Source: Desulfoscipio gibsoniae DSM 7213 (GTDB lineage: Bacteria; Bacillota; Desulfotomaculia; Desulfotomaculales; Desulfallaceae). From it: a stretch of 64,000 nt of DNA. The first letter of the stretch is position 1. Each line of letters begins with the position of its first letter. Below are positions 1-64,000 of this stretch, in pieces. The notes below the pieces were generated by a model. The model worked only from the letters and a program-made list of their open reading frames with translations. It was not told the DNA's origin and made no database searches. Location of the stretch: the NCBI RefSeq assembly GCF_000233715.2, contig NC_021184.1, positions 4,646,001-4,710,000 of the forward strand. The letters are read 5' to 3'. Position numbers and translations under genes: made by a program.

Positions 1-671
1 GGCACCAGAAAGACGTCGCAGCCGGCCCCGCGGCAATCAGCCAGCAGGCGGGCTCTTTGTTCCGAAGGAAATGGCGGCACCAGCAAAACCGCATCTATTT
101 CTTCCAGCCATTCGTCCAGCTGATCAACTGATGTATAATCAATCACTTTATGTACTTTAAACCAGCCACGGGGGAAATCAATTACCTGCTCCAACAATTT
201 TTCTTTCTCTTCACGCGGGCCGATTATTAAAAGTCTGCGCAGGCCATGTATTTTTTTCTCCAGATACCAGCAGGCGTAGCGCCATAATGAGATCAACAGC
301 ATTTGCAAAATACTACTCAGCAGCAATACACTGCGGGGAAACGCAAAGCCGCGCAGCCAAAAGGTTAAAGACAGGGTTATCATAAATATCCCGGCGACAC
401 CGGTCAGCGACGCCCGCAAGACGCTCATATAGCCGTTGCGCCGTTTTTCGTAGAGGCCCAGGCCGCTGAAAATGACAATGGTGGCTATGCCCAGCCAGGG
501 GGCTATGTCCCAAAAAGGTTCTATATTATAATCCGGCACGTTGCCCCAAAAACGCAGTTCAAAAGCCAGAAATAAACCGGCGTTTACCCAAAAAGCATCC
601 AACAGCGCCAGAATATAGGGAGACAAAAATATATTTTTTTTCCTGGTCTGCTTTTGGTTTACTTTAAGCAT
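1..671 (-). CDS. Polyprenyl-phosphate sugar phosphotransferase, N-terminal part (cut by window edge)
   Basis: Open frame from an ATG at 671 running off the left edge; 223 codons are visible and the C-terminus is outside. The protein begins with about four hydrophobic segments (for example LSPYILALLDAFWVNAG and SVLLLSSILQMLLISLWRY), then a Rossmann-like segment (LRRLLIIGPREEKEKLL). This order is the N-terminal membrane plus nucleotide-binding region of exopolysaccharide sugar transferases (WbaP/WcaJ type), which put the first sugar phosphate on undecaprenyl phosphate. The catalytic C-terminal domain cannot be seen, so a CapD-like dehydratase, which shares this N-terminal architecture, is the alternative. 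It lies 5 bases after a glycosyltransferase gene in what looks like one exopolysaccharide operon. Confidence 0.7.
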   Translation of the reverse strand, partial: MLKVNQKQTRKKNIFLSPYILALLDAFWVNAGLFLAFELRFWGNVPDYNIEPFWDIAPWLGIATIVIFSGLGLYEKRRNGYMSVLRASLTGVAGIFMITLSLTFWLRGFAFPRSVLLLSSILQMLLISLWRYACWYLEKKIHGLRRLLIIGPREEKEKLLEQVIDFPRGWFKVHKVIDYTSVDQLDEWLEEIDAVLLVPPFPSEQRARLLADCRGAGCDVFLV

Positions 672-676
672 GGAAT

Positions 677-1807
677 TTACCAATCCTTTGATTTATTTAA
701 TACCTGGTTATATACCATGGCTGTTTTAGCCAGCATGGCTTGTAGAGAAAAATTTTGCCGGTACCTGCTGTAGCCGTTTTGCCCCATCGCCAGGCGCCAC
801 CCGGGGTTATCTATCAGCTCCTGCAACCGGGCTTGTAAATTTGCCATGTCATTGCGATTGACCAGGAAGCCGGTTTCTTCATCTACTACCGCTTCATTGA
901 TCCCGCCCACATCGGTGGCAATTACGGGCAGGCAGGCCCGCATAGCCTCCAGGATACTAATGGGAAAACCCTCCCATTGAGAAATCAGCACGAAAATATG
1001 CGCCCTGGCCAGCAGTGCCGGAACATCGTTTCTGGCACCCAAAAAATTGACCTTGTCCTCCAGTCCCAGCCCGGCGGCTGTTTCCCTGCACTTTTCCCAC
1101 AGCGGGCCATCTCCTACCAAGTCCAGCTGATAATTTTTATCCGCCGGCAGTGCACCGAGAGCCTGCAAAAGCAACTGTTGATCCTTTTGTTTTGAAAAAC
1201 GGGCCACCATGATTAAACGCACCGGATTGGCACCATTGGGACGGGCCCGGTATTTATTTCCAATGTCGGATGCTCCATTATGAATGGTTACCAGCTTTTC
1301 CGCCCGCCCCACACCATATTGCAGGGCCAGCAGCCGGTCATATTCCGAAACGCAGATTATTCTATCAGCCCAGCGGGCGGCCAGCCGCTCAATCTGCCGA
1401 TAAAGCTGCCTTTGCCGACCGGGCACCCCCTCGGTAAAGGCCCAGCCATGGGCCGTAAATATAGCGGGAATGCCGCAAAGGCGGGCGGCCAATCGACCCA
1501 GGATGCCCGCCTTGCTGGAGTGTATGCATATTAAATCAGGCCTTACACTGTTTATAAGCTTGATTACCTGTATTATACACTGTATGTCGGTACGCGGAGA
1601 TATTGGCCTGATCAGGCTGGGTACCCGGTAAACCGGTATATTTTGTTCCTTGAGATTGTTCCAGAGAGGCCCACCTGTACCCATAGCCACATGCATATCA
1701 AACTGCTGCCGCAGGTTGGTCGCTAAATCATAAACATGTGTTTGCGCGCCACCCGCCTGGCCGTTAGTAATTAAATGCATGATTCTTTTACGTTGTACAA
1801 TATGCAA
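677..1807 (-). CDS. Glycosyltransferase family 4 (GT-B fold)
   Basis: About 376 residues. The start HLITNGQAGGAQTHVYDLA is the donor-side glycine loop of GT4 enzymes. The C-terminal half has VARFSKQKDQQLLLQAL, HIFVLISQWEGFPISILEAMRACLPVIATDVGGINEAV, the EX7E region that binds the nucleotide-sugar donor. The probable role is adding a sugar to a lipid-linked exopolysaccharide repeat at the inner face of the membrane; donor and acceptor are unknown. The frame opens at a GTG at 1816, but AGGTGATC, a perfect anti-Shine-Dalgarno match, overlaps that codon, so the in-frame TTG at 1807 (8 bases after AGG) is preferred; an ATG at 1780 is also possible. It starts 21 bases after the upstream ligase/TPR gene. 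Confidence 0.88.
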   Translation of the reverse strand: MHIVQRKRIMHLITNGQAGGAQTHVYDLATNLRQQFDMHVAMGTGGPLWNNLKEQNIPVYRVPSLIRPISPRTDIQCIIQVIKLINSVRPDLICIHSSKAGILGRLAARLCGIPAIFTAHGWAFTEGVPGRQRQLYRQIERLAARWADRIICVSEYDRLLALQYGVGRAEKLVTIHNGASDIGNKYRARPNGANPVRLIMVARFSKQKDQQLLLQALGALPADKNYQLDLVGDGPLWEKCRETAAGLGLEDKVNFLGARNDVPALLARAHIFVLISQWEGFPISILEAMRACLPVIATDVGGINEAVVDEETGFLVNRNDMANLQARLQELIDNPGWRLAMGQNGYSRYRQNFSLQAMLAKTAMVYNQVLNKSKDW

Positions 1808-1828
1808 AAGGATCACCTGAAAGGATTA

Positions 1829-4237
1829 TTATTTAAGCACGGGCAATTTTTTAACCTTTTCAAACTCCGCCGATGCATTAGGCATTAATTGTTCGGCCTG
1901 GCTGCGCAGTTCCATAGCCCGGCTGGTTTGCCCCTTTTTATCCGCTGCCAGTGAAAGCCACAACAACGCCCGGCCGCGAATATCCCGGCTGTCGCTTTTT
2001 GCCGCCACCTGCAGCAGTTTTTCGGCCTGATTATACTCACCCAACTGGTACTTGGCCGCACCGGCTGCAAAAAGCATAGTCTCGGTGGAGGTTAACGGAG
2101 GACCGTCCCGCCACATTTTTTTGTACTGAGCGGGCAGGTTATCCATGATAGTTTGCAGCTGATCGGGCAGCGCGGCAGCCTTGGCCAGAAGATTTCCGGC
2201 CGCCTGATTCTCACCATCGTTCAGCAAGGCATACCCGGCTGAAAAATATTTACCGGCCAGGGCATCATACCACTGTATTTGGTACGGGGACAGCGATGCC
2301 GCCTTTTCCGCCTGTTCTGCGGCCAGTTCATATTGACCGGCTGACAGGGCCGCTTCGGCCAGGGTGTTACGATTTGACGAACTGTAGGGACTCAATGCAA
2401 CAGCCTGGCGGGCCTGGGCCAAAGATTGGTCATAGTCCCCTCCGGCCAGGTAGAGCTTGGATAAAGTAAGGCGATAACCGGCGCTAAATGGATTATATGA
2501 GGCGGCTTTTTGTATGTAGGTAAGACTTTTGTCAGTTTGCCCCACTTTCAAATACCTTTCAGACATCCAGGCGAAGTGGTTGGCCAGGGCCAGCATCAAA
2601 GCGCCTGTAAAAATGAACAATGAAACCACTGATACCGCGAACATTTGCCACCGGCCATATTGTTTGTTCATCGTATATTGTTGCTGAGCCTCCCGGTCGG
2701 CGGCATCTTTTTCGAGCCGGCGGTTTAAGCTATCAATAATGCCCAGGGTAGTCCACAACACCAGCGCTAAAGCTGCCAGGGACAAATCAAAATCCATGCC
2801 GGCGTGCCCGGCAATGACCATAAATACAGCGGCTAATAGCCAGGTGATTTTAAACAACTCAGGGTTATCCCGACGCTTATTATATATCTTATAGATATAA
2901 TAAACAGCTGTTAACCAGATACCGGCCACCGCCAGCAATCCAAGCAATCCCGTTTCCACCCCTACCTGGAAATAATAACTGTGTACCTGGTTGGAGTTGT
3001 ACAGGTAATCCTGAAAAGAGCGATAGGCTTCTTCCCAACCGCCGCCACCCCAACCCAAAAGGGGTCTGGCTTTAAACATTTCCACAGCGTCTTTTACAAA
3101 ATACATCCTCTCAATGGCGTTCTGGAGGAAACTAAAGCCGCTAAATTTTTGTATAATCGCCTGTTGAGTGGTTAGCCAAATTCCCCCGCCGGCCAGGCCC
3201 AGGGCGAATAAACAGCCAAAAGCCAGGTTGCACTTGCCGGCATTTAAACGGGTCAACAGACCTCTGTGCGCAAGCATGTATAGCACTTGACCGCACAATA
3301 CCAGCACCAGCCCGCCGAACATCCAGAGCCAGGCGGTTCCGTAATGTTTATCCAAAGTCAATTGAATAAACCTATCCATACACAGGTAACCCACTGCCCC
3401 CGTAAAAGCAGTATGCAACACTACGGACAATCGCTGTCCGGCACCCAAACCGGCAAGATATATTAAGAATACAAGTCCAAAGGCCAGCAGCCCGCCCCGG
3501 GATTTGGTACCCAGCAGTACTGCCAGCAGCAGGTAGTTACCACAAGCGTATAAAAACTCCGAACCAATATACCGGTATAACCGGGCTGAAAATAAAGCGC
3601 TCAAATCCCTTCCCGCACCGGCGTTATGAGCACGGGTTCGGCACCACAGGTATATTCCGATAAAAAACACTGCCGCCAGGTAACTGGCCAGCGCATTGGG
3701 ATATTGAAATGTAGAATAAATACGCCCCTGCAAAAATGCATCATTATAATAGATAAGCTCCGTAGCCGCCAGCAGACCAACCAACGCCACACCAACAGCT
3801 CCCAGATAGATTACCTGCAGCAGTCGATGCACATCTTCCCTGTTTCGCACCAGCCGGGAAGCCGACCAGTAAGCAAGGAAGTATAGTATATTCTTAATAA
3901 TTTCGTTAATGGCCAGTCCCTTGTTCACTGCCGTAAAAGTGGATAATATATATACTACAGGCAGGGCCAGGGCAAAATAGTCCAGCGGCCCGCTTAGTAT
4001 TTTATTTTCCTTTTGGGTCCAACACCATAAACAGGCCAGCCAAAAAACCAGCACGGCAAGCATAAGCACTTTTTGCTGCTCCGCCGGGAAAAAGAGCCCC
4101 CACAAAAATGGCGGGAATAACAGCAGCAGAGCAAAGCCCCAAAAGGCTGTCTGATGCAATGCGGCAGAGGTAAACTGCTCGGGATTACTTTTTTCCTCAG
4201 TCAGGGTGGTTCTGTTTTTTTTCTTTTTGGCACTCAC
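1829..4237 (-). CDS. O-antigen ligase/polymerase-like membrane protein with C-terminal TPR repeats
   Basis: 802 residues. Roughly residues 30-525 are polytopic membrane with the O-antigen ligase (Wzy_C) signature around EMFKARPLLGWGGGGWEEAYRSFQDY and VHSYYFQVGVETGLLGLLA, the external loop with conserved His and Arg. After a last membrane segment (about 545-565) the C-terminal 230 residues are TPR-like helical repeats (KSLTYIQKAASYNPFSAGYRLTLSKLYLAGGDYDQSLAQARQAV). In Gram-positive bacteria such proteins polymerise exopolysaccharide or attach glycan to a protein or lipid acceptor. First gene of the operon with the glycosyltransferase and sugar transferase that follow. Whether it polymerises or ligates cannot be told from sequence. 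Confidence 0.85.
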   Translation of the reverse strand: MSAKKKKNRTTLTEEKSNPEQFTSAALHQTAFWGFALLLLFPPFLWGLFFPAEQQKVLMLAVLVFWLACLWCWTQKENKILSGPLDYFALALPVVYILSTFTAVNKGLAINEIIKNILYFLAYWSASRLVRNREDVHRLLQVIYLGAVGVALVGLLAATELIYYNDAFLQGRIYSTFQYPNALASYLAAVFFIGIYLWCRTRAHNAGAGRDLSALFSARLYRYIGSEFLYACGNYLLLAVLLGTKSRGGLLAFGLVFLIYLAGLGAGQRLSVVLHTAFTGAVGYLCMDRFIQLTLDKHYGTAWLWMFGGLVLVLCGQVLYMLAHRGLLTRLNAGKCNLAFGCLFALGLAGGGIWLTTQQAIIQKFSGFSFLQNAIERMYFVKDAVEMFKARPLLGWGGGGWEEAYRSFQDYLYNSNQVHSYYFQVGVETGLLGLLAVAGIWLTAVYYIYKIYNKRRDNPELFKITWLLAAVFMVIAGHAGMDFDLSLAALALVLWTTLGIIDSLNRRLEKDAADREAQQQYTMNKQYGRWQMFAVSVVSLFIFTGALMLALANHFAWMSERYLKVGQTDKSLTYIQKAASYNPFSAGYRLTLSKLYLAGGDYDQSLAQARQAVALSPYSSSNRNTLAEAALSAGQYELAAEQAEKAASLSPYQIQWYDALAGKYFSAGYALLNDGENQAAGNLLAKAAALPDQLQTIMDNLPAQYKKMWRDGPPLTSTETMLFAAGAAKYQLGEYNQAEKLLQVAAKSDSRDIRGRALLWLSLAADKKGQTSRAMELRSQAEQLMPNASAEFEKVKKLPVLK

Positions 4238-4342
4238 TATACTTGCCTCTCATTTTTAAATATTACTAGGTACACACTTTTATTATTTTCTACATAATAT
4301 TAGATCCACCTGCCATAGTTAGACTTAAAAGATCGACATATT

Positions 4343-6025
4343 TTAGTTTGGCCGGGCGGCGGAATACTTTTGCATTTCTATAGCCCGCTGGGCTTCCACC
4401 CTTTTCTTACTTAACAAAAAAATCAGCGGCACCGCAAATAAAATGATTATTGTGCTCACGATAAAAGTGTCACCTATACCCAGTGCCATGGATTGCCTTT
4501 GCACTGATAGTGCAATTAGCGCCACCGAGCCATCCTGCCCGGATACCATGCCGGAGGCGGCCAGCTGGGTAGCCATCATCTGTATGGTATCGTGGGCCAC
4601 AGGGTTGGTAATGCTGGCGCTATCGGCCAACATTTGCGCGTGAAACACCTGCCTTTTAAGCATCACCCAGGTCAAAAAGGCAATGCCCATGGAAGCTGAA
4701 ATTTGCCGTACCAGGTTGTTAAATGCCGAAGCCCGGCCGGAGAGAAATGGCGGCAGTGTATTCATTCCCGCAGTGGTGACGGGCATCATCATCAGCCCCA
4801 TTCCAACCGCCCGGAGGGCCAGCATGCCCTGGAGCCAGTGATAGCTGGTATCCAAATTGATAACGTGCAATTTGTACGTGGTAATTATTAATATGGTAAT
4901 GCCGACGATACACAGGGGCAGGGCCCCTATTTTATCATAAAGGCGGCCGCTGATGGGCATCATGATGCCGCTCATTATCGCCATGGGCATAAGCAGCAGC
5001 CCGGTTTGCATGGGAGTAAGCCCCATCAGGTTTTGAGCATAAATGGGTATAAGAAAGATAGCCGCAAACAGGCCCATGGTCAGCATGGCGGTGGTAGCCT
5101 GGCTGGCTGCAAATACCGGGTTGCGCAGCAAACGTATATCCAGCATGGGCTGGGGCGTCTGCAGTTCCCACAGTACAAACAGCAGCAGCATGAAAAAGGC
5201 ACCTACCAGCAAGGTCACTATGTATTGGGAGGTCCACCCCTTGTCCTGCCCCTCGCTCAGGGCCAGCAGCAAGGCAAAGCAGCCCAGGCCGCTCAACATA
5301 AATCCGGGTATGTCAAATTTCAAGTCATGGCGAACATCGGTTTCTCTGAGAATCAGCCCTGCCAGGAAAATAACTATGATGCCGATGGGGATATTGATGG
5401 TAAATATGGTGTGCCAGGAGAAGTTGTCCACCAGGTAGCCGCCCGTGGTGGGTCCGATAGCCGGGGCCAGCATGGCGGTGATACCCCATACCCCTAAAGC
5501 AGTGCCCATTTTATGGGGCGGCACAATACGGAATATCATGGCCATGCTAACGGGAATCATCATACCCCCGCCAATTGCTTGCAGAACCCTAAAGGCTACC
5601 AGCGAATTATTGCTCCAAGCGAAGGCGCACAGCGCGGATCCAATGGTAAATGCCCCCAGCGTGTAAATATATAGCCGCTTGTAGCCGAAGCGGTCCCCCA
5701 GGTAGCCCGTCACGGGAATGACCACCCCGGAAACCAGCAGATATGCGGTCATCACCCATTGTATTTTTTCCGCACCCACTCCAAAAATGGACATCAACTT
5801 GGGCAGCGCAACGTTAACAATGCTGCTGTCCAGTATAGCCATAAAACCGCCCGCAATCAGGATAAATAATTGAGCCCAGGGGATCTGGCCGCCCGCAGTT
5901 TGACCCGGTGATCCCCCGCCCGGCGCACCGGACAGACCCGGTGGACCGGGCTTTGGAGTGCCGGGTGGTCCGGGGTTGCCTGGCGGGCCAGGCGGACCAG
6001 GCACACGTGGAACTTTATCGGACAT
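4343..6025 (-). CDS. DHA2-family MFS drug/proton antiporter (EmrB/QacA-like) with collagen-like N-terminal tail
   Basis: 560 residues. From about residue 50 it is a 14-segment MFS exporter: LDSSIVNVALPKLMSIF (motif of the DHA2 family), GYLGDRFGYKRLYIYTLGAFTIGSALCAFA (motif A) and VVIPVTGYLGDR. It should export amphipathic compounds by proton antiport. Residues 10-41 are unusual: Gly-X-Y triplets (GPPGPPGNPGPPG, then GPPGLSGAP) rich in proline, followed by a Gly/Ser linker. The start ATG overlaps the end of the adaptor gene by 11 bases, as in emrAB. Last gene of the MarR-headed efflux operon. The transporter assignment is firm; the role of the tail is unknown. Confidence 0.9.
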   Translation of the reverse strand: MSDKVPRVPGPPGPPGNPGPPGTPKPGPPGLSGAPGGGSPGQTAGGQIPWAQLFILIAGGFMAILDSSIVNVALPKLMSIFGVGAEKIQWVMTAYLLVSGVVIPVTGYLGDRFGYKRLYIYTLGAFTIGSALCAFAWSNNSLVAFRVLQAIGGGMMIPVSMAMIFRIVPPHKMGTALGVWGITAMLAPAIGPTTGGYLVDNFSWHTIFTINIPIGIIVIFLAGLILRETDVRHDLKFDIPGFMLSGLGCFALLLALSEGQDKGWTSQYIVTLLVGAFFMLLLFVLWELQTPQPMLDIRLLRNPVFAASQATTAMLTMGLFAAIFLIPIYAQNLMGLTPMQTGLLLMPMAIMSGIMMPISGRLYDKIGALPLCIVGITILIITTYKLHVINLDTSYHWLQGMLALRAVGMGLMMMPVTTAGMNTLPPFLSGRASAFNNLVRQISASMGIAFLTWVMLKRQVFHAQMLADSASITNPVAHDTIQMMATQLAASGMVSGQDGSVALIALSVQRQSMALGIGDTFIVSTIIILFAVPLIFLLSKKRVEAQRAIEMQKYSAARPN

Positions 6026-6650
6026 GGATTTTCACCTCGGCGTTGGTTCCGTAAATCAGCTGGGATTTATCCATTTCATCGAGCTTAATGCGCACCGGAA
6101 TGCGCTGCACCACTTTAGTAAAATTCCCCCCGGAATTTGCCTGAGACAGCAGAGAAAAGGTGGACAGGGTGGCTTCGCCGATAAAGTCCACCCGGCCAGT
6201 GATTACATGACCCGGCGTGCTGTCCAATTTAATGTCCACCTGCTGGCCGGCCTTAACTTTATGCAAATCCGTCTCTTCTATGTTGGCCGTAACGTAAAGT
6301 GCATCTGGCCTGACCACCATGACCACGGGCTGGCCTGCCGCTCCTATTTCTCCGGCATGGGCCAGTTTTTTGATCACCAGTCCGCTGACGGGAGAACGCA
6401 CCATGGTCAAATCGTTATTGCCACCGGCCGGCAGAGCAGTATCATCAAGCCTGGCAATAATCTGACCGGCCTGTACGGTATCACCCTCCGCCACCTTAAC
6501 GTCGAGGATTTCCCCGGAAATTTGCGGGCTTGCTTTATAGATATCTCCATCCACCTTGGCATCTTCCGTTGACACATAATGGATGTTGTTATACCAGTAA
6601 TACCACGTCACCCCGGCCAGGGTAATAATCATTAACATCAATACTACCAC
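6015..6650 (-). CDS. HlyD/EmrA-family membrane fusion protein, short form lacking the helical hairpin
   Basis: 211 residues from a GTG at 6650. It has one N-terminal membrane segment, the EmrA signature YVSTEDAKVDGDIYKASPQISGEI, the first lipoyl half (VAEGDTVQAGQIIARLDD), the second half (VRSPVSGLVIKKLAHAGEIGAAGQPVVMVV) and beta-barrel ADLHKVKAGQQVDIKLDS-like sequence. The long coiled-coil hairpin that normally separates the lipoyl halves is replaced by about ten residues (ALPAGGNNDL). The adaptor should work with the MFS pump encoded 11 bases into its end. No ribosome site precedes the GTG; the frame stays open upstream (basic residues KKRRRGRWPIKNKKA), and an ATT preceded by GGGGGCGATGG at about 6671 is a possible non-standard start. 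Confidence 0.82.
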   Translation of the reverse strand: MVVLMLMIITLAGVTWYYWYNNIHYVSTEDAKVDGDIYKASPQISGEILDVKVAEGDTVQAGQIIARLDDTALPAGGNNDLTMVRSPVSGLVIKKLAHAGEIGAAGQPVVMVVRPDALYVTANIEETDLHKVKAGQQVDIKLDSTPGHVITGRVDFIGEATLSTFSLLSQANSGGNFTKVVQRIPVRIKLDEMDKSQLIYGTNAEVKIHVR

Positions 6651-6789
6651 TATGGCTTTTTTATTTTTAATAGGCCATCGCCCCCGTCTTCGCTTTTTTA
6701 GTTACAGAAAAATATCGAATATCAAAAAGGGGAAAGGTCATTAAATAATTAACAGGACCCCTTTCCCCTTAACCAACTAATTAAACTGT

Positions 6790-9700
6790 TTATGCTGTTT
6801 CGTTGGCGTGCTTCTTTCTTTTAAACAATTTTAAACTAAATTTATTACTGAAATCATCCATTAATGTATACACCACCGGCACCAAAACAAGGGTAATCAG
6901 TGTGGAGAACAGCAGTCCGCCCACCACCACCGTAGCCAGCGGGGCCTGTGATTCCGCACCTTCACCGATACCCAGGGCCATGGGAAACATGGCCATGACA
7001 GTACATAAAGCCGTCATTAAAATCGGCCGCAGACGTGTGGGGCCGGCTTTTAAAATGGCCTCATTCCGCTCCAGACCGCGATGCCGGAGAATATTGACAT
7101 AGTCAACCAACACGATGGCATTTTTAACCACAATACCCACCAGCATAATCACTCCAATAAAGGCCGTTACACTGAAAGTCCGGCCGGAGATCAACAAGGA
7201 AAGCACCACCCCGGTCAGAGTTACCGGCACGGAGAACATAATCACAAAGGGGTACATTAAGGATTCAAACTGAGCCACCATGACCAAATAAACCAGAATT
7301 ATGGCCAGGACCAAAACCAATCCCAGAGTACCAAAAGTTTCGGCCATCTGCTCCTGCTCCCCGCCAAATTCCACAAGGTAGCCGGAGGGCATATTTATAT
7401 CCGCCATACCCCGCTCAATATCCTGTGTTACACTGCGCAGATCGCGTCCGGCCAGTTGAGAAGTTATCGTGACAATACGGGCCTGATTTTCACGATCAAT
7501 AGTATTGGGGCCCTGGTCCTGATTAAGTTCCGCCACCTGGCTCAAGGGAATCAACGTACCCGCCGGCGTCGCCAGATTCAAGCCGGACAGTTCACTTTGG
7601 GTAAACTCATTAAACTCATGATTGGTTTTATGCAACTGCACCCGAATATCCACTTCTTCACCGCCCACCCGGTAACGAGTGGCCACAGTACCGTCAATGG
7701 CCGTACGCACTGCGGAAGATACCTCGGACAGGCTTAAACCGTACATGGAGGCCCGGTCCCTGTTCACCACCACGTGCAGTTCGGGACGCCCCTCTTCCAA
7801 ACTGCTGGACACCTCACGGGTGCCGGGCACCTGCTCTACTACCGCGGCTACCTCGTCGCCCAGCTGAGCCAGGACATCCAGGTTATCACCCCTGATTTTA
7901 ATTTCTACCGGTGCAGTGGGGGTACCCATGCCTGATTCCATGGCCGAAACATTAATGTCCGCGCCGGGAATATCTTTTAGTTCAGCGCTTAATTGATTGG
8001 CCAGATCATCGGAAGTTATCTCCCTTTCGGCTTGATCTACCAACTTTAAGATCACTTGTCCCTTATCCGAACTGTCTCCTTCGATCATTGATCCGCCGCT
8101 GCCAACAAGACAGGAGACACTATCAATGGCCGGCCTGTTTTCCACCACACGCTCAATATCGGTGAGTACCCGGTTGGTTTCATCCAACGAGGTTCCCTTG
8201 GGCATTTTCACGTCAATAGTCACATAACCCTGATCCGTACCGGGCATAAATTCCATCCCTACAATGGGTATGGCAAAAAGAGACAGGACAAATATTGCCA
8301 CCACCGCCAGTATGGTCAGCTTACGTCGTTTCAAGGCAACTTGCAAAAGGCGGCGGTAATAATCGTCCAGCTGATTAAACCACCGTTCTGATGCGCGGTA
8401 CAAACGCTGCATACCACGGGTTTTTTCTTGATTGCTGACTGCCTGCTCCTCCCGGCCGGTTTTAGACGTGTTTAACCAGCGGGAAGCCAGCAGAGGCACT
8501 ATGGTGATAGCTACCGCCAGCGAAGCCAGTATGCAAAAACTGATGCTCAGCGCCATCGGTGTAAAAAGTTGAGCAGCCAGGCCTTCCGCAAAAATAAAGG
8601 GTACAAACACCGCTACCACCGTCAAGGACGAGGCAATAACCGCCGACCCCACCTCATCCGTGGCCTGCCGGGACGCGGTAACCCGGTCCAACCCAGCCTC
8701 GTTATGCCGGACGATATTTTCCAATACCACAATGGCATCGTCAACAATTAAGCCCACACCTAAAGCCAAACCGCCTAAAGTAATCACATTGAGGGTCATA
8801 TCGCCAAAATATAACAGCACAAAAGCACCAATAATGGAGATAGGTATAGATGTTGATATAATCAGAGTGCTGCGGAAATTGCGCAAAAAAATTAAAACCA
8901 TAAATATAGCCAGTGTACCGCCTATTACTGCGTGTTCAGCTAAACTACTAATGGATTCCTCAATAAATTCCGACTGATCCATAACAATTTGAAAGTCAAC
9001 GGAAGGCAGTTCTTGCTCCAGCTTCTCCAGTTCCGCCTTGACTTCCCGGGCCGCTGCCACCGTATTGCCACCACTTTGTTTGTTTATCATCAGCATCATG
9101 CCCGGTTGGCCATTAACCCGGCCGATCTGGGTAACTTCTTTCTGCCCGTCCACCACTTCAGCAACGTCGCTCAAGTATACCGGGGATCCACCGAAGTTAC
9201 CCACCACTACACTGCGAATCTGATCCAGGTTTTCAAATTCACCGGTCACCCGCAAAAGTAAATCATTGCGGCCCTCCCGGACAGTACCTGCGGAAACATT
9301 CCTGTTATCACTGCCCAGGACAGCGGTAAGGGCATTTAAGCTCAGGCCATAACCATCCAGTTTGACGGGATCTGCCTGAATCTGGATTTCTCTTTCCCAA
9401 CCGCCCATATAATAAACACTGGCCACACCATTTACCCGTTCCAACCGGGGCTGAATGATGTCATCCACTGTTTGCTTGAGCTGCATGGGATCCGAACTGT
9501 TTACTGCCAAATATAATATGGGCATCATAGATAGGTCCGCTTTAATAACAACCGGTGCATCCGCTTCCTCGGGCAGGGCGTCGCGAACCAAATCAATTTT
9601 TTCCCGAATTTCCAGCGAAGCGGCATCCATATCCGCTCCCCAGTCTAACATAACCATTACCGTAGAACTGCCCGTCATACTTGTCGAAGAAATGGTATCC

Positions 9701-9930
9701 AAATCGCTTACCGCACTGAGTACCGATTCTATAGGTTTAGTGATCTGTTCTTCAATTTCTTCCGGGCCCACCCCTGTATAACTGGTCATTACCAGCGCAA
9801 CGGGTAATTCCATTTCGGGGTACAAGTCAATGCTCAACTGGGAAAAAGATACCGCCCCCAGCAAGAGCACTATGGTTACACATACCAAAATCAGCATCGG
9901 CCGCTTTATAGAAACATCGGTAATTTTCAT
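6790..9930 (-). CDS. RND multidrug efflux permease (AcrB/HAE1 family)
   Basis: 1046 residues, full length for the family. TM4 has the proton-relay pair in GVGLIVDDAIVVLENIV and TM10 the partner lysine in VGIVVKNAIVLVDYV. The N-terminus (MKITDVSIKRPMLILVCVTIVLLLGAVSF) and two large periplasmic-type loops are typical. It pumps hydrophobic or amphipathic compounds using the proton gradient. It starts 4 bases after the lipoprotein adaptor gene and precedes the EmrA/EmrB-like pair. A TolC-like gene lies about 3 kb further upstream but not in the same transcription unit, so a tripartite pump is possible but not shown. Confidence 0.95.
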   Translation of the reverse strand: MKITDVSIKRPMLILVCVTIVLLLGAVSFSQLSIDLYPEMELPVALVMTSYTGVGPEEIEEQITKPIESVLSAVSDLDTISSTSMTGSSTVMVMLDWGADMDAASLEIREKIDLVRDALPEEADAPVVIKADLSMMPILYLAVNSSDPMQLKQTVDDIIQPRLERVNGVASVYYMGGWEREIQIQADPVKLDGYGLSLNALTAVLGSDNRNVSAGTVREGRNDLLLRVTGEFENLDQIRSVVVGNFGGSPVYLSDVAEVVDGQKEVTQIGRVNGQPGMMLMINKQSGGNTVAAAREVKAELEKLEQELPSVDFQIVMDQSEFIEESISSLAEHAVIGGTLAIFMVLIFLRNFRSTLIISTSIPISIIGAFVLLYFGDMTLNVITLGGLALGVGLIVDDAIVVLENIVRHNEAGLDRVTASRQATDEVGSAVIASSLTVVAVFVPFIFAEGLAAQLFTPMALSISFCILASLAVAITIVPLLASRWLNTSKTGREEQAVSNQEKTRGMQRLYRASERWFNQLDDYYRRLLQVALKRRKLTILAVVAIFVLSLFAIPIVGMEFMPGTDQGYVTIDVKMPKGTSLDETNRVLTDIERVVENRPAIDSVSCLVGSGGSMIEGDSSDKGQVILKLVDQAEREITSDDLANQLSAELKDIPGADINVSAMESGMGTPTAPVEIKIRGDNLDVLAQLGDEVAAVVEQVPGTREVSSSLEEGRPELHVVVNRDRASMYGLSLSEVSSAVRTAIDGTVATRYRVGGEEVDIRVQLHKTNHEFNEFTQSELSGLNLATPAGTLIPLSQVAELNQDQGPNTIDRENQARIVTITSQLAGRDLRSVTQDIERGMADINMPSGYLVEFGGEQEQMAETFGTLGLVLVLAIILVYLVMVAQFESLMYPFVIMFSVPVTLTGVVLSLLISGRTFSVTAFIGVIMLVGIVVKNAIVLVDYVNILRHRGLERNEAILKAGPTRLRPILMTALCTVMAMFPMALGIGEGAESQAPLATVVVGGLLFSTLITLVLVPVVYTLMDDFSNKFSLKLFKRKKHANETA

Positions 9931-9934
9931 ATAA

Positions 9935-11068
9935 TCACTTCACCTGGCTCTTTATTTCCACTTTAGTATCGTCTTTGAGCATGTTTTGGCCGGAAGTAAC
10001 CACTTGTTCTCCCTCTTTAAGTCCCTTGAGAATTTGAATCTTCTTACCGTCACTGGCACCGACGGTAACCTCGCAGGATTTTACCCGGTCTTTGTTAATA
10101 ACCCAAACAATATCTACATCGCCTTTTTTAACAACGGCATCTCTAGGTATCAGCAGCGTTTCAGGCAAAGCATTTTTAATTTGCACTTCGGCAAACATAC
10201 CGGGCTTAAGGGTTTGCTGGGAATTATTTATCTGCACTTTAATGGGGTAGGCCTTGCTGGTGGGATCGGCTGCCAGAGCTATTTTGGCAATCACCCCTGT
10301 AAATGGTTTATTGGAAACCGCGCTTATGGTCACCGGCACTTCCTGACCACGCTTGATTTTATTAATCAGGCTCTCAGTTACAGTGGTTTCGACCTCCACC
10401 TTGGACAGGTTAACGACAGTCACTACGGGTACTTGAGAGGCGGAACTGGCCAATTCGCCGGGGTTGACGTTAACGGCAGTTACCACACCGCTAATCGGCG
10501 ATTTAATTACCGAGTTATTATTTTGCTCTTGGTATCTTTCCCTGGCCAGAGCCACGGCAGCCCGGGCAGCAGCCAGCGCCGCGGGGGCCGTCTCCTCATA
10601 ATTCACTTTGGCTTGCTTATAGGGTATTTCATAGGCAGTTTCAAAACCCGCCTGGCCTGCCTCGGGTATGGCCCCCGATTCATACAGCTGTTTACCCCGC
10701 TCATAATTGGCGGCAGCCTGTTCATAATTAATCCGAGCTACTTCCAAACTTGATTGGGCCTGGGCCACACCTTCCTCGGCCTGGTTTATCGCCGCTGCCA
10801 GGGAAGCTTTAGAAGTATTCTCCAGGGTAATTAATGTTTGTCCTTGACTGACCTGGCTGCCCACTTCAACATTAACCGCCAATACCTTGCCGCCCTGCCC
10901 GCTGGGTACGACATCCGAAGTCGCCAGAGCCTTCAACTTACCGGTGACCACGGTAATATCATTAAGCACACCTTTTTCCACCCTGGTTGCTTCAATGGGA
11001 ATGACGGTTTCTTTCTCGCCGGTTTGCTGGCTCTCTTTGCCGCAACCGGCAAGAGTTAACATAATCAA
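9935..11068 (-). CDS. RND efflux periplasmic-adaptor lipoprotein (HlyD_D23/AcrA type)
   Basis: At least 377 residues. A lipobox LTLAGCGKE near the N-terminus suggests a lipid anchor. Domain order: lipoyl half (VEVGSQVSQGQTLITLENTS), a helical hairpin of about 90 residues (AAAINQAEEGVAQAQSSLEVARINYEQAAANYERG), second lipoyl half (IKSPISGVVTAVNVNPGELAS), beta-barrel, membrane-proximal domain (PETLLIPRDAVVKKGDVDIVWVI). It partners the RND permease 4 bases downstream. The visible frame starts at a TTG at 11068, giving a signal peptide too short to be likely. Upstream in frame the sequence reads IKRKALFIVVGWLIMLTLAGC with no ATG/GTG/TTG; a GGGGAGG lies 9 bases before the ATT of that segment, so an ATT start near 11104 is likely. 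Confidence 0.88.
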   Translation of the reverse strand: MIMLTLAGCGKESQQTGEKETVIPIEATRVEKGVLNDITVVTGKLKALATSDVVPSGQGGKVLAVNVEVGSQVSQGQTLITLENTSKASLAAAINQAEEGVAQAQSSLEVARINYEQAAANYERGKQLYESGAIPEAGQAGFETAYEIPYKQAKVNYEETAPAALAAARAAVALARERYQEQNNNSVIKSPISGVVTAVNVNPGELASSASQVPVVTVVNLSKVEVETTVTESLINKIKRGQEVPVTISAVSNKPFTGVIAKIALAADPTSKAYPIKVQINNSQQTLKPGMFAEVQIKNALPETLLIPRDAVVKKGDVDIVWVINKDRVKSCEVTVGASDGKKIQILKGLKEGEQVVTSGQNMLKDDTKVEIKSQVK

Positions 11069-11157
11069 CCAACCAACTACAATAAATAATGCCTTGCGTT
11101 TAATAACGAACGACCTCCCCTAAAATTCAGTAAATCATTCAAAAAGCTCAGTTTTAC

Positions 11158-11643
11158 TTACTTTGGTTTAATTGCACATTCCTCCTCTTGTCTCATAAGA
11201 GCAATTATTTTTTCATATATACTGATTATATGTAACAGATCCCTCTCGTCCAAGTGTCCCAGGTAACGCTGCATGACCCGTAATCTAACGTCCTCGCAAA
11301 CATCAACCACCTCCTGCCCCGCGTTTGTTAATGTCAACCATACTACACGACGGTCTTTCTCCGAACGGCTGCGCGCCACCATCCCCGTTTTGCACAGCCG
11401 GTCCACCTGGGCGGTAACAGCACTCAGGGACACGTTTAAGTCGTCGGCCACATTGGACACCGTTGCCCGGCCACGATCGCCGATTATTTTCATCATCATA
11501 AACTGGTGGCCGGTTATCTTGTCGGTTATTTTATTACCTAAATTAACAATAATTTCTTGATGAAGCCGGCGCAAAAAAAGCTGTGCCATCTCATCCAGAC
11601 GGTCACAGTAACGGGTAAAAACATCCAAGGTCATAGTAGTCAT
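11158..11643 (-). CDS. MarR-family transcriptional regulator of the efflux operon
   Basis: 161 residues. A central winged helix-turn-helix (MMMKIIGDRGRATVSNVADDLNVSLSAVTAQVDRLCKTGMVARSRSEKDRRVVWLTLTNAG) is the MarR DNA-binding domain, the wing being SEKDRRVVWLTLT. MarR proteins are dimeric repressors, often released by the compounds that the neighbouring pump exports. It is the first gene after a near-consensus sigma-A promoter (11709-11737) and 89 bases before the adaptor gene, which fits autoregulation of marR and the RND/Emr efflux genes. Its operator was not identified. Confidence 0.92.
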   Translation of the reverse strand: MTTMTLDVFTRYCDRLDEMAQLFLRRLHQEIIVNLGNKITDKITGHQFMMMKIIGDRGRATVSNVADDLNVSLSAVTAQVDRLCKTGMVARSRSEKDRRVVWLTLTNAGQEVVDVCEDVRLRVMQRYLGHLDERDLLHIISIYEKIIALMRQEEECAIKPK

Positions 11644-11708
11644 TATGCATCCCCCCTTTGCTTGGGTTGTTTAGCAATTGTTTTTGTGGTGAATTATTTA
11701 TATGATTA

Positions 11709-11737
11709 AGTATAATTTGTAATTTTAAAGGTGTCAA
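11709..11737 (-). promoter_or_regulatory. Sigma-A promoter of the marR efflux operon
   Basis: On the minus strand TTGACA (11732-11737), a 17-base spacer and TATACT (11709-11714) form a near-perfect housekeeping promoter about 65 bases before the marR start codon. It is the only promoter visible for the five efflux genes down to 4343. Confidence 0.85.
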
Positions 11738-11781
11738 TTGGAAATTGGGGGTGGGGAATTAGGGGCGGGGGTGGGGAAAGG

Positions 11782-11823
11782 AAAACACTTCCTAAAACAT
11801 CAATAGTATTAGGAAGTGTTTTC
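11782..11823 (-). terminator. Intrinsic terminator after yefM-yoeB
   Basis: Inverted repeat AAAACACTTCCTA / TAGGAAGTGTTTT of 13 pairs with a 16-base loop, directly after the yoeB stop codon. The run of A on one side and T on the other allows action in both directions, insulating the toxin-antitoxin unit from the marR promoter. Confidence 0.75.
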
Positions 11824-11825
11824 TT

Positions 11826-12083
11826 TTAATAGTGACCTCTGCAACTAGCTATATAAATATTGTCATTATCAATACTATATATTAGTCGATGAACATCAGT
11901 AATACGGCGACTCCAATATCCGGATAATTCATTTTTCAGTGGCTCCGGCTTGCCCAATCCTTCATTTCCATTTCTATCAATATCTCGTAATAGCTCATTG
12001 ACTTTCTTTAATATTTTTTTGTCCTCTGATTGCCAATACAAGTAATGCTGCCATGCTACATCCGAAAAGATTTTATTCATCAA
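11826..12083 (-). CDS. yoeB: YoeB toxin (RelE-superfamily mRNA endoribonuclease)
   Basis: 85 residues, the usual YoeB length. It has KPEPLKNELSGYWSRRITDVHRLIYSI and the C-terminal CRGHY with the terminal His-Tyr pair of YoeB; the conserved Glu (NELSG) and Arg (RRITDVHR) of the active site are present. YoeB binds the ribosome and cleaves mRNA at the A site when its antitoxin is degraded. The start overlaps the antitoxin gene by 11 bases, as is usual for coupled translation. All recognisable catalytic residues are intact, so the toxin is probably functional. Confidence 0.95.
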   Translation of the reverse strand: MMNKIFSDVAWQHYLYWQSEDKKILKKVNELLRDIDRNGNEGLGKPEPLKNELSGYWSRRITDVHRLIYSIDNDNIYIASCRGHY

Positions 12084-12327
12084 GCAATTCTCTTTTCTTT
12101 CCCTTGCCTTTTTTTAATTGCTCTATAGACTGTAAAAGTTCGTTATAGTATTTTGGATTACTTCTCACATAGAGATTTTCTAAAAGGTTATTATACTCTG
12201 CTTCGGATAGCATAACTACATTCTCGCCACGTTCACGAGTAATAATAATTGTTTCAAAATCGTTTACAGCCTTGTCACAATATTTTTTAAAATTTTGCCT
12301 TACAGACGAATAGCTTGTTGCTATCAT
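12073..12327 (-). CDS. yefM: YefM antitoxin (Phd/YefM family)
   Basis: 84 residues. The N-terminal DNA-binding and dimerisation fold is recognisable (ATSYSSVRQNFKKYCDKAVNDFETIIITRERGENVVMLSEAEYNNLLENLYV) and the charged C-terminus (KKGKGKKRELLDE) is the toxin-neutralising tail. It represses its own operon, more tightly with YoeB. A good ribosome site (GAGGTGAT) precedes the ATG. The operator 12346-12369 lies just upstream. First gene of a two-gene operon inserted between the efflux and surface-protein regions. Confidence 0.95.
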   Translation of the reverse strand: MIATSYSSVRQNFKKYCDKAVNDFETIIITRERGENVVMLSEAEYNNLLENLYVRSNPKYYNELLQSIEQLKKGKGKKRELLDE

Positions 12328-12345
12328 AAAATCACCTCACGTTTA

Positions 12346-12375
12346 TATTGTACAATACAATGTACAATAATGCAA
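12346..12375 (-). promoter_or_regulatory. yefM-yoeB promoter with overlapping TGTACA palindrome operator
   Basis: Positions 12346-12369 are a perfect inverted repeat TATTGTACA-N6-TGTACAATA. The core TGTACA is the one described for YefM operators in E. coli. On the minus strand TTGCAT (12370-12375), 17 bases and TACAAT (12347-12352) make a sigma-A promoter whose spacer and -10 box lie inside the palindrome, so bound YefM should exclude polymerase. The yefM ATG follows 19 bases later. Confidence 0.85.
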
Positions 12376-12498
12376 AAAAAACGTCTCCTTCGCTACACAA
12401 CCGATCCACCAAAGCAGTAACTGCTGATGATAGTTTTTGAATATAGCATAAGCCGAGTTCGGGGTTTCTTTACAAAAGACAACTCGTAGGAGCTTAAT

Positions 12499-14211
12499 TT
12501 AAAATGGTACGAATATCAGATTAACCGGCAAATACGAGCCCGCGGGCGGGATAAACTCCAGCACTTTTTCTTTACCCGGCTCAAGGATGCCGATCAGGGC
12601 AAATTCCGTCTGGGGCTTCATGATTCCTTTATTGGGCAGGTAGAAAGCTTTTCCATCCCACTTACCGGCCCCGGCAAACACACCGCCCCGCGGGGAGAAT
12701 ATTACCCCCACCCGCTCCTTGGAATGCATGGTTATTTTGTAAATAACACCGTAGTTACCGGAGTTGTTGCTTTGCCGGGGGTAATTGCCCATCAGACTGG
12801 TATTGGTATCCTGACCGATCAAGAACCCGTCCTCACTACCGTCTGCCACCACCAACCGGACAGGTTCTTGACCGTCCAACTGGACTGACAGGGAGCGGTT
12901 AGCCATAGGGAAAGTACCCCGGATATGCACATCGTCCCTGTTGAGGATAACCAGCTGGCTGTAATCTTCAATTTGCTCCTGTGCCCCAACGGAGATTACT
13001 TGGAACGACAAGTCGCCCCGGGCGTCTATATCAAATATACCGTGAACAGCCTCACCGGGCTTTACGATACTATTCTTATCTTCATTAAGAATATATCTTT
13101 GACCCGGCTGCAGCTCTACGAACTTAGCGCTGCCGGCATTAAAGTCCAGGTACCGGTAAGCCGCCGCCCGGCCCACCGCCATAGCCTCACCGGGGCCGGC
13201 AATACCAACTCTTTTAACAACCATAAGTACCGGTTCATCACTCTGGTTAATTACCAGCGGATATATTTTTTTATTTTCCCCGGCACCATTAATATGATGG
13301 TAATACAAGCGAGTTTCGCCGCTTAAAACGTCACTAAATAAAATACCGTCATCCCGCACAACTTCGGGACTATTGCTAATCATCACCTGTAACCTATCCA
13401 TGCTGACAGCGGGACTTACCTGTTCCAAATCCAACACAGAAATATTGGATATATTGCCAAGAGGTTCTCCGGCAATAGGATTATGCAAATTATAGGTAAG
13501 CCGATCCATCTTTACTTCTTCGGTTACTGTGATAATCCTGGTAAAAGGCTCGCTCCAATTACCCTGACTGTCCTTTACCGCTAAGGTAACCGGGTATTCT
13601 CCCGGAGCAAAAAACGCTCTCTCCCGGCCCGTCCACTTTGTTTCAACTATCAGATCTCCGTCGGGGTCATAACTTTTTTCGTTAAAATAGACCGTTTCCC
13701 CCTGGTCCACCGTATCCTTTTCCAATTCAAACTCAGCTACAGGCGGCCGGTTCGGCGGCGGCAGCTGTTTGATGATTATTTCCTTGGTGCCGGGCAAGAA
13801 ATCCACCTGATAATTTAGTTTTTCCACCAAAAAACGCAAGGGAACCAGCGTAATGCCGTTTTCAATGACCGGAGCCCCGGCAATGGTTTGCACTTCACCG
13901 TTCACAACGGCTTTGGCAACACCCGGCTCAAGGCGGATCTCGGTATCATTATGCCGCACGGAAATCTCCCTGGCCTCGGAATCCCAGCCAACCTCCGCCC
14001 CGAAAACTTCCAGCACGAAACGCAGCGGAACCATGGTGGTGTCGTCACTCACCCGGGGGGCCACTTCCAGCTCATAGGGCACACCGTCCACCTGCACCAT
14101 GAGATCATTGACTTTCAAGATGGCGGTTTCAGCCCCGCCTTCCGCCATCGCCGGAGCAGCTGCGGTAAGGAATATGGCAACTAAGATTAAGTAGGTTATG
14201 TACCTGCGCAT
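12499..14211 (-). CDS. Secreted stalk-domain (copper amine oxidase N-terminal type) protein with PKD-like domain
   Basis: 570 residues with a signal peptide (about 1-23, cleavage after APAMA). Residues about 33-147 are a tandem stalk domain: VQVDGVPYELEVAPRVSDDTTMVPLRFVLEVFGAEVGWDSEAREISV then ENGITLVPLRFLVEKLNYQVDFLPGTKEIII. Residues about 153-230 resemble a PKD domain (YDPDGDLIVETKWTGRERAFFAPGEYPVTLAVKDSQGNWSEP). The remaining 340 residues are beta-rich and I do not recognise them. Such proteins are common on the surface of Peptococcaceae; a role in the cell envelope is inferred, and no enzymatic function should be assumed. A good GGGAGG site precedes the ATG. A weak ECF-like promoter lies at 14244-14272. 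Confidence 0.85.
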   Translation of the reverse strand: MRRYITYLILVAIFLTAAAPAMAEGGAETAILKVNDLMVQVDGVPYELEVAPRVSDDTTMVPLRFVLEVFGAEVGWDSEAREISVRHNDTEIRLEPGVAKAVVNGEVQTIAGAPVIENGITLVPLRFLVEKLNYQVDFLPGTKEIIIKQLPPPNRPPVAEFELEKDTVDQGETVYFNEKSYDPDGDLIVETKWTGRERAFFAPGEYPVTLAVKDSQGNWSEPFTRIITVTEEVKMDRLTYNLHNPIAGEPLGNISNISVLDLEQVSPAVSMDRLQVMISNSPEVVRDDGILFSDVLSGETRLYYHHINGAGENKKIYPLVINQSDEPVLMVVKRVGIAGPGEAMAVGRAAAYRYLDFNAGSAKFVELQPGQRYILNEDKNSIVKPGEAVHGIFDIDARGDLSFQVISVGAQEQIEDYSQLVILNRDDVHIRGTFPMANRSLSVQLDGQEPVRLVVADGSEDGFLIGQDTNTSLMGNYPRQSNNSGNYGVIYKITMHSKERVGVIFSPRGGVFAGAGKWDGKAFYLPNKGIMKPQTEFALIGILEPGKEKVLEFIPPAGSYLPVNLIFVPF

Positions 14212-14243
14212 CGTTTACCTCCCTCTAATCAGCATTCATATTG

Positions 14244-14272
14244 TTAGACGTTACCAGAATTACTTTTGTTCT
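14244..14272 (-). promoter_or_regulatory. Possible weak ECF sigma promoter of the 570-residue stalk protein
   Basis: On the minus strand AGAACAA, 16 bases, GTCTAA: the -10 box and spacing equal those of the three strong ECF promoters at 18.2-18.6 kb, but only the GAAC core of the -35 box is kept. It lies about 33 bases before the start codon of the stalk protein gene. Confidence 0.4.
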
Positions 14273-14312
14273 TTAAAAGAAGAAAAATTATAAAAAAGTA
14301 TGCTTCCATAGA

Positions 14313-14339
14313 AAACCCACGGACTTAACCCGTGGGTTT
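14313..14339 (-). terminator. Hairpin terminator after the TolC-like gene
   Basis: AAACCCACGG / CCGTGGGTTT, ten perfect pairs with a 7-base loop, followed on the minus strand by TTCTATGG. It lies 60 bases after the TolC-like gene and separates it from the stalk-protein gene. Confidence 0.65.
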
Positions 14340-14399
14340 ATAGTAACGATACGAAATCTCTTTTCCCATAAATTTATTAACTTAATAGTTAGCAATGTT

Positions 14400-15503
14400 T
14401 TAAATTAATGCTTTGCCGGTAAGGTTCTTGAAATTAGCTATAAGTATAGCATGCTGGTACTTTAACAACTCTAAGTTTGTCTGATAGGATGCCAATTCTG
14501 CTTCTACTGTTTTTATATCCATAGCTGTAGCCATTCCCACATCGTATTTTGCCCTGGCTACCCTTAAAGTTTCTTCCTTCGCCTTTATTGCCGCGTCAAC
14601 TTTATTGTATTGCTCTTCATTAGCCTGTATATCCTTATATAACGTAAAAACAGCATTGCGTACTTCTCTACGCGCATCATCAAGATTATATTTGGCTATA
14701 TCTATATCAAATTTCTCAATGTTATAGGAATTCAGCGCGCCTGAGCCAGGTCCGTAACTAAAATATTTAAGATCCATTTTTTGCAGGCTAACTAATTGCT
14801 CAAGCTTCCATAATGCTTCGCTGCTTGTTTCGGCCCTACTAGCTTCTGTATTGATGTTAGGTACCGTATATTTTTCAAAGTTTATATCATCTTGAAGTAC
14901 CGGCCTGTCTTCAGGCCATAAACCTATCAAACTATTTAATTCTACATAAGCCTTGTCCAGGTTCTCTTTGGCCTCCTGTAAAGCGGCGGCAGAAACTTGT
15001 GCAGTTGACTCTGCACCAACCAGTTCGGGATTGGACAAAATACCAACTTGCGCACTGATTTTAGCCAGGCGCTCGGCCATTTGTTCTTTTTCCAATGCTA
15101 TTTCAGCATATTTAAGGCTTTCCTGGGCAATCAGTATGTTAGCGTATTTTTGATAGGCATCCAATTTAATATTTTTTTCTGCCTCTTGCAATGATTTACT
15201 TTGCGTTAGGTAATTAGTACTGGATTGCATCAACTTCGTAAATGATGACTCTGCTGCTACGTTTACGGCACCGCCACCGCCACTGGGCCTTAAGCTAACA
15301 TCGTCCGCAGCATCTTTTCTAGCTTCCCAGGCTTGGTCTTTGGCCAACTCGCTGCTTTTTAAAACCAGACTATTCTTTACAGCCATATTAATTACATCTT
15401 CCAAAGTTAACTCGGGAGTAGCAGGCTCCTTGGCCAGAGCAGCAGACGCTGTACCCAAAATCATCAACGCTAGAGACAAGAAAATTATGGTTAGTTTTTT
15501 CAC
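14400..15503 (-). CDS. TolC-family (outer-membrane-efflux-like) protein
   Basis: 367 residues from a GTG with a GAGGGTGG ribosome site. Signal peptide about 1-24 (cleavage after ALAKE region). It shows the two alpha-helical OEP repeats: LTLEDVINMAVKNSLVLKSSELAKDQA at the start and FDIDIAKYNLDDARREVRNAVFTLYKDIQANEEQYNKVDAAIKAKEETLRVARAKYDVGMATAMDIKTVEAELASYQTNLELL-type sequence at the end (quoted here as a region, residues about 265-350). The family normally forms outer-membrane channels for RND or MFS pumps, but this is shorter than TolC (about 470) and the organism seems to be a single-membrane spore former. Its function there, perhaps as an envelope-spanning or secreted coiled-coil protein, is unknown. 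It has its own terminator on each side. Confidence 0.8.
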   Translation of the reverse strand: MKKLTIIFLSLALMILGTASAALAKEPATPELTLEDVINMAVKNSLVLKSSELAKDQAWEARKDAADDVSLRPSGGGGAVNVAAESSFTKLMQSSTNYLTQSKSLQEAEKNIKLDAYQKYANILIAQESLKYAEIALEKEQMAERLAKISAQVGILSNPELVGAESTAQVSAAALQEAKENLDKAYVELNSLIGLWPEDRPVLQDDINFEKYTVPNINTEASRAETSSEALWKLEQLVSLQKMDLKYFSYGPGSGALNSYNIEKFDIDIAKYNLDDARREVRNAVFTLYKDIQANEEQYNKVDAAIKAKEETLRVARAKYDVGMATAMDIKTVEAELASYQTNLELLKYQHAILIANFKNLTGKALI

Positions 15504-15620
15504 TTTCCACCACCCTCTAAGAATATTTAAATAAGTTAATTATTTAACAGTTAAATTATAGCTAAATATGCGCAGCTTGTCAATTATAGCAGGCTGCACA
15601 ATTTTTAACATAAGATGTTA

Positions 15621-15652
15621 AAAAAGCCTGGATCCGAGGACCCAGGCTTTTT
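15621..15652 (-). terminator. Strong terminator of the large stalk-protein gene
   Basis: AAAAAGCCTGG / CCAGGCTTTTT, eleven perfect pairs around a 10-base loop, followed on the minus strand by TTTTTTAACA. It is 14 bases after the stop codon of the 758-residue surface protein. Confidence 0.92.
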
Positions 15653-15666
15653 AGGTTATAAGCTAA

Positions 15667-17943
15667 TTAGTTAACTGTGATGGTAGCAGTTTTGGTATTG
15701 TTATCCCATTCTGCAGTTGCACCCAGGGCAACACCTGCCATGGACAGGGATACGAAGGTCCGTCCGTCTTTAATCTCTGCACCTTTGTCGGTGGGGAGGG
15801 CCATGCCGTTTAGCTTGACCTGCGGGTTGCCAACGGTGATCTGTGCAACACGGTCACCTTTCACAAGGGTGGCAGTCTTGGTGCTGTTATCCCATAAGAT
15901 GTTCTGCGGTGCTACGCCCAGAGCGCCGGCGGCATCACGCAGTTGAACCATGATCCGGCCGTCGGAGATGTAGCTGCCGTTGTCACCAAGGGTGATGGTG
16001 GTAACCAGCTTTTGATCAGTCGGTGCCGGGGTTCCTACGGTAGCGGCAATAGTTTTGGCTGCGGTAGAAGTTTCGGGGAACAGTTTATGGTTGCTGTCAA
16101 TGTCAAAGCATTGTTCACCGTCAACCTCTGCATAGCCATCTTTTATAGTATAGGCGTCTTCTACTTCACTTGCATTGTTAACTTCGTTAACAGCGTCACC
16201 TTTAACTTTTACTGTTACATCACCTTCCGGAGCAGTCCGGTCAACGGTTACTTCCAGGTTAGTTAGTTTAATGGTGCTAGCAGTGTTACTATCGTTATCA
16301 ATCTCAACTAGCAGGTCTCTGTCGTCGTTGCCGAGAGTGATGCTACCGGTATCAATCTTCAAATCACCTTCGGTAATCTCAATATCCTTATAATTGGTCC
16401 ACTTGAAACCTGCAGGTAGTTGCAGCAGCAGATCATCATCTTCACTCAGAGCACCAGCCACATTTTCAGTTACAGTCAGATCGCCAATGGGCTGATCGGC
16501 TTTACCAATTGTCAATGACAGTTTTTCAGAAGAGGTGATTGTTACCGGCTCAACTACTTTGGCTACTAACAGTTCTTCAGAAATACCGGCGGTGCCGCCT
16601 ACTTCAATTACCAGGTCACCGGTGGTACCGGGCTCGATAGCAACCTCCATTGCTTCCAAAACTATTTCGGCTGCATCGGTTGAATTGTCTTTAACTATCC
16701 ATTTGGCGGTTTGACCGTCTCTGCCCGGGAAGCCAGCGAATTCCAAACCGGTGTTACTATCGGTATCTTCGTCAACTTTATTCCACTTAAAGTTGGAGGG
16801 CAGGGTCATTGTTACAGTACGGCCTTTAATTAAGCTTTCTTTAATAGATTCTTCAATTGTGATATCTGGAAGTTCTTGTTCCAGCATACCGGCTACTATT
16901 TCAGTAGCTTCACCGGCAGTGATGCTGATTTCGTACTGACCGTATCTGCCGACTATAATTTCAGACTGGCTATAGTCGCTGTCTCCGTCAACCTTGGCTA
17001 TAACATCACCAAGCTTAGCATCGGTTTCGTCATCTACTTCAATCTTAGCCTTGATTTCAAATGCAATAGCTTGTGTGCTTTCATCGAAATCTTTAGACAG
17101 GTCTAAGGTTAATTCATCGTCATCAATCTTCAGAGAATCCTCCAAATAGTCTGCTAAAGCATCGTTGGTGGCATAACCGTCAACTTTGCCCCAGTATACT
17201 TTCACTGATTCCACACTGCTCCAGACAAATCCATCCGGCAGGGTGAACTGTAAGCTTTCATTGGTATCGTCCAAAGAATCGGGTACATCTTCTTCAACAC
17301 GGATGGTCACATCACCGTAATCACTAAAGGTATCCAGATCAGTTACTTCAATATCCACTGCACCGCCGCTTACGCGACCAACGGTAATGTTACCGGATTT
17401 AAAGCCGCTGGTGCTGGGAGCTTTAAGCCTTAAGTCAATATCGCCGTCAAAACCGCCGTCGATCCATACGTTACCGAGATACAGGTAAAGATAGGAATCC
17501 CAGGAATCATTCACGTTACCATCAACGGTTACTTTAATTTCGTTTTCGTCAAGCATATCAATATCAAGGCCTACACCTTTTAAACCGTTTGTGTCACCTT
17601 GGTAACTATCGGGAATCTTGAAATAGTTACCGTTGGTTTCGCCGTACACATCGTCTGAAACTGATTTCCAATCATTATTTACCATAACTTTGTCTTGACC
17701 CTCACCGGCCTTCAAAAATTGAAAGTCTTCCGGCAGGCTGATTGTTACAGTATCACCATCATCCAGCTGACCAGCTGTAAATTCAAAGAATACTGTGCCC
17801 AATGAAGCTCTCGCATCATCATTAACCGATGGAACACTCAGCACTTCAGTATCGGTCGCAAATGCTGTGAACGGGAATATCATGGTGAAAGCAAATACCA
17901 GTGCCATTAAAAGGCAAAACTTTTTGTTACGTGCTTTACGCAA
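15667..17943 (-). CDS. Large acidic secreted surface protein with C-terminal stalk domain (S-layer-like)
   Basis: 758 residues from a TTG start with AAGGAGGG 9 bases before it. Signal peptide about 1-29 (MALVFAFTMIFPFTAFA). The mature protein is very acidic and made of repeated beta-rich units that share the pattern LPxxFxWxxV (SLPEDFQFLKAG, TLPDGFVWSSVE, TLPSNFKWNKVD, QLPAGFKWTNYK), so at least four related modules of about 110-150 residues. Residues about 650-757 are a stalk (Cu_amine_oxidN1) domain: DGRIMVQLRDAAGALGVAPQNILWD and DGRTFVSLSMAGVALGATAEWDNNTKTATITVN. No catalytic site is visible. Two tandem ECF promoters, a long structured leader, a strong ribosome site and a strong terminator suggest an abundant, regulated envelope protein; the S-layer role is inferred. 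Confidence 0.85.
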   Translation of the reverse strand: MRKARNKKFCLLMALVFAFTMIFPFTAFATDTEVLSVPSVNDDARASLGTVFFEFTAGQLDDGDTVTISLPEDFQFLKAGEGQDKVMVNNDWKSVSDDVYGETNGNYFKIPDSYQGDTNGLKGVGLDIDMLDENEIKVTVDGNVNDSWDSYLYLYLGNVWIDGGFDGDIDLRLKAPSTSGFKSGNITVGRVSGGAVDIEVTDLDTFSDYGDVTIRVEEDVPDSLDDTNESLQFTLPDGFVWSSVESVKVYWGKVDGYATNDALADYLEDSLKIDDDELTLDLSKDFDESTQAIAFEIKAKIEVDDETDAKLGDVIAKVDGDSDYSQSEIIVGRYGQYEISITAGEATEIVAGMLEQELPDITIEESIKESLIKGRTVTMTLPSNFKWNKVDEDTDSNTGLEFAGFPGRDGQTAKWIVKDNSTDAAEIVLEAMEVAIEPGTTGDLVIEVGGTAGISEELLVAKVVEPVTITSSEKLSLTIGKADQPIGDLTVTENVAGALSEDDDLLLQLPAGFKWTNYKDIEITEGDLKIDTGSITLGNDDRDLLVEIDNDSNTASTIKLTNLEVTVDRTAPEGDVTVKVKGDAVNEVNNASEVEDAYTIKDGYAEVDGEQCFDIDSNHKLFPETSTAAKTIAATVGTPAPTDQKLVTTITLGDNGSYISDGRIMVQLRDAAGALGVAPQNILWDNSTKTATLVKGDRVAQITVGNPQVKLNGMALPTDKGAEIKDGRTFVSLSMAGVALGATAEWDNNTKTATITVN

Positions 17944-18198
17944 AACTAATTTCCCTCCTTAAAATGTTTATTTGGCCCTTCCGGCCTAAAAAGATGAAAC
18001 CCTTAGCTTTAGTTTCACATCCCCCCTTGGATAGGTTCTAGTTAATTTATTAACTGGTTTCTATAGAGAAGCGGCTCAACCGCTAACTCACTAATTGGTA
18101 GGCTTACAAATTAGGCACATGGACTATTATATCTCCATCGTTAAAATCCTGCAAGAATGTTACATATTCCTTCATCTGCTTGTCTTTGCATCCAGCTC
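17944..18198 (-). promoter_or_regulatory. Long structured 5' leader of the large stalk-protein mRNA
   Basis: From the nearer ECF promoter the mRNA would carry about 255 untranslated bases. Four hairpins can be drawn: 18070-18084 (AGCGG/CCGCT), 18040-18055 (AGTTAA/TTAACT), 17993-18021 (GATGAAAC/GTTTC..ATC) and 17971-17990 (TTTGGCC/GGCC.AAA). No known riboswitch consensus is recognised. A role in mRNA stability or translation is inferred. Confidence 0.5.
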
Positions 18199-18204
18199 GT
18201 TTTG

Positions 18205-18233
18205 TTAGACACATGATTGTATGCAAAAGTTCC
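18205..18233 (-). promoter_or_regulatory. ECF sigma promoter P2 of the large stalk-protein gene
   Basis: Minus strand GGAACTT, 16 bases, GTCTAA, identical in both boxes and spacing to the promoter of the ECF sigma gene at 18571-18599 and to P1 at 18315-18343. It matches the RpoE-type ECF consensus GGAACTT-N15/16-GTCTAA. The predicted transcription start is near 18198. Confidence 0.85.
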
Positions 18234-18314
18234 ACCGATTTATAGTTTTTTTTCATTCTGGATTTTTTGCTTCGGAATGGTTGTTTTGGAACGTCTTTGT
18301 TTGCATCCGTTTCT

Positions 18315-18343
18315 TTAGACACAGGGGTTGCTCCAAAAGTTCC
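18315..18343 (-). promoter_or_regulatory. ECF sigma promoter P1 of the large stalk-protein gene
   Basis: Second copy of GGAACTT-N16-GTCTAA on the minus strand, exactly 110 bases upstream of P2. Flanking bases are also alike (TTGCATCC downstream of both -10 boxes; ACA next to TTAGAC), suggesting that P1 and P2 arose by duplication. Confidence 0.85.
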
Positions 18344-18570
18344 GGGTGTGGCAAAAAAATTTCAAATTCTTTTTCCTGCCAGACAGACCAGCGGTATAAT
18401 ACATATGGAAACTTCCTCATATACACGTACTATATTATAATGAAATAACAGGAGATACAGGCAGCAGAAACCTTTGAATTCTTGCTCAAAATACTGTAAA
18501 TTATTTATGTAGTTAACTATTTTATAATGGACTAATATTTATTTTTTTCCAAAAATACAGGCCCGGCCCC
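18344..18570. other. Divergent intergenic region
   Basis: AT-rich stretch between the two stalk-protein promoters and the sigma-factor promoter. A TATAAT-like box occurs at about 18396 but no matching -35 box is evident. No ORF with a ribosome site and no strong hairpin were found. Confidence 0.5.
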
Positions 18571-18599
18571 GGAACTTTTCCCTTTACATATGTGTCTAA
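18571..18599 (+). promoter_or_regulatory. Autoregulatory ECF sigma promoter
   Basis: GGAACTT (18571-18577), 16 bases, GTCTAA (18594-18599) on the plus strand, about 42 bases before the TTG start of the ECF sigma gene. The two promoters facing the opposite way at 18205 and 18315 have the same boxes. Confidence 0.88.
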
Positions 18600-18640
18600 G
18601 AAATGTCCGGAGCAAAAAGGCCCGAAGGGGGTAAGTCCCT

Positions 18641-19306
18641 TTGGACGATGCAAAGCTCCTGGTAAAGAAGTCCCAAAAGGGCGATGCCAGGGCATTTGAG
18701 CAGCTGGTAATCATGTATCAGGATAGAATTTACGCGCTCTGCTACCAGCTCACCGGCAATTACGCCGATGCCCAGGATCTGGCGCAAAATGTTTTCATAA
18801 AAGCCTACCGGGCTTTGCCCGGGTTCCGCAACGAGGCGGATTTCGGCACCTGGCTGCACCGCATTACGGTGAATCTTTCTATTAATGAAAGACGCAAAAA
18901 GAAACCGGATGTGTATCTTGACAACCCGGTGCAGACAGCGGAGGGCGAAATGCCCCGTCTGCTGGCCTCGGATGCTGAGAGCCCTGAAGAAGCTTATGAA
19001 AACAAGGAATTTCGCGGCATGGTGCAAACCGCACTAAGGGAGTTATCCCCTGAACATAGAGCCGTACTGGTTTTAAGGGAAGTGCAGGGCTATTCATATG
19101 ATGAAATAGCCGATATGCTGAATTGTTCCCTGGGTACGGTAAAGTCCCGTATTAACCGGGGACGTCAATCGTTAAAAGAAAAAATTACCCAACTGGCTGA
19201 CAGATACGGAAGAAAACTTCCTTATAATAAGAAACAACACGGGGGGGTGGGAAAAAATGGACTGCAGCCAAGTAAAACAAATGATACCCCAGTGGTTGGA
19301 CGATGA
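18641..19306 (+). CDS. ECF-subfamily RNA polymerase sigma factor (SigW/RpoE-like)
   Basis: 221 residues from a TTG at 18641, preceded by GAAGGGGGT. Region 2 (about 7-78) reads LVKKSQKGDARAFEQLVIMYQDRIYALCYQLTGNYADAQDLAQNVFIKAYRAL, then FRNEADFGTWLHRITVN; region 4 (about 128-178) reads LSPEHRAVLVLREVQGYSYDEIADMLNCSLGTVKSRINRGRQSLKE. There is no region 1 or 3, which defines the ECF class. It directs polymerase to GGAACTT/GTCTAA promoters, probably including its own. The end overlaps the anti-sigma gene by 50 bases, which suggests translational coupling. The last 25 residues after region 4 are poorly conserved; they are coded in the overlap. Confidence 0.95.
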   Translation: MDDAKLLVKKSQKGDARAFEQLVIMYQDRIYALCYQLTGNYADAQDLAQNVFIKAYRALPGFRNEADFGTWLHRITVNLSINERRKKKPDVYLDNPVQTAEGEMPRLLASDAESPEEAYENKEFRGMVQTALRELSPEHRAVLVLREVQGYSYDEIADMLNCSLGTVKSRINRGRQSLKEKITQLADRYGRKLPYNKKQHGGVGKNGLQPSKTNDTPVVGR

Positions 19307-20330
19307 AATGGAACCCGCGGAAGCTGCCTTAATTGCAGCTCATGTGGAAAACTGCCAGGAATGCCAGGACGAAAAGGCCTTCTGGCAAGTGCTGGGCACT
19401 ACATTGCGGGATGATCTGGGAGACATAAAGGCCCCACCCGGGTTTACCACAGCAGTAATGTCCCAGCTAACTGAACACCGGAGCTCCAGTTGGGGCCGTT
19501 TTATAACTTGCTGGAAGCGCAATTTAGCGGTGGCCGCCACATTTTTGCTGGTGGCAGCGGGTTCCGTCGGTGCTTATATGCAAATGGGCGGCAACATTGC
19601 CTGGCATGTGGCCAGAGGCGACGATACCCGGTCAGGGCATGTGAACCTCAAAGAGCCTAATCCAGATAACAATGTGGGGAAGCCGGGGATTATACCGGTT
19701 GACTCTAATAATAAGATAGATCGTGAGGTTTCAGACAATCTGCCGCCTGACGGTGAAAAAGTGGATAACGATGTGGAGCCAAATAATACTCAGCGGGAAC
19801 CTGCCGGGATCGCCGATAATACACCCAGCACTGCTCAGACCGGGAATAATACGCCGGCTCCAATAGATACCTCAGAGCAGTACGCATTTTTAAACACAGA
19901 ACAAAACCGGGTTATCGATCGAACTTTGGTACGGGTTAAGGTAGAAGACATAAATGCCGCCCACAAGCAAGCTTTGTCTTTTGTCAATAGCTCCGGCGCC
20001 CAGTATGAAGTGCTCGGGTCGGAAAGCGCGCCCGGCGGCGGACAGGAAACTTTGAAGGTAGTGGTTAACAGTAACCTGTCAAGCCAATTGCAGGGAGAAT
20101 TTAAAACCTTGGGGCAGGTCGTTACTACGGATACGCAAAGGGATGATCTGAACAGCAGGTACAACGAAAAGGTTGAACAGTACCGCTCATTACAGGCCCA
20201 AGCGCAAGCTGCCAAAATAGAAGAAGAATTAAAACAACTACAGGTGAAGATGGCCGGCATTGAGGCGCAATTGAGGGCTTGGGACCGGGAAGCCAATACA
20301 GACACTATTATCCTATGGCTGGAAAATTAA
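19257..20330 (+). CDS. Membrane anti-sigma factor: zinc-finger (zf-HC2) head plus extracytoplasmic DUF4349 domain
   Basis: 357 residues. Residues 1-40 are an anti-sigma zinc module with Cys3, His29, Cys33 and Cys36 (H-x3-C-x2-C in AAHVENCQEC). One membrane segment spans about 89-108 (LAVAATFLLVAAGSVGAYM). A Pro/Asn/Asp-rich linker leads to a C-terminal DUF4349 domain (about 205-357) with a coiled-coil stretch (QAQAAKIEEELKQLQVKMAGIEAQLRAWDRE). The cytoplasmic head should hold the sigma factor encoded just upstream and the outer domain should sense the envelope signal, release following regulated proteolysis as in RsiW. Overlap with the sigma gene and shared ECF promoter support the pairing. 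Confidence 0.93.
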   Translation: MDCSQVKQMIPQWLDDEMEPAEAALIAAHVENCQECQDEKAFWQVLGTTLRDDLGDIKAPPGFTTAVMSQLTEHRSSSWGRFITCWKRNLAVAATFLLVAAGSVGAYMQMGGNIAWHVARGDDTRSGHVNLKEPNPDNNVGKPGIIPVDSNNKIDREVSDNLPPDGEKVDNDVEPNNTQREPAGIADNTPSTAQTGNNTPAPIDTSEQYAFLNTEQNRVIDRTLVRVKVEDINAAHKQALSFVNSSGAQYEVLGSESAPGGGQETLKVVVNSNLSSQLQGEFKTLGQVVTTDTQRDDLNSRYNEKVEQYRSLQAQAQAAKIEEELKQLQVKMAGIEAQLRAWDREANTDTIILWLEN

Positions 20331-20375
20331 GATAGACCAATAAAAAAACATGTTATATCAAAAAAGCATTTAATA

Positions 20376-20424
20376 AAAGAAGGGCAATAGCTTTTCCACC
20401 ATAGAAAAGCTATTGCCCTTCTTT
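20376..20424. terminator. Bidirectional terminator shared by convergent genes
   Basis: Perfect 21-pair inverted repeat (AAAGAAGGGCAATAGCTTTTC at 20376-20396 and its complement at 20404-20424) with a 7-base loop. It serves the anti-sigma gene on plus. For the minus-strand subtilase its outer arm is the last coding bases including the TAG stop (20410-20412). Confidence 0.93.
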
Positions 20425-23400
20425 ATTTTCCCGAGTAATTTTATACAGCAAGTGATTAAGAGCCGCCGCTGTTTCGGCCCGGGTGATATAGTCTTTAGGC
20501 GTAAACAGGTTACCTGGTTTACCGGACAGCAATCCCAAGGTCCGGACCTTGCGCACGTCTTCGAGCGCCCAGGCCGAAATGCCCCCCTGGTCATTATATG
20601 GTAACGGTGCCGGGAGCCCTTCCGGAACGCCATTTATGGTATCGTAAATCCGGACCAGCAGTACCGCCGCTTCCTCCCTGGTGATCCGTTCATAAGGGCG
20701 GAAGGTATTATCTTCATAGCCCATGGCCAAATTTCTGCTGTAAGCCAGGGCTACGGCGCTTCGCGCCCAGCGCGGGATGACCTCCGCATCTTTAAATGGC
20801 AGTTTCGTGGTGGAACCGTCACCCCCGATCAGCCTGGTGACCAGGGCAGTGAATTCCACCCGGTTCACTGCCTGGTCGGGCTTAAAAGAGCCGTCCGGGT
20901 ATCCCTTAAGCATTCCCCGGGACACCAGCTGGCGAATATCCACCTCGGCCCAGTGACCGTCAATATCCGAAAAACCTTTTTGCAGGCGCGGCAGGCTCAA
21001 TTGCAAGCCGGTCACTCCGCCGGTATCCCTGTCCACGGCTACCAGACTGATGTTCTCAGCTTCCCCTGCTTTGACCGGGTAGTAAAAATCTCCGGAGTTA
21101 CTAATTTCAACCTCCTGGCGAATTCCGCCAGGATACACGGAATACAGCCGTGAAGCGGTTGTATGGCCGCTAATCAATGAAAAATCCTCAAAGGGTATTG
21201 TAGATAATATTGTAAGTTCAGGGGGCTTGATACCCTGGCGCGTTTGAGCCTCCAGCGTAGCAACAATTTGCTCGCCTGCAGGGCCGTACAAGGGGGTTAC
21301 CTTTACCGGTTCCCCTGGCACAAGGTCCCGTGGCTGTACCGGCCAATTATTTTTGGTAACCACCGAGACATCACTCAGCCGGTAAACCTCTCCGCCGGCT
21401 ATCCTGATACCGCTGCCAGGAACGTATTTTTCCAGGTTTGTGGCAATTTTGTCCGCCGCCTCGGCAACATCTACCCGCCACACTTCCCGGGAAACGGGAT
21501 CGGTAATCACCCGCACCCACTGGCCCGGGGTTAAAATGGAAGTTCCCGCGGCCATCCCCCAGCGGAACACCTGGCTTTCCGGTTCAATTCGCAGGTTTAT
21601 GAACCCCTGGGCATTGTCCATCAGGTAAAGTGTATCCTTCTCGGCATAGATAACCCGACCATAACTTACATCAGAATAAACAGCTAGGTTTAATACCTCG
21701 GTGCTGTTGGGAACCAGATCCAATATGGCCAGTTCTCCTTCTTTTATATCCTCCAACCCGATGCTTTTCTGGTCCCTATCCAGGTTAATACCCGGCATAA
21801 TATGATAGCTGCCGCCGGATGAAAGGTTGATGGTTCTCGAAGCAAGCTGCACAGACACTACCCGACCCACAGCTATATGCCGGTTAACCGCCAGGTGATA
21901 TATCTTACCGTCGGAGCCCAGAGTAATTTGCACCGGCATGCCCGAAAGCAACTTTTCCAGTTCCGCGGTGGTGGAAGCCCCAAAGGGCAGGTCGGCGGTA
22001 TCTCCGTCCACCATGACATCCGAAAAGGAGATGACCGCTTCTTCCGCCAGGACATAGTCTTCCTGCTTATCCAGCAGTTTTAACCGGCGGTTATCCCGGT
22101 CAACGCCGGTAAGTACGCCTGTGATTTCCCGTCCGGTAATGTCGGCGTGCCAGAGCGTCTGCGTGCGGGGGTTGATCCCGGCCGTAACGCCGGCTCCCGG
22201 TGGGATGACCTGTCCTTCTCCCAGAGTGTAACCGCCGATGCTCAGAACGTTCTTTGCACCGGCATCGATGGCGTAACCGCCTTCCCGGTATTCCTGGTTA
22301 ATGCGCACTAGAATTGTCCGGCTATCCTCGACCAATGTCTTGACACCGCTGGCCTGCCAGGTGCGGCCCACCGCGTAGGCGCGTTCGGGTTTATCAGGCA
22401 GCCCCATCAGGTAAAGCTCGGCACCTGCCGGTAGGTTATCATTTGGGGAAAGCAGCCGGTCATCCACAGCGGCAGTGGTATTCTCCGGCAGAGCCAATTG
22501 TTTTTCGCCGGTTAAGGTTACCATACCCTGGTCGCTGCCGGTTATGGTTTCCCTGGCCAGCGGCTGACCATAAACCAGTGCATAGTCCTGGTTTACCCCT
22601 TTGGCAGGGGAAGCGTCCTGTTGAATGGAACTGCCACGCACTATAATTTTATATGTTCCGGGCGCGGGATCGGGTATGTATACCTGTTCTACGTTGTTGC
22701 TGGTATCCCGTGCGCCTTTATAATCGAAATCATTGCCATAATATTTTTTACCGTCCGGACCGATCACTTCCAGGTCCAGGTCGTTGACCAGCGCCGACCG
22801 GGCGCCCGGTGCCGCCGCGGGGTCAGTCCAGGACAGGGTGGCTTTTAAGGGAGCCCCGGGGTGGGTAATTTCCTTTTCGTAGGTTATATTGTCGCCCCCG
22901 GTCAGCCCTGTATTATCGTCCACCGCCTCGTACAGCCCGTTTTGTAGGGCCATGATGGTGCTGCCGATATCCAGCAGGCCGAATCCGGCTGCCGCCGGTT
23001 CCTGCTCCAGTCGCCTGGCGCCGTTGATTAGAGTGGCTTTCATCAGGGCTGCCGACGGGTCGGCATTACCGCCATATTCCTTAAAATACTGGCGCAAGAG
23101 CGCTGCAGCACCTCCGGTCACCGCCGTGGCCATACTTGTGCCCTGCTTAACAGTGTAATCGGGCCTGCCGGCAAGGTTCCCTTTTACCAGCCGGGATGCG
23201 GGAGAGATAACCGATGTGCCGGGGGCGACCAGCTCGGGTTTAATGCGCCCGTCCCCGGTGGGTCCCCGGCTGGAAAAGGATGCCACGTCCCCACTATCCC
23301 CGATGTTGTTTTCAAAGGCAGGCCGGGGGCTTATGGATGCACCCACCACCAGGGCGTTTTTGCTGTTGGCCTCGGCGGTGATACTACCCTCCCGGGCACC

Positions 23401-24564
23401 GGAGTTACCCGCTCCGAAAATCACCAGAAAATCGGGACGGCTGCGCACATATTCATCAACCTGGGCTGTGGTGCTGACATAGGTATTTTGTTTTTTGCCC
23501 CAGCCATTTATATGGATACGCACATTAGCATTATAGGCCGGTTCAAATAGTTCTCGCAGATCCAGAGGTGGCGCGGTGTTTTCATCCTCATCCACAATAC
23601 CCTGAAAGTAGAGGCTGGCCCCGGGGGCAACACCGGTATATTTGCCGTCGGATGCCTTACCGCTACCCACCAGAGTGCCGGCCATGTGGGTGCCATGGCC
23701 GCTGACGTCAGCGGGGGTCTCCACACCGGCCCAGGATTTAAGCATAATTACCCGGGGTTTTTCCCCGGCAGCGCTTTCCAGATCGGGATGGAGGTTGCCC
23801 ATGGAGCCGGTATCAAGCCCGCTGTCGGCCAGGCCGATGGTCTGACCTTCGCCGGTAAGGCCTGTACCGGTGACAAACTTGGGTATGGCCAACGGTCTGG
23901 CTCCCACTATATCTCTGGCCCGGTCGTTCAATAGCTCGGGCTGATTATATTTTTCTATGTACAGTACCCTGGGTGACCCGGCTAGTTGGTCAACCGCGGA
24001 GGCGGGCAGCTCCACCCGCAGATAGCGTCCCTCTCCGCCGGCGCCGTCCAGCACCCGTCCTTCCAGGCTTTCGATTAGTTTTTTTACACTGGCTTTATCA
24101 CCGGATTCCGCAAGGGTTACGGTTACCACCACCGGGGTAGAATCCGGGGTTGAGGCGGCTTTAGCATTTTCACCCCTGGTATCATCCGGGGGATTCCCGA
24201 GATCAGCGGGTATCTTTTGTTCGGGCAAGTAGGGAGCTAAATTTTTAATGTACGGTAACTTTTGCAACGCCTGTCTTTGTTCCGTTCCGGCCCGTACCAG
24301 CAGTGTTTTTCCATCAAGCCTGCCCAGCCAGTCAACCCGGTCTTTTAGCTCGGCTTCCTCGGCACCGGTTAGAGATCTATTCAGCTCCAGGGCAAACATC
24401 GCCAGGTTTTTATCCCGGTCCCCGGCTTCGTTAATATCCCGGTTTTCAGTCCGGTCACCGCGTCTGCTGTTTTTGTCCTGGCTATCTGCACTCTGCCAGG
24501 TCCAAATGCTTATTGCTACAACGAAAAACGCCAAAATTAAAGACCAACGCTTTTTAATATGCAT
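20410..24564 (-). CDS. Cell-surface subtilisin-like serine protease (S8) with three SLH domains
   Basis: 1384 residues. N-terminal membrane anchor or signal (about 8-24), then a propeptide-like region, then an S8 domain with Asp247 (GLADSGLDTG), His290 (SGHGTHMAG), oxyanion Asn387 (GAGNSG) and Ser477 (GTSMA). After a jelly-roll-like segment (LSWTDPAAAPGARSALVNDLDLEV) come about 500 residues of beta-rich repeats. The end has three SLH motifs (FSDIDGHWAEVDIRQLVSRGMLKGYPDGSFKP, FKDAEVIPRWARSAVALAYS, YNDQGGISAWALEDVRKVRT; starts near 1205, 1270, 1335), which bind wall polysaccharide. A surface processing or scavenging protease is inferred. A possible ECF promoter lies at 24798-24825. Confidence 0.94.
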   Translation of the reverse strand: MHIKKRWSLILAFFVVAISIWTWQSADSQDKNSRRGDRTENRDINEAGDRDKNLAMFALELNRSLTGAEEAELKDRVDWLGRLDGKTLLVRAGTEQRQALQKLPYIKNLAPYLPEQKIPADLGNPPDDTRGENAKAASTPDSTPVVVTVTLAESGDKASVKKLIESLEGRVLDGAGGEGRYLRVELPASAVDQLAGSPRVLYIEKYNQPELLNDRARDIVGARPLAIPKFVTGTGLTGEGQTIGLADSGLDTGSMGNLHPDLESAAGEKPRVIMLKSWAGVETPADVSGHGTHMAGTLVGSGKASDGKYTGVAPGASLYFQGIVDEDENTAPPLDLRELFEPAYNANVRIHINGWGKKQNTYVSTTAQVDEYVRSRPDFLVIFGAGNSGAREGSITAEANSKNALVVGASISPRPAFENNIGDSGDVASFSSRGPTGDGRIKPELVAPGTSVISPASRLVKGNLAGRPDYTVKQGTSMATAVTGGAAALLRQYFKEYGGNADPSAALMKATLINGARRLEQEPAAAGFGLLDIGSTIMALQNGLYEAVDDNTGLTGGDNITYEKEITHPGAPLKATLSWTDPAAAPGARSALVNDLDLEVIGPDGKKYYGNDFDYKGARDTSNNVEQVYIPDPAPGTYKIIVRGSSIQQDASPAKGVNQDYALVYGQPLARETITGSDQGMVTLTGEKQLALPENTTAAVDDRLLSPNDNLPAGAELYLMGLPDKPERAYAVGRTWQASGVKTLVEDSRTILVRINQEYREGGYAIDAGAKNVLSIGGYTLGEGQVIPPGAGVTAGINPRTQTLWHADITGREITGVLTGVDRDNRRLKLLDKQEDYVLAEEAVISFSDVMVDGDTADLPFGASTTAELEKLLSGMPVQITLGSDGKIYHLAVNRHIAVGRVVSVQLASRTINLSSGGSYHIMPGINLDRDQKSIGLEDIKEGELAILDLVPNSTEVLNLAVYSDVSYGRVIYAEKDTLYLMDNAQGFINLRIEPESQVFRWGMAAGTSILTPGQWVRVITDPVSREVWRVDVAEAADKIATNLEKYVPGSGIRIAGGEVYRLSDVSVVTKNNWPVQPRDLVPGEPVKVTPLYGPAGEQIVATLEAQTRQGIKPPELTILSTIPFEDFSLISGHTTASRLYSVYPGGIRQEVEISNSGDFYYPVKAGEAENISLVAVDRDTGGVTGLQLSLPRLQKGFSDIDGHWAEVDIRQLVSRGMLKGYPDGSFKPDQAVNRVEFTALVTRLIGGDGSTTKLPFKDAEVIPRWARSAVALAYSRNLAMGYEDNTFRPYERITREEAAVLLVRIYDTINGVPEGLPAPLPYNDQGGISAWALEDVRKVRTLGLLSGKPGNLFTPKDYITRAETAAALNHLLYKITRENKEGQ

Positions 24565-24797
24565 CCCCCCTCTCGCAGCAAATAAAATCTCCTCATATGC
24601 ACCGTTAAAAATTTGATTAGCATATCAAGGAGTATTTTTAAGCTGGTCGTTATGTCCATTAATTACTTTACTTTACAGCATCTTCGACAGTAGCTATATA
24701 ATCTCCTGTTTATTTAAGCCATAAATAATTAGCAATATTAATTAATTATGGCTACTTTGCCAATTGTATAATGCAAGCATTTTTTTGTCTAAGTATT

Positions 24798-24825
24798 ATA
24801 GACTTGTTAAAAAAATTTTTGTTCC
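24798..24825 (-). promoter_or_regulatory. Possible ECF sigma promoter of the SLH subtilase
   Basis: Minus strand GGAACAA, 15 bases, GTCTAT. Five of seven bases match the -35 box and five of six the -10 box of the strong ECF promoters at 18.2-18.6 kb, with one base less spacing. Suggestive only, because the region is AT-rich. Confidence 0.4.
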
Positions 24826-24856
24826 ATACGTTTGAAAAATTTTATCTCCATTTTAA

Positions 24857-24900
24857 AAAAAAACAGGCTTTTTCAATTAAGAAAAGCAACCTGTTTTTTT
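24857..24900 (-). terminator. Terminator after mbl
   Basis: AAAAAAACAGG / CCTGTTTTTTT outer stem with an inner CTTTT/AAAAG stem, about 28 bases after the mbl stop; the minus-strand transcript ends in a T run. Confidence 0.85.
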
Positions 24901-24927
24901 CTTTATAATTTATATTAAAAGCAGCTA

Positions 24928-25980
24928 CTACCCCACATTTATACTGCGCTTAACAGGCCTGCGAAATAAACGCACATTTTGCTGAGAGTTAAGCACATTT
25001 AGCATAGTCAATGCCCGCCCCGTACCTATGGCCACACAGGAAAGGGGATCTTCAGCAATTAAAACGTTCAGTCCTGTTTCACGAGCGATTAGTTTATCAA
25101 TACCCTGCAGCAGTGCCCCGCCACCTGTAAGTACAATACCCTTGTCCATGATATCCGAGGCTAACTCCGGAGGCGTTTCTTCCAGCACTTCTTTTACGGT
25201 TTTCACCACCAGCGACAAGTTCTCAAAAATAGCATTATGGGTTTGTTGGCTGTTTACAGTTATTTCTTTGGGAAGACCGTTCAGTAAATCCCGCCCCCTT
25301 ACCTGCATTTCCAGAGCCGGTGTTTCGTTAGGGCAGGCGTTGGCAATTTCTATTTTAATTTCTTCCCCGGTGCGCTCACCAATGGCCAGGTTAAATTCCT
25401 TACGTATATATTTGACAATGGCTTCATCAAATTTATCGCCGCCCACCCTGAGTGAACGGCTAATTACAATGCCGCCCAAAGAAAGTACTGCTACATCGGT
25501 GGTACCGCCACCTATATCTACCACCATGGTACCGCCCGGTTGCGCTATATCCAAACCGGCACCCAGCGCAGCGGCCAGTGGTTCTTCAATCACAAAGGAC
25601 TGTCTGGCACCAGCCTGGATAGTAGCCTGCTTAACGGCCCGTTCTTCCACCCCGGTAACCCCGGAGGGTATGCATACCATAACACGGGGCTTAAATAATA
25701 ATTTATTGCCGTTAGCCTTACCAATAAAGTAGCGTAACATTTTTTCGGTCACATTATAATCGGCAATTACACCGTCGCGCAGCGGGCGTATGGCTACTAT
25801 GTTGCCCGGGGTTCGGCCAAGCATGCGCCTTGCTTTCGATCCCACCGCAATCACTTTGCCAGAGGAATTATCTATAGCCACCACAGACGGTTCTTTCAGC
25901 ACGATGCCTTTTCCTTTTACATATACGATTATATTGGCTGTACCTAAATCAATACCGATATCGGCACCCAAATGGAGCAT
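24928..25980 (-). CDS. mbl: Mbl, MreB-like rod-shape actin homologue
   Basis: 350 residues, typical for MreB/Mbl. Actin-fold phosphate loops are clear: [33 protein letters not shown] (phosphate 1) and [50 protein letters not shown] (phosphate 2, residues about 150-200); the adenosine motif is [17 protein letters not shown]. The protein polymerises under the membrane and directs elongation-phase peptidoglycan synthesis. Its place directly after spoIIID, as in Bacillus subtilis, favours Mbl over MreB (no mreCD follow). It has its own terminator. Confidence 0.92.
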
Positions 25981-26220
25981 CTAGACTTGTCCCCTTTCCG
26001 ATTGCCGGCGTCATCTATTCGTTATGATTTCACTGCAAAAGGTAGCGACTACCCAAGAACAACGACTTTCGAACGAATTATATAATTAAAAAGCATTCAA
26101 AAAATTGTTAATATGTGCCGCCATATTACTTTTTGCTGTGATATCATATTCTTATAATAAATACAAACACCTATACCAAAGTGTAATTCTACTTACAGGG
26201 ACAAATTCCTCCAAGTTATG

Positions 26221-26481
26221 CTAATTTTGTTTTTCCTCTGACCGATATTTTTTTCGCGTAGCCTCACCACCGCGCAAGTGCCTTTCTGATTTATTGTAAT
26301 CCAATACTTTTTTTACTTGCCTGGCAAGTTCTTTATTTAGTGAAGGAAGTCTTTCCGTCATATCTTTATGTACGGTGCTTTTACTAACGCCGAAAACTTG
26401 TGCGGCCTGGCGCACAGTGGCTTGTGTTTCCAAAATGTAAGTACATATTTCCAGGACCCGCTTTTGGATGTATTCCTGCAT
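26221..26481 (-). CDS. spoIIID: SpoIIID sporulation transcription factor
   Basis: 86 residues, the family length. It begins MQEYIQKRVLEICTYILETQATVRQAAQVFGVSKSTVHKDMTERLPSLNKEL, a helix-turn-helix with recognition helix SKSTVHKDM, followed by the basic C-terminal helix (KKVLDYNKSERHLRGGEATRKKYR). SpoIIID acts in the mother cell, switching the programme from sigma-E to sigma-K. The order spoIID, small ORF, spoIIID, mbl matches Bacillus-type synteny. A hairpin at 26622-26657 separates it from spoIID, so it probably has its own promoter. Confidence 0.95.
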   Translation of the reverse strand: MQEYIQKRVLEICTYILETQATVRQAAQVFGVSKSTVHKDMTERLPSLNKELARQVKKVLDYNKSERHLRGGEATRKKYRSEEKQN

Positions 26482-26621
26482 TGCCTTACCTCCCCGGGCA
26501 TTTAGTACAGTATATGCAGGAGGTAGTTAGAAATGCTCTTGCATTTGGATACACTTTAAATACTAGCCTGCCAAATTTTTTCAATATTTTGATTTTTGTT
26601 TTTCAGGTTGACATAATAAAG

Positions 26622-26657
26622 GCATTATAACCTGTTTGAATTATGGTTATAACGCCC
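26622..26657 (-). terminator. Hairpin between the spoIID operon and spoIIID
   Basis: GGCATTATAACC / GGTTATAACGCC, eleven pairs and one mismatch with a 12-base loop; A-rich and T-rich flanks on either side. It follows the 43-residue ORF by about 12 bases. Confidence 0.65.
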
Positions 26658-26669
26658 TTTTTAGCATTA

Positions 26670-26801
26670 CTAAGGTTGCATAAGATGAGCAGCAGATCTT
26701 TTTATGCGTGACGGGTTGCCACCCATTAACCAGCGCCTTAGCCAGCGGCTGTATTTTTCCAGCGCGTTCTGATCACGTAAGCTTTTATCAAAGGGCCACA
26801 T
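26670..26801 (-). CDS. Small basic protein, 43 residues, downstream of spoIID (unrecognised)
   Basis: ATG at 26801 with AAGGGGG seven bases before it; TAG at 26670-26672. The product starts MWPFDKSLRDQNALEKYSRW and continues LRRWLMGGNPSRIKRSAAHLMQP: basic, rich in Trp and Arg, and likely amphipathic. It does not resemble SpoIIQ, which sits here in Bacillus subtilis but is an M23-type membrane protein. Good ribosome site, tight position between spoIID and a hairpin, and lack of an overlapping alternative support it being real. A sporulation role is only inferred from position. Confidence 0.55.
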   Translation of the reverse strand: MWPFDKSLRDQNALEKYSRWLRRWLMGGNPSRIKRSAAHLMQP

Positions 26802-26890
26802 AAAATACCCCCTTTTAGACTTATAGCATCATTTATTAGTAATTTTATTGTGGCCTGTATTTAATTTTTAATACATACGAGATTGACAGC

Positions 26891-27853
26891 TTAACGATAA
26901 TCGTTGATATTATTAATCTGAACTCCTGTATAATAATGATTAATTATTTGCTTGTAATCATAGCCGTGTTCTGCCAGACCACTGGCTCCGTATTGGCACA
27001 TGCCCACACCATGGCCATAACCGACTGTTTCGAAAATGATTTGATCATTTTTAAACTGCCAGGTAAAATTTGTGGATCGTAGACCTAATTTTTGACGTAT
27101 CTCTGACGCAGATAAACGCCGGTCATTGATCAGTAAAGTTTTTGGTCTACCGGTGGACGTGCTTTCAACTACCTTAATAGGTTGATCCTGTTTAGTGGAA
27201 ACCGGAACGGATTGCAATTCCACACCCAGTGCTTTGGCTACTTGATCCTGTCCTATAGCCACCTGTTGAATTGAATTGGGGTTATTTTCATAGGGACAGG
27301 CTACGCCGCGCAGATACGGCACTGAATACATCCACACATCCTCCGCGTCTTCAGTGTGCCCACCACAGGCAGCGTGAAACACCGGGTCAATGGGCTGACC
27401 TTGATAAGTGATAATTTCTCCTGCTGTATCGTCCACGGCCATGCGGATTTTATAATAGTATTGATAGTATTTTAGCGTCCCCCAGCGTTCTTTCATCTCT
27501 GCCCTGGTTAAACATCCCTGGGCATGACTGGGATTGTCACAGGTGTCCGCACCCTCATGACAGTTATTCATAACCCCACCGGCCACCATACGCTTGACAA
27601 TGTATGTCCGGGCCGCCACCGCCTGTGCTTTTAAGGCCTCATCAGGGAATAGCGCAGGCATTTCGGCTGCCACCACGCCTGTAACATAATCCTCAAGTGA
27701 CATCAATTCCACTGTGTCAGCATCATGCCTGTACAGCCGCACAATGGTACCCTCTTCCTGCACCCGTGGTTCCATTATTTTCTGCACTACCCAGGGCAGC
27801 CCCAGGGCCAGTAGCAGAACCAATATCAATGTTATTAGAAATATCTTGCGCAT
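26891..27853 (-). CDS. spoIID: SpoIID peptidoglycan lytic transglycosylase
   Basis: 320 residues with one N-terminal membrane segment (about 4-26). The SpoIID domain is complete: LEDYVTGVVAAEMPALFPDEALKAQAVAARTYIVKRM contains the catalytic Glu in AAEMPA; HAACGGHTEDAEDVW holds the zinc-linked Cys/His; the end has GYGHGVGMCQYGASGLAEHGYDYKQIINHYYTG. In the mother cell SpoIID cleaves glycan strands denuded by SpoIIP during engulfment. Usual length and a strong GAGG ribosome site. Between murA and spoIIID, as in Bacillus subtilis. No spoIIQ is found nearby. Confidence 0.95.
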   Translation of the reverse strand: MRKIFLITLILVLLLALGLPWVVQKIMEPRVQEEGTIVRLYRHDADTVELMSLEDYVTGVVAAEMPALFPDEALKAQAVAARTYIVKRMVAGGVMNNCHEGADTCDNPSHAQGCLTRAEMKERWGTLKYYQYYYKIRMAVDDTAGEIITYQGQPIDPVFHAACGGHTEDAEDVWMYSVPYLRGVACPYENNPNSIQQVAIGQDQVAKALGVELQSVPVSTKQDQPIKVVESTSTGRPKTLLINDRRLSASEIRQKLGLRSTNFTWQFKNDQIIFETVGYGHGVGMCQYGASGLAEHGYDYKQIINHYYTGVQINNINDYR

Positions 27854-28323
27854 TCTTCCTCATCCTCATTAAGCAGGGGGACTGTTCTCCTGCTTCCTTT
27901 GTGCTATCTTGGAAGCATGGAACGCTTTTCTGCTTCCTTCTCGCATATAATGCATACTTATCCAGCACACCACAAAAGCACTATAAAGCAGTATATGATC
28001 TTTTATAGGTAATTATTACCTAAAGGGGTCAGGCTAAAACTAGGGAAGCTGGGGGGAAGCGGGGTGACGGGGAAGCAAGAGAAGAAGGAAATCGTAAAGT
28101 AAATGTAGAAGTTTGCAACAAAAACTTCAGGTAACAACTTCCATCTTCTCTGGCAATCAAAAATTTTGCAGTTAATTATAATCAAAAACTTTATTATTTC
28201 TAACTAGATAGTGCTTTCCCAAATTAAGATAGTAGTATTGAGCAAAACTTCCGATTGCCAAATTTAGAACCGTCCCCCCTGCTTCCTCTCTGCCTCCCGG
28301 CTTGCAGCCCCTTTTGCTTTTCT
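27854..28323. other. Intergenic region between murA and spoIID with repeat fragments
   Basis: 470 bases without a credible gene. It contains a copy of the GGGGTCAGGCT element (28025-28040), G-rich GGGAAGC direct repeats (28044-28080), a short hairpin GAAGTTT/AAACTTC (28108-28128) and a copy of the AGAACCGTCCCCCCTGCTTCC element (28266-28286). The spoIID promoter should lie near 27870-27950 but is not obvious. Confidence 0.6.
28266..28286 (+). repeat. Dispersed AGAACCGTCCCCCCTGCTTCC element, copy 1
   Basis: A 21-base element just after murA whose reverse complement, with one base missing and one changed, recurs at 29665-29684 just before murA. Confidence 0.6.
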
Positions 28324-29580
28324 TTACGCCTGCCCCCAGATATCAGCGCCAAGGCTTTGCAGCTTGCCCAAAAGGTTTTCATAACCTCGCTCGATATGAT
28401 AAATATTGCTCACCTCTGTGTTACCCTCGGCGCATAGGCCAGCCAGTACCAGGGCCGCTCCGGCCCGCAGGTCGGTGGCTTTGACTGAGGCCCCGCTTAA
28501 AGCTACTGGACCCTGTATAACTGCATTACGGCCTACCGTTTTGATTCGCGCCCCCATGCGCTTCAGCTCGCTGATGTGCATAAACCTGTTTTCAAACACA
28601 GTTTCAGTAATGATGCTGGTTCCTCTGGCACAGGTCATCAGTGCCATCATCTGAGGCTGCATGTCGGTGGGAAAACCCGGATAGGGCATAGTTTTGACAT
28701 CCACAGCTCTATAATCTTTCCGGCCGATGACTCGTAACCCGTCCTGTTCTTCATATACGTCTATGCCCATCTCCAACAGCTTGGCTAAAACCGGTTTTAC
28801 ATGATCGGCAATAACGTTTTCCACAAGAATATTACCACCAGTGATTGCTCCGGCCACAAGATAGGTACCTGCCTCAATACGGTCGGGTATAACAGTGTGG
28901 GTAACCCCTTTTAGTTCGCGCACGCCGGTAATTTTTACCACTTTGGTGCCGGCACCTTTAATTTTGCCCCCCATGGCGCAAATAAAATTAGCTAAATCCA
29001 CTACTTCCGGCTCCTCAGCGGCATTTTCAATTACCGTTTGCCCTTCGGCCAAAGAGGCAGCCATAATGATATTTTCGGTTGCCCCCACGCTGGGAAAGTC
29101 CAGGTAGATGCGGTTGCCACGCAATCCATACTTTCCAGCTTCGGCACGAATGCTGCCATAGCCATGCTCAATGCGGGCCCCCAGCATATGCAGGCCTTTC
29201 AGATGCAAGTCTACGGGCCTGCTTCCTATGGCACATCCCCCTGGCAATGAAATGGACGCTAAACCGGTACGGGCAAGCAACGGTCCTATTACCAGAAACG
29301 ATGCTCTCATTTGTCTTACAAACTCATAAGGTGCCTCGGTTTTTGGTTTTTGAGGTGGAATAATCACCAGTGTCGTACCGTCTCTTTTTACCTGGGCACC
29401 CAGGTGTTCCAGCACAAGACAAATTGTATCCACATCGGCCAGATTCGGAATATCTTCCAGGGTACACGGTGAGGTAGACAGCAGGCAGGCTGCAATGATT
29501 GGCAGCACAGCATTTTTAGAACCACTAACCCGCACTGTACCGGATAAGGGCCTGCCACCCCGAATATACAACTTTTTCAC
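28324..29580 (-). CDS. murA: UDP-N-acetylglucosamine 1-carboxyvinyltransferase (MurA)
   Basis: 418 residues when started at the GTG at 29580, which has GGAGGG six bases before it; the open frame continues 47 codons upstream without similarity to MurA. The N-terminus [27 protein letters not shown] carries Lys22 and Asn23, and Cys116 in [18 protein letters not shown] is the catalytic cysteine attacked by fosfomycin. The enzyme moves enolpyruvate from PEP to UDP-GlcNAc, the first committed step of peptidoglycan synthesis. Position between atpC and spoIID is the same as murAA in Bacillus subtilis. Presence of the cysteine predicts fosfomycin sensitivity. Confidence 0.96.
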
Positions 29581-29664
29581 CGTATCCCTCCATTGCAATA
29601 AGTCCCTATTCCCTATTGTTACCAAATTATACATAGCACATACCAAATTTTTGTGTGTTAACGG

Positions 29665-29684
29665 GGAAGCAGGGGTACGGTTCT
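29665..29684 (-). repeat. Dispersed AGAACCGTCCCCCCTGCTTCC element, copy 2
   Basis: GGAAGCAGGGGTACGGTTCT on the plus strand, reverse complement of the element at 28266-28286 with one deletion and one change; the two copies flank murA in opposite orientation. Confidence 0.6.
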
Positions 29685-29707
29685 TCTCTTGCTTCCCCTG
29701 TGCTTGA

Positions 29708-29756
29708 GTACCAACTTTCAACTTTCAACCTTTCAACCTTTCAACACCCGGCACCA
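29708..29756 (-). repeat. Half copy of the GGTGCCGGGTGTTGAAAGG hairpin repeat
   Basis: Reads TTTCAAC four times in tandem, then ACACCCGGCACCAAAGT. It equals one arm of the perfect hairpins at 39791-39849 and 41473-41531; the other arm is missing. Confidence 0.7.
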
Positions 29757-29763
29757 AAGTGGC

Positions 29764-29817
29764 AAAAAAAAACGCTTGGGAAATCGGCATTTACCGAATT
29801 CCCAAAGCGCTTTTTTA
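29764..29817 (-). terminator. Terminator of the ATP synthase operon
   Basis: Long hairpin (CGCTTGGGAAATCGG / CCGAATTCCCAAAGCG, about 15 pairs with two mismatches) followed on the minus strand by nine T. It lies about 95 bases after atpC. Confidence 0.88.
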
Positions 29818-29846
29818 TAAGTTAATCTTAAACACGTTAATTTACG

Positions 29847-29879
29847 CGTAACGATATATTATTGCAATATATCGTTACG
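29847..29879. repeat. Perfect 14-pair inverted repeat after atpC
   Basis: CGTAACGATATATT / AATATATCGTTACG with a 5-base loop ATTGC. No T run follows on either strand, so it may be an mRNA 3' stabiliser rather than a terminator. Confidence 0.6.
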
Positions 29880-29882
29880 ACA

Positions 29883-29912
29883 GTTAGTTTATTAAAGTTA
29901 AAGCCTGACCCC
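29883..29912 (-). repeat. GGGGTCAGGCTT element next to the atpC stop
   Basis: Plus strand AGTTAGTTTA, ten variable bases, AGCCTGACCCC. The same first ten and last eleven bases occur at 62161-62191 at the end of the ywlE-type gene. Confidence 0.65.
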
Positions 29913-30320
29913 TTATTGGCCTGCGGCCTTAAGGCGGTTGAGTGCCCTCTTTAGGGCGGCTTCGGCTCGAATTACGTCGATGTCCTGGCCTCCAGCGGAC
30001 AGACGCTGTTCGGCTCGTTCTTTGGCGGCCTGGGCACGCTCGACGTCAATTTGGTCTTCCCGCTCGGCGGCATTGGCCAAAACGGTTACCTTGTTGTTGC
30101 GTATCTCTGCAAAGCCGCCGCTGACGGCTATTTTTAATACTTTTCCTTCATGGTGCACACGAGCCAGACCTGTTTTTAAGGCACTGACCAGCGGCGCGTG
30201 TTCGGGTAAAACACCCAGTTCACCTTCGGTGCCGGGCAGTACCACAAAACGGATGTCCTGGCTGTATGTCTTTTTTTGGGGTGTGACAATTTCCAACCGC
30301 TGCAGTTTTTCTTCCGCCAT
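29913..30320 (-). CDS. atpC: ATP synthase F1 subunit epsilon
   Basis: 135 residues, normal length. The N-terminal beta-sandwich (LQRLEIVTPQKKTYSQDIRFVVLPGTEGELGVLPEHAPLVSALKTG) is characteristic, followed by the helical hairpin (DQIDVERAQAAKERAEQRL...RAEAALKRALNRLKAAG). Epsilon forms the central stalk with gamma and can block ATP hydrolysis. It starts 2 bases after atpD and is the last gene of the operon. Confidence 0.96.
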   Translation of the reverse strand: MAEEKLQRLEIVTPQKKTYSQDIRFVVLPGTEGELGVLPEHAPLVSALKTGLARVHHEGKVLKIAVSGGFAEIRNNKVTVLANAAEREDQIDVERAQAAKERAEQRLSAGGQDIDVIRAEAALKRALNRLKAAGQ

Positions 30321-30322
30321 GC

Positions 30323-31945
<1,623 letters not shown>

Positions 31946-32794
31946 TTACTCGAGAGCGGCAGCGCCGCTGACAATCTCGGATATTTCCGTGGTAATGGCG
32001 GCCTGACGGGCACGGTTCATGGAAAGCGTCAGCCTTTCAATCATGTCCGCAGCATTCTTCGTGGCATTATCCATAGCCGTCATCTGGGCGCTGTAGAATC
32101 CGGCATTGGTTTCCAGCAATGCCTGGAACAGCGAATTCTGAATATACATAGGCAATAAGCTGCCCATAATATTTTCCGCATCAGGCTCGAAAATGTAATC
32201 CACTTTCTTTTCGTCGGCCTCCCCTTCCGGGGGTTCAACTGGCAGAATCTTCTGCACCACGGGTTTTTGTACCAGCACGTTTACAAACTGGCTGTAAATC
32301 AAATAAACTTCATCATATTCTTCGGCCGTATATTTGTCTATGACAAACCTGGCAACTTCATTGGTCAGGCTCGGGTTAGCATCGCCAATGCCAACATATT
32401 GCTGCGCAATGTTGTAGCCACGGTTACGGAAAAAATCCCTACCTTTACGACCAAGAGTTATAATTTCAACGTTCTGGCGATTCTTTGTCTCCTGAACGCC
32501 CATTTTAAGAACATTGGCGTTAAAGCCTCCGCACAGGCCGCGGTCCGCGGTCACTACAATATAAGCTACCTTTTGCGGCTCGCGTACGGCAAGTAATGGG
32601 TGCTTCATTCCTACGGAAGCGGATCCAACCCTGCCAAGTACATCTCGCACCCGCCGTGCGAAGGGCCTGGCAGCCAGCACATTGTCCTGGGCGCGCCGCA
32701 TTTTAGCTGCAGCCACCGCCTTCATGGCCTTGGTAATCTTCTGGGTACTGCTGATACTCTTAATACGACGCCGCAGGTCGCGCAAACTAGCCAT
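31946..32794 (-). CDS. atpG: ATP synthase F1 subunit gamma
   Basis: 282 residues. N-terminal coiled-coil helix MASLRDLRRRIKSISSTQKITKAMKAVAAAKMRRAQD and C-terminal helix MTAMDNATKNAADMIERLTLSMNRARQAAITTEISEIVSGAAAL are the signature ends that form the rotor shaft; VVTADRGLCGGFNANV is the conserved central motif. Part of the central stalk that turns inside alpha3beta3. It follows atpA by 39 bases. Confidence 0.97.
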   Translation of the reverse strand: MASLRDLRRRIKSISSTQKITKAMKAVAAAKMRRAQDNVLAARPFARRVRDVLGRVGSASVGMKHPLLAVREPQKVAYIVVTADRGLCGGFNANVLKMGVQETKNRQNVEIITLGRKGRDFFRNRGYNIAQQYVGIGDANPSLTNEVARFVIDKYTAEEYDEVYLIYSQFVNVLVQKPVVQKILPVEPPEGEADEKKVDYIFEPDAENIMGSLLPMYIQNSLFQALLETNAGFYSAQMTAMDNATKNAADMIERLTLSMNRARQAAITTEISEIVSGAAALE

Positions 32795-32833
32795 CTACTT
32801 TTTCACCACCTCGCTATTACTTTCGTCGGGTGC

Positions 32834-34342
<1,509 letters not shown>

Positions 34343-34366
34343 CTACTGTTTCACCCCTATCCACTT

Positions 34367-34909
34367 TTAACTTATTTGTCTGAGGTGCTCGCGCAGGGTT
34401 TGCAAGCGAGTGCGCACGCTACCATCGATAACCTTGTCACCGATACGAACCACCACTCCGCCCAGCAGTTTCTTATCAACGTTATAGGTAAGTCTGACTT
34501 TTTTGCCAGTGCTTTTGGCCATAGCGGCAGCCATGTTTTTCTTCTCTTCTTTGGTAAGTTCCACTGCTGAAGTTACCTGAACATCGCTGATGTTACGGGC
34601 TTTATTGGCCAGTCCGGTAAAATATTCAGTAATATCCGCCAGGTAGGCTTCACGCTGGCGATCCACTACGAAGCCGAGAAAATTCATCGTGATTTCAGAA
34701 ATGCGGTCTTTAAATAAGTTGGCCAGCACCTCTTTTTTCTCGTTGGCAGTAATACGGGGATGGATAATTACTTTTCTCAGTGGCTCGGATTCATTAATTA
34801 CCTTGTTCACGGCTTTTAGTTCCGACTCCAGCTGATCTACAAGATTTTCCCGCACCGCAATTTCATAAAGCGCTTCGGCATAGCGCCCGGCTACAGCCCC
34901 TCTTAGCAT
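34367..34909 (-). CDS. atpH: ATP synthase subunit delta (OSCP)
   Basis: 180 residues, usual length. N-terminal six-helix bundle (GRYAEALYEIAVRENLVDQLESELKAVNKVI) and C-terminal KKVRLTYNVDKKLLGGVVVRIGDKVIDGSVRTRLQTLREHL identify the delta/OSCP family, which links F1 to the peripheral stalk. Its start overlaps the end of atpF by 7 bases. Confidence 0.96.
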   Translation of the reverse strand: MLRGAVAGRYAEALYEIAVRENLVDQLESELKAVNKVINESEPLRKVIIHPRITANEKKEVLANLFKDRISEITMNFLGFVVDRQREAYLADITEYFTGLANKARNISDVQVTSAVELTKEEKKNMAAAMAKSTGKKVRLTYNVDKKLLGGVVVRIGDKVIDGSVRTRLQTLREHLRQIS

Positions 34910-35409
34910 GGCAGATCCCCTGCCTCTTTAATAAACTCATCAATCATACCGCGCTGCATGTCGGCGGTTATTTTTTCGCTAACAACTTTGCTGGCCACCA
35001 GAATAGACAGAGTAGCCACCTGGTCGCGCAATTCTGCAACAGCCTTCTCCTTCTCCCTGTTTATATCCTGCAAGGCAGATTCTTTAATACGGTTGGATTC
35101 CGCCTTGGCCGCCTCAATGATCTCATGGGCTTGTTCTTCAGCGGCTTTACTGGCTTTTTGAACGATGCTCTGGGCTTCGTTTTTGGCCTTTTGCAATTCA
35201 TCCAAATACTGCTTGTGCAGTAACTCCGCTTGTTTTCTTTCCTCTTCGGCAGCGGCCACATTATTGGCGATAAAGTTTTGCCGGTCTTCTAGCATTTTTA
35301 CAATATGCGGATATACAACAACGCGAAGGAAGATGAGTAACATGATAAAGTTGAAAACTTGCGCCACCAATGTATTATTGATATTTAAAACCTGAACAAT
35401 GGCATCCAA
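34903..35409 (-). CDS. atpF: ATP synthase F0 subunit b
   Basis: 168 residues: one N-terminal membrane helix (VAQVFNFIMLLIFLRVVVYP) and a long charged coiled coil (DRQNFIANNVAAAEEERKQAELLHKQYLDELQKAKNEAQSI) that forms the peripheral stalk. Family length and operon position agree. A large hairpin lies in the 124-base gap between it and atpE. Confidence 0.96.
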   Translation of the reverse strand: MDAIVQVLNINNTLVAQVFNFIMLLIFLRVVVYPHIVKMLEDRQNFIANNVAAAEEERKQAELLHKQYLDELQKAKNEAQSIVQKASKAAEEQAHEIIEAAKAESNRIKESALQDINREKEKAVAELRDQVATLSILVASKVVSEKITADMQRGMIDEFIKEAGDLPC

Positions 35410-35448
35410 AAAAAATTACCCTCCTTCCTCTAGTCCGTGAACAAAAGG

Positions 35449-35501
35449 AAGGCGATAGCAGGTTTGGCGCTTGTACAGACCAAGACCCGCTATGCCGCCT
35501 T
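35449..35501 (-). promoter_or_regulatory. Large hairpin between atpE and atpF
   Basis: Arms AAGGCG.ATAGC.AGGT and ACCCGCTATGCCGCCTT pair over about 15 positions with a two-base bulge and an inner GGTTTGG/CCAAGACC stem. No T run follows, so it looks like an mRNA processing or stabilising element rather than a terminator. Confidence 0.6.
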
Positions 35502-35533
35502 TCGCCACAGCATCCCTTAAGCCTTGATAGGAC

Positions 35534-35782
<249 letters not shown>

Positions 35783-35864
35783 TCACCCAAATTTTAAAAC
35801 ATAAATTATGGTGGCATATCTCTATTCTTTAATTGAGATATCAGCTAATTAAAAAACATTAGGG

Positions 35865-36617
35865 TTAGTGATGTTCAGCAGTTACCTGGGATACATAAGC
35901 AATGGTCAGCATAGTAAAAATAAATGCCTGGATAAAGCCAACGAAAATACTGAATGACAGCCAAATCACCGACGCCAGGAACCCGCCGAAAATGGTGGCG
36001 GTCAGGGGTATAAGCCCCAGTAACACCGCAATTAGCACCTCACCTGCGTAAATATTACCGTAAAGACGGAAGGCCAGCGTTAAAGGCTTGGACAATTCTT
36101 CAACGAGAACAATGGGCAGGAAAAATACAAATGGTTCAAAAAAGTGCTTGAAATAACCAAGCTTGCGGTAATACAGTCCCAGCACCTGAACCAGTATAAA
36201 CACAAACAGCGCCATACCCAGCGTGGTATTGACATCCGCCGTGGGCGACATCATGGTGGGTATTAGGCCCCAGAGGTTACTAAATAGGAGGAATAGAAAT
36301 AAACTAAACAAAAGGCACATCAGGCTGGCACCCTTCTTGGGGTCCAAATTTTCATAGGCCAGACCCCTTAAAAACTGGAACATTTCCTCCACCATTAATT
36401 GCAACTTACCGGGTCTTTTTAACTGCATGTTACGGGTGGCAGCAACAGTGAAAATAACAATCAGCCCCATAACTATCCAGGTCATGACCAGGGTTTTCAG
36501 GTTCATGGCTCCGAACCCGAAATTCACTGCGTCATGGGGGAACCCCCATACATTCAAATTCTCGTGCACTACGGCCAGGATGTCTTTACTTGCTTCGTGA
36601 CCTGCGGCTGCAGACAA
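35865..36617 (-). CDS. atpB: ATP synthase F0 subunit a
   Basis: 250 residues with five to six membrane helices. The essential Arg is in LSKPLTLAFRLYGNIYAGEVL. Conserved ends KTLVMTWIVMGLIVIF and AFIFTMLTIAYVSQ are present. It forms the two ion half-channels next to the c ring. It lies 97 bases before atpE. Confidence 0.96.
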   Translation of the reverse strand: MSAAAGHEASKDILAVVHENLNVWGFPHDAVNFGFGAMNLKTLVMTWIVMGLIVIFTVAATRNMQLKRPGKLQLMVEEMFQFLRGLAYENLDPKKGASLMCLLFSLFLFLLFSNLWGLIPTMMSPTADVNTTLGMALFVFILVQVLGLYYRKLGYFKHFFEPFVFFLPIVLVEELSKPLTLAFRLYGNIYAGEVLIAVLLGLIPLTATIFGGFLASVIWLSFSIFVGFIQAFIFTMLTIAYVSQVTAEHH

Positions 36618-36653
36618 CTCTCTCTCACCCCTTTCCCTAATAAATTTTATTCT

Positions 36654-37094
36654 TTATATTTTATCAACGGCATCACGCGCCGTATAATAACGGTATAGTG
36701 CTAAATTGGCATCCACCACCGTTATAACAGTGGGCACTAGAAGCCCGGCACCCACACCGTAAATGCTCAAAAAATCAACCCGACCGGCCAGAGCAATGAT
36801 ACCTACTATAAGTGCCATGCGGGGGTAGAAACCGGCCCTCATAAATGCCTTGGCCCTTTTTTGATTGATGTCCGTTTGCTTCATCAATTCCATAAGCGAA
36901 TTCATTCTTTTTACCAATAGAATACAGTTGATAATACCAAAAATACCGCCCACAATGAAACCCAGAATCAATGTATCCCCGGGGTTAATAATTAAGCCCG
37001 GCAAGGTCAGTATGATAACCAGGATCATAAATCTTTTAGTGCGTGTTAACTGTTGATCTATATTGCGTATGGGTGCAGGTCTCTGCAACCTCAT
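36654..37094 (-). CDS. atpI: ATP synthase subunit I-type membrane protein (AtpI)
   Basis: 146 residues with four predicted membrane segments (RFMILVIILTLPGLIIN, TLILGFIVGGIFGIINCILLV, GFYPRMALIVGIIALAG, GVGAGLLVPTVITVVDANLAL). It matches the poorly conserved AtpI (UncI) proteins encoded at the head of atp operons, implicated in c-ring assembly. It follows the AtpZ-like gene by 21 bases and precedes atpB by 36. Assignment rests on topology and position more than on motifs. Confidence 0.8.
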   Translation of the reverse strand: MRLQRPAPIRNIDQQLTRTKRFMILVIILTLPGLIINPGDTLILGFIVGGIFGIINCILLVKRMNSLMELMKQTDINQKRAKAFMRAGFYPRMALIVGIIALAGRVDFLSIYGVGAGLLVPTVITVVDANLALYRYYTARDAVDKI

Positions 37095-37115
37095 CGCCCC
37101 CTCACACGGTGAATG

Positions 37116-37349
37116 CTATTTAAAAAAACGCTGCATGGTTTTAACAATGCTCATGATACCCGCAGCTACGCCTGCTAAAACGCCCGCCACCAAAAACCAG
37201 GGTTCGGTACCCAGCTTGTCATCCAGCAACCTACCGCCATAAAACCCCAACAGGGTAGTAATGGCCAGCTCGGTGCCAATGGTTGTGGTCACAGCTATGG
37301 CTGTTAGCGCACCGTTTTTCTTGTTTTTTGGTTCTTCCACAATTACCAC
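37116..37349 (-). CDS. AtpZ/AtpI-family small F0 accessory protein
   Basis: 77 residues with two membrane helices and the motif TTTIGTELAITTLLGFYGGRLLDDKLGTEPWFLVAGVLAGVAAGIMSIVKTMQRF, typical of AtpZ-like (F0F1 subunit, putative Ca2+/Mg2+ transporter) proteins; the GGRLLDDKLGTEPW loop is diagnostic. First gene of the ATP synthase operon. With the AtpI protein it probably helps assemble the c ring or supply Mg2+. Confidence 0.85.
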   Translation of the reverse strand: MVIVEEPKNKKNGALTAIAVTTTIGTELAITTLLGFYGGRLLDDKLGTEPWFLVAGVLAGVAAGIMSIVKTMQRFFK

Positions 37350-37748
37350 GCCTTACATTTCGCGAAAAATGTCGCATGAAATACATTTTAGTGTCGTGCA
37401 TTTTACATTTTCGCTAATGAATACATTTCTACAAAAAAGATAGTATTCCTCCAGGGTGATCTGCACTTTTTGTAATTTTATTTTGCTCATATTGTCAAAT
37501 TTTATTTAATTGTGACGGCATGTACTTGTCACTGCAGACCCTCAGTTCTCTACCCAAAAATGTATGACTATGATCATGGTAATATGTTCATTTGTTAAGA
37601 AAAAAAACTATATCAAAGCCTGCAAATTGCCTTACTTAAAAAAGATTCTCCGCTAATTATTCTTTTCCTTCAGCGTTGGTTTATTATGTGGACTTTTTAG
37701 TCCCGCAATTTTTGGCAGTGGCGGGCAAAAGTGCCCGCACACTGCAAA
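37350..37748. other. Intergenic region upstream of the ATP synthase operon
   Basis: 399 bases. A TTGACA at 37493-37498 on the minus strand has only a poor -10 (TTACAA) 17 bases on, so the operon promoter is uncertain. ACATTT/AAATGT inverted repeats lie near 37355-37375. The hairpin 37715-37745 ends the upstream regulator gene. Confidence 0.5.
37715..37745 (-). terminator. Hairpin after the PAS/sigma-54 activator gene
   Basis: GCAGTG.GCGGGCA / TGCCCGC.CACTGC, thirteen pairs with one bulge and a 4-base loop, starting 4 bases after the stop codon; weak T run. Confidence 0.65.
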
Positions 37749-39488
37749 TTATGATTGACGCAAACCTTTACTGGGACCGGGCTTACGCCTGGGTATGGAC
37801 AGGTACTTTTTCATTTTCCTGACCACGGTGGATTGATTAATCCCCAACGCCTCGGCCATTAAATAAGTGTTGCCATACGTTTTATAGGCCCTTGATATCA
37901 GCTGTTTTTCAACCTCATACACAGCCTCCTCCATATTACACAGGTCGGGCACATAAATTTTATTATCCTTTTTACTTATTTGATTAAGCACATAATCAGG
38001 CAAGCAAGATGGCTTTATCTCCACCAGCTCAGAGGTTACCGCCAGCCTTTCTATAATATTTTCCACTTCCCGAACATTGCCGGGCCAGCTATACCGCTGT
38101 AGTATATCCACAGTTTCCGGGTGCAGTTTTTTCAGCATATCGTATTTTTTATTTATTACATCAAGGTAATACTCAAGCAGCGGTAGGATATCCTGGGGGC
38201 GCTGCCTCAGCGGTGGTATATCCAGCGGGATAACATTAAGTCTGTAATACAAATCCTCCCTAAAAGAACCCTCGGCTACCATATCTTTTATATTACGGTT
38301 GGTGGCTGCAATAAACCTTACATTTACATTGATTGGGACTGTGCCGCCAACCGGCAGCACACAACGCTGTTGAATGACATGCAGCAGCTTGACCTGGAGG
38401 TTTAACGGCAGTTCCCCAACCTCATCCAGGAATACCGTGCCGCCGTCACCAATTTGAATCAAGCCTTTTTTGCCGCCCTTTTGCGCACCGGTAAAGGCAC
38501 CCGGAGCATAGCCAAACAATTCCGATTCCAATAAATTCTCGGGGATGGCCCCGCAATTAATGGACACAAAGGGACCATCATTGCGACTGCTCAGCTTATG
38601 AATTCTGCTGGCCACTACACCTTTACCCACTCCAGACTCACCTGTAATCAAAACTGTGCTGTCCACCCTGGCCACTTTGTCCACCATATCCAAAACTTTT
38701 ATCATTTCCGGGCTGGAGGCAACAATTTCCTTATTAATTTTTTTATCACTTTCCAACTGCATAACCTGCTTGCGATACGCATCAGCCAACTGTTCTGTCT
38801 CGAATAATCGTTTGCGCAATCTGGCCAATTCTGAAACTTCCCTGGAGTTGACCACTATGCGCAATATATTGCCCTGCTCATCAAAAACCGGGTTGCCCGT
38901 GACAATTAATTCCTTGCCGGCACCGGTTTTTTGAGTAATGGTAACCCGTTCTTTTTTCTCGAAGACTAAACGAGCAACCGAAGGTTTAATTAAACCTTGT
39001 TTTTCCAGCTCAAGCACGTTTTGTCCGATCATCTGTTGAGTATCCACCCCATAATAAGGTATGCCTGCATTACTAATTTTCACAACCAGGCCCTGGCCGT
39101 CAATGACAAATATTTCGTCAAATGAGGCATCAAATATGGCCTCCAGCTCGTTTTTAGCCTCCCGCAAACTCTGTATTTCATCTTTTTGTTTTACATTCTC
39201 TGATACATCCTGCAAGATGAATATAGAGCCCTCAGGGCGGCCGTTGTTTTGCACAATTGTGCGACTCACTACCAGTGACCGGCCGGACATCGTAATTCTT
39301 TCCTCCCGGGTTTCCCTTTCCGATAACACTAGATCAGTAAGCCCGCAGTCCGGCATAATCTCATTAATCACCCGCCCTGTGACGTGGCGATGACTAAAGC
39401 CCAATAATTCCCCGGCCGCATCGCTGCACATGACTATTCGTCCCCCGGCATCAGTGGTGATTACTCCATGACTAACCTTATGCTGCAT
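37749..39488 (-). CDS. PAS-domain sigma-54-dependent transcriptional activator
   Basis: 579 residues. Two PAS domains (about 5-100 and 115-225; TDAGGRIVMCSDAAGELLG and IDGQGLVVKISNAGIPYYG) precede an AAA+ domain with Walker A GESGVGKGVVASRIH, the sigma-54 contact loop GAFTGA in GYAPGAFTGAQKGGKKG, and GTVFLDEVGELPLNLQVKLLHVIQ (Walker B). The C-terminus has a TyrR-like helix-turn-helix (YLMAEALGINQSTVVRKMKKYL). It activates sigma-54 promoters by ATP hydrolysis; the PAS domains probably sense a metabolite. It lies after glutamate dehydrogenase, at the end of the catabolic block, and is likely its regulator. Closest recognisable type is the PrdR/TyrR-like group. Confidence 0.93.
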   Translation of the reverse strand: MQHKVSHGVITTDAGGRIVMCSDAAGELLGFSHRHVTGRVINEIMPDCGLTDLVLSERETREERITMSGRSLVVSRTIVQNNGRPEGSIFILQDVSENVKQKDEIQSLREAKNELEAIFDASFDEIFVIDGQGLVVKISNAGIPYYGVDTQQMIGQNVLELEKQGLIKPSVARLVFEKKERVTITQKTGAGKELIVTGNPVFDEQGNILRIVVNSREVSELARLRKRLFETEQLADAYRKQVMQLESDKKINKEIVASSPEMIKVLDMVDKVARVDSTVLITGESGVGKGVVASRIHKLSSRNDGPFVSINCGAIPENLLESELFGYAPGAFTGAQKGGKKGLIQIGDGGTVFLDEVGELPLNLQVKLLHVIQQRCVLPVGGTVPINVNVRFIAATNRNIKDMVAEGSFREDLYYRLNVIPLDIPPLRQRPQDILPLLEYYLDVINKKYDMLKKLHPETVDILQRYSWPGNVREVENIIERLAVTSELVEIKPSCLPDYVLNQISKKDNKIYVPDLCNMEEAVYEVEKQLISRAYKTYGNTYLMAEALGINQSTVVRKMKKYLSIPRRKPGPSKGLRQS

Positions 39489-39597
39489 GATTTCCCTCCC
39501 ACAGGCCCATTTCGTTAGTTATTCGCTTTGTTTACATTATAGCAAATGCCGCAGTTGCAGTACAAACACCTGAAATTAACGGATGTGGCATTTAAAA

Positions 39598-39629
39598 TTA
39601 AAAAAATCGGCCCGAAAAGAACGGGCCGA
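39598..39629 (-). terminator. Intrinsic terminator
   Basis: TCGGCCCG / CGGGCCGA, eight GC-rich pairs with a 7-base loop, followed on the minus strand by seven T. It ends transcription from the gdh side before the activator gene. Confidence 0.88.
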
Positions 39630-39790
39630 CATAAAAAGGATCTCTATTATAAATCGCCTTAAGGCCCCGCCTCTAAAGGCGAAAGAGGCTTTACCTCAAA
39701 ACAAACGGTTACACCGTTAATTTTGACAGATTAGCAAATAGATTACCCTTGCTTTTTTTGTTGGTTGTTGGTTATTCAGTCGCCTTGATA

Positions 39791-39849
39791 GGTGCCGGGT
39801 GTTGAAAGGTTGAAAATCTTAGATTTTCAACCTTTCAACACCCGGCACC
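39791..39849. repeat. Perfect 29-pair inverted repeat GGTGCCGGGTGTTGAAAGG...
   Basis: Arms 39791-39819 and 39821-39849 are exact complements with one central base. The same arm sequence occurs at 41473-41531 (27 pairs, 5-base loop) and as a single arm at 29708-29756. Followed by AAAGT, as is the 29.7-kb copy. Confidence 0.92.
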
Positions 39850-39902
39850 AAAGTCTACCGGCACCGGCTCATGTGATACCGGCCGGCGGCGTTGGCAGCT
39901 TA

Positions 39903-41207
39903 TTAAGCAAATTTTACTTCCCGCTTCACTTCGGGTTGCACCTGGTGTCCCAGCCAGCCTCTGACACGCATGGCCTCATAGATACGTTCGATGGCCACCA
40001 TATATGCCGCACCCCGCATATCCACATCTTTTCGGTTCCGGTATAGTGAATAAATAGTATTAAAAGCTTCTACCATCTTTCTTTCCAACCTATCGTTAAC
40101 TTCATCCTCACTCCAGTAATAACCATAACGGTTTTGCACCCACTCAAAGTAAGAAACAGTTACACCACCAGCGTTGGTCAACACATCGGGCAGCACAAGA
40201 ATTTTCCTTTCAGCCAAAATTTTGTCCGCATCCGGTGTTGTGGGTCCGTTGGCTGCTTCAGCAACAATTTTAGCGTTAATATTAGCGGCATTTTGTCCGG
40301 TAATTTGATTTTCTACGGCCGCCGGCACCAGTATGTCGCACTTTAGTGTAAGCAGTTCTTTATTGCCGATGTTCTGGCTTCCAGGGAAATCTTTCAAAGT
40401 ACCATTTTGTGCATAGTATTCTTGCAGGGACGGGACATCCAAACCTTTGGGGTTATACACGCCACCGTATACGTCACTTACCGCCAAAATGCGACAGCCC
40501 ACCTCGTGCAGTATTTTTACGGCATTTCCGCCCACATTGCCGAACCCCTGCACCACAACTTCCGCACCCTTCATATTAATGCCCATGGCCCTTGCGGCCT
40601 CACGGATAATAAACATAGCACCGCGGGAAGTGGCCTCAACCCGGCCAAGGGACCCTCCTACAATGATAGGCTTACCGGTGATCATACCAAATTCACCATA
40701 ATTCTTGTAGCGGCTGAATTCATCGAGCATCCAGCCCATGACCCTGCCGTCAGTACCCACATCGGGAGCAGGAATATCAATATCCATACCCAGAATAGGA
40801 GATATGGCACGTATATAGCCACGGCTCAGCCTTTCCAGCTCTCCGGGGGAAAGTTCCCGCGGATCCACCACCACACCGCCCTTGCTGCCGCCGAACGGAA
40901 CATTGAGCAGCGCGCACTTTAGGGTCATCCAAGCTGATAGAGCTTTGACCTCATCTATATCCACGTCTTGATGGAACCGGATACCCCCTTTATACGGGCC
41001 AAGGGCATTATTATGCTGAGAACGATAACCTTTAATAACATTGATCGAACCGTCATCCATTTGCACCGGAATAGCTACTTCCACCACATTTTGAGGTTCA
41101 CTGAGAATGTTATATACCGACCTATTTAAACTCATTTTCTTTACAGTAGCATCAATTAGTCCTTTAACGATTTCATAGTTATTAATTTTCTTAGTCACAT
41201 TCAGCAC
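39903..41207 (-). CDS. gdhA: Glutamate dehydrogenase (Glu/Leu/Phe/Val family)
   Basis: 434 residues, typical for the RocG/GudB group. The substrate-binding region GPYKGGIRFHQDVDIDEVKALSAWMTLKCALLNVPFGGSKGGVVVDP has the catalytic lysine, and VVVQGFGNVGGNAVKILHEVGCRILAVSD is the dinucleotide fold. It interconverts glutamate with 2-oxoglutarate and ammonia. In this block it would regenerate the 2-oxoglutarate used as amino acceptor by the neighbouring transaminase, releasing ammonia and NADH. It lies 363 bases after the aldehyde oxidoreductase gene. A leucine/valine dehydrogenase is less likely given the length and motifs. Confidence 0.93.
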   Translation of the reverse strand: MLNVTKKINNYEIVKGLIDATVKKMSLNRSVYNILSEPQNVVEVAIPVQMDDGSINVIKGYRSQHNNALGPYKGGIRFHQDVDIDEVKALSAWMTLKCALLNVPFGGSKGGVVVDPRELSPGELERLSRGYIRAISPILGMDIDIPAPDVGTDGRVMGWMLDEFSRYKNYGEFGMITGKPIIVGGSLGRVEATSRGAMFIIREAARAMGINMKGAEVVVQGFGNVGGNAVKILHEVGCRILAVSDVYGGVYNPKGLDVPSLQEYYAQNGTLKDFPGSQNIGNKELLTLKCDILVPAAVENQITGQNAANINAKIVAEAANGPTTPDADKILAERKILVLPDVLTNAGGVTVSYFEWVQNRYGYYWSEDEVNDRLERKMVEAFNTIYSLYRNRKDVDMRGAAYMVAIERIYEAMRVRGWLGHQVQPEVKREVKFA

Positions 41208-41570
41208 CCCTTTGTCACATATTTAAAGTTAACTATAGTAATGAGCAAAAGAAATGCCAGCTGCGCTAATTATTAAATTTTTCAGAAAAGGCATCAATCT
41301 GCGGTTTTTTTATAGCAACAATATATAGGTGCCCATGAATTTAATGCAGCCCTGCATGAATCCACATATCCATCCAGCTGTATACAGTACACAGACAGCT
41401 TGATTACATTAGCAAAACATTTTCATGCATCAAAATCTTTATTTAATTTGGCTGTGCATTAATTAAAAACTTGGTGCCGGGTGTTGAAAGGTTGAAAATT
41501 AAAGATTTTCAACCTTTCAACACCCGGCACCTTTTAACGCTCTACGCTGGGGCAAAAACGCGCCTTAGAA
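41208..41570. other. Intergenic region upstream of glutamate dehydrogenase
   Basis: 363 bases. From the right: the perfect hairpin repeat (41473-41531), an ATGCAT at 41425, and a palindrome ATGCAG-CC-CTGCAT at 41344-41357 that could be an operator for gdh. No clear -24/-12 or -35/-10 promoter was found. Confidence 0.5.
41473..41531. repeat. Perfect 27-pair inverted repeat, second full copy
   Basis: Arms 41473-41499 and 41505-41531 with loop TAAAG; same arms as 39791-39849. The two copies bracket the glutamate dehydrogenase gene. Confidence 0.92.
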
Positions 41571-43307
41571 TCAGGCCGACCACCCGCGCAAAAGATAATA
41601 ATCATCCACCATTTTGTTCAATTCTTCCGGAGTGATACTGTACCGGCCATCGTTAAGCTTTTCCTTGAACAACCTGGGCGGCAGGGTATCATCGGCTCTG
41701 GTCAAACCCTGCTGTAGGTTAAACTGGCGGTTGGCGTTAATAATCCGGTTGGCAATGTTCCACAGATCGTCCTTGGTTAAATCAAGACCCGTGCATGCTT
41801 TATTTAAGTCAACCAGCGTTTCCCAGGGGATCAGGTCCCTGAAGAATACGCACAAAATTTGGGTATTAAAAATCGTCAGCCGGTTTTCATAGTCTATAAA
41901 CAGCTCTGCCTTGCCCTCAATGGTGTTGGGGTCGCTAATACCCACCAGCTCAGGCTTGTAAAAGGTGGCCCGCAAATGGCAGGCCCCCCGGGCTGAGGTG
42001 GCATAGGCCAGACCCATACCCTTGAGTACCCGGGGGTCATACCCGGGGGGTTCCAGCCCCTTGACATGCACTGCAATATCCGACAGGTTCAGCCGCTGAC
42101 TGGCATCTTTAATGCCCAGGGAAAGTATTTCACCCAGTCCTTCTCGCCGGGCTATTTGGTTTATCAATTCCACCGCAGCTTCCATGTCTCCGTACTTGAC
42201 CGGAGCATCAAGCAAACCGCGCTCCACGCCTTCCATGACCAGCGCTACCAAATTACCGGTGGAGATGGTATCCAGGCCCAAGCGGTCGCACAAATCGTTA
42301 AAGTAGGCAATTTGGTCCAGCCGGTTAAAGGAACAGAGACCACCAAAGGTATAAAGGGTCTCATACTCCGGGCCTTCAATTTCCAGGCCGGCATATTCCC
42401 CTTCGGGCACAGTGATATGTTTACCGCAGGCCATAAAGCAATTATTGCAAGCGGTGGGCTTGACTTTAAATTGCTCCAACAAAGTATCACCGGAAATGTT
42501 TTCCCAATTGGGATCATACACCCGGTTCCAATAACGGTTGGGAAAACAATTGGCGCCGTTCATTGTTTTTACCATGCCAGTGGTGCCGTAAGTGCGATAA
42601 GCTTCCACCCCGGGATTATCTTTGCCCAGGTCTCTGATTCTTTTCACCACGTCCTTCAACAATTCGGGGTCGGCAATTTCAGCTTTGGAACTGCCATGGA
42701 ACACCACGGCCTTTAATTTTTTGGAGCCCATTACAGCTCCCATTCCGGTGCGCCCGGCGGAACGCCAGCGATTATTTTCAATACAGGCAAACCGTACCAG
42801 GTTTTCTCCGGCCGGCCCAATTACCAGCGCCTGGGCGCCGGGCACATTTACTTTTTCCAGCACCGCGTCCTCAGTGGCGTAGGTATCTTGACCCCAGAGC
42901 CCGGACGCATCATGGAAGACTACTCCTTGATCGCTGATTTCAACAAATACCGGTTTATCAGACATGCCTTCAAAAATAATGGCGTCATAACCGGCCCGGC
43001 GCATTACCGGAGCCACCCGGCCACCGGAATACGACTCAGCGTAACCGCCCGTCTGCGGTGACTTACTAAATACACCATAACGGCTGTTACCCACCATGAT
43101 GGTATCGCTGGCCGCTCCCAGGGTAAAGATCAGCTTATTGTCCGCTGAAAGCGGGTCAGTAGCGGGTTTGACGTTTTGCAACAACAAGTAGGAACCCAGC
43201 CCCTTGCCGCCAAGATACTGCTGGAAAACCTCATCGGGAATATGCTCTACACTGTGGGTTTGACCTGTCAGGTCAACCCGCAGCAGCTTACCGTAAAAAC
43301 CTTTCAT
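41571..43307 (-). CDS. Aldehyde:ferredoxin oxidoreductase (tungsten/molybdopterin AOR family)
   Basis: 578 residues from the ATG at 43307 (AAGGAGG upstream); the frame opens 37 codons earlier without family similarity. N-terminus MKGFYGKLLRVDLTGQ and GGKGLGSYLLLQ bind the bis-pterin cofactor; the [4Fe-4S] ligands are in ACNNCFMACGKH (C-x2-C-x3-C) with a later Cys in TQILCVFFRDL; GLAYATSARGACHLRA is the second pterin motif. The enzyme oxidises aldehydes to acids, reducing ferredoxin. It follows the transaminase gene, whose product would be an omega-aldehyde acid, and a MoaD-like gene lies in the same operon. The aldehyde substrate cannot be read from sequence. Confidence 0.93.
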   Translation of the reverse strand: MKGFYGKLLRVDLTGQTHSVEHIPDEVFQQYLGGKGLGSYLLLQNVKPATDPLSADNKLIFTLGAASDTIMVGNSRYGVFSKSPQTGGYAESYSGGRVAPVMRRAGYDAIIFEGMSDKPVFVEISDQGVVFHDASGLWGQDTYATEDAVLEKVNVPGAQALVIGPAGENLVRFACIENNRWRSAGRTGMGAVMGSKKLKAVVFHGSSKAEIADPELLKDVVKRIRDLGKDNPGVEAYRTYGTTGMVKTMNGANCFPNRYWNRVYDPNWENISGDTLLEQFKVKPTACNNCFMACGKHITVPEGEYAGLEIEGPEYETLYTFGGLCSFNRLDQIAYFNDLCDRLGLDTISTGNLVALVMEGVERGLLDAPVKYGDMEAAVELINQIARREGLGEILSLGIKDASQRLNLSDIAVHVKGLEPPGYDPRVLKGMGLAYATSARGACHLRATFYKPELVGISDPNTIEGKAELFIDYENRLTIFNTQILCVFFRDLIPWETLVDLNKACTGLDLTKDDLWNIANRIINANRQFNLQQGLTRADDTLPPRLFKEKLNDGRYSITPEELNKMVDDYYLLRGWSA

Positions 43308-43382
43308 CAAAAACTTCCTCCTTAGTACTGGACAAGTCCAACAGAGTAACTGCCACTTCAATCCGCAAACTGCGGGTGAATG

Positions 43383-43442
43383 AATGAGCCGGCGCTTTGG
43401 CAAAGTCAATTGCGGCAAGACACCGGCTCATTATATAATGCA
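43383..43442 (-). terminator. Hairpin between transaminase and AOR genes
   Basis: AATGAGCCGG (43383-43392) and CCGGCTCATT (43433-43442), ten perfect pairs enclosing 40 bases. It may tune expression of the AOR gene relative to the transaminase; it has no T run. Confidence 0.45.
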
Positions 43443-43576
43443 CCAGACTTTTCATACTCTCCACATCCGGAGGTCATGGATATCCCAAAGACACTCCACT
43501 GTGGGCCCGGCCATTAATTATTCAAAGCTCACAGGACCGGGGTCAACCGGGCTATTAACAAGTTTGCTGACATTAA

Positions 43577-44881
43577 TTATTTGGAGACACTGGCTACGGC
43601 CTGTTCCAGCACTTCCAGGCCTTTTTCCAGCTGCTCGTCGGTAATCACCAGCGGAATGAGGGTGCGGATAACGTTGCCGAAAATACCGGCGCTGATGGTA
43701 ATAACACCATTATCGATACAGTATTTGGAAATCGCTGCGGTTTCTTCCTTAGCCGGCTCTTTTGTTTCACGATCTTTTACCAGCTCAATGGCGTTCATAG
43801 AACCCAAACCGCGCACATCACCAATAATGGGGTATTTCTCCTTCATCTCCAGCATACGGCCACGCACTTTTTCGCCAATAACTTGGGAGCGCTCGACCAG
43901 TTTCTCTTCTTCCATATATTTAATGGTAGCCAATGCTGCGGCGCAGGACACCGGGTTACCGCCAAATGTGCCACCAATGTGTCCCGGATCCGGGGCATCC
44001 ATAATTTCAGCTTTGCCCACCACGCCGCTCAAGGGCATGCCCGAGGCAATGGACTTGGCCACCGTCATCAAATCGGGCTCCAGGCCAAAGTGCTCGCATG
44101 CAAACATTTTTCCGGTCCGGCCAAAACCAGCCTGCACTTCGTCGGCAATCAATACAATACCATACTGATCACAGATTTTACGCAGCCCGGGCAAAAATTC
44201 CGGCGGCGGAACAATAAAGCCACCCTCGCCCTGCACCGGCTCAATTATCATGGCGGCCACTGTTTCAGGGGCTACTTCCGCAGCAAACATCCGGTCAAAC
44301 TGCTCCAGACAGTGCATGCCGCAACCCGGGTAAGTCGACCTGTAGTAGCAGCGATAGCAGTAAGCCGAGGGAATCTTATAAACTTCGGGGGCAAAGGGAC
44401 CGAAGCCAAACTTATAGGGTTTAACTTTGCTGGTTAAACTCATGGTCATCAGTGTACGGCCATGGAAAGCGCATTCAAAGGAAATTATGCCTGTGCGCTT
44501 GGTGTGAAAGCGAGCAATCTTTACGGCGTTTTCCACGCACTCGGCACCACTATTGGCAAACATGACCTTTTTGGCAAAATCTCCGGGGGTAATAGCGGTC
44601 AGTTTTTCAGCCAATTCCACGTAATTTTCGTACATGGTGGTCATAAAGCAGGTATGCAGAAGCTTGTCTGCCTGGTTTTTAATGGCCTCCACCACAGGGG
44701 GCGGGCAATGACCGGAGTTTAGTGTGCCGATGCCGGCATAAAAATCAATGTACTCATTGCCATCCACATCAATAATGGTTGCGCCTTTGGCCTCTTTGAC
44801 AAAAATGTCGGTGGAGTTGGATATACCCCGGGCCACCACATTTTGCTTCCTTGCCAAAAGTTCTTGCTGTGTACTACTCAT
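43577..44881 (-). CDS. Class III omega-amino acid aminotransferase (GabT/DavT-like)
   Basis: 434 residues. PLP-binding Lys is in DLMTVAKSIASGMPLSGVVGK; the Asp in GIVLIADEVQAGFGRTGK contacts the pyridine ring; MFANSGAECVENAVKIAR and FHGRTLMTMSLTSKVKPYK are further family motifs. The order of motifs is close to 4-aminobutyrate and 5-aminovalerate aminotransferases. It moves the terminal amino group to 2-oxoglutarate and leaves a semialdehyde. Insertion CYRCYYRSTYPGCGMHC is a cysteine-rich loop seen in some thermophilic relatives. In the operon permease, MoaD-like, transaminase, AOR; the semialdehyde would pass to the AOR. 4-aminobutyrate versus 5-aminovalerate is not decided by the gene alone. 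Confidence 0.9.
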   Translation of the reverse strand: MSSTQQELLARKQNVVARGISNSTDIFVKEAKGATIIDVDGNEYIDFYAGIGTLNSGHCPPPVVEAIKNQADKLLHTCFMTTMYENYVELAEKLTAITPGDFAKKVMFANSGAECVENAVKIARFHTKRTGIISFECAFHGRTLMTMSLTSKVKPYKFGFGPFAPEVYKIPSAYCYRCYYRSTYPGCGMHCLEQFDRMFAAEVAPETVAAMIIEPVQGEGGFIVPPPEFLPGLRKICDQYGIVLIADEVQAGFGRTGKMFACEHFGLEPDLMTVAKSIASGMPLSGVVGKAEIMDAPDPGHIGGTFGGNPVSCAAALATIKYMEEEKLVERSQVIGEKVRGRMLEMKEKYPIIGDVRGLGSMNAIELVKDRETKEPAKEETAAISKYCIDNGVITISAGIFGNVIRTLIPLVITDEQLEKGLEVLEQAVASVSK

Positions 44882-44903
44882 GTAACTTACCTCCTCAGTT
44901 TTT

Positions 44904-45164
44904 TTAACCTCCAGTAATATATGGAAATAAAATTATTTCATCGTTTGGCTTTAAGCGTACTGACCATTCACACTTACGACCGTTCACCGTAATAAAACTG
45001 ATATATTGATTTGGTATACCCAGTTGGTTGATTAAATAATCAAGAGTAACATCTTCCGTTACGGGCAGGGTTATTTTGGGCTTTTGATATTCCGGCGGAC
45101 CAACCTGGCGGGCCAGTACAATGCCCATATTTACCAACACGTTAAAAGTTTTAGGCTCAGCCAT
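44904..45164 (-). CDS. MoaD/ThiS-like sulfur-carrier protein associated with AOR
   Basis: 86 residues with ubiquitin-like fold pattern and the C-terminal Gly-Gly (LFPYITGG) that is adenylated and thiocarboxylated in MoaD. Core: VTEDVTLDYLINQLGIPNQYISFITVNGRKCEWSVRLKPNDEIILFP. MoaD gives sulfur for the dithiolene of molybdopterin or tungstopterin. Encoded 3 bases after the permease and 22 before the transaminase, in one operon with the AOR, which needs this cofactor; such pairing is common in anaerobes. Confidence 0.88.
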   Translation of the reverse strand: MAEPKTFNVLVNMGIVLARQVGPPEYQKPKITLPVTEDVTLDYLINQLGIPNQYISFITVNGRKCEWSVRLKPNDEIILFPYITGG

Positions 45165-45167
45165 AAA

Positions 45168-46601
45168 TTACGCTGCACTGTCCTTCTTGGGCACCCGGCC
45201 ATAAACATTTTGACGCATTCTTTTTTCAGCCTCATGAACGCCATAGGAAGATCTGGCCCAAAAGTACAACCCCAGACCGAGAAATGACCAGATAGCTACG
45301 ATGGCCCATTCGTACGGCCAAATTAATGCCGTGGGACTGCCCGGCAGGCACAGTATAATAAAGATCGCACTTAATATTACCGCTGCATAACCCACAAAGC
45401 CGCCACTGGATACTTTAAAGGGGCGCACCATGTGCGGCTCTTTTTTGCGTAAAATAACAAATGAAAGGGCTACCATGGCATAAGCCAGCATAATACCCAA
45501 ACCACCGGCATCAACCAACCAAACCAGCATACTTCTGCCAAAGAAAGGTGCGAAGGTAGTTGAAATGCCAATTAACAATATAGCGTTATAAGGCGTCTTA
45601 TACTTGGGGTGTAGTTTACCAAGAAAGGCAGGCAGCATTCTGGCCTGGGCCATGGCGTAAATCGCCCGGCTGGCGCCAATGTAAAAACCGTTCCAGCTGG
45701 TAATAATACCGCAAATACCACCAACTATGAGCAGCTTGCTGGCCCAGGAACCACCAAATAAAACAGCCATGGCATCGGCTGTCACCAGCGAAGCGCCGCC
45801 CATTTGCTCGGCCGTCATAGCCCTGGAGACACCGAATATAACCAGTATATACCAGGCGGCGGCCATAAATACGGATAAGATCAACACCTTGCCTATAGCC
45901 TTATAGGGCAAATTAATTTCCTCCGCTGCCTGGGGGATAACGTTAAACCCTACAAACATCAGGGGAGTCATTAACAATACTGCAAATATCCCTTTAAATC
46001 CACCCACCCAGAGGGGTTGCATATTGGCTGTCGCTCCATTGAACAAACTGCCGGTGATTAAGAGCAATCCCACCAGTGCAATACCTATGGTAAACACTGT
46101 TTGCAAAAATGCTGCCACCTTAATTCCGATGTAGTTTAATATCATGACCAGTATGGAACCAACCACACCCACGGCCACCCAGGATGCGTATACGTCCCAA
46201 CCGGCAATGGTCCATAAATAGCCTTGCATATAATTAGGGAATAAGTACTCAACTACGGTGGGTAGTGCCACCGCCTCAAAAGCCACCACGGATATATAGC
46301 CCAATAAAATGGCCCAAGTACCGATAAATGATGCAGTTGCCCCCATGGCCCGGTAACAAAAAACCTGTTCACCGCCCACCAGCGGCATGGCTGCGGTGAG
46401 TTCCGAGTATGTCAGTCCGACAAATACAACTAGTATGCCGCCTAATAAAAAGGCCAGCATGGCGCCCAGCGAGCCCGCGGAATGCACCCAGGAACCGGCC
46501 AATACAACCCATCCCCAGCCAATCATGGCTCCAAAGGCTAAAAATAATACATCTGAACGGCCCAGCACCTTGGCCATACCTTGATTCTGCTGCTGACTCA
46601 T
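45168..46601 (-). CDS. APC-superfamily amino acid permease
   Basis: 477 residues from the ATG at 46601 (AGGAGG six bases before); an upstream in-frame start at 46628 would lie before that site. About 12 membrane segments; the N-terminal GAMIGWGWVVLAGSWVHSAGSLGAMLAFLLGGILVVFVGLTYSELTAAMPLVGG has the APC substrate-binding glycine motif in helix 1. It imports an amino acid or amine, with protons or Na+. First gene of the operon with the MoaD-like protein, transaminase and AOR, so its substrate is probably that of the transaminase. Confidence 0.92.
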   Translation of the reverse strand: MSQQQNQGMAKVLGRSDVLFLAFGAMIGWGWVVLAGSWVHSAGSLGAMLAFLLGGILVVFVGLTYSELTAAMPLVGGEQVFCYRAMGATASFIGTWAILLGYISVVAFEAVALPTVVEYLFPNYMQGYLWTIAGWDVYASWVAVGVVGSILVMILNYIGIKVAAFLQTVFTIGIALVGLLLITGSLFNGATANMQPLWVGGFKGIFAVLLMTPLMFVGFNVIPQAAEEINLPYKAIGKVLILSVFMAAAWYILVIFGVSRAMTAEQMGGASLVTADAMAVLFGGSWASKLLIVGGICGIITSWNGFYIGASRAIYAMAQARMLPAFLGKLHPKYKTPYNAILLIGISTTFAPFFGRSMLVWLVDAGGLGIMLAYAMVALSFVILRKKEPHMVRPFKVSSGGFVGYAAVILSAIFIILCLPGSPTALIWPYEWAIVAIWSFLGLGLYFWARSSYGVHEAEKRMRQNVYGRVPKKDSAA

Positions 46602-46824
46602 TCTCATCCTCCTAGAAAGTGATTTCATTGCAACTGTCGTAAAACCTGATTCTTTGCACCCTCCTTTTTATCGTCATTTGTTGACTATTTATGATATCTA
46701 GCAAGATATAAACCAATAACTTGTCTAGATAAAACCACTATTTTTAATAATCTGAAAAGCAATATAATGCCATACAGCATTGATTTATTTCTATCAACAT
46801 ACGGACAACCCGTATCTGCTGGAA

Positions 46825-46854
46825 TTTTATTAATGCTTGATGGAATTAATAAAA
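46825..46854. promoter_or_regulatory. Possible operator upstream of the permease operon
   Basis: Perfect ten-base inverted repeat TTTTATTAAT, 10-base spacer GCTTGATGGA, ATTAATAAAA, about 225 bases upstream of the permease start, a distance suited to a sigma-54 activator site. Confidence 0.4.
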
Positions 46855-47055
46855 TGCCTCCTTGCATTAATATCGATGATTATGTACATAATTTTCTAGT
46901 TGCTAGAATATTTTCTATTAAAACAAACGATTTTTAATCTTTAGAATTATTTCTTTATTAATAGATCAATACCTTTTGTTTATTTTTACCTTTTCACATA
47001 CTAAAATTGTTTTCCAGCATTTTTGACTTTAAACAGAAACAGTTTGAGTTATAAT

Positions 47056-47110
47056 TAAGCCCAGAAGGGGCAGATTGCTGTAGTCAAGCAACCTGCCCCT
47101 TCTGGGCTTA
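47056..47110 (-). terminator. Large hairpin after the CoA-transferase genes
   Basis: Eighteen perfect pairs (TAAGCCCAGAAGGGGCAG and complement) with a 19-base loop, 54 bases after the beta-subunit stop. Flanked by TTAATTATAA on the minus strand, so a weak terminator or mRNA stabiliser. Confidence 0.65.
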
Positions 47111-47163
47111 ATCCGCTGCGGGACGCGGGCAGAATAATATGTCTCGCCGTTATATCAGGTATT

Positions 47164-48012
47164 TTACTTACCTGAGTTTTTTATGGTTACATCGATGTAT
47201 TCATCCAATCCGGACAGGCTGTTACGAGCCGCTGCACCGCCCATAATCAGGTTGGCGGGATCAGCGGCCCGCACCGCTGCCAGCTCTTCGGCAGTGGGAT
47301 CAGATGCTTTTTTCAAATCCGCGGCTACTTTTAAATCCCAACCCACCAAGGATTTAATCTCTTCCACACTAACACCCGGGTATATTGTATCCAGATACAT
47401 TTCGTGAGTAATACTATCAAATCTAAACAACGCTTTATCAGTCACTACGGCCGCGGGCCCGCTGCCCAATAACCCGGCTTTTTTCCTGGCGTCGGGACTA
47501 CCGTCCAAAAAGCCCGGGGTAGTTAAATAGTCTACCTTTTCTACAAAACGCAGCGGCTCCAGCCGCAGCATCACCACCACACGGCCGATATTGGAACCAA
47601 TGTCGTTGCCGCCGCCGCTGCCCGGCAGGCGCACCTTGGGCGAGCAATAACCCTGTCCGCCAAAAATAGCGGTGGTATTTAAATTACCGAATTTATCTAT
47701 TTGAGCAGCGCCCAAAACACCCACATCATAATAACCGGCCTGCATATCACTAAACACACGCCATTCCGAAGTCAAACAAAGGGCCCCGTCCGCCGCCGAG
47801 GAATCGCCCACATTAAAATCCACCCGGTATTTTTGCGGGCCAATACAGCCGGACTCGTATACAATATTTAAATTGGGAGCGTGAAAACGCTTGGCGGTTA
47901 TACCGGCTACCAGGGGAATACCGATACCGACAAAAGCAACCTCCCAATCTTTAAATTCCTTGGCGGTTGTGATGGCCATTAATTCTGATGCAGTGTATTT
48001 AATCTCACTCAT
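47164..48012 (-). CDS. CoA-transferase family I, beta subunit (glutaconate CoA-transferase-like)
   Basis: 282 residues from the ATG at 48012; the frame opens 18 codons earlier. Motifs: VAFVGIGIPLVAGITAKRFHAPNLNIVYESGCIGPQ, in which the Glu of YESG is the candidate catalytic residue forming the glutamyl-CoA thioester; GSGGGNDIGSNIGRVVVM follows. It pairs with the alpha subunit 91 bases upstream to move CoA between acyl-CoA and a free acid. Similarity is to GctB-like proteins rather than to acetoacetate transferases. Glutarate or glutaconate would fit the block. Confidence 0.88.
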   Translation of the reverse strand: MSEIKYTASELMAITTAKEFKDWEVAFVGIGIPLVAGITAKRFHAPNLNIVYESGCIGPQKYRVDFNVGDSSAADGALCLTSEWRVFSDMQAGYYDVGVLGAAQIDKFGNLNTTAIFGGQGYCSPKVRLPGSGGGNDIGSNIGRVVVMLRLEPLRFVEKVDYLTTPGFLDGSPDARKKAGLLGSGPAAVVTDKALFRFDSITHEMYLDTIYPGVSVEEIKSLVGWDLKVAADLKKASDPTAEELAAVRAADPANLIMGGAAARNSLSGLDEYIDVTIKNSGK

Positions 48013-48103
48013 TCTGTCATTTTCTCCCTTCCCAAAGTAAGGTATCATTAATGCGTTGTGTATCAAGTGATAAAAGCTTGAGCATCAACTTACCGGCCGT
48101 ATA

Positions 48104-49024
48104 CTAACCGGGAATGCGGTTAAAGTGCCGCTCCATACCCATTAATTTATGTAACCGGTCCCAACCCACTTTGGCGCAGTAATCCAGGTGATTCTGCGAG
48201 CTAAGCACATAATGATCAAGCCACTTCAGGAACTTTTCCCTGTCTTTGGCAGCCTCGTGATAATCGCCGCAAAACAGTACATCATAAGCATAATAGCCGT
48301 AGCAAGATTGCGGGTGACAGCCATAAGGCACCTGCACTACGGCGTCTACACAATAAAACGGAATCAAAGTCAAATTACCCTGGTGTCTGATTTCATCTGT
48401 GGTAACAATTTCCTCGCAGGTAATAATGGTGTGTTTTGCTGCCCGGGCTTTGTTTTCGTCATTGCCGGTGAAACCCCATACCTGGGCGTTACCCATGGCG
48501 TCCGCCCGCTGCACGTGTATAATGGCCACATCGGGGTGGGCCGCCGGAACCAGGGCGATAGGCTCACCCTCGTAAGGGTCGTGCATAACCTTGATACGCT
48601 CATTGTATTTTGGAATATCCGTGCCCAGCATGGACCGGGTCGCCATAAAGGGAACATTTAAGCTACCGGCCAGAAAGCGCATGCTAATACCGGCGTTAGA
48701 CCAGTCCTCCACTTCTATTTTAGAGGGTATACCTTTTTCAATTGAACGCCTGATGTTTGGCGCCAAACCAATGGCACCATAGCCAAGGTAAGCGCCCTCC
48801 CAACGTTTCACAGCACCGGCACCCACCAGTAAATCCATCATATCGGTTTTACTGTCATCGATAACAGTTAAATCTTTTACACCTTGTCTGATTATTTCAT
48901 GCACAGCGGCCACGCAATCCCGGCCGATAAAGCCGCCGAAGGTTATGCTGCAGCCGTCGGTAACATATTTTTTAATGGCTTGCTGAAGTGACATTTGCTT
49001 GCCGGAGCAATTTCTTTCTGTCAA
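48104..49024 (-). CDS. CoA-transferase family I, alpha subunit (glutaconate CoA-transferase-like)
   Basis: 306 residues from the TTG at 49024, which has GGGAGG at good distance; a GTG at 49069 only three bases from its GGAGG is less likely. Motifs: MSLQQAIKKYVTDGCSITFGGFIGRDCVAAVHEIIRQGVKDLTVIDDSKTDMMDLLVGAGAVKRWEGAYLG, PFMATRSMLGTDIPKYN and IIHVQRADAMGNAQVWGFTGNDENKA are of the GctA type. Operon iclR, alpha, beta with gaps of 53 and 91 bases. Predicted to activate a dicarboxylate such as glutarate at the expense of another acyl-CoA. Confidence 0.88.
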   Translation of the reverse strand: MTERNCSGKQMSLQQAIKKYVTDGCSITFGGFIGRDCVAAVHEIIRQGVKDLTVIDDSKTDMMDLLVGAGAVKRWEGAYLGYGAIGLAPNIRRSIEKGIPSKIEVEDWSNAGISMRFLAGSLNVPFMATRSMLGTDIPKYNERIKVMHDPYEGEPIALVPAAHPDVAIIHVQRADAMGNAQVWGFTGNDENKARAAKHTIITCEEIVTTDEIRHQGNLTLIPFYCVDAVVQVPYGCHPQSCYGYYAYDVLFCGDYHEAAKDREKFLKWLDHYVLSSQNHLDYCAKVGWDRLHKLMGMERHFNRIPG

Positions 49025-49077
49025 CGCTAACTCCTCCCAAGTTGTTAATATACTTTTACCTGATCCCACAAACCTCC

Positions 49078-49905
49078 CTATTTAGTGTTGCCCACCCCCC
49101 TTAGCAGCTCGGGCGGTGCACCAAGCCGGGCGGATATGGATGCTGCGCATTCTTTTAAAATTTCCAGATAACCCATAAGCGCATCTTTATTCAGCCGGCT
49201 GCTGGGCCCAAGTACATTTAATGAGGCTACTACTTTACCGTGGCGGTCCCAAATTGGCGCCGACAAGCTGGTGCCCCCGTTAATTCGCTCACCAAAACTA
49301 CTGGCCCAGCCCTGCTTTTTGATCTTTTGCAGCTCTTGAAACAACACACCGCGTTCAGTGGTATTATTGTTCAGCCCTGCCTGTTCACACTGCATTAATA
49401 CTTCGGCCACTTCTTCTTCGGTCATATAAGCCAGCAATAGGCTGCCAGGTGAACCGGTATGCACACTCAGCGGCACAACAGTTCCCACCCCCACAGAAAA
49501 TTTCAGGAAATGCTGGCTGACAAACTCGGCCACACACACCCTGTTATATCCCTTGCGTACGTATAAGGTTACAGTTTCACCGGTATAACGCCATAATTTT
49601 TGCATGTAAGACTGGGCAGACTGCACCAACCTTTGCTCTCGACCAATATTTTCGGACAATACACCAACTAATCCCCAGTGCAGGAAATACCTGCCAGTAT
49701 CTTCATCTCTAGCCACAAAATCCTTCTTCTGCAGCGCGCCCAGAATGCGATAAGCGGTAGCCTTACTGAGACCCGTTTCGTGGCTGATTTCCGTAAGGGT
49801 TTTTTCGTTGGTGCCCAAGCAAATTAATATATCCGCCGCCCGCTCCACTGAGCGTACACTTCCAGGCCCTTTGTCATTAACTTCCGGGTTCCTGGCTTTG
49901 GCCAC
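49078..49905 (-). CDS. IclR-family transcriptional regulator
   Basis: About 275 residues. N-terminal winged helix (SVERAADILICLGTNEKTLTEISHETGLSKATAYRILGALQKKDFVARDEDTGRYFLHWGLV) and a C-terminal ligand-binding IclR domain (HTGSPGSLLLAYMTEEEVAEVL, GWASSFGERINGGTSLSAPIWDRHGKVVASLNVLGPSSRL). IclR proteins bind small acids and control catabolic genes. The start is uncertain: TTG 49935, ATG 49914 and GTG 49905 are in frame; AGGGGTGAT favours 49905. It precedes the CoA-transferase genes by 53 bases and is divergent from the CBS/PAS activator. Confidence 0.92.
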   Translation of the reverse strand: MAKARNPEVNDKGPGSVRSVERAADILICLGTNEKTLTEISHETGLSKATAYRILGALQKKDFVARDEDTGRYFLHWGLVGVLSENIGREQRLVQSAQSYMQKLWRYTGETVTLYVRKGYNRVCVAEFVSQHFLKFSVGVGTVVPLSVHTGSPGSLLLAYMTEEEVAEVLMQCEQAGLNNNTTERGVLFQELQKIKKQGWASSFGERINGGTSLSAPIWDRHGKVVASLNVLGPSSRLNKDALMGYLEILKECAASISARLGAPPELLRGVGNTK

Positions 49906-50138
49906 GTCACTCATCACCCCTAAAGTTTCATACAATAAAACCTATTTTTATTTTTCTTGTAAGTTTCAATTAAACACGGCCATTAAAAATCCTTCTTTAA
50001 AGTTTAAATTTATTTAAAATTTTATTTTTTAGCGCTATAATTAAGTTGTGATTGATTTTATAATTAAAAAAAGATAACTTATTAATATGTCAATAATGAA
50101 CTGGAATTTCACAGGGCAATACAAAGGCGGTGAACAAA

Positions 50139-52259
50139 ATGTTGGTAAAGAATATCATGACACTGAATAATATCTCTGTCCAGCCGGGGCAAACCGCACT
50201 TGAGGCCTGGGAAATTATTATTCAAACCCGGCTTACCGGCATTCCAGTTACAGACCCAAAAGGAAGTATCATCGGCGTCTTATCCAGAGAAGAAATCATC
50301 AATGCCGGCCCCCGGGTGCTTGAAGGCAATGTTAAAGTGCGGGATATCATGCAGCAGGAGATTTTTATTTTAAAGGAGGATGCACCAGCTTCCGATGCCT
50401 GGACCATGCCGGCCAACGTTTTCCCTGTGGTGGACGACAATGGGCGCATTACCGGTATGCTGGAACGTTCAGAGGTTGGACACACCCTTTTTAAAGTGGC
50501 CAGCCAGATATTTCAACAAGCCGAGACCATCATGGATGCGGCTCACAACGGTATTATCGCCATTGATAAAAACGGCATTATCAGTACCTTCAATATTGCA
50601 GCGGAAAGAATTACCCGCCGAAAAAAAAGCGAGGCCCTGGGACGGCATCTTTCGGATGTGATTATCCCCCACGGTTTGCTTGATATTTTAGAGAACGGCA
50701 ACTACCAGTCCCATTATAAATTTTCCTTAGGGTATTCCTCGGGCACACATACCTACCTGACCAACCGCAGTCCCATCATTGAAAACGGCCAGGTGGTAGG
50801 TGCTATTGGAGTGTTTCAGGACATATCAGAGATAGAATTTATTTCTGAGGAGCTAAGTTCAGTTAAGCAGTTAAACAAAGAACTGGAAACAATCATTGAA
50901 TCATCTTATGACGGCATTATTATCACCGACCCCAGTGGTCAAATTATCAGGGCCAATCATGCCCACGAACGCATCACGGGCATCCCCACGGCATCGATAC
51001 AAAAAATGACCATGGCGGACTTGATCGCCAAGGGCGTTTATTCACAGTCCATAGTGGATGCTGTAATTGAGCAAAACGGCGCCGTCACGCTGTCGGAACT
51101 GACTGCCGACAATAACCAGTTGCTTATTACAGGTAATCCGGTGCACAACCAGCAGGGTGAAATTATACGGGTGGTTATCAATATTAGGGATATGTCGGAC
51201 TTAAATAACTTAAAAAACCAGTTGGAACAAAGTATAGCTTTAAGCGAGCGCTATCATGGAGAACTGACCCAGCTGCGCAGTAGATTGATTGACCAGGTAG
51301 GTTTGGTGGTCAAGTCCACCAAGATGAAAAAGGTATTGGGCATGGCCCTGCGGATGGCGCAAGTTAATTCCACAGTATTGCTGTTGGGCGAGTCAGGTGT
51401 AGGCAAAGAAGTGGTGGCCAAAGCCATCCACAAAAACAGTAAAAGGAGCAGTGGTCCGTTTATTACCGTAAACTGCGGGGCTATCCCGGAAAATTTGCTG
51501 GAGTCGGAAATGTTCGGTTATGAAAAAGGCGCTTTTACGGGGGCCAACCGGGAAGGCAAGCCCGGTATGTTTGAACTTGCGGATAACGGCACATTGTTCC
51601 TTGATGAAATTGCTGACCTGCCACTGCATTTTCAAGTGAAACTACTCAGGGCATTGCAGGAGAGAGAAATCACCCGTATCGGCGGCACCAGGCCCCGCCA
51701 GATTGATGTGCGCATAATAGCTGCCACCAACAAGCAATTGGAAGAACTGGTGCAGGACGGCAAGTTTCGGGAGGATTTATATTTCCGGCTCAATGTGGTT
51801 CCTATTCATATACCGCCTCTACGGGAAAGAAAGGACGATATTATACCTTTAGTCTATAACTTTAAAAAAAGTTTTGAAAAGGTGTACGGGATGGAAAAAG
51901 AATTTTCACCCCGGGTATTTAAGGAGTTGATGGAGTACCAGTGGCCGGGGAATGTGCGGGAAGTAAAGAATGTGGTGGAGCGGTTGCTGGTGACCTCCTC
52001 CGAACAGGTAATTAAATCCGTCGATATACCGCTTAACATAACGCCGGCAACACCGCCCCAGCGGCACGGGCCGCATCAAGTAACCGTGCAGGGCATCATC
52101 CCTTTAAAAGCGGCCCAATTAGAGATGGAGCGCCAGCTTATCGGTGCCGCCTTAAAAGAACTGGGCAGCACTTACAAAGTCGCCAAAGCCCTGCACGTCG
52201 ACCAGTCAACCATTGTGCGCAAGGTAAACCGCCTCAGGGAGAACGGGCTGTCACTGTAA
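50139..52259 (+). CDS. Sigma-54-dependent activator with CBS pair and two PAS domains
   Basis: 706 residues from the ATG at 50139 (AAGGCGGTGA upstream; the GTG at 50130 has no site). Two CBS motifs (about 1-115: LVKNIMTLNNISVQPGQTALEAWEII and VKVRDIMQQEIFILKEDAPASDAW) suggest adenine-nucleotide sensing. PAS domains at about 125-230 and 245-355 (DKNGIISTFNIAAERITRR; DPSGQIIRANHAHERITG). AAA+ domain with GESGVGKEVVAKAIH, GAFTGA and GTLFLDEIADLPLHFQVKLLRALQ. C-terminal helix-turn-helix (TYKVAKALHVDQSTIVRKVNRLRENG). Predicted activator of sigma-54 promoters of the decarboxylase or CoA-transferase genes around it. The only plus-strand gene of the block. Confidence 0.94.
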   Translation: MLVKNIMTLNNISVQPGQTALEAWEIIIQTRLTGIPVTDPKGSIIGVLSREEIINAGPRVLEGNVKVRDIMQQEIFILKEDAPASDAWTMPANVFPVVDDNGRITGMLERSEVGHTLFKVASQIFQQAETIMDAAHNGIIAIDKNGIISTFNIAAERITRRKKSEALGRHLSDVIIPHGLLDILENGNYQSHYKFSLGYSSGTHTYLTNRSPIIENGQVVGAIGVFQDISEIEFISEELSSVKQLNKELETIIESSYDGIIITDPSGQIIRANHAHERITGIPTASIQKMTMADLIAKGVYSQSIVDAVIEQNGAVTLSELTADNNQLLITGNPVHNQQGEIIRVVINIRDMSDLNNLKNQLEQSIALSERYHGELTQLRSRLIDQVGLVVKSTKMKKVLGMALRMAQVNSTVLLLGESGVGKEVVAKAIHKNSKRSSGPFITVNCGAIPENLLESEMFGYEKGAFTGANREGKPGMFELADNGTLFLDEIADLPLHFQVKLLRALQEREITRIGGTRPRQIDVRIIAATNKQLEELVQDGKFREDLYFRLNVVPIHIPPLRERKDDIIPLVYNFKKSFEKVYGMEKEFSPRVFKELMEYQWPGNVREVKNVVERLLVTSSEQVIKSVDIPLNITPATPPQRHGPHQVTVQGIIPLKAAQLEMERQLIGAALKELGSTYKVAKALHVDQSTIVRKVNRLRENGLSL

Positions 52260-52626
52260 GTTAGCATATGTATGACAGATGCGCAGGCCAAGTAAAATAT
52301 ACCAAACAGCAAAAATGGCTGTTACAAATGAATAAATTATAAGACGAGTACAATGAACTACCCCCTTCGTTTAGCTCAGAAGGGGCTTTCAAAAGAGGGG
52401 GAGTTAAAAAACATAAAAGAAACGGATTGCAACTTTCAAAGCAGTCCGTTTCTTTTATATATCATTTGACAATAAATTAAATCTGCGCTACCTACTGTTG
52501 TTTTTATTTTGCAATTGCGCCCCACCGAAGCTCAGCCCCAAAATACGGCGACATTGGCACAGCGCAGATCGACTTGTGCACATAATACACACTAAATTAC
52601 TAATTACTCAACTGTTATTATACTGT
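52260..52626. terminator. Convergent intergenic region with two terminator hairpins
   Basis: 367 bases. CCCCTTC/GAAGGGG (52362-52385) is followed on plus by CTTTC. ATAAAAGAAACGGATTGC / GCAGTCCGTTTCTTTTAT (52413-52458) is an 18-pair, A/T-flanked bidirectional terminator between the activator (+) and the decarboxylase operon (-). Remaining sequence shows nothing recognisable. Confidence 0.85.
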
Positions 52627-53739
52627 TTATAATATGGCTGCTATAAATGCACCGGCGGCCACAGCAGTGCCGATAACGCCGGCCACGTTAGGCCCCATTG
52701 CGTGCATCAGCAGGTAGTTTTGCGGGTTGGCTTCAGTGCCCATGTTATGGACCACACGGGCCGCCATTGGCACCGCCGATACGCCCGCAGCACCGATAAG
52801 CGGGTTGACCTTGTTTTTGACGAACAGGTTCATTAGTTTGGCCAGCAATACGCCGGCGGCTGTGGCAAAGGCAAAGGCCACCACGCCCATGGCAAATACG
52901 CCGATGGTTTTGGGATTTAAGAATGTTTCCGCGGTCATAGTGGAGCCGACGCCCACACCAAGTATAATAGTGACTATATTCATCAATTGATCGCGGCTAA
53001 CGTTGGTAAGTCGTTCCACCACACCGCTCTCCATGAACAAGTTACCTAGCATAAACATAGCAATCAGCGGAGCCGACTTGGGCACCAACAGTATAATTAC
53101 GATGGAAGCCAAAATGGGGAAAACAATTTTTTCCGTCTTGCTGGGCATACGCGTCATATTCATAACCATGGCCCGTTCTTCTTTGGTGGTCAGCAACTTG
53201 GCAATGGGAGGAATTATTATCGGTACCAAAGCCATGTAAGAATACGCCGCCACCGCCACCGAGCCCATCATATGCGGAGCCAAATTGGCGGAAAGGAATA
53301 TGGAAGTCGGTCCGTCAGCACCGCCGATAATACCAATACAGGCCGCTTCGGCTACGGTAAAGCCCACAAGCAATGCACCGAAAAACGCTCCGTAAACACC
53401 CAGCTGCGCCGCCGCGCCAAGAAGCAGTGTTTTGGGATTGGCAATCACCGGTCCAAAGTCCGTCATCGCCCCTAAGCCCAGGAAAATAAGGGGCGGGATT
53501 AATTCATTCTCAATGCCAAAGTGGTAAAAGATATAAAACAGTCCACCCTCTTCTAGAAGGCCGGTCAAAGGGAAGTTGGCCGCAAATACCCCAAAGCCGA
53601 TGGGCAACAGGAGCAGCGGCTCAACCCCTTTCTTGATGGCCAGGTAAAAGAGGACAAAGGCAATCAACCACATGGTAACATTGCCGAGGGTCAGCTGAGT
53701 AATACCAACCCCACTGAAAATTTCAGCCAGTTGTTCCAT
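52627..53739 (-). CDS. Sodium-translocating decarboxylase beta subunit (membrane Na+ pump)
   Basis: 370 residues with about nine to eleven membrane helices. The region IIa/IIIa motif is clear: GIIGGADGPTSIFLSANLAP holds the Asp that binds Na+ in OadB/GcdB/MmdB; NFPLTGLLEEGGLFYIFYHFGIENELIPPLIFLGLGAMTDFGPVIANPKTLLLGAAAQLGVYGAFF is the conserved N-terminal part. It takes CO2 from carboxybiotin and exports Na+. Last gene of the operon carboxyltransferase, small subunit, biotin carrier, beta; 35 bases after the carrier. Confidence 0.95.
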   Translation of the reverse strand: MEQLAEIFSGVGITQLTLGNVTMWLIAFVLFYLAIKKGVEPLLLLPIGFGVFAANFPLTGLLEEGGLFYIFYHFGIENELIPPLIFLGLGAMTDFGPVIANPKTLLLGAAAQLGVYGAFFGALLVGFTVAEAACIGIIGGADGPTSIFLSANLAPHMMGSVAVAAYSYMALVPIIIPPIAKLLTTKEERAMVMNMTRMPSKTEKIVFPILASIVIILLVPKSAPLIAMFMLGNLFMESGVVERLTNVSRDQLMNIVTIILGVGVGSTMTAETFLNPKTIGVFAMGVVAFAFATAAGVLLAKLMNLFVKNKVNPLIGAAGVSAVPMAARVVHNMGTEANPQNYLLMHAMGPNVAGVIGTAVAAGAFIAAIL

Positions 53740-53774
53740 GCCTCATCCTCCTTATCGTTATTTCTTGATATAAC

Positions 53775-53987
53775 CTACTTCAAAGCTACCAGAACAGTAT
53801 CGGTATTGACTACATCACCGGCAGCCACGTTTACTTCAACAACTTCGCCGTCGCTGGGCGCGTACACTTTAATTTGCATTTTCATAGCTTCCAGAGTAAC
53901 CAGCACATCATTCTTTTTTACTTGTCCGCCTACTTTTGCATCCACCGATAGCACTTTTCCCACCATGGGAGCGTTAACTTGTACCAC
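53775..53987 (-). CDS. Biotin carrier subunit of the sodium-pumping decarboxylase
   Basis: 70 residues when started at the GTG at 53987, eight bases after AAGGAGG; an open frame runs to 54020. The biotinylation motif EAMKM is in VTLEAMKMQIKVYAPSDGEVVEV, with MVGKVLSVDAKVGGQVKKND before it and GDVVNTDTVLVAL after. The lysine-bound biotin carries CO2 from the carboxyltransferase to the membrane subunit. It lacks the Ala/Pro-rich linker found on many gamma subunits and is a bare carrier domain. Confidence 0.95.
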   Translation of the reverse strand: MVQVNAPMVGKVLSVDAKVGGQVKKNDVLVTLEAMKMQIKVYAPSDGEVVEVNVAAGDVVNTDTVLVALK

Positions 53988-54047
53988 TTTACTTACCTCC
54001 TTAATATTATCATTTTGCATAATGTATCCTGCATTATGAATTTTGTA

Positions 54048-54197
54048 TTACGAATTTTGTTTTTGAGTTTGCTTTTTAGCCTGGCTGTCTATCACTTTGC
54101 CGGTAATTTGCACACCAATTTGCAAAACTATCAGCACCGCGAAAACAGACACTATTCCTGATAGGGCCACCGATGTGGCCGCACCCCAGTCAACCAT
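54048..54197 (-). CDS. Small membrane subunit of the decarboxylase (OadG/MmdD type)
   Basis: 49 residues, ATG at 54197 with GGGAGGT nine bases before. MVDWGAATSVALSGIVSVFAVLIVLQIGVQITGKVIDSQAKK: one membrane helix followed by a charged tail, as in OadG/MmdD subunits that stabilise the complex. Exactly between the carboxyltransferase and the carrier gene, where this subunit is usually encoded. Too short for routine gene calling; the topology, ribosome site and position support it. Confidence 0.8.
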   Translation of the reverse strand: MVDWGAATSVALSGIVSVFAVLIVLQIGVQITGKVIDSQAKKQTQKQNS

Positions 54198-54319
54198 GCA
54201 TACATAACCTCCCTTGCCAACTAAAGGGTTAAATGTATCAGATACCGTATCCCATCAAATTTTACCTGGTTCCTGCCGGGGTATAACATTAACCAATTAG
54301 TAAATAATTTTTTTAAATT

Positions 54320-54367
54320 TGGTGCCGGCTGCTTTTATATAACGGTTTTAAGATGCAGCAACCGGCA
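54320..54367. repeat. Hairpin related to the GGTGCCGG repeat
   Basis: GGTGCCGGCTGC and GCAGCAACCGGCAC pair as GTGCCGG/CCGGCAC plus TGC/GCA. Only the GGTGCCGG end matches the repeats at 39.8 and 41.5 kb. It lies in the 265-base gap between the carboxyltransferase and small-subunit genes. Confidence 0.5.
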
Positions 54368-54462
54368 CATATAGTTACGCAACCTTTGAAAAATCCATTA
54401 TTGCACTGCTGTGCCGCCCGCCTGACATAACCGGCAAACAAGCCAACAGCTGCCCTGAAAAA

Positions 54463-56007
54463 TTACATATTAATGTTGGAGAATTTACGCCAGGGTCTGG
54501 CCACCGATTTGTTCTCCAGCAGATCCAGTGAAGCACAGATTTTCTTTCTGGTTTCCGAAGGCAGAATGATGTCATCCACATAGCCCCTGGCCGCTGCGTG
54601 GTACGGGTTTTCATAAAGTTCGCTGTATTCCTTCATCCGCTGCGCCTTAACCTCTTCCGGATTTTCGGCATTTTTAATTTCCTTGGCAAAGATAACACTG
54701 GCGGCAGTTTCCGCACCCACAATGGTAAGTGTAGCTTCAGGCCAGGCATATACAATATCGGCGCCGGTATCTTTGCAGCACATACCCAGGTAAGCACCAG
54801 CGAAGGATTTGCGCATCATAACGGTAATCTTGGGCACCGTGGCATCAATGTAGGCAAACAGCATCTTGGCACCGTGGCGCAGGATACCCTTCCACTCCTG
54901 CTCGGGCCCTATCATGTAAGCCGGGGTGTCGTGCAGGTTGACCAGCGGAATATTAAACAAGTCGCAGAACCGCACAAACCGGGCCACTTTATCCGCTGCG
55001 TTGCAATCGATAACAGCACCTATCCAGTTGGGCTGGCTGGCCACGATACCGGTACTCCGGCCGTTAAAGCGGGCAAAACCAATAATTACGTTTTTAGCAA
55101 AGTCAGGCATTAATTCAAAAAATACACCATTATCGACCAACTTGTTGATAACTTCGTGCATATCGTAGGGATACATGGTTTGCTCGGGTATAAAACCATC
55201 CAGCTCAGGGATCAACCGCATAGCTTCATCACCGGTATCCACCCGGGCCGGTTTTTCCTGATTATTCTGGGGCAAATAGTTTAAAAGCTCTTTAGCCCGG
55301 TCAATGCAGTCCTTATCGTCGCCGCCCACAATGTGTGTGCAACCGGACTTGACAGCATGGGCTTCAACGCCGCACAGTGTTTCCAGATCTATATCAATAC
55401 CCAATTGGGTTTTCACAAAGGCCGGGCCGGCGATGCCCATGTAGCCGTGGTTGCGGCTCTGGATGACAAAGTCCTGCATAACCGGGTGATAGGCCTGTCC
55501 GCCCAAGCACGGGCCCAGCAACAAAGCTATTTGCGGAATAACACCCGAGGCCAGGTTCTGGGCTTTAAACAGCCACGCATAAGCCTGCAAAGTATCCATA
55601 CCTTCCTGCAACCTGGCACCGCCCGAGTCATTCAAGCCGATAAAGGGAATACCCATTTCCTTGGCCATATCGATGGCAGCGGCGAATTTTTTACCATGGT
55701 ATTCACCAAAAGTTCCGGCCATGGAAGTATAGTCTTCCGCACCCACCATGGCCATACGGCCGTTGACTTTACCATAACCGCATACAACGCCTTCGGCGGC
55801 GACGTCCTTTTTATCCATACCGAAATTGGTGGTCCGGTGTTTGATAAAGGTGCCGATTTCAGTGAATGTGCCGGGGTCAAATAAATATTCAACCCTTTCC
55901 CGGGCAGTCAATTTGCCGGATTTATGATGCCTTTCGACAGCTTTTTCGCCGCCCATTTGCATTATTTGTTCTCTTCTGCGTAAAAACTCATCATACTTTT
56001 GACTCAT
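54463..56007 (-). CDS. Biotin-dependent carboxyltransferase / acyl-CoA decarboxylase alpha subunit
   Basis: 514 residues. Typical crotonase-fold carboxyltransferase pair: GKLTARERVEYLFDPGTFTEIGTFIKHRTTNFGM, then GGARLQEGMDTLQAYAW and PQIALLLGPCLGGQAYHPVMQDF (N half), and NWIGAVIDCNAADKVARFVRFCDLFNIPLVNLHDTPAYMIGPEQEWKGILRHGAKMLFAYIDATVPKITVMMRKSFAGAYLGM (C half). It moves the carboxyl group of an acyl-CoA to biotin. Length and pattern are those of MmdA/PccB (about 510) rather than classical GcdA (about 585). The neighbouring acyl-CoA dehydrogenase favours glutaconyl-CoA as substrate, but methylmalonyl-CoA is a real alternative. Confidence 0.93.
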   Translation of the reverse strand: MSQKYDEFLRRREQIMQMGGEKAVERHHKSGKLTARERVEYLFDPGTFTEIGTFIKHRTTNFGMDKKDVAAEGVVCGYGKVNGRMAMVGAEDYTSMAGTFGEYHGKKFAAAIDMAKEMGIPFIGLNDSGGARLQEGMDTLQAYAWLFKAQNLASGVIPQIALLLGPCLGGQAYHPVMQDFVIQSRNHGYMGIAGPAFVKTQLGIDIDLETLCGVEAHAVKSGCTHIVGGDDKDCIDRAKELLNYLPQNNQEKPARVDTGDEAMRLIPELDGFIPEQTMYPYDMHEVINKLVDNGVFFELMPDFAKNVIIGFARFNGRSTGIVASQPNWIGAVIDCNAADKVARFVRFCDLFNIPLVNLHDTPAYMIGPEQEWKGILRHGAKMLFAYIDATVPKITVMMRKSFAGAYLGMCCKDTGADIVYAWPEATLTIVGAETAASVIFAKEIKNAENPEEVKAQRMKEYSELYENPYHAAARGYVDDIILPSETRKKICASLDLLENKSVARPWRKFSNINM

Positions 56008-56384
56008 TTACGGTCCTCCTCATATTTGACTTGGCAGTTTTACTTATCGTGCACGGCACCGGCCAATATCATGCACACCATGGCCTGATGCCAGTAGATG
56101 CATTCCAAACGCCGGAGCCGGACACGAACAGTAATCATCCAACTGTCATCTGATAAGCACACACCGCTTCTATGTTAATGCGATCACTCAAGATTTCGAC
56201 ACTGTTCTACATGCTTGGATTTAGCACGGTTTATTATAATGGTTTTTAGCGGTGTTTTTTAATATGGTTTTGCTTTTAGTTATTTTGGTTTATCCGCAGT
56301 TGACTGTATGATTAACGGTTTGCTTTGTAGTAACCGAAAGCATCCCGGGCAATAGAAACTTGCTGTAATTAAGAATACTTGAGC
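56008..56384. other. Intergenic region between acyl-CoA dehydrogenase and decarboxylase genes
   Basis: 377 bases. The segment 56210-56300 is rich in GGTTTTT-like words on plus. No hairpin with a T run, no ORF with a ribosome site and no clear promoter were found, so whether the dehydrogenase and decarboxylase are co-transcribed is open. Confidence 0.5.
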
Positions 56385-57542
56385 CTAGCGATTGGGCGCG
56401 AAACCAAGTTCAATGTTGGCGATGATCTGCATATGCATGTTGGAGGTTCCTTCCAGGGTTTCAAACTGCTTGGAATCGCGGAGCCATCTGCCACAAGGAT
56501 ATTCATTGGAATATCCATATGAGCCGTAGATTTTCATGGCCAGGTTGGCAGCATGCACGGCTGCATTACAACCGGCCAGTTTAGCAATAGAAGTGGCCTG
56601 CTGGCTGGGTAAATTATTATCTTTTAACCATGCGGCGCGATAAACGAGTTGTTTGGCTGCCTCATCTTCCAAGATCATTTCAGCAATCTGAGCTTGAATC
56701 ATTTGGTGTTTGCCGATTGGTTTGCCAAACTGGATACGTTCATTGGCATATTGAACAGCACCATCCAGGCAGGCCCGGGAAAGAGCTGCCGCGCCGGTGG
56801 CACAACCCATGCGGGTATTGTTCAACTGCCACATACAAATCGCAAAGCCTTTGTTTAATGGGCCTAAAAGATTTTCTTTAGGAACCACGGCATTTTCAAA
56901 AATTAATTCCGAAGTCGGAGCAGCCCACATACCGACTTTATCGTTAATGGGAATTCTATTAACGCCAGGGGTATTGTTATAGTCAATTACGAAACAGGAT
57001 ATTCCTTTATGCCGAGCGCCTTTTTCAGTGACAGCATAGAGCAGCCCAACATCGGAAGTATGTCCGCCGGATATCCACGTCTTGGTACCATTGATTAACC
57101 AGTGATCACCCTTGTCTTCCGCAAACGTCTTCATGCTGGCTACATCTGAGCCTGTATTGGGCTCGGTCATGGCAAAGCTGCCTACCAAAGACCCATCCAA
57201 CAGTCCGGGGATAAATTTCTGTTTTTGTTCTTCAGTGCCATATTCATTAATGGTCATGGCCGGACCCCAGTTGTTACCGCTGATAGAAAGTCTCCAGGAA
57301 GTATGAACTTTAGATATTTCATACAGAGCTATAACGCCTTCCATCCAACCCATGCCGTTTCCGCCGTATTCTTCCGGAAGAGTCCAACCCAACAGGTCCA
57401 ATTCACCCATTTTAGTTAATATCTCTCTGCGATAGTAATGGTTTTTTTCGTCCTCTTCAACATAAGGAGCAATTTCCTTTTCTGCAAAATTGCGAGCCAT
57501 ATCCTGTACCATTTGTTGTTCTTCTGTTAATCCAAAATCCAT
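56385..57542 (-). CDS. Acyl-CoA dehydrogenase, probably glutaryl-CoA dehydrogenase (non-decarboxylating type)
   Basis: 385 residues. FAD and substrate motifs: GSFAMTEPNTGSDVASMKTFAEDKGDHWLINGTKTWISGG, ERIQFGKPIGKHQMIQAQIAEM, and the C-terminal catalytic Glu in FETLEGTSNMHMQIIANI. YGYSNEYPCGRWLRDSKQF and AEDKGDHWLINGTKTWIS resemble, from memory, the non-decarboxylating glutaryl-CoA dehydrogenase of Desulfococcus. It would oxidise glutaryl-CoA to glutaconyl-CoA, passing electrons to ETF. It lies 377 bases upstream of the decarboxylase operon on the same strand. Short-chain or isobutyryl-CoA dehydrogenase are alternatives. Confidence 0.85.
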   Translation of the reverse strand: MDFGLTEEQQMVQDMARNFAEKEIAPYVEEDEKNHYYRREILTKMGELDLLGWTLPEEYGGNGMGWMEGVIALYEISKVHTSWRLSISGNNWGPAMTINEYGTEEQKQKFIPGLLDGSLVGSFAMTEPNTGSDVASMKTFAEDKGDHWLINGTKTWISGGHTSDVGLLYAVTEKGARHKGISCFVIDYNNTPGVNRIPINDKVGMWAAPTSELIFENAVVPKENLLGPLNKGFAICMWQLNNTRMGCATGAAALSRACLDGAVQYANERIQFGKPIGKHQMIQAQIAEMILEDEAAKQLVYRAAWLKDNNLPSQQATSIAKLAGCNAAVHAANLAMKIYGSYGYSNEYPCGRWLRDSKQFETLEGTSNMHMQIIANIELGFAPNR

Positions 57543-58107
57543 TGTTTACTCCCTCCTAGTTTTAATAATATAACTGTAAATGGTGATTCTTTTAGCCCAT
57601 TAGCTACCTGCAGGCAAAGACCACCAAAAACATCTTTTTAACATTGCAAAAGCTACAACTATGACATATTTATTTTTTAAAAAAATTGTATATATTCTGG
57701 ATTATTCATTAGTTAGTTATTTTATTTAATTCTGTTATTTTATTTAATTCTGTAATTTTATTACCATGTAACTTTTTCTTAAACTATAATTTCTATCTTC
57801 ATAATACGCTAAACATAAAATTAAGGCTCGGTGACCATGCCAAACACATATCGCAATAAACATGCCAGCAGCTAACATATTGCAGTTCGATTGGCATCGA
57901 ATCGCCCAAGCTGTTTAAATTAGCGGTTTCTCTGATTTTCAAAAAAAACCGAATTTAAAAAACCGGCTCCGCCTCAAACAAAACCAGTGATGCATTAATG
58001 CATTACTCATGCATTTTTACAATGAACCTATAAAAATGCGATTATATTGCGGTCCCATAGCAATGCATTTTTACATCACCAAAACCACCTATAAAAACCG
58101 CCGTTTA
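57543..58107. other. AT-rich intergenic region upstream of the acyl-CoA dehydrogenase
   Basis: 565 bases. Contains TGCATTAATGCA (57991-58002, perfect palindrome), the direct repeat ATGCATTTTTACA (58009-58021 and 58063-58075), and a hairpin GCATTTTTA/TAAAAATGC (58011-58039). ACCTATAAAAA recurs at about 58026 and 58089. No ORF with a ribosome site. Probably regulatory for the dehydrogenase. Confidence 0.55.
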
Positions 58108-59277
58108 TTAACCAAACTCCCGGGGTCTGCGATCAGATAGCTTAAAAGCATGCTTAATGGCCTGCACTATTCGGCCGCAGGCCATACCGTCGCCGTACGG
58201 GTTGACAGCCTCGGCCATAGCCCGGTAGTAAGCTTCATCGTTAAGCAGGCGCTCGGTTTCGGTACGCACAGCAATGCGATCAGTGCCCACCAGGCGCACA
58301 GTACCGGCGTCCACAGCCTCGGGGCGTTCAGTGGTATTGCGCAGCACCAGCACGGGCTTGCCCAGCGAGGGGGCCTCCTCCTGCATGCCCCCGGAATCGG
58401 TGAGCACCAAATGACAGCGGGCCTCCAGATTAACAAAGGGTTCGTAATCCATGGGCTCAATTAAATGTACCTGCTGCGAATCCCCCAACACTTGCTGCAC
58501 CACGGAGCGCACAGCAGGGTTTTTGTGCACGGGGAAAATAACCCGCACATCGGGATGCCTTTGCAATACATCCCGCAGGGCCAGGTAAATATCCCGCATG
58601 GGATCGCCCAAGTTTTCCCGGCGGTGGGTGGTCATTAAAATCAGCCGGTGCCTGTTAAAATCAAGCCCACTTAGCAGCGGGTCATCAAACCGGTATTCGG
58701 CACGCACCGTAGCCAACAGGGCATCAATAACGGTGTTGCCGGTAACATAGATCCGCGCCGGATCCACCCCTTCCCGCAGCAAGTTATCCCGGGCACCGGC
58801 GGTGGGGGCAAAGTGTACATCGCACAGCGCCCCGGCCAGACGCCGGTTCATCTCTTCCGGAAAAGGGGAATACTTGTTGCCGGTACGCAGCCCCGCTTCC
58901 ACATGCCCCACCGGCACCTGCATATAATAGGCGGCCAGCGCGGCAACAAAGGTGGTGGTGGTATCGCCGTGCACCAGCACCAGATCCGGCCTTTCGGCCT
59001 CCAGCACTTTCTGGAGGCCGGTTAAAGCTCGCCCGGTAATATCAAACAATGTTTGTCCTGCCTGCATAATGTTCAAATCGTGGTCAGGCACGATATCAAA
59101 CAGACGCAGCACCTGATCCAGCATTTCCCGGTGCTGAGCCGTTACCACCACCCGGCATACCAGCCGATCATCATTTTTCAACATCCGCACCAGGGGAGCC
59201 ATTTTAATAGCTTCAGGCCTGGTTCCAAAAATAACCAAAATTTTGGGGTCAGGCTTAAACTTTCTTAAATTAACCAT
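58108..59277 (-). CDS. wecB: UDP-N-acetylglucosamine 2-epimerase (non-hydrolysing)
   Basis: 389 residues. ILVIFGTRPEAIKMAPLVRML, VVTAQHREMLDQVLRLFDIVPDHDLNIM, VHGDTTTTFVAALAAYYMQVPVGHVEAGLRT, FPEEMNRRLAG and LTDSGGMQEEAPSLGKPVLVLRNTTERPE are the signature blocks. It converts UDP-GlcNAc to UDP-ManNAc for wall teichoic-acid-like or other surface polymers. The first dozen residues (MVNLRKFKPDPK) precede the conserved core; FKPDP is coded by a copy of the GGGGTCAGGCTTAAAC repeat. Near glyA, comEB and atp genes as in many Firmicutes. Confidence 0.96.
   Translation of the reverse strand: MVNLRKFKPDPKILVIFGTRPEAIKMAPLVRMLKNDDRLVCRVVVTAQHREMLDQVLRLFDIVPDHDLNIMQAGQTLFDITGRALTGLQKVLEAERPDLVLVHGDTTTTFVAALAAYYMQVPVGHVEAGLRTGNKYSPFPEEMNRRLAGALCDVHFAPTAGARDNLLREGVDPARIYVTGNTVIDALLATVRAEYRFDDPLLSGLDFNRHRLILMTTHRRENLGDPMRDIYLALRDVLQRHPDVRVIFPVHKNPAVRSVVQQVLGDSQQVHLIEPMDYEPFVNLEARCHLVLTDSGGMQEEAPSLGKPVLVLRNTTERPEAVDAGTVRLVGTDRIAVRTETERLLNDEAYYRAMAEAVNPYGDGMACGRIVQAIKHAFKLSDRRPREFG
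59245..59276 (-). repeat. GGGGTCAGGCTTAAAC element inside the wecB start
   Basis: Plus strand GGGGTCAGGCTTAAACTTTC followed by TTAAATTAACC; codes residues 2-10 of WecB on the minus strand. Other copies: 28025-28040, 29883-29912, 62161-62191. Confidence 0.65.
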
Positions 59278-59335
59278 ATTAACTCCATATTTAAATATAT
59301 AAATTATTTAACAATGCCTTATCTGTACATAAAGT

Positions 59336-59662
59336 TTATTCGGCATTTGACCTTTGCACTAAATATCCTTTACTCATCAGCTTGGCAATATGCTCATCAA
59401 GCGCTTTTTCAATGCTGACGCCATAGTTTTCTTCCAGCACAAACATCATGGAAACGGCGGTTTGGGCTACATCCAGCAACTCCCTGGTAATACAAGCGAG
59501 CGCTTCGCCCTCACCCACCGCACAGCGTTCCCCGCTCATACCCCGCAGTTTACCGATAGCCTGGGCCAATTCCCCCGCCTCTTCCATTAACTTAAGCGCG
59601 GTGGATTCCATGGTGGGGGTTAAATTATTTAATTTAGGCAGGGCAATAATTTTTTTTTGCAT
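59336..59662 (-). CDS. MazG-like nucleotide pyrophosphohydrolase
   Basis: 108 residues from the ATG at 59662 (GGTGAT upstream); the open frame reaches 59704. Helical MazG-type core: TALKLMEEAGELAQAIGKLRG with the EExxE metal-binding pattern, then ELLDVAQTAVSMMFVLEENYGVSIEKALDEHIAKLMSKGY, with the second acidic set in ExxDVAQ. These proteins hydrolyse (d)NTPs to monophosphates and pyrophosphate for housecleaning. Situated between comEB and wecB. Exact substrate unknown. Confidence 0.8.
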   Translation of the reverse strand: MQKKIIALPKLNNLTPTMESTALKLMEEAGELAQAIGKLRGMSGERCAVGEGEALACITRELLDVAQTAVSMMFVLEENYGVSIEKALDEHIAKLMSKGYLVQRSNAE

Positions 59663-59747
59663 ATCTATCACCACACGGCATAGGAAAATCAAGTCCGATG
59701 CCAATTGTAATTAACTCGTTCAGGGAAACGGCTTATAGAATGACCGG

Positions 59748-60197
59748 CTAAATATCTTTAAATCGTACCAGCTCGATGCCGGACTCTTTAAATATATCCA
59801 GGGCCAGCGGGTCCGGGTAGTCACCACGGTAAACCACTTTGCTGATACAGGCGTTGGCTATCATTTTAGCGCAAAGTACACAGGGTTGGTGGGTAACATA
59901 AAAAACGCCCTTTGCTATGGAAATGCCGTGTACGGCGGCCTGCAAAAGGGCGTTTTGTTCGGCATGCAGCCCGCGGCACAGCTCATGCCGCTCACCGGAT
60001 GGTATGCCGCGTTTTTCCCGCAGGCAGCCTATTTCCAGGCAATGGCGCATACCGGCGGGGGCACCGTTATAGCCAGTGGCTAAAATACGGTGATCCCGCA
60101 CTATCAGTGCCCCCACCTGACGGCGCAAACATGTGGAGCGCCGGGATACCACACCGGTTATTTCCATAAAATAATCATCCCAGGCAGGGCGCTGCAT
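59748..60197 (-). CDS. comEB: Deoxycytidylate (dCMP) deaminase family protein ComEB
   Basis: 149 residues from the ATG at 60197 (AAGGTGGTG upstream), overlapping the end of glyA by 23 bases; the open frame up to 60287 has no family similarity. Zinc motifs: HAEQNAL (His and catalytic Glu) and QPCVLCAKM (two Cys). [33 protein letters not shown] is the standard N-terminus. Deaminates dCMP to dUMP, feeding dTMP synthesis. Neighbourhood glyA-comEB is common in Firmicutes. Confidence 0.93.
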
Positions 60198-61452
60198 AAA
60201 CACCACCTTCTTCGTACAAAGGGAACCGGCGACACAGGTCGGCAGCCATAGCACCGGCTTGCGCCCTGCGACCTTCGTCACCGCCAAAGCTTAATGCCAA
60301 ATGGATAATTTCCGCCACTTCAGCCATTTCGGCTTCTTTTAGCCCGCGGGTGGTTACGGCAGGCGTGCCAACTCGAATGCCACTGGTTGTCATTGGTGGC
60401 TGCGGGTCAAAGGGAATGGCGTTTTTATTCACGGTAACTCCCACTTCATCCAGCGTTTGCTCTGCTTCCCGGCCGGTAACCTGTTTGTTGCGCAAATCAA
60501 CCAGTATCATATGGTTGTCGGTGCCGCCGGAAATAAGTTCAAAACCGCGCTGGGACAGTGCTTCGGCCAGTGCCCGGGCGTTTTTAACTATCTGCTGCTG
60601 ATATTCCTTGAAGCCGGGCTGCAGCGCCTCACCAAAAGCCACCGCTTTGGCGGCAATCACGTGCATCAGGGGCCCACCTTGGATGCCGGGAAAAACGGCC
60701 TTGTCCAATGCAGCGCCGTACTTTTCTTTACTCAGAATCATACCGCCACGGGGACCCCGCAGCGTTTTGTGCGTTGTAGTGGTAACCACATCGGCATGGG
60801 GAATGGGACTGTTGTGCAGCCCCGCCGCCACCAAGCCGGCAATGTGGGCCATGTCAACCATTAAATAAGCTCCCACGGCAGCAGCAATTTCAGCCATGCG
60901 GTCAAAGTCGATTTCCCGTGGATAAGCACTGGCTCCGGCCACGATCATCCTGGCCTTACTTTCGGATGCCGCAGCCATAACTTTATCGTAATCAATCAGA
61001 CCCGTGCCCCGCTCCACACCATAAAAGGCTATGTTAAAATAACGGCCGGATATATTTAGCGGGCTGCCGTGGGTCAGGTGCCCTCCATGAGCCAGGTTCA
61101 TACCTAAAATGGTGTCGCCCGGTTTAAGCAGGGCGAAATAAACAGCCGTATTAGCCTGGGAGCCGGAATGGGGCTGCACGTTGACATGTTCGGCGTTAAA
61201 AATTTTTTTGGCCCGTTCTATGGCCAGTGTTTCTGCTACATCTACAAAGGCACAACCACCATAATAGCGACGCCCGGGCAACCCTTCGGCATATTTGTTG
61301 GTAAGCACGGTGCCCTGGGCTTCCATAACGGCCCGGCTGACAATGTTTTCCGAGGCAATCAGTTCCAGGGTGTTACGCTGTCTGTTAAGTTCCTGTGCCA
61401 CGACCCGGGAAATTTCAGGATCCACTTCGGCAAGCGGGCTGTAAAAACTCAT
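60175..61452 (-). CDS. glyA: Serine hydroxymethyltransferase
   Basis: 425 residues. [41 protein letters not shown] is the N-terminal signature; the PLP lysine is in [42 protein letters not shown] and [14 protein letters not shown] are also conserved. It interconverts serine and glycine while charging tetrahydrofolate with a one-carbon unit. AGGAGG precedes the ATG. It lies 30 bases after rpiB. Confidence 0.97.
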
Positions 61453-61482
61453 ACGACTTCCTCCTAAACTTTTTAAACAATA

Positions 61483-61947
61483 CTACCGGCAAACATTACC
61501 GGCAACAGAACCCTTTTCCATGGCTGCTATTTTGTCCAACCTGCGGGCATGCCTTCCCCCGGCAAATTTCGCCCCCAACCAGGCCTTTACTATTTCCCTG
61601 GCCAAACCGGCACCAATAACACGCTCGCCCATGGTTATAATATTGGCCATGTTGTGTTCGCCGGCCATGCGGGCGGAAAATGTATCATGGCAAAGAGCAG
61701 CCCTGATGCCGGCCACCTTATTGGCGGCTATGCTTACTCCAATACCGGTGCCGCAGCAAAGAATACCCCGCTCGTATTTTCCAGCAGCAACGGCCTCGGC
61801 CACTGCCCGGGCAAAATCGGGATAATCTACCGAATCAGTGGAATATGTACCAAAGTCTTGATATTCAATCCCTTGTTCCTTTAAATAATCAATAATCTCC
61901 CTTTTTAGCTTGAATCCTCCATGATCGCTACCTACAGCCACCTGCAA
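61483..61947 (-). CDS. rpiB: Ribose-5-phosphate isomerase B
   Basis: 154 residues. VAVGSDHGGFKLKREIIDYLKEQGIEYQDFGTYSTDSVDYPDFA is the RpiB N-terminus; CCGTGIGVSIAANKVAGIRAALCHDTFSARMAGEHNMANIITMG has the active-site Cys and His. Interconverts ribose 5-phosphate and ribulose 5-phosphate. Same neighbourhood as Bacillus subtilis ywlF, near glyA and the ywlE phosphatase. Confidence 0.95.
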   Translation of the reverse strand: MQVAVGSDHGGFKLKREIIDYLKEQGIEYQDFGTYSTDSVDYPDFARAVAEAVAAGKYERGILCCGTGIGVSIAANKVAGIRAALCHDTFSARMAGEHNMANIITMGERVIGAGLAREIVKAWLGAKFAGGRHARRLDKIAAMEKGSVAGNVCR

Positions 61948-62160
61948 TGTCTACACTTCCTTCGATGAATTTAAAACGCAGTAATTTCGGCTACCCACAC
62001 CTTGCGGGTCATCAAGTTAAACTACAATCAAGCTTTTTCGGTCTAATGTTCAACACCAATCCAAAAATATTCTACAACATCTGCATCATTTCCTCCACAA
62101 CTGAGCTAAAATATAATTATTACCAATAAACATTGTATAATCGCAATATTCACATAACAT

Positions 62161-62191
62161 AGTTAGTTTAAGTTAGTTTAAGCCTGACCCC
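62161..62191 (-). repeat. GGGGTCAGGCTTAAAC element in the end of the ywlE-type gene
   Basis: AGTTAGTTTA twice in tandem then AGCCTGACCCC on plus. It supplies the last codons (GVRLKLT) and stop of the phosphatase gene and extends past it. Confidence 0.65.
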
Positions 62192-62635
62192 TAGCATTTT
62201 ACGGACCAGGTTGTCCAGCTCACCGGCTACGATACGGTAAAATTCCTCACTGGAACCAAAGGGGTCCGGTATATCATTACCGGAGCCTGCATATTCGGCC
62301 AGTGTAAAAATTTTGTCTGCGGCATCAGGCATAAGACGTTTTAAATTATCCCGATGAGTACGGGTCATGGTCAAAACAAGATCGGCCTGTTCAATATCCT
62401 CCGGGTCAATCTGTGATGTTTTATGCCGGCTCAGGTCAATGCCCATTTCCTTTAACACATTAATGGCTTGATAAGAAGCATCGCCATCAGACAGTGTAAC
62501 AATCCCGGCTGAGGCGAATTCTATATCCTTCCGATCGGGAAAAAGTTCCGCCAGCGCCCGGCGGGCCAGTGCCTCGGCCATGGGACTGCGGCAGGTATTG
62601 CCGGTACATACAAAAAGTATCTTTTTTTTGACCAT
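62168..62635 (-). CDS. ywlE: Low-molecular-weight phosphatase, arginine-phosphatase (YwlE) type
   Basis: 155 residues. P-loop ILFVCTGNTCRSPMAEALAR with Cys10 nucleophile and Arg16. Thr14 occupies the site that is Ile in tyrosine phosphatases; Thr there was shown in YwlE to select phospho-arginine. The general acid Asp is in YAGSGNDIPDPFGSSEEFYR. It would reverse McsB protein-arginine phosphorylation. Order rpiB, this gene, mntP, ywlC equals ywlF-E-D-C of Bacillus subtilis. The last residues are coded by a dispersed repeat, so the C-terminus may be lengthened. Confidence 0.9.
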   Translation of the reverse strand: MVKKKILFVCTGNTCRSPMAEALARRALAELFPDRKDIEFASAGIVTLSDGDASYQAINVLKEMGIDLSRHKTSQIDPEDIEQADLVLTMTRTHRDNLKRLMPDAADKIFTLAEYAGSGNDIPDPFGSSEEFYRIVAGELDNLVRKMLGVRLKLT

Positions 62636-62807
62636 TAACCTGGCCTCCTTTTATTATAGGAAAATGTCATATTGCCACATGGCACAATATAAACGGATTA
62701 GCAAGCAACCATGCACACGGTTTCATGAAAACCAGTCAACGCCCATATGGCAACAAGATGGGCCTTGTCAAGCAACCTTTGACACGTTTTGGGGGCCTGT
62801 CACCAAA

Positions 62808-63353
62808 TCAAGATAGTACCATATGTATGCCAATACCGATTAACAGTATACCACCGCCCAGTACGGCCCGTTCACCCACACGGGCACCTACAAAACGCCC
62901 CAACAGTAGTCCGCCGGCCGTCATCAACCCGGCCACGGCACCGATCACACCAGCAGTGAGGGGCAGGTTAACCTGCCTGGTGCCCAGTGAAAAACCTACG
63001 CTAAGGGCATCCATACTAACACTGGCAGCCAGCAAAAAAAGCCCCCAGGTATTGACCAGCACTACTTTGGGGTCCAGGGCATCACCACCTTTTAAAGACG
63101 AGCGAATCATTTTGATACCCAGATATACCAGCAGCAAAGCTCCGGCGATGCTGGCGGCCCGACCCGCCAGCGCGCCGATAAAATCGCCGGCGTACCAGCC
63201 CAGCAAGGGCATAACAATATGGAACACCAGCACGGTAACACTAACCACCAGTATCTGGCGGCCGGTTACACCGGCTATGCCCAGGCCAAGGCACATGGAG
63301 AAAGCATCAGTGCCCAGGGCCACGGCCAGTGCGAGCAGTGTGTATAGTTCCAA
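62808..63353 (-). CDS. mntP: Putative manganese efflux pump MntP
   Basis: 181 residues from the TTG at 63353 (GGGGG seven bases before); the open frame extends to 63449 without family similarity. Six membrane segments with the paired acidic motifs ALGTDAFSMCLGLGI and AASVSMDALSVGFSLG, the Mn2+-binding Asp sites of MntP/YtaF-type proteins. It exports Mn2+. Position matches Bacillus subtilis ywlD. No yybP-ykoY manganese riboswitch was recognised in the 103 bases upstream. Confidence 0.9.
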   Translation of the reverse strand: MELYTLLALAVALGTDAFSMCLGLGIAGVTGRQILVVSVTVLVFHIVMPLLGWYAGDFIGALAGRAASIAGALLLVYLGIKMIRSSLKGGDALDPKVVLVNTWGLFLLAASVSMDALSVGFSLGTRQVNLPLTAGVIGAVAGLMTAGGLLLGRFVGARVGERAVLGGGILLIGIGIHMVLS

Positions 63354-63456
63354 ATCATTTCCCCCAACATATTTTTTGTTCTTTAAATAACCGCTAACTA
63401 TATCTATGCGTTCCAAGTTAAATTTATCAATACCGGTAAAGGTTAGCAACCCACAC

Positions 63457-64000
63457 CTATACAGTTATTACATGCCCCCCGGACGCCCGGCGTAACCTGT
63501 TCATTACTGCCAGTCCCAAACCGTCTGGGATAATACCTTCGGCCAGTATCACATCCACCCCCAACTGGTCAAACCGGCGCAGCGATTCATATAACAAAGC
63601 TGCCACCGTACCTGGTTCGGAACGTTTACCGGGCACCACCACGCTGTAACCCTGTCCATCGTACAGCGGTGCCGTTTCACTGTATGCCAGTATGCCCACC
63701 TTGGTGCCGCCGGCAGACAAGCGCCTGGCATCAGCCAATACGCTGGCCGCCACCCGTTCGTGGTCACGTCCTTCAAAAAGCAGCAGCGGTGCCCGGGGTG
63801 CGTAGTGCGTATATTTCATACCCGGCGACCGGGGCCTGTCCCCGGCAACAGCAACGCCGTTAACCGAAGGATCCAACTCCACCGGACCGAGCACTTGCTC
63901 CAGATCCCGCTGGATGGCGCCACCGGGGCGCAAAATCACGGGTTGGTCGCCGGAGAGATCCAGCACGGTTGATTCCACGCCCAAACCGGATGGCCCACCA
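63457..64000 (-). CDS. Threonylcarbamoyl-AMP synthase (Sua5/YwlC), C-terminal part
   Basis: Runs off the right edge; about 181 codons are visible, starting GGPSGLGVESTVLDLSGDQPVILRPGGA, the end of the YrdC fold, followed by a Sua5-type domain after the linker SPGMKYTHYAPRAPLLLFEG (residues KYTHYAP are a Sua5 hallmark). The enzyme makes threonylcarbamoyl-AMP for the t6A modification of tRNA. Having the extra C-terminal domain it is Sua5 rather than the short YrdC form. Stop 103 bases before mntP, same strand. Confidence 0.92.
   Translation of the reverse strand, partial: GGPSGLGVESTVLDLSGDQPVILRPGGAIQRDLEQVLGPVELDPSVNGVAVAGDRPRSPGMKYTHYAPRAPLLLFEGRDHERVAASVLADARRLSAGGTKVGILAYSETAPLYDGQGYSVVVPGKRSEPGTVAALLYESLRRFDQLGVDVILAEGIIPDGLGLAVMNRLRRASGGHVITV

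Follow-up and report, generated by a model that had tools for sequence, protein, structure and literature searches.

In Desulfoscipio gibsoniae DSM 7213, the genes for an ECF sigma factor and for a large exported protein diverge from an intergenic region that holds three near-identical copies of one two-box sequence, GGAACTT-N16-GTCTAA. This arrangement raises the questions of whether the three copies are promoters, which sigma factor reads them, and which genes they control. The window (the whole stretch of DNA that was analysed, 64,000 nucleotides) was compared with the complete genome and with related genomes. From these sequence comparisons, the locus is very probably a self-regulating local switch that places a surface protein under an ECF sigma factor, with three promoters, a membrane brake, an element in the mRNA leader, and a tiny regulon. 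The features that make up this putative switch are as follows.

18571..18599, plus strand: putative ECF promoter of the sigma/anti-sigma operon, GGAACTT-N16-GTCTAA (pattern match and conservation)
18315..18343, minus strand: putative distal ECF promoter of the surface-protein gene (pattern match; tandem pair kept in Desulfoscipio/Desulfotruncus relatives)
18205..18233, minus strand: putative proximal ECF promoter of the surface-protein gene (pattern match; the single site of Pelotomaculum-type loci is about as far from the start codon)
18641..19306, plus strand: ECF sigma factor, class A, 221 aa (Sigma70_r2 and r4_2 over Pfam cut-offs)
19257..20330, plus strand: anti-sigma factor, 357 aa (zf-HC2 at residues 3-37, one TM helix at about 90-108, DUF4349-like outer domain at 219-355)
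15667..17943, minus strand: exported surface protein, 758 aa, mature pI about 4, with beta-sandwich domains and a C-terminal Cu_amine_oxidN1 domain

An earlier note on this DNA had reported three copies with identical boxes and spacing, two of them in tandem. All three are exact matches, at 18205 and 18315 on the minus strand and at 18571 on the plus strand; the spacer is 16 in each, and exactly 110 bp separate the two sites on the minus strand, all as claimed. The pattern has no match in 100 dinucleotide shuffles, compared with three in the real sequence. The core common to the three sites is longer than first stated, namely GGAACTTTT-N11-TGTGTCTAA. A search of the intergenic region for Rfam families and riboswitches gave no match.

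The genome-wide search that the note had proposed, made with exact boxes and spacers of 14-18 over the complete 4,855,529-bp genome, returned four matches: the three known sites and one at 1,096,416 (spacer 15), 51 nt upstream of a DUF6847 gene. With up to two mismatches at fixed spacing, six further genomic sites appear, as against 10 for a reversed-pattern control. A wide regulon in this genome is ruled out, because relaxed matches are no more numerous than those of the control. By pattern matching, the regulon here is tiny and consists of these promoters and the DUF6847 gene. An ECF-type site is kept at the same place in 7 of the 16 relatives that have such a gene, and on this evidence the DUF6847 gene is therefore a real but sporadic target.

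Among 29 homologous loci (L035-L063), the motif lies 67-95 nt before the sigma start in all except L048, and most of these loci also have one or two divergent copies. The divergent copies form tandem pairs 91-154 bp apart in the same genus and family, and Pelotomaculum-type loci have a single divergent site at the proximal distance. In an alignment of 52 sites from 20 loci, which includes one chance match (L047), GGAAC and TGTC are invariant but for one base position and the spacer has near-zero information. Across seven relatives, all 41 of 41 box bases are identical, as against 56-79% identity in the remaining intergenic region. Because the boxes are nearly invariant while the surrounding intergenic region diverges (20 loci), the sites are read as conserved promoters. 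Three near-identical copies clustered in a single intergenic region might instead be operator sites of a DNA-binding regulator, but this reading is barely credible given the asymmetric two-box form, the fixed 16-nt spacer, and the identity with the sigma-E/AlgU consensus; moreover, the sites always point to a gene 50-500 nt downstream. The RpoE promoter consensus is GGAACTT (PMC8103513), and that of AlgU is GAACTT-N16/17-TCtgA (PMC10651043). The claim that the boxes give the binding specificity of the adjacent sigma factor therefore holds in that they appear to be its promoters, but the motif is one already known as the E. coli sigma-E/AlgU consensus.

In a pattern search over 150 related genomes, 226 sites were found, compared with 64 for the reversed control. 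Of the 65 genomes that encode a close orthologue of the sigma factor (E <= 1e-78), 63 have the motif, with a mean of 2.9 sites (reversed control, 0.54); of the 85 genomes without one, 26 have it, with a mean of 0.44 (reversed control, 0.34). The co-occurrence of motif and sigma factor has a Fisher p of about 3e-18. The two genomes that have a close orthologue and no exact motif are G020 and G079, the latter with near-matches before both genes. Most of the fetched sites precede a member of the surface-protein family, the sigma/anti-sigma operon, or the gene of a different large exported protein, and most of the family members behind the motif match the family profile with E values of 1e-44 to 1e-235. 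In three loci (L147, L176, and L191), the motif precedes a surface-protein gene although the sigma gene is not adjacent. In L134, L135, L210, L214, and L221, the motif precedes genes for exported proteins of 650-1000 aa with weak or no match to the surface-protein profile; no Pfam domain was found in those of L134 and L135, the two tested. Judged from these comparisons, the wiring from sigma factor to surface protein is kept across a whole bacterial order. Comparative footprinting, co-occurrence, and regulon content thus bear out the proposal of one autoregulatory ECF promoter and two facing the surface-protein gene, and the motif is sharp enough for regulons to be read from sequence.

The class A sigma factor consists of sigma2 and sigma4 domains only, joined by a short linker, as defines the ECF (group IV) sigma factors, and it scores 121.6 bits against TIGR02937 (cut-off 42.9). 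Its nearest solved structures by sequence are SigW, AlgU, and sigma-E, and its -35 contact region resembles those of AlgU and sigma-E. With E. coli sigma-E (RpoE) and Pseudomonas AlgU, the system shares the promoter consensus, an autoregulated operon, a membrane anti-sigma factor, and envelope targets. It differs from them in scoring below the curated RpoE equivalog cut-off (TIGR02939, 147.6 vs 236.15 bits), in its four-site regulon and monoderm host, and in an anti-sigma factor that combines zf-HC2 with a DUF4349-like outer domain and has no RseA/MucA match. Bacillus SigW is the closest solved structure by sequence (5wuq, E 1.2e-40), and the SigW/RsiW system likewise has a zinc-finger anti-sigma factor whose gene overlaps the sigma gene, but the protein studied here falls below the SigW cut-offs (NF007223, 175.5 vs 209 bits; TIGR02948, 173 vs 243.1 bits). 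SigW has TGAAAC-type -35 boxes and a broad regulon. A search of viral contigs for the sigma factor gave distant matches only.

The cognate anti-sigma gene lies directly downstream in the sigma operon and is kept in nearly all orthologous loci. The label of DUF4349 anti-sigma factor given to its product in the note needs qualification: the match to PF14257 (DUF4349) falls below the Pfam cut-off here (E 0.0017; 18.2 bits vs a gathering score of 27.7), DUF4349 is matched in 9 of 15 orthologues (E <= 0.01; best 7.7e-6), and zf-HC2 is present in 15 of 15; the protein is a zf-HC2 anti-sigma factor. The self-amplifying loop proposed under this factor agrees with the anatomy of the locus, a sigma/anti-sigma operon with positive autoregulation, and the conserved motif before the operon is its putative autoregulatory promoter. 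The cytoplasmic zf-HC2 domain of the membrane anti-sigma factor would hold the sigma factor until, as the family suggests, a signal from outside frees it. RNA polymerase with this sigma factor would then read GGAACTT-N16-GTCTAA at three places. The promoter before the operon would provide positive feedback, with the brake made in matching amount, and the two tandem promoters would send transcripts into the adjacent gene for the exported beta-sandwich/PF07833 protein and so raise its output. At 19240-19306, the sigma reading frame is about 15 residues longer at its end than in the orthologues, the extension passing through a G-rich run, and the sigma and anti-sigma frames overlap by 50 nt here as against a few bases in orthologues; either an indel or an error in the sequencing would account for this.

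It is common for ECF operons to be autoregulated and to have adjacent targets, and the usual picture of an ECF sigma factor is that of a stress regulator in charge of a broad regulon. The parts of this circuit are of known kinds, and its motif is the sigma-E/AlgU consensus. Here, one ECF sigma factor appears to serve a single major surface protein, and to do so throughout an order of Clostridia with sulfate-reducing and syntrophic members. The open-licence literature yielded no ECF sigma factor dedicated to a surface-layer-like protein in these bacteria, no switch between paralogues, and no paper that treats DUF4349 or this gene pair in an ECF context. RpoE1/'TolB' of Thermoanaerobacter tengcongensis is likewise a clostridial ECF sigma factor with a cognate membrane anti-sigma factor encoded downstream, and its autoregulation has been reported in vitro; unlike the present system, its anti-sigma factor has another domain build, and no surface-protein target is described there (PMC3397946).

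The note had described the target as S-layer-like. The sole Pfam domain of the 758-aa protein is Cu_amine_oxidN1 (PF07833), at the C terminus, and a search for SLH domains found none. In the predicted structure, beta-sandwich domains follow one another in a chain (mean pLDDT 86.8, pTM 0.51), and the top Foldseek matches of the model are Ig-like domains of the PrgB adhesin, with low TM-scores. Because PF07833 is present and SLH is not, the target is at most a candidate S-layer protein; from sequence and model, 'S-layer-like' is a fair guess, and the location at the surface is predicted. The high abundance and the control by envelope stress or growth phase that the note had proposed are conjectural.

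The mRNA that would arise from the proximal ECF promoter begins with a long leader, whose length is taken as the distance between the start codon and the proximal -10 box.

17944..18200, minus strand: 5' leader of the target mRNA (length in 18 loci about 160-300 nt, in most of them 250-275)
18126..18154, minus strand: candidate sigma-A promoter, TTGCAG-N17-TATAAT, with a weak -35
18018..18028, minus strand: untranslated SD-like element AAGGGGGGATG (STAB-SD-like; 17 of 18 leaders)

A sequence of the AAGG[AG]GG type occurs 80-122 nt before the start codon in these 17 leaders (shuffled mean, 2.2), usually followed by an ATG that is not the start of the protein. In cry3A mRNA, the STAB-SD element is bound by the 30S subunit, with no translation starting there, and acts as a block to RNase J1 (PMC4113751). 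The leader element resembles it in being SD-like, in lying far ahead of the start codon, and in not initiating translation, and differs from it in being deduced from conservation; in this leader of about 250 nt, it probably stabilises the mRNA as STAB-SD does. The fold stability of the leader is not unusual (z 0.23), and the leader has no Rfam match.

The same leader bears on how much of the surface protein the ECF pair accounts for. Of the 18 leaders, 14 keep TA[TG]AAT at a comparable position, which in this genome is part of TTGCAG-N17-TATAAT, and a basal level of expression may come from this putative sigma-A promoter. The gene could even be mainly under housekeeping sigma-A control and so mostly constitutive, with the ECF pair a minor boost; this is less likely, since the -35 is weak, the element is absent in L036-L038 and L054, all of which retain ECF sites, and a conserved tandem ECF pair is hard to explain if its role is minor. 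Control chiefly by the ECF pair is therefore preferred.

A further question is whether the adjacent class A sigma factor is the one that reads the sites. Another sigma factor could do so, because this genome has 39 Sigma70_r4_2 matches over the cut-off and a paralogue, class B, uses the same -35. Class B is encoded at 1,295,176-1,295,780 (L262), and its organization differs: in 17 of 17 examined genomes, no motif precedes the class B sigma gene, and an ECF-type site with C before GTC lies inside the sigma frame near its 3' end, immediately upstream of the point where the anti-sigma frame starts. Such an embedded site, placed to transcribe the anti-sigma gene only, would be a possible negative-feedback design. 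Class B promoters have the GGAACTTTT -35 in common with class A and differ in the base that precedes GTC. In families f3 and f12 (the latter including G064), only class B was found at the scores used, so that the absence of class A there means a score below threshold. The surface-protein genes of these families lack the exact motif and carry class B-type sites of the form GGAAC...CGTC[TA] instead, with 19 sites in ten upstream regions; eight of these regions have at least two, the opposite strand has none, and shuffles give 0.2. In a tree of 44 sigma sequences, A and B separate and the f3/f12 sigma factors group with B (99/96).

At surface-protein sites, GTC is preceded by T in 52 of 53 cases in class A genomes and by C in 21 of 21 in class B-only genomes; the genomes are non-independent samples, and the sites of the two groups were found by patterns of unequal strictness, neither of which fixed that base. 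The single exception is in G127, which has both classes. This split argues against the reading in which another ECF sigma factor, such as class B, is the main user and the adjacent one only one of several; such a reading is improbable, as the T motif also tracks the class A sigma factor across genomes and is carried by the class A genes' own promoters. Reading by the adjacent class A sigma factor is thus favoured. The main sequence difference between A and B, FRNEADFG as against FRGDASFS, falls in region 2.3/2.4. This is where ECF sigma factors read the -10 element, as in the structure of sigma-E domain 2.

Because the base before GTC follows the sigma class, control of the surface-protein gene may have passed between paralogues, with the promoter changing to match; this is the simplest reading, and the chances for and against it seem evenly balanced. 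Class A would read TGTCTAA; without A, class B would have the gene, usually with tandem CGTCTA sites; the specificity loop of sigma-2 differs between the two (FRNEADFG in A, FRGDASFS in B), and one promoter base and this short protein loop together would separate the circuits where both coexist. The T/C switch at one -10 position follows sigma class across 59 genomes, and the comparison of A and B offers a natural experiment on what keeps sigma factors orthogonal and on the way a target moves from one of them to another.

Downstream of the surface-protein gene lies a TolC-like gene with signals of its own.

15619..15652, minus strand: intrinsic terminator after the surface-protein gene (hairpin, -20.6 kcal/mol)
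15555..15583, minus strand: putative sigma-70 promoter of the TolC-like gene, TTGACA-N17-TATAAT (12 of 12 matches)
14400..15503, minus strand: TolC/OEP-family protein (syntenic in most loci; apparently outside the ECF regulon)

The terminator and the sigma-70 promoter separate the two genes, so the TolC-like gene is probably not under the ECF promoters. Its co-transcription from them as the main route is made unlikely by the strength of the terminator and by conservation of the promoter, which matches 10-12 of 12 positions in 14 of 15 loci. The predicted structure of the TolC-like protein has a TolC helical fold (Foldseek E 3e-11) and no membrane beta-strands. The host is presumed to be monoderm, and the diderm alternative is rejected: no Omp85 homologue was found in this genome, and Peptococcaceae are reported to be monoderm, with no outer-membrane markers (PMC5007114). 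The OEP protein Dred_3141 has been detected in the D. reducens surfaceome (PMC4137172).

Several neighbouring genes may also be described. The PKD/Cu_amine_oxidN1 gene at 12499-14211 is preceded by AGAAC-N18-GTCTAA at 14244-14272 on the minus strand, and relatives (L035, L036, and L041) have GGAACAAAA...AGTCA at the same place; the gene may be driven by a different ECF-type promoter. The SLH-domain subtilase at 20410-24564 (minus strand) is convergent with the anti-sigma gene in most loci, and one guess is that it could cut the anti-sigma factor or process the surface protein. An operon of a MarR regulator, an RND adaptor, and an RND pump (6790-11643, minus strand) lies near the TolC-like gene in this presumed monoderm. 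Two small overlapping genes at 11826-12327 (minus strand) resemble a toxin-antitoxin pair of the YefM/YoeB type.
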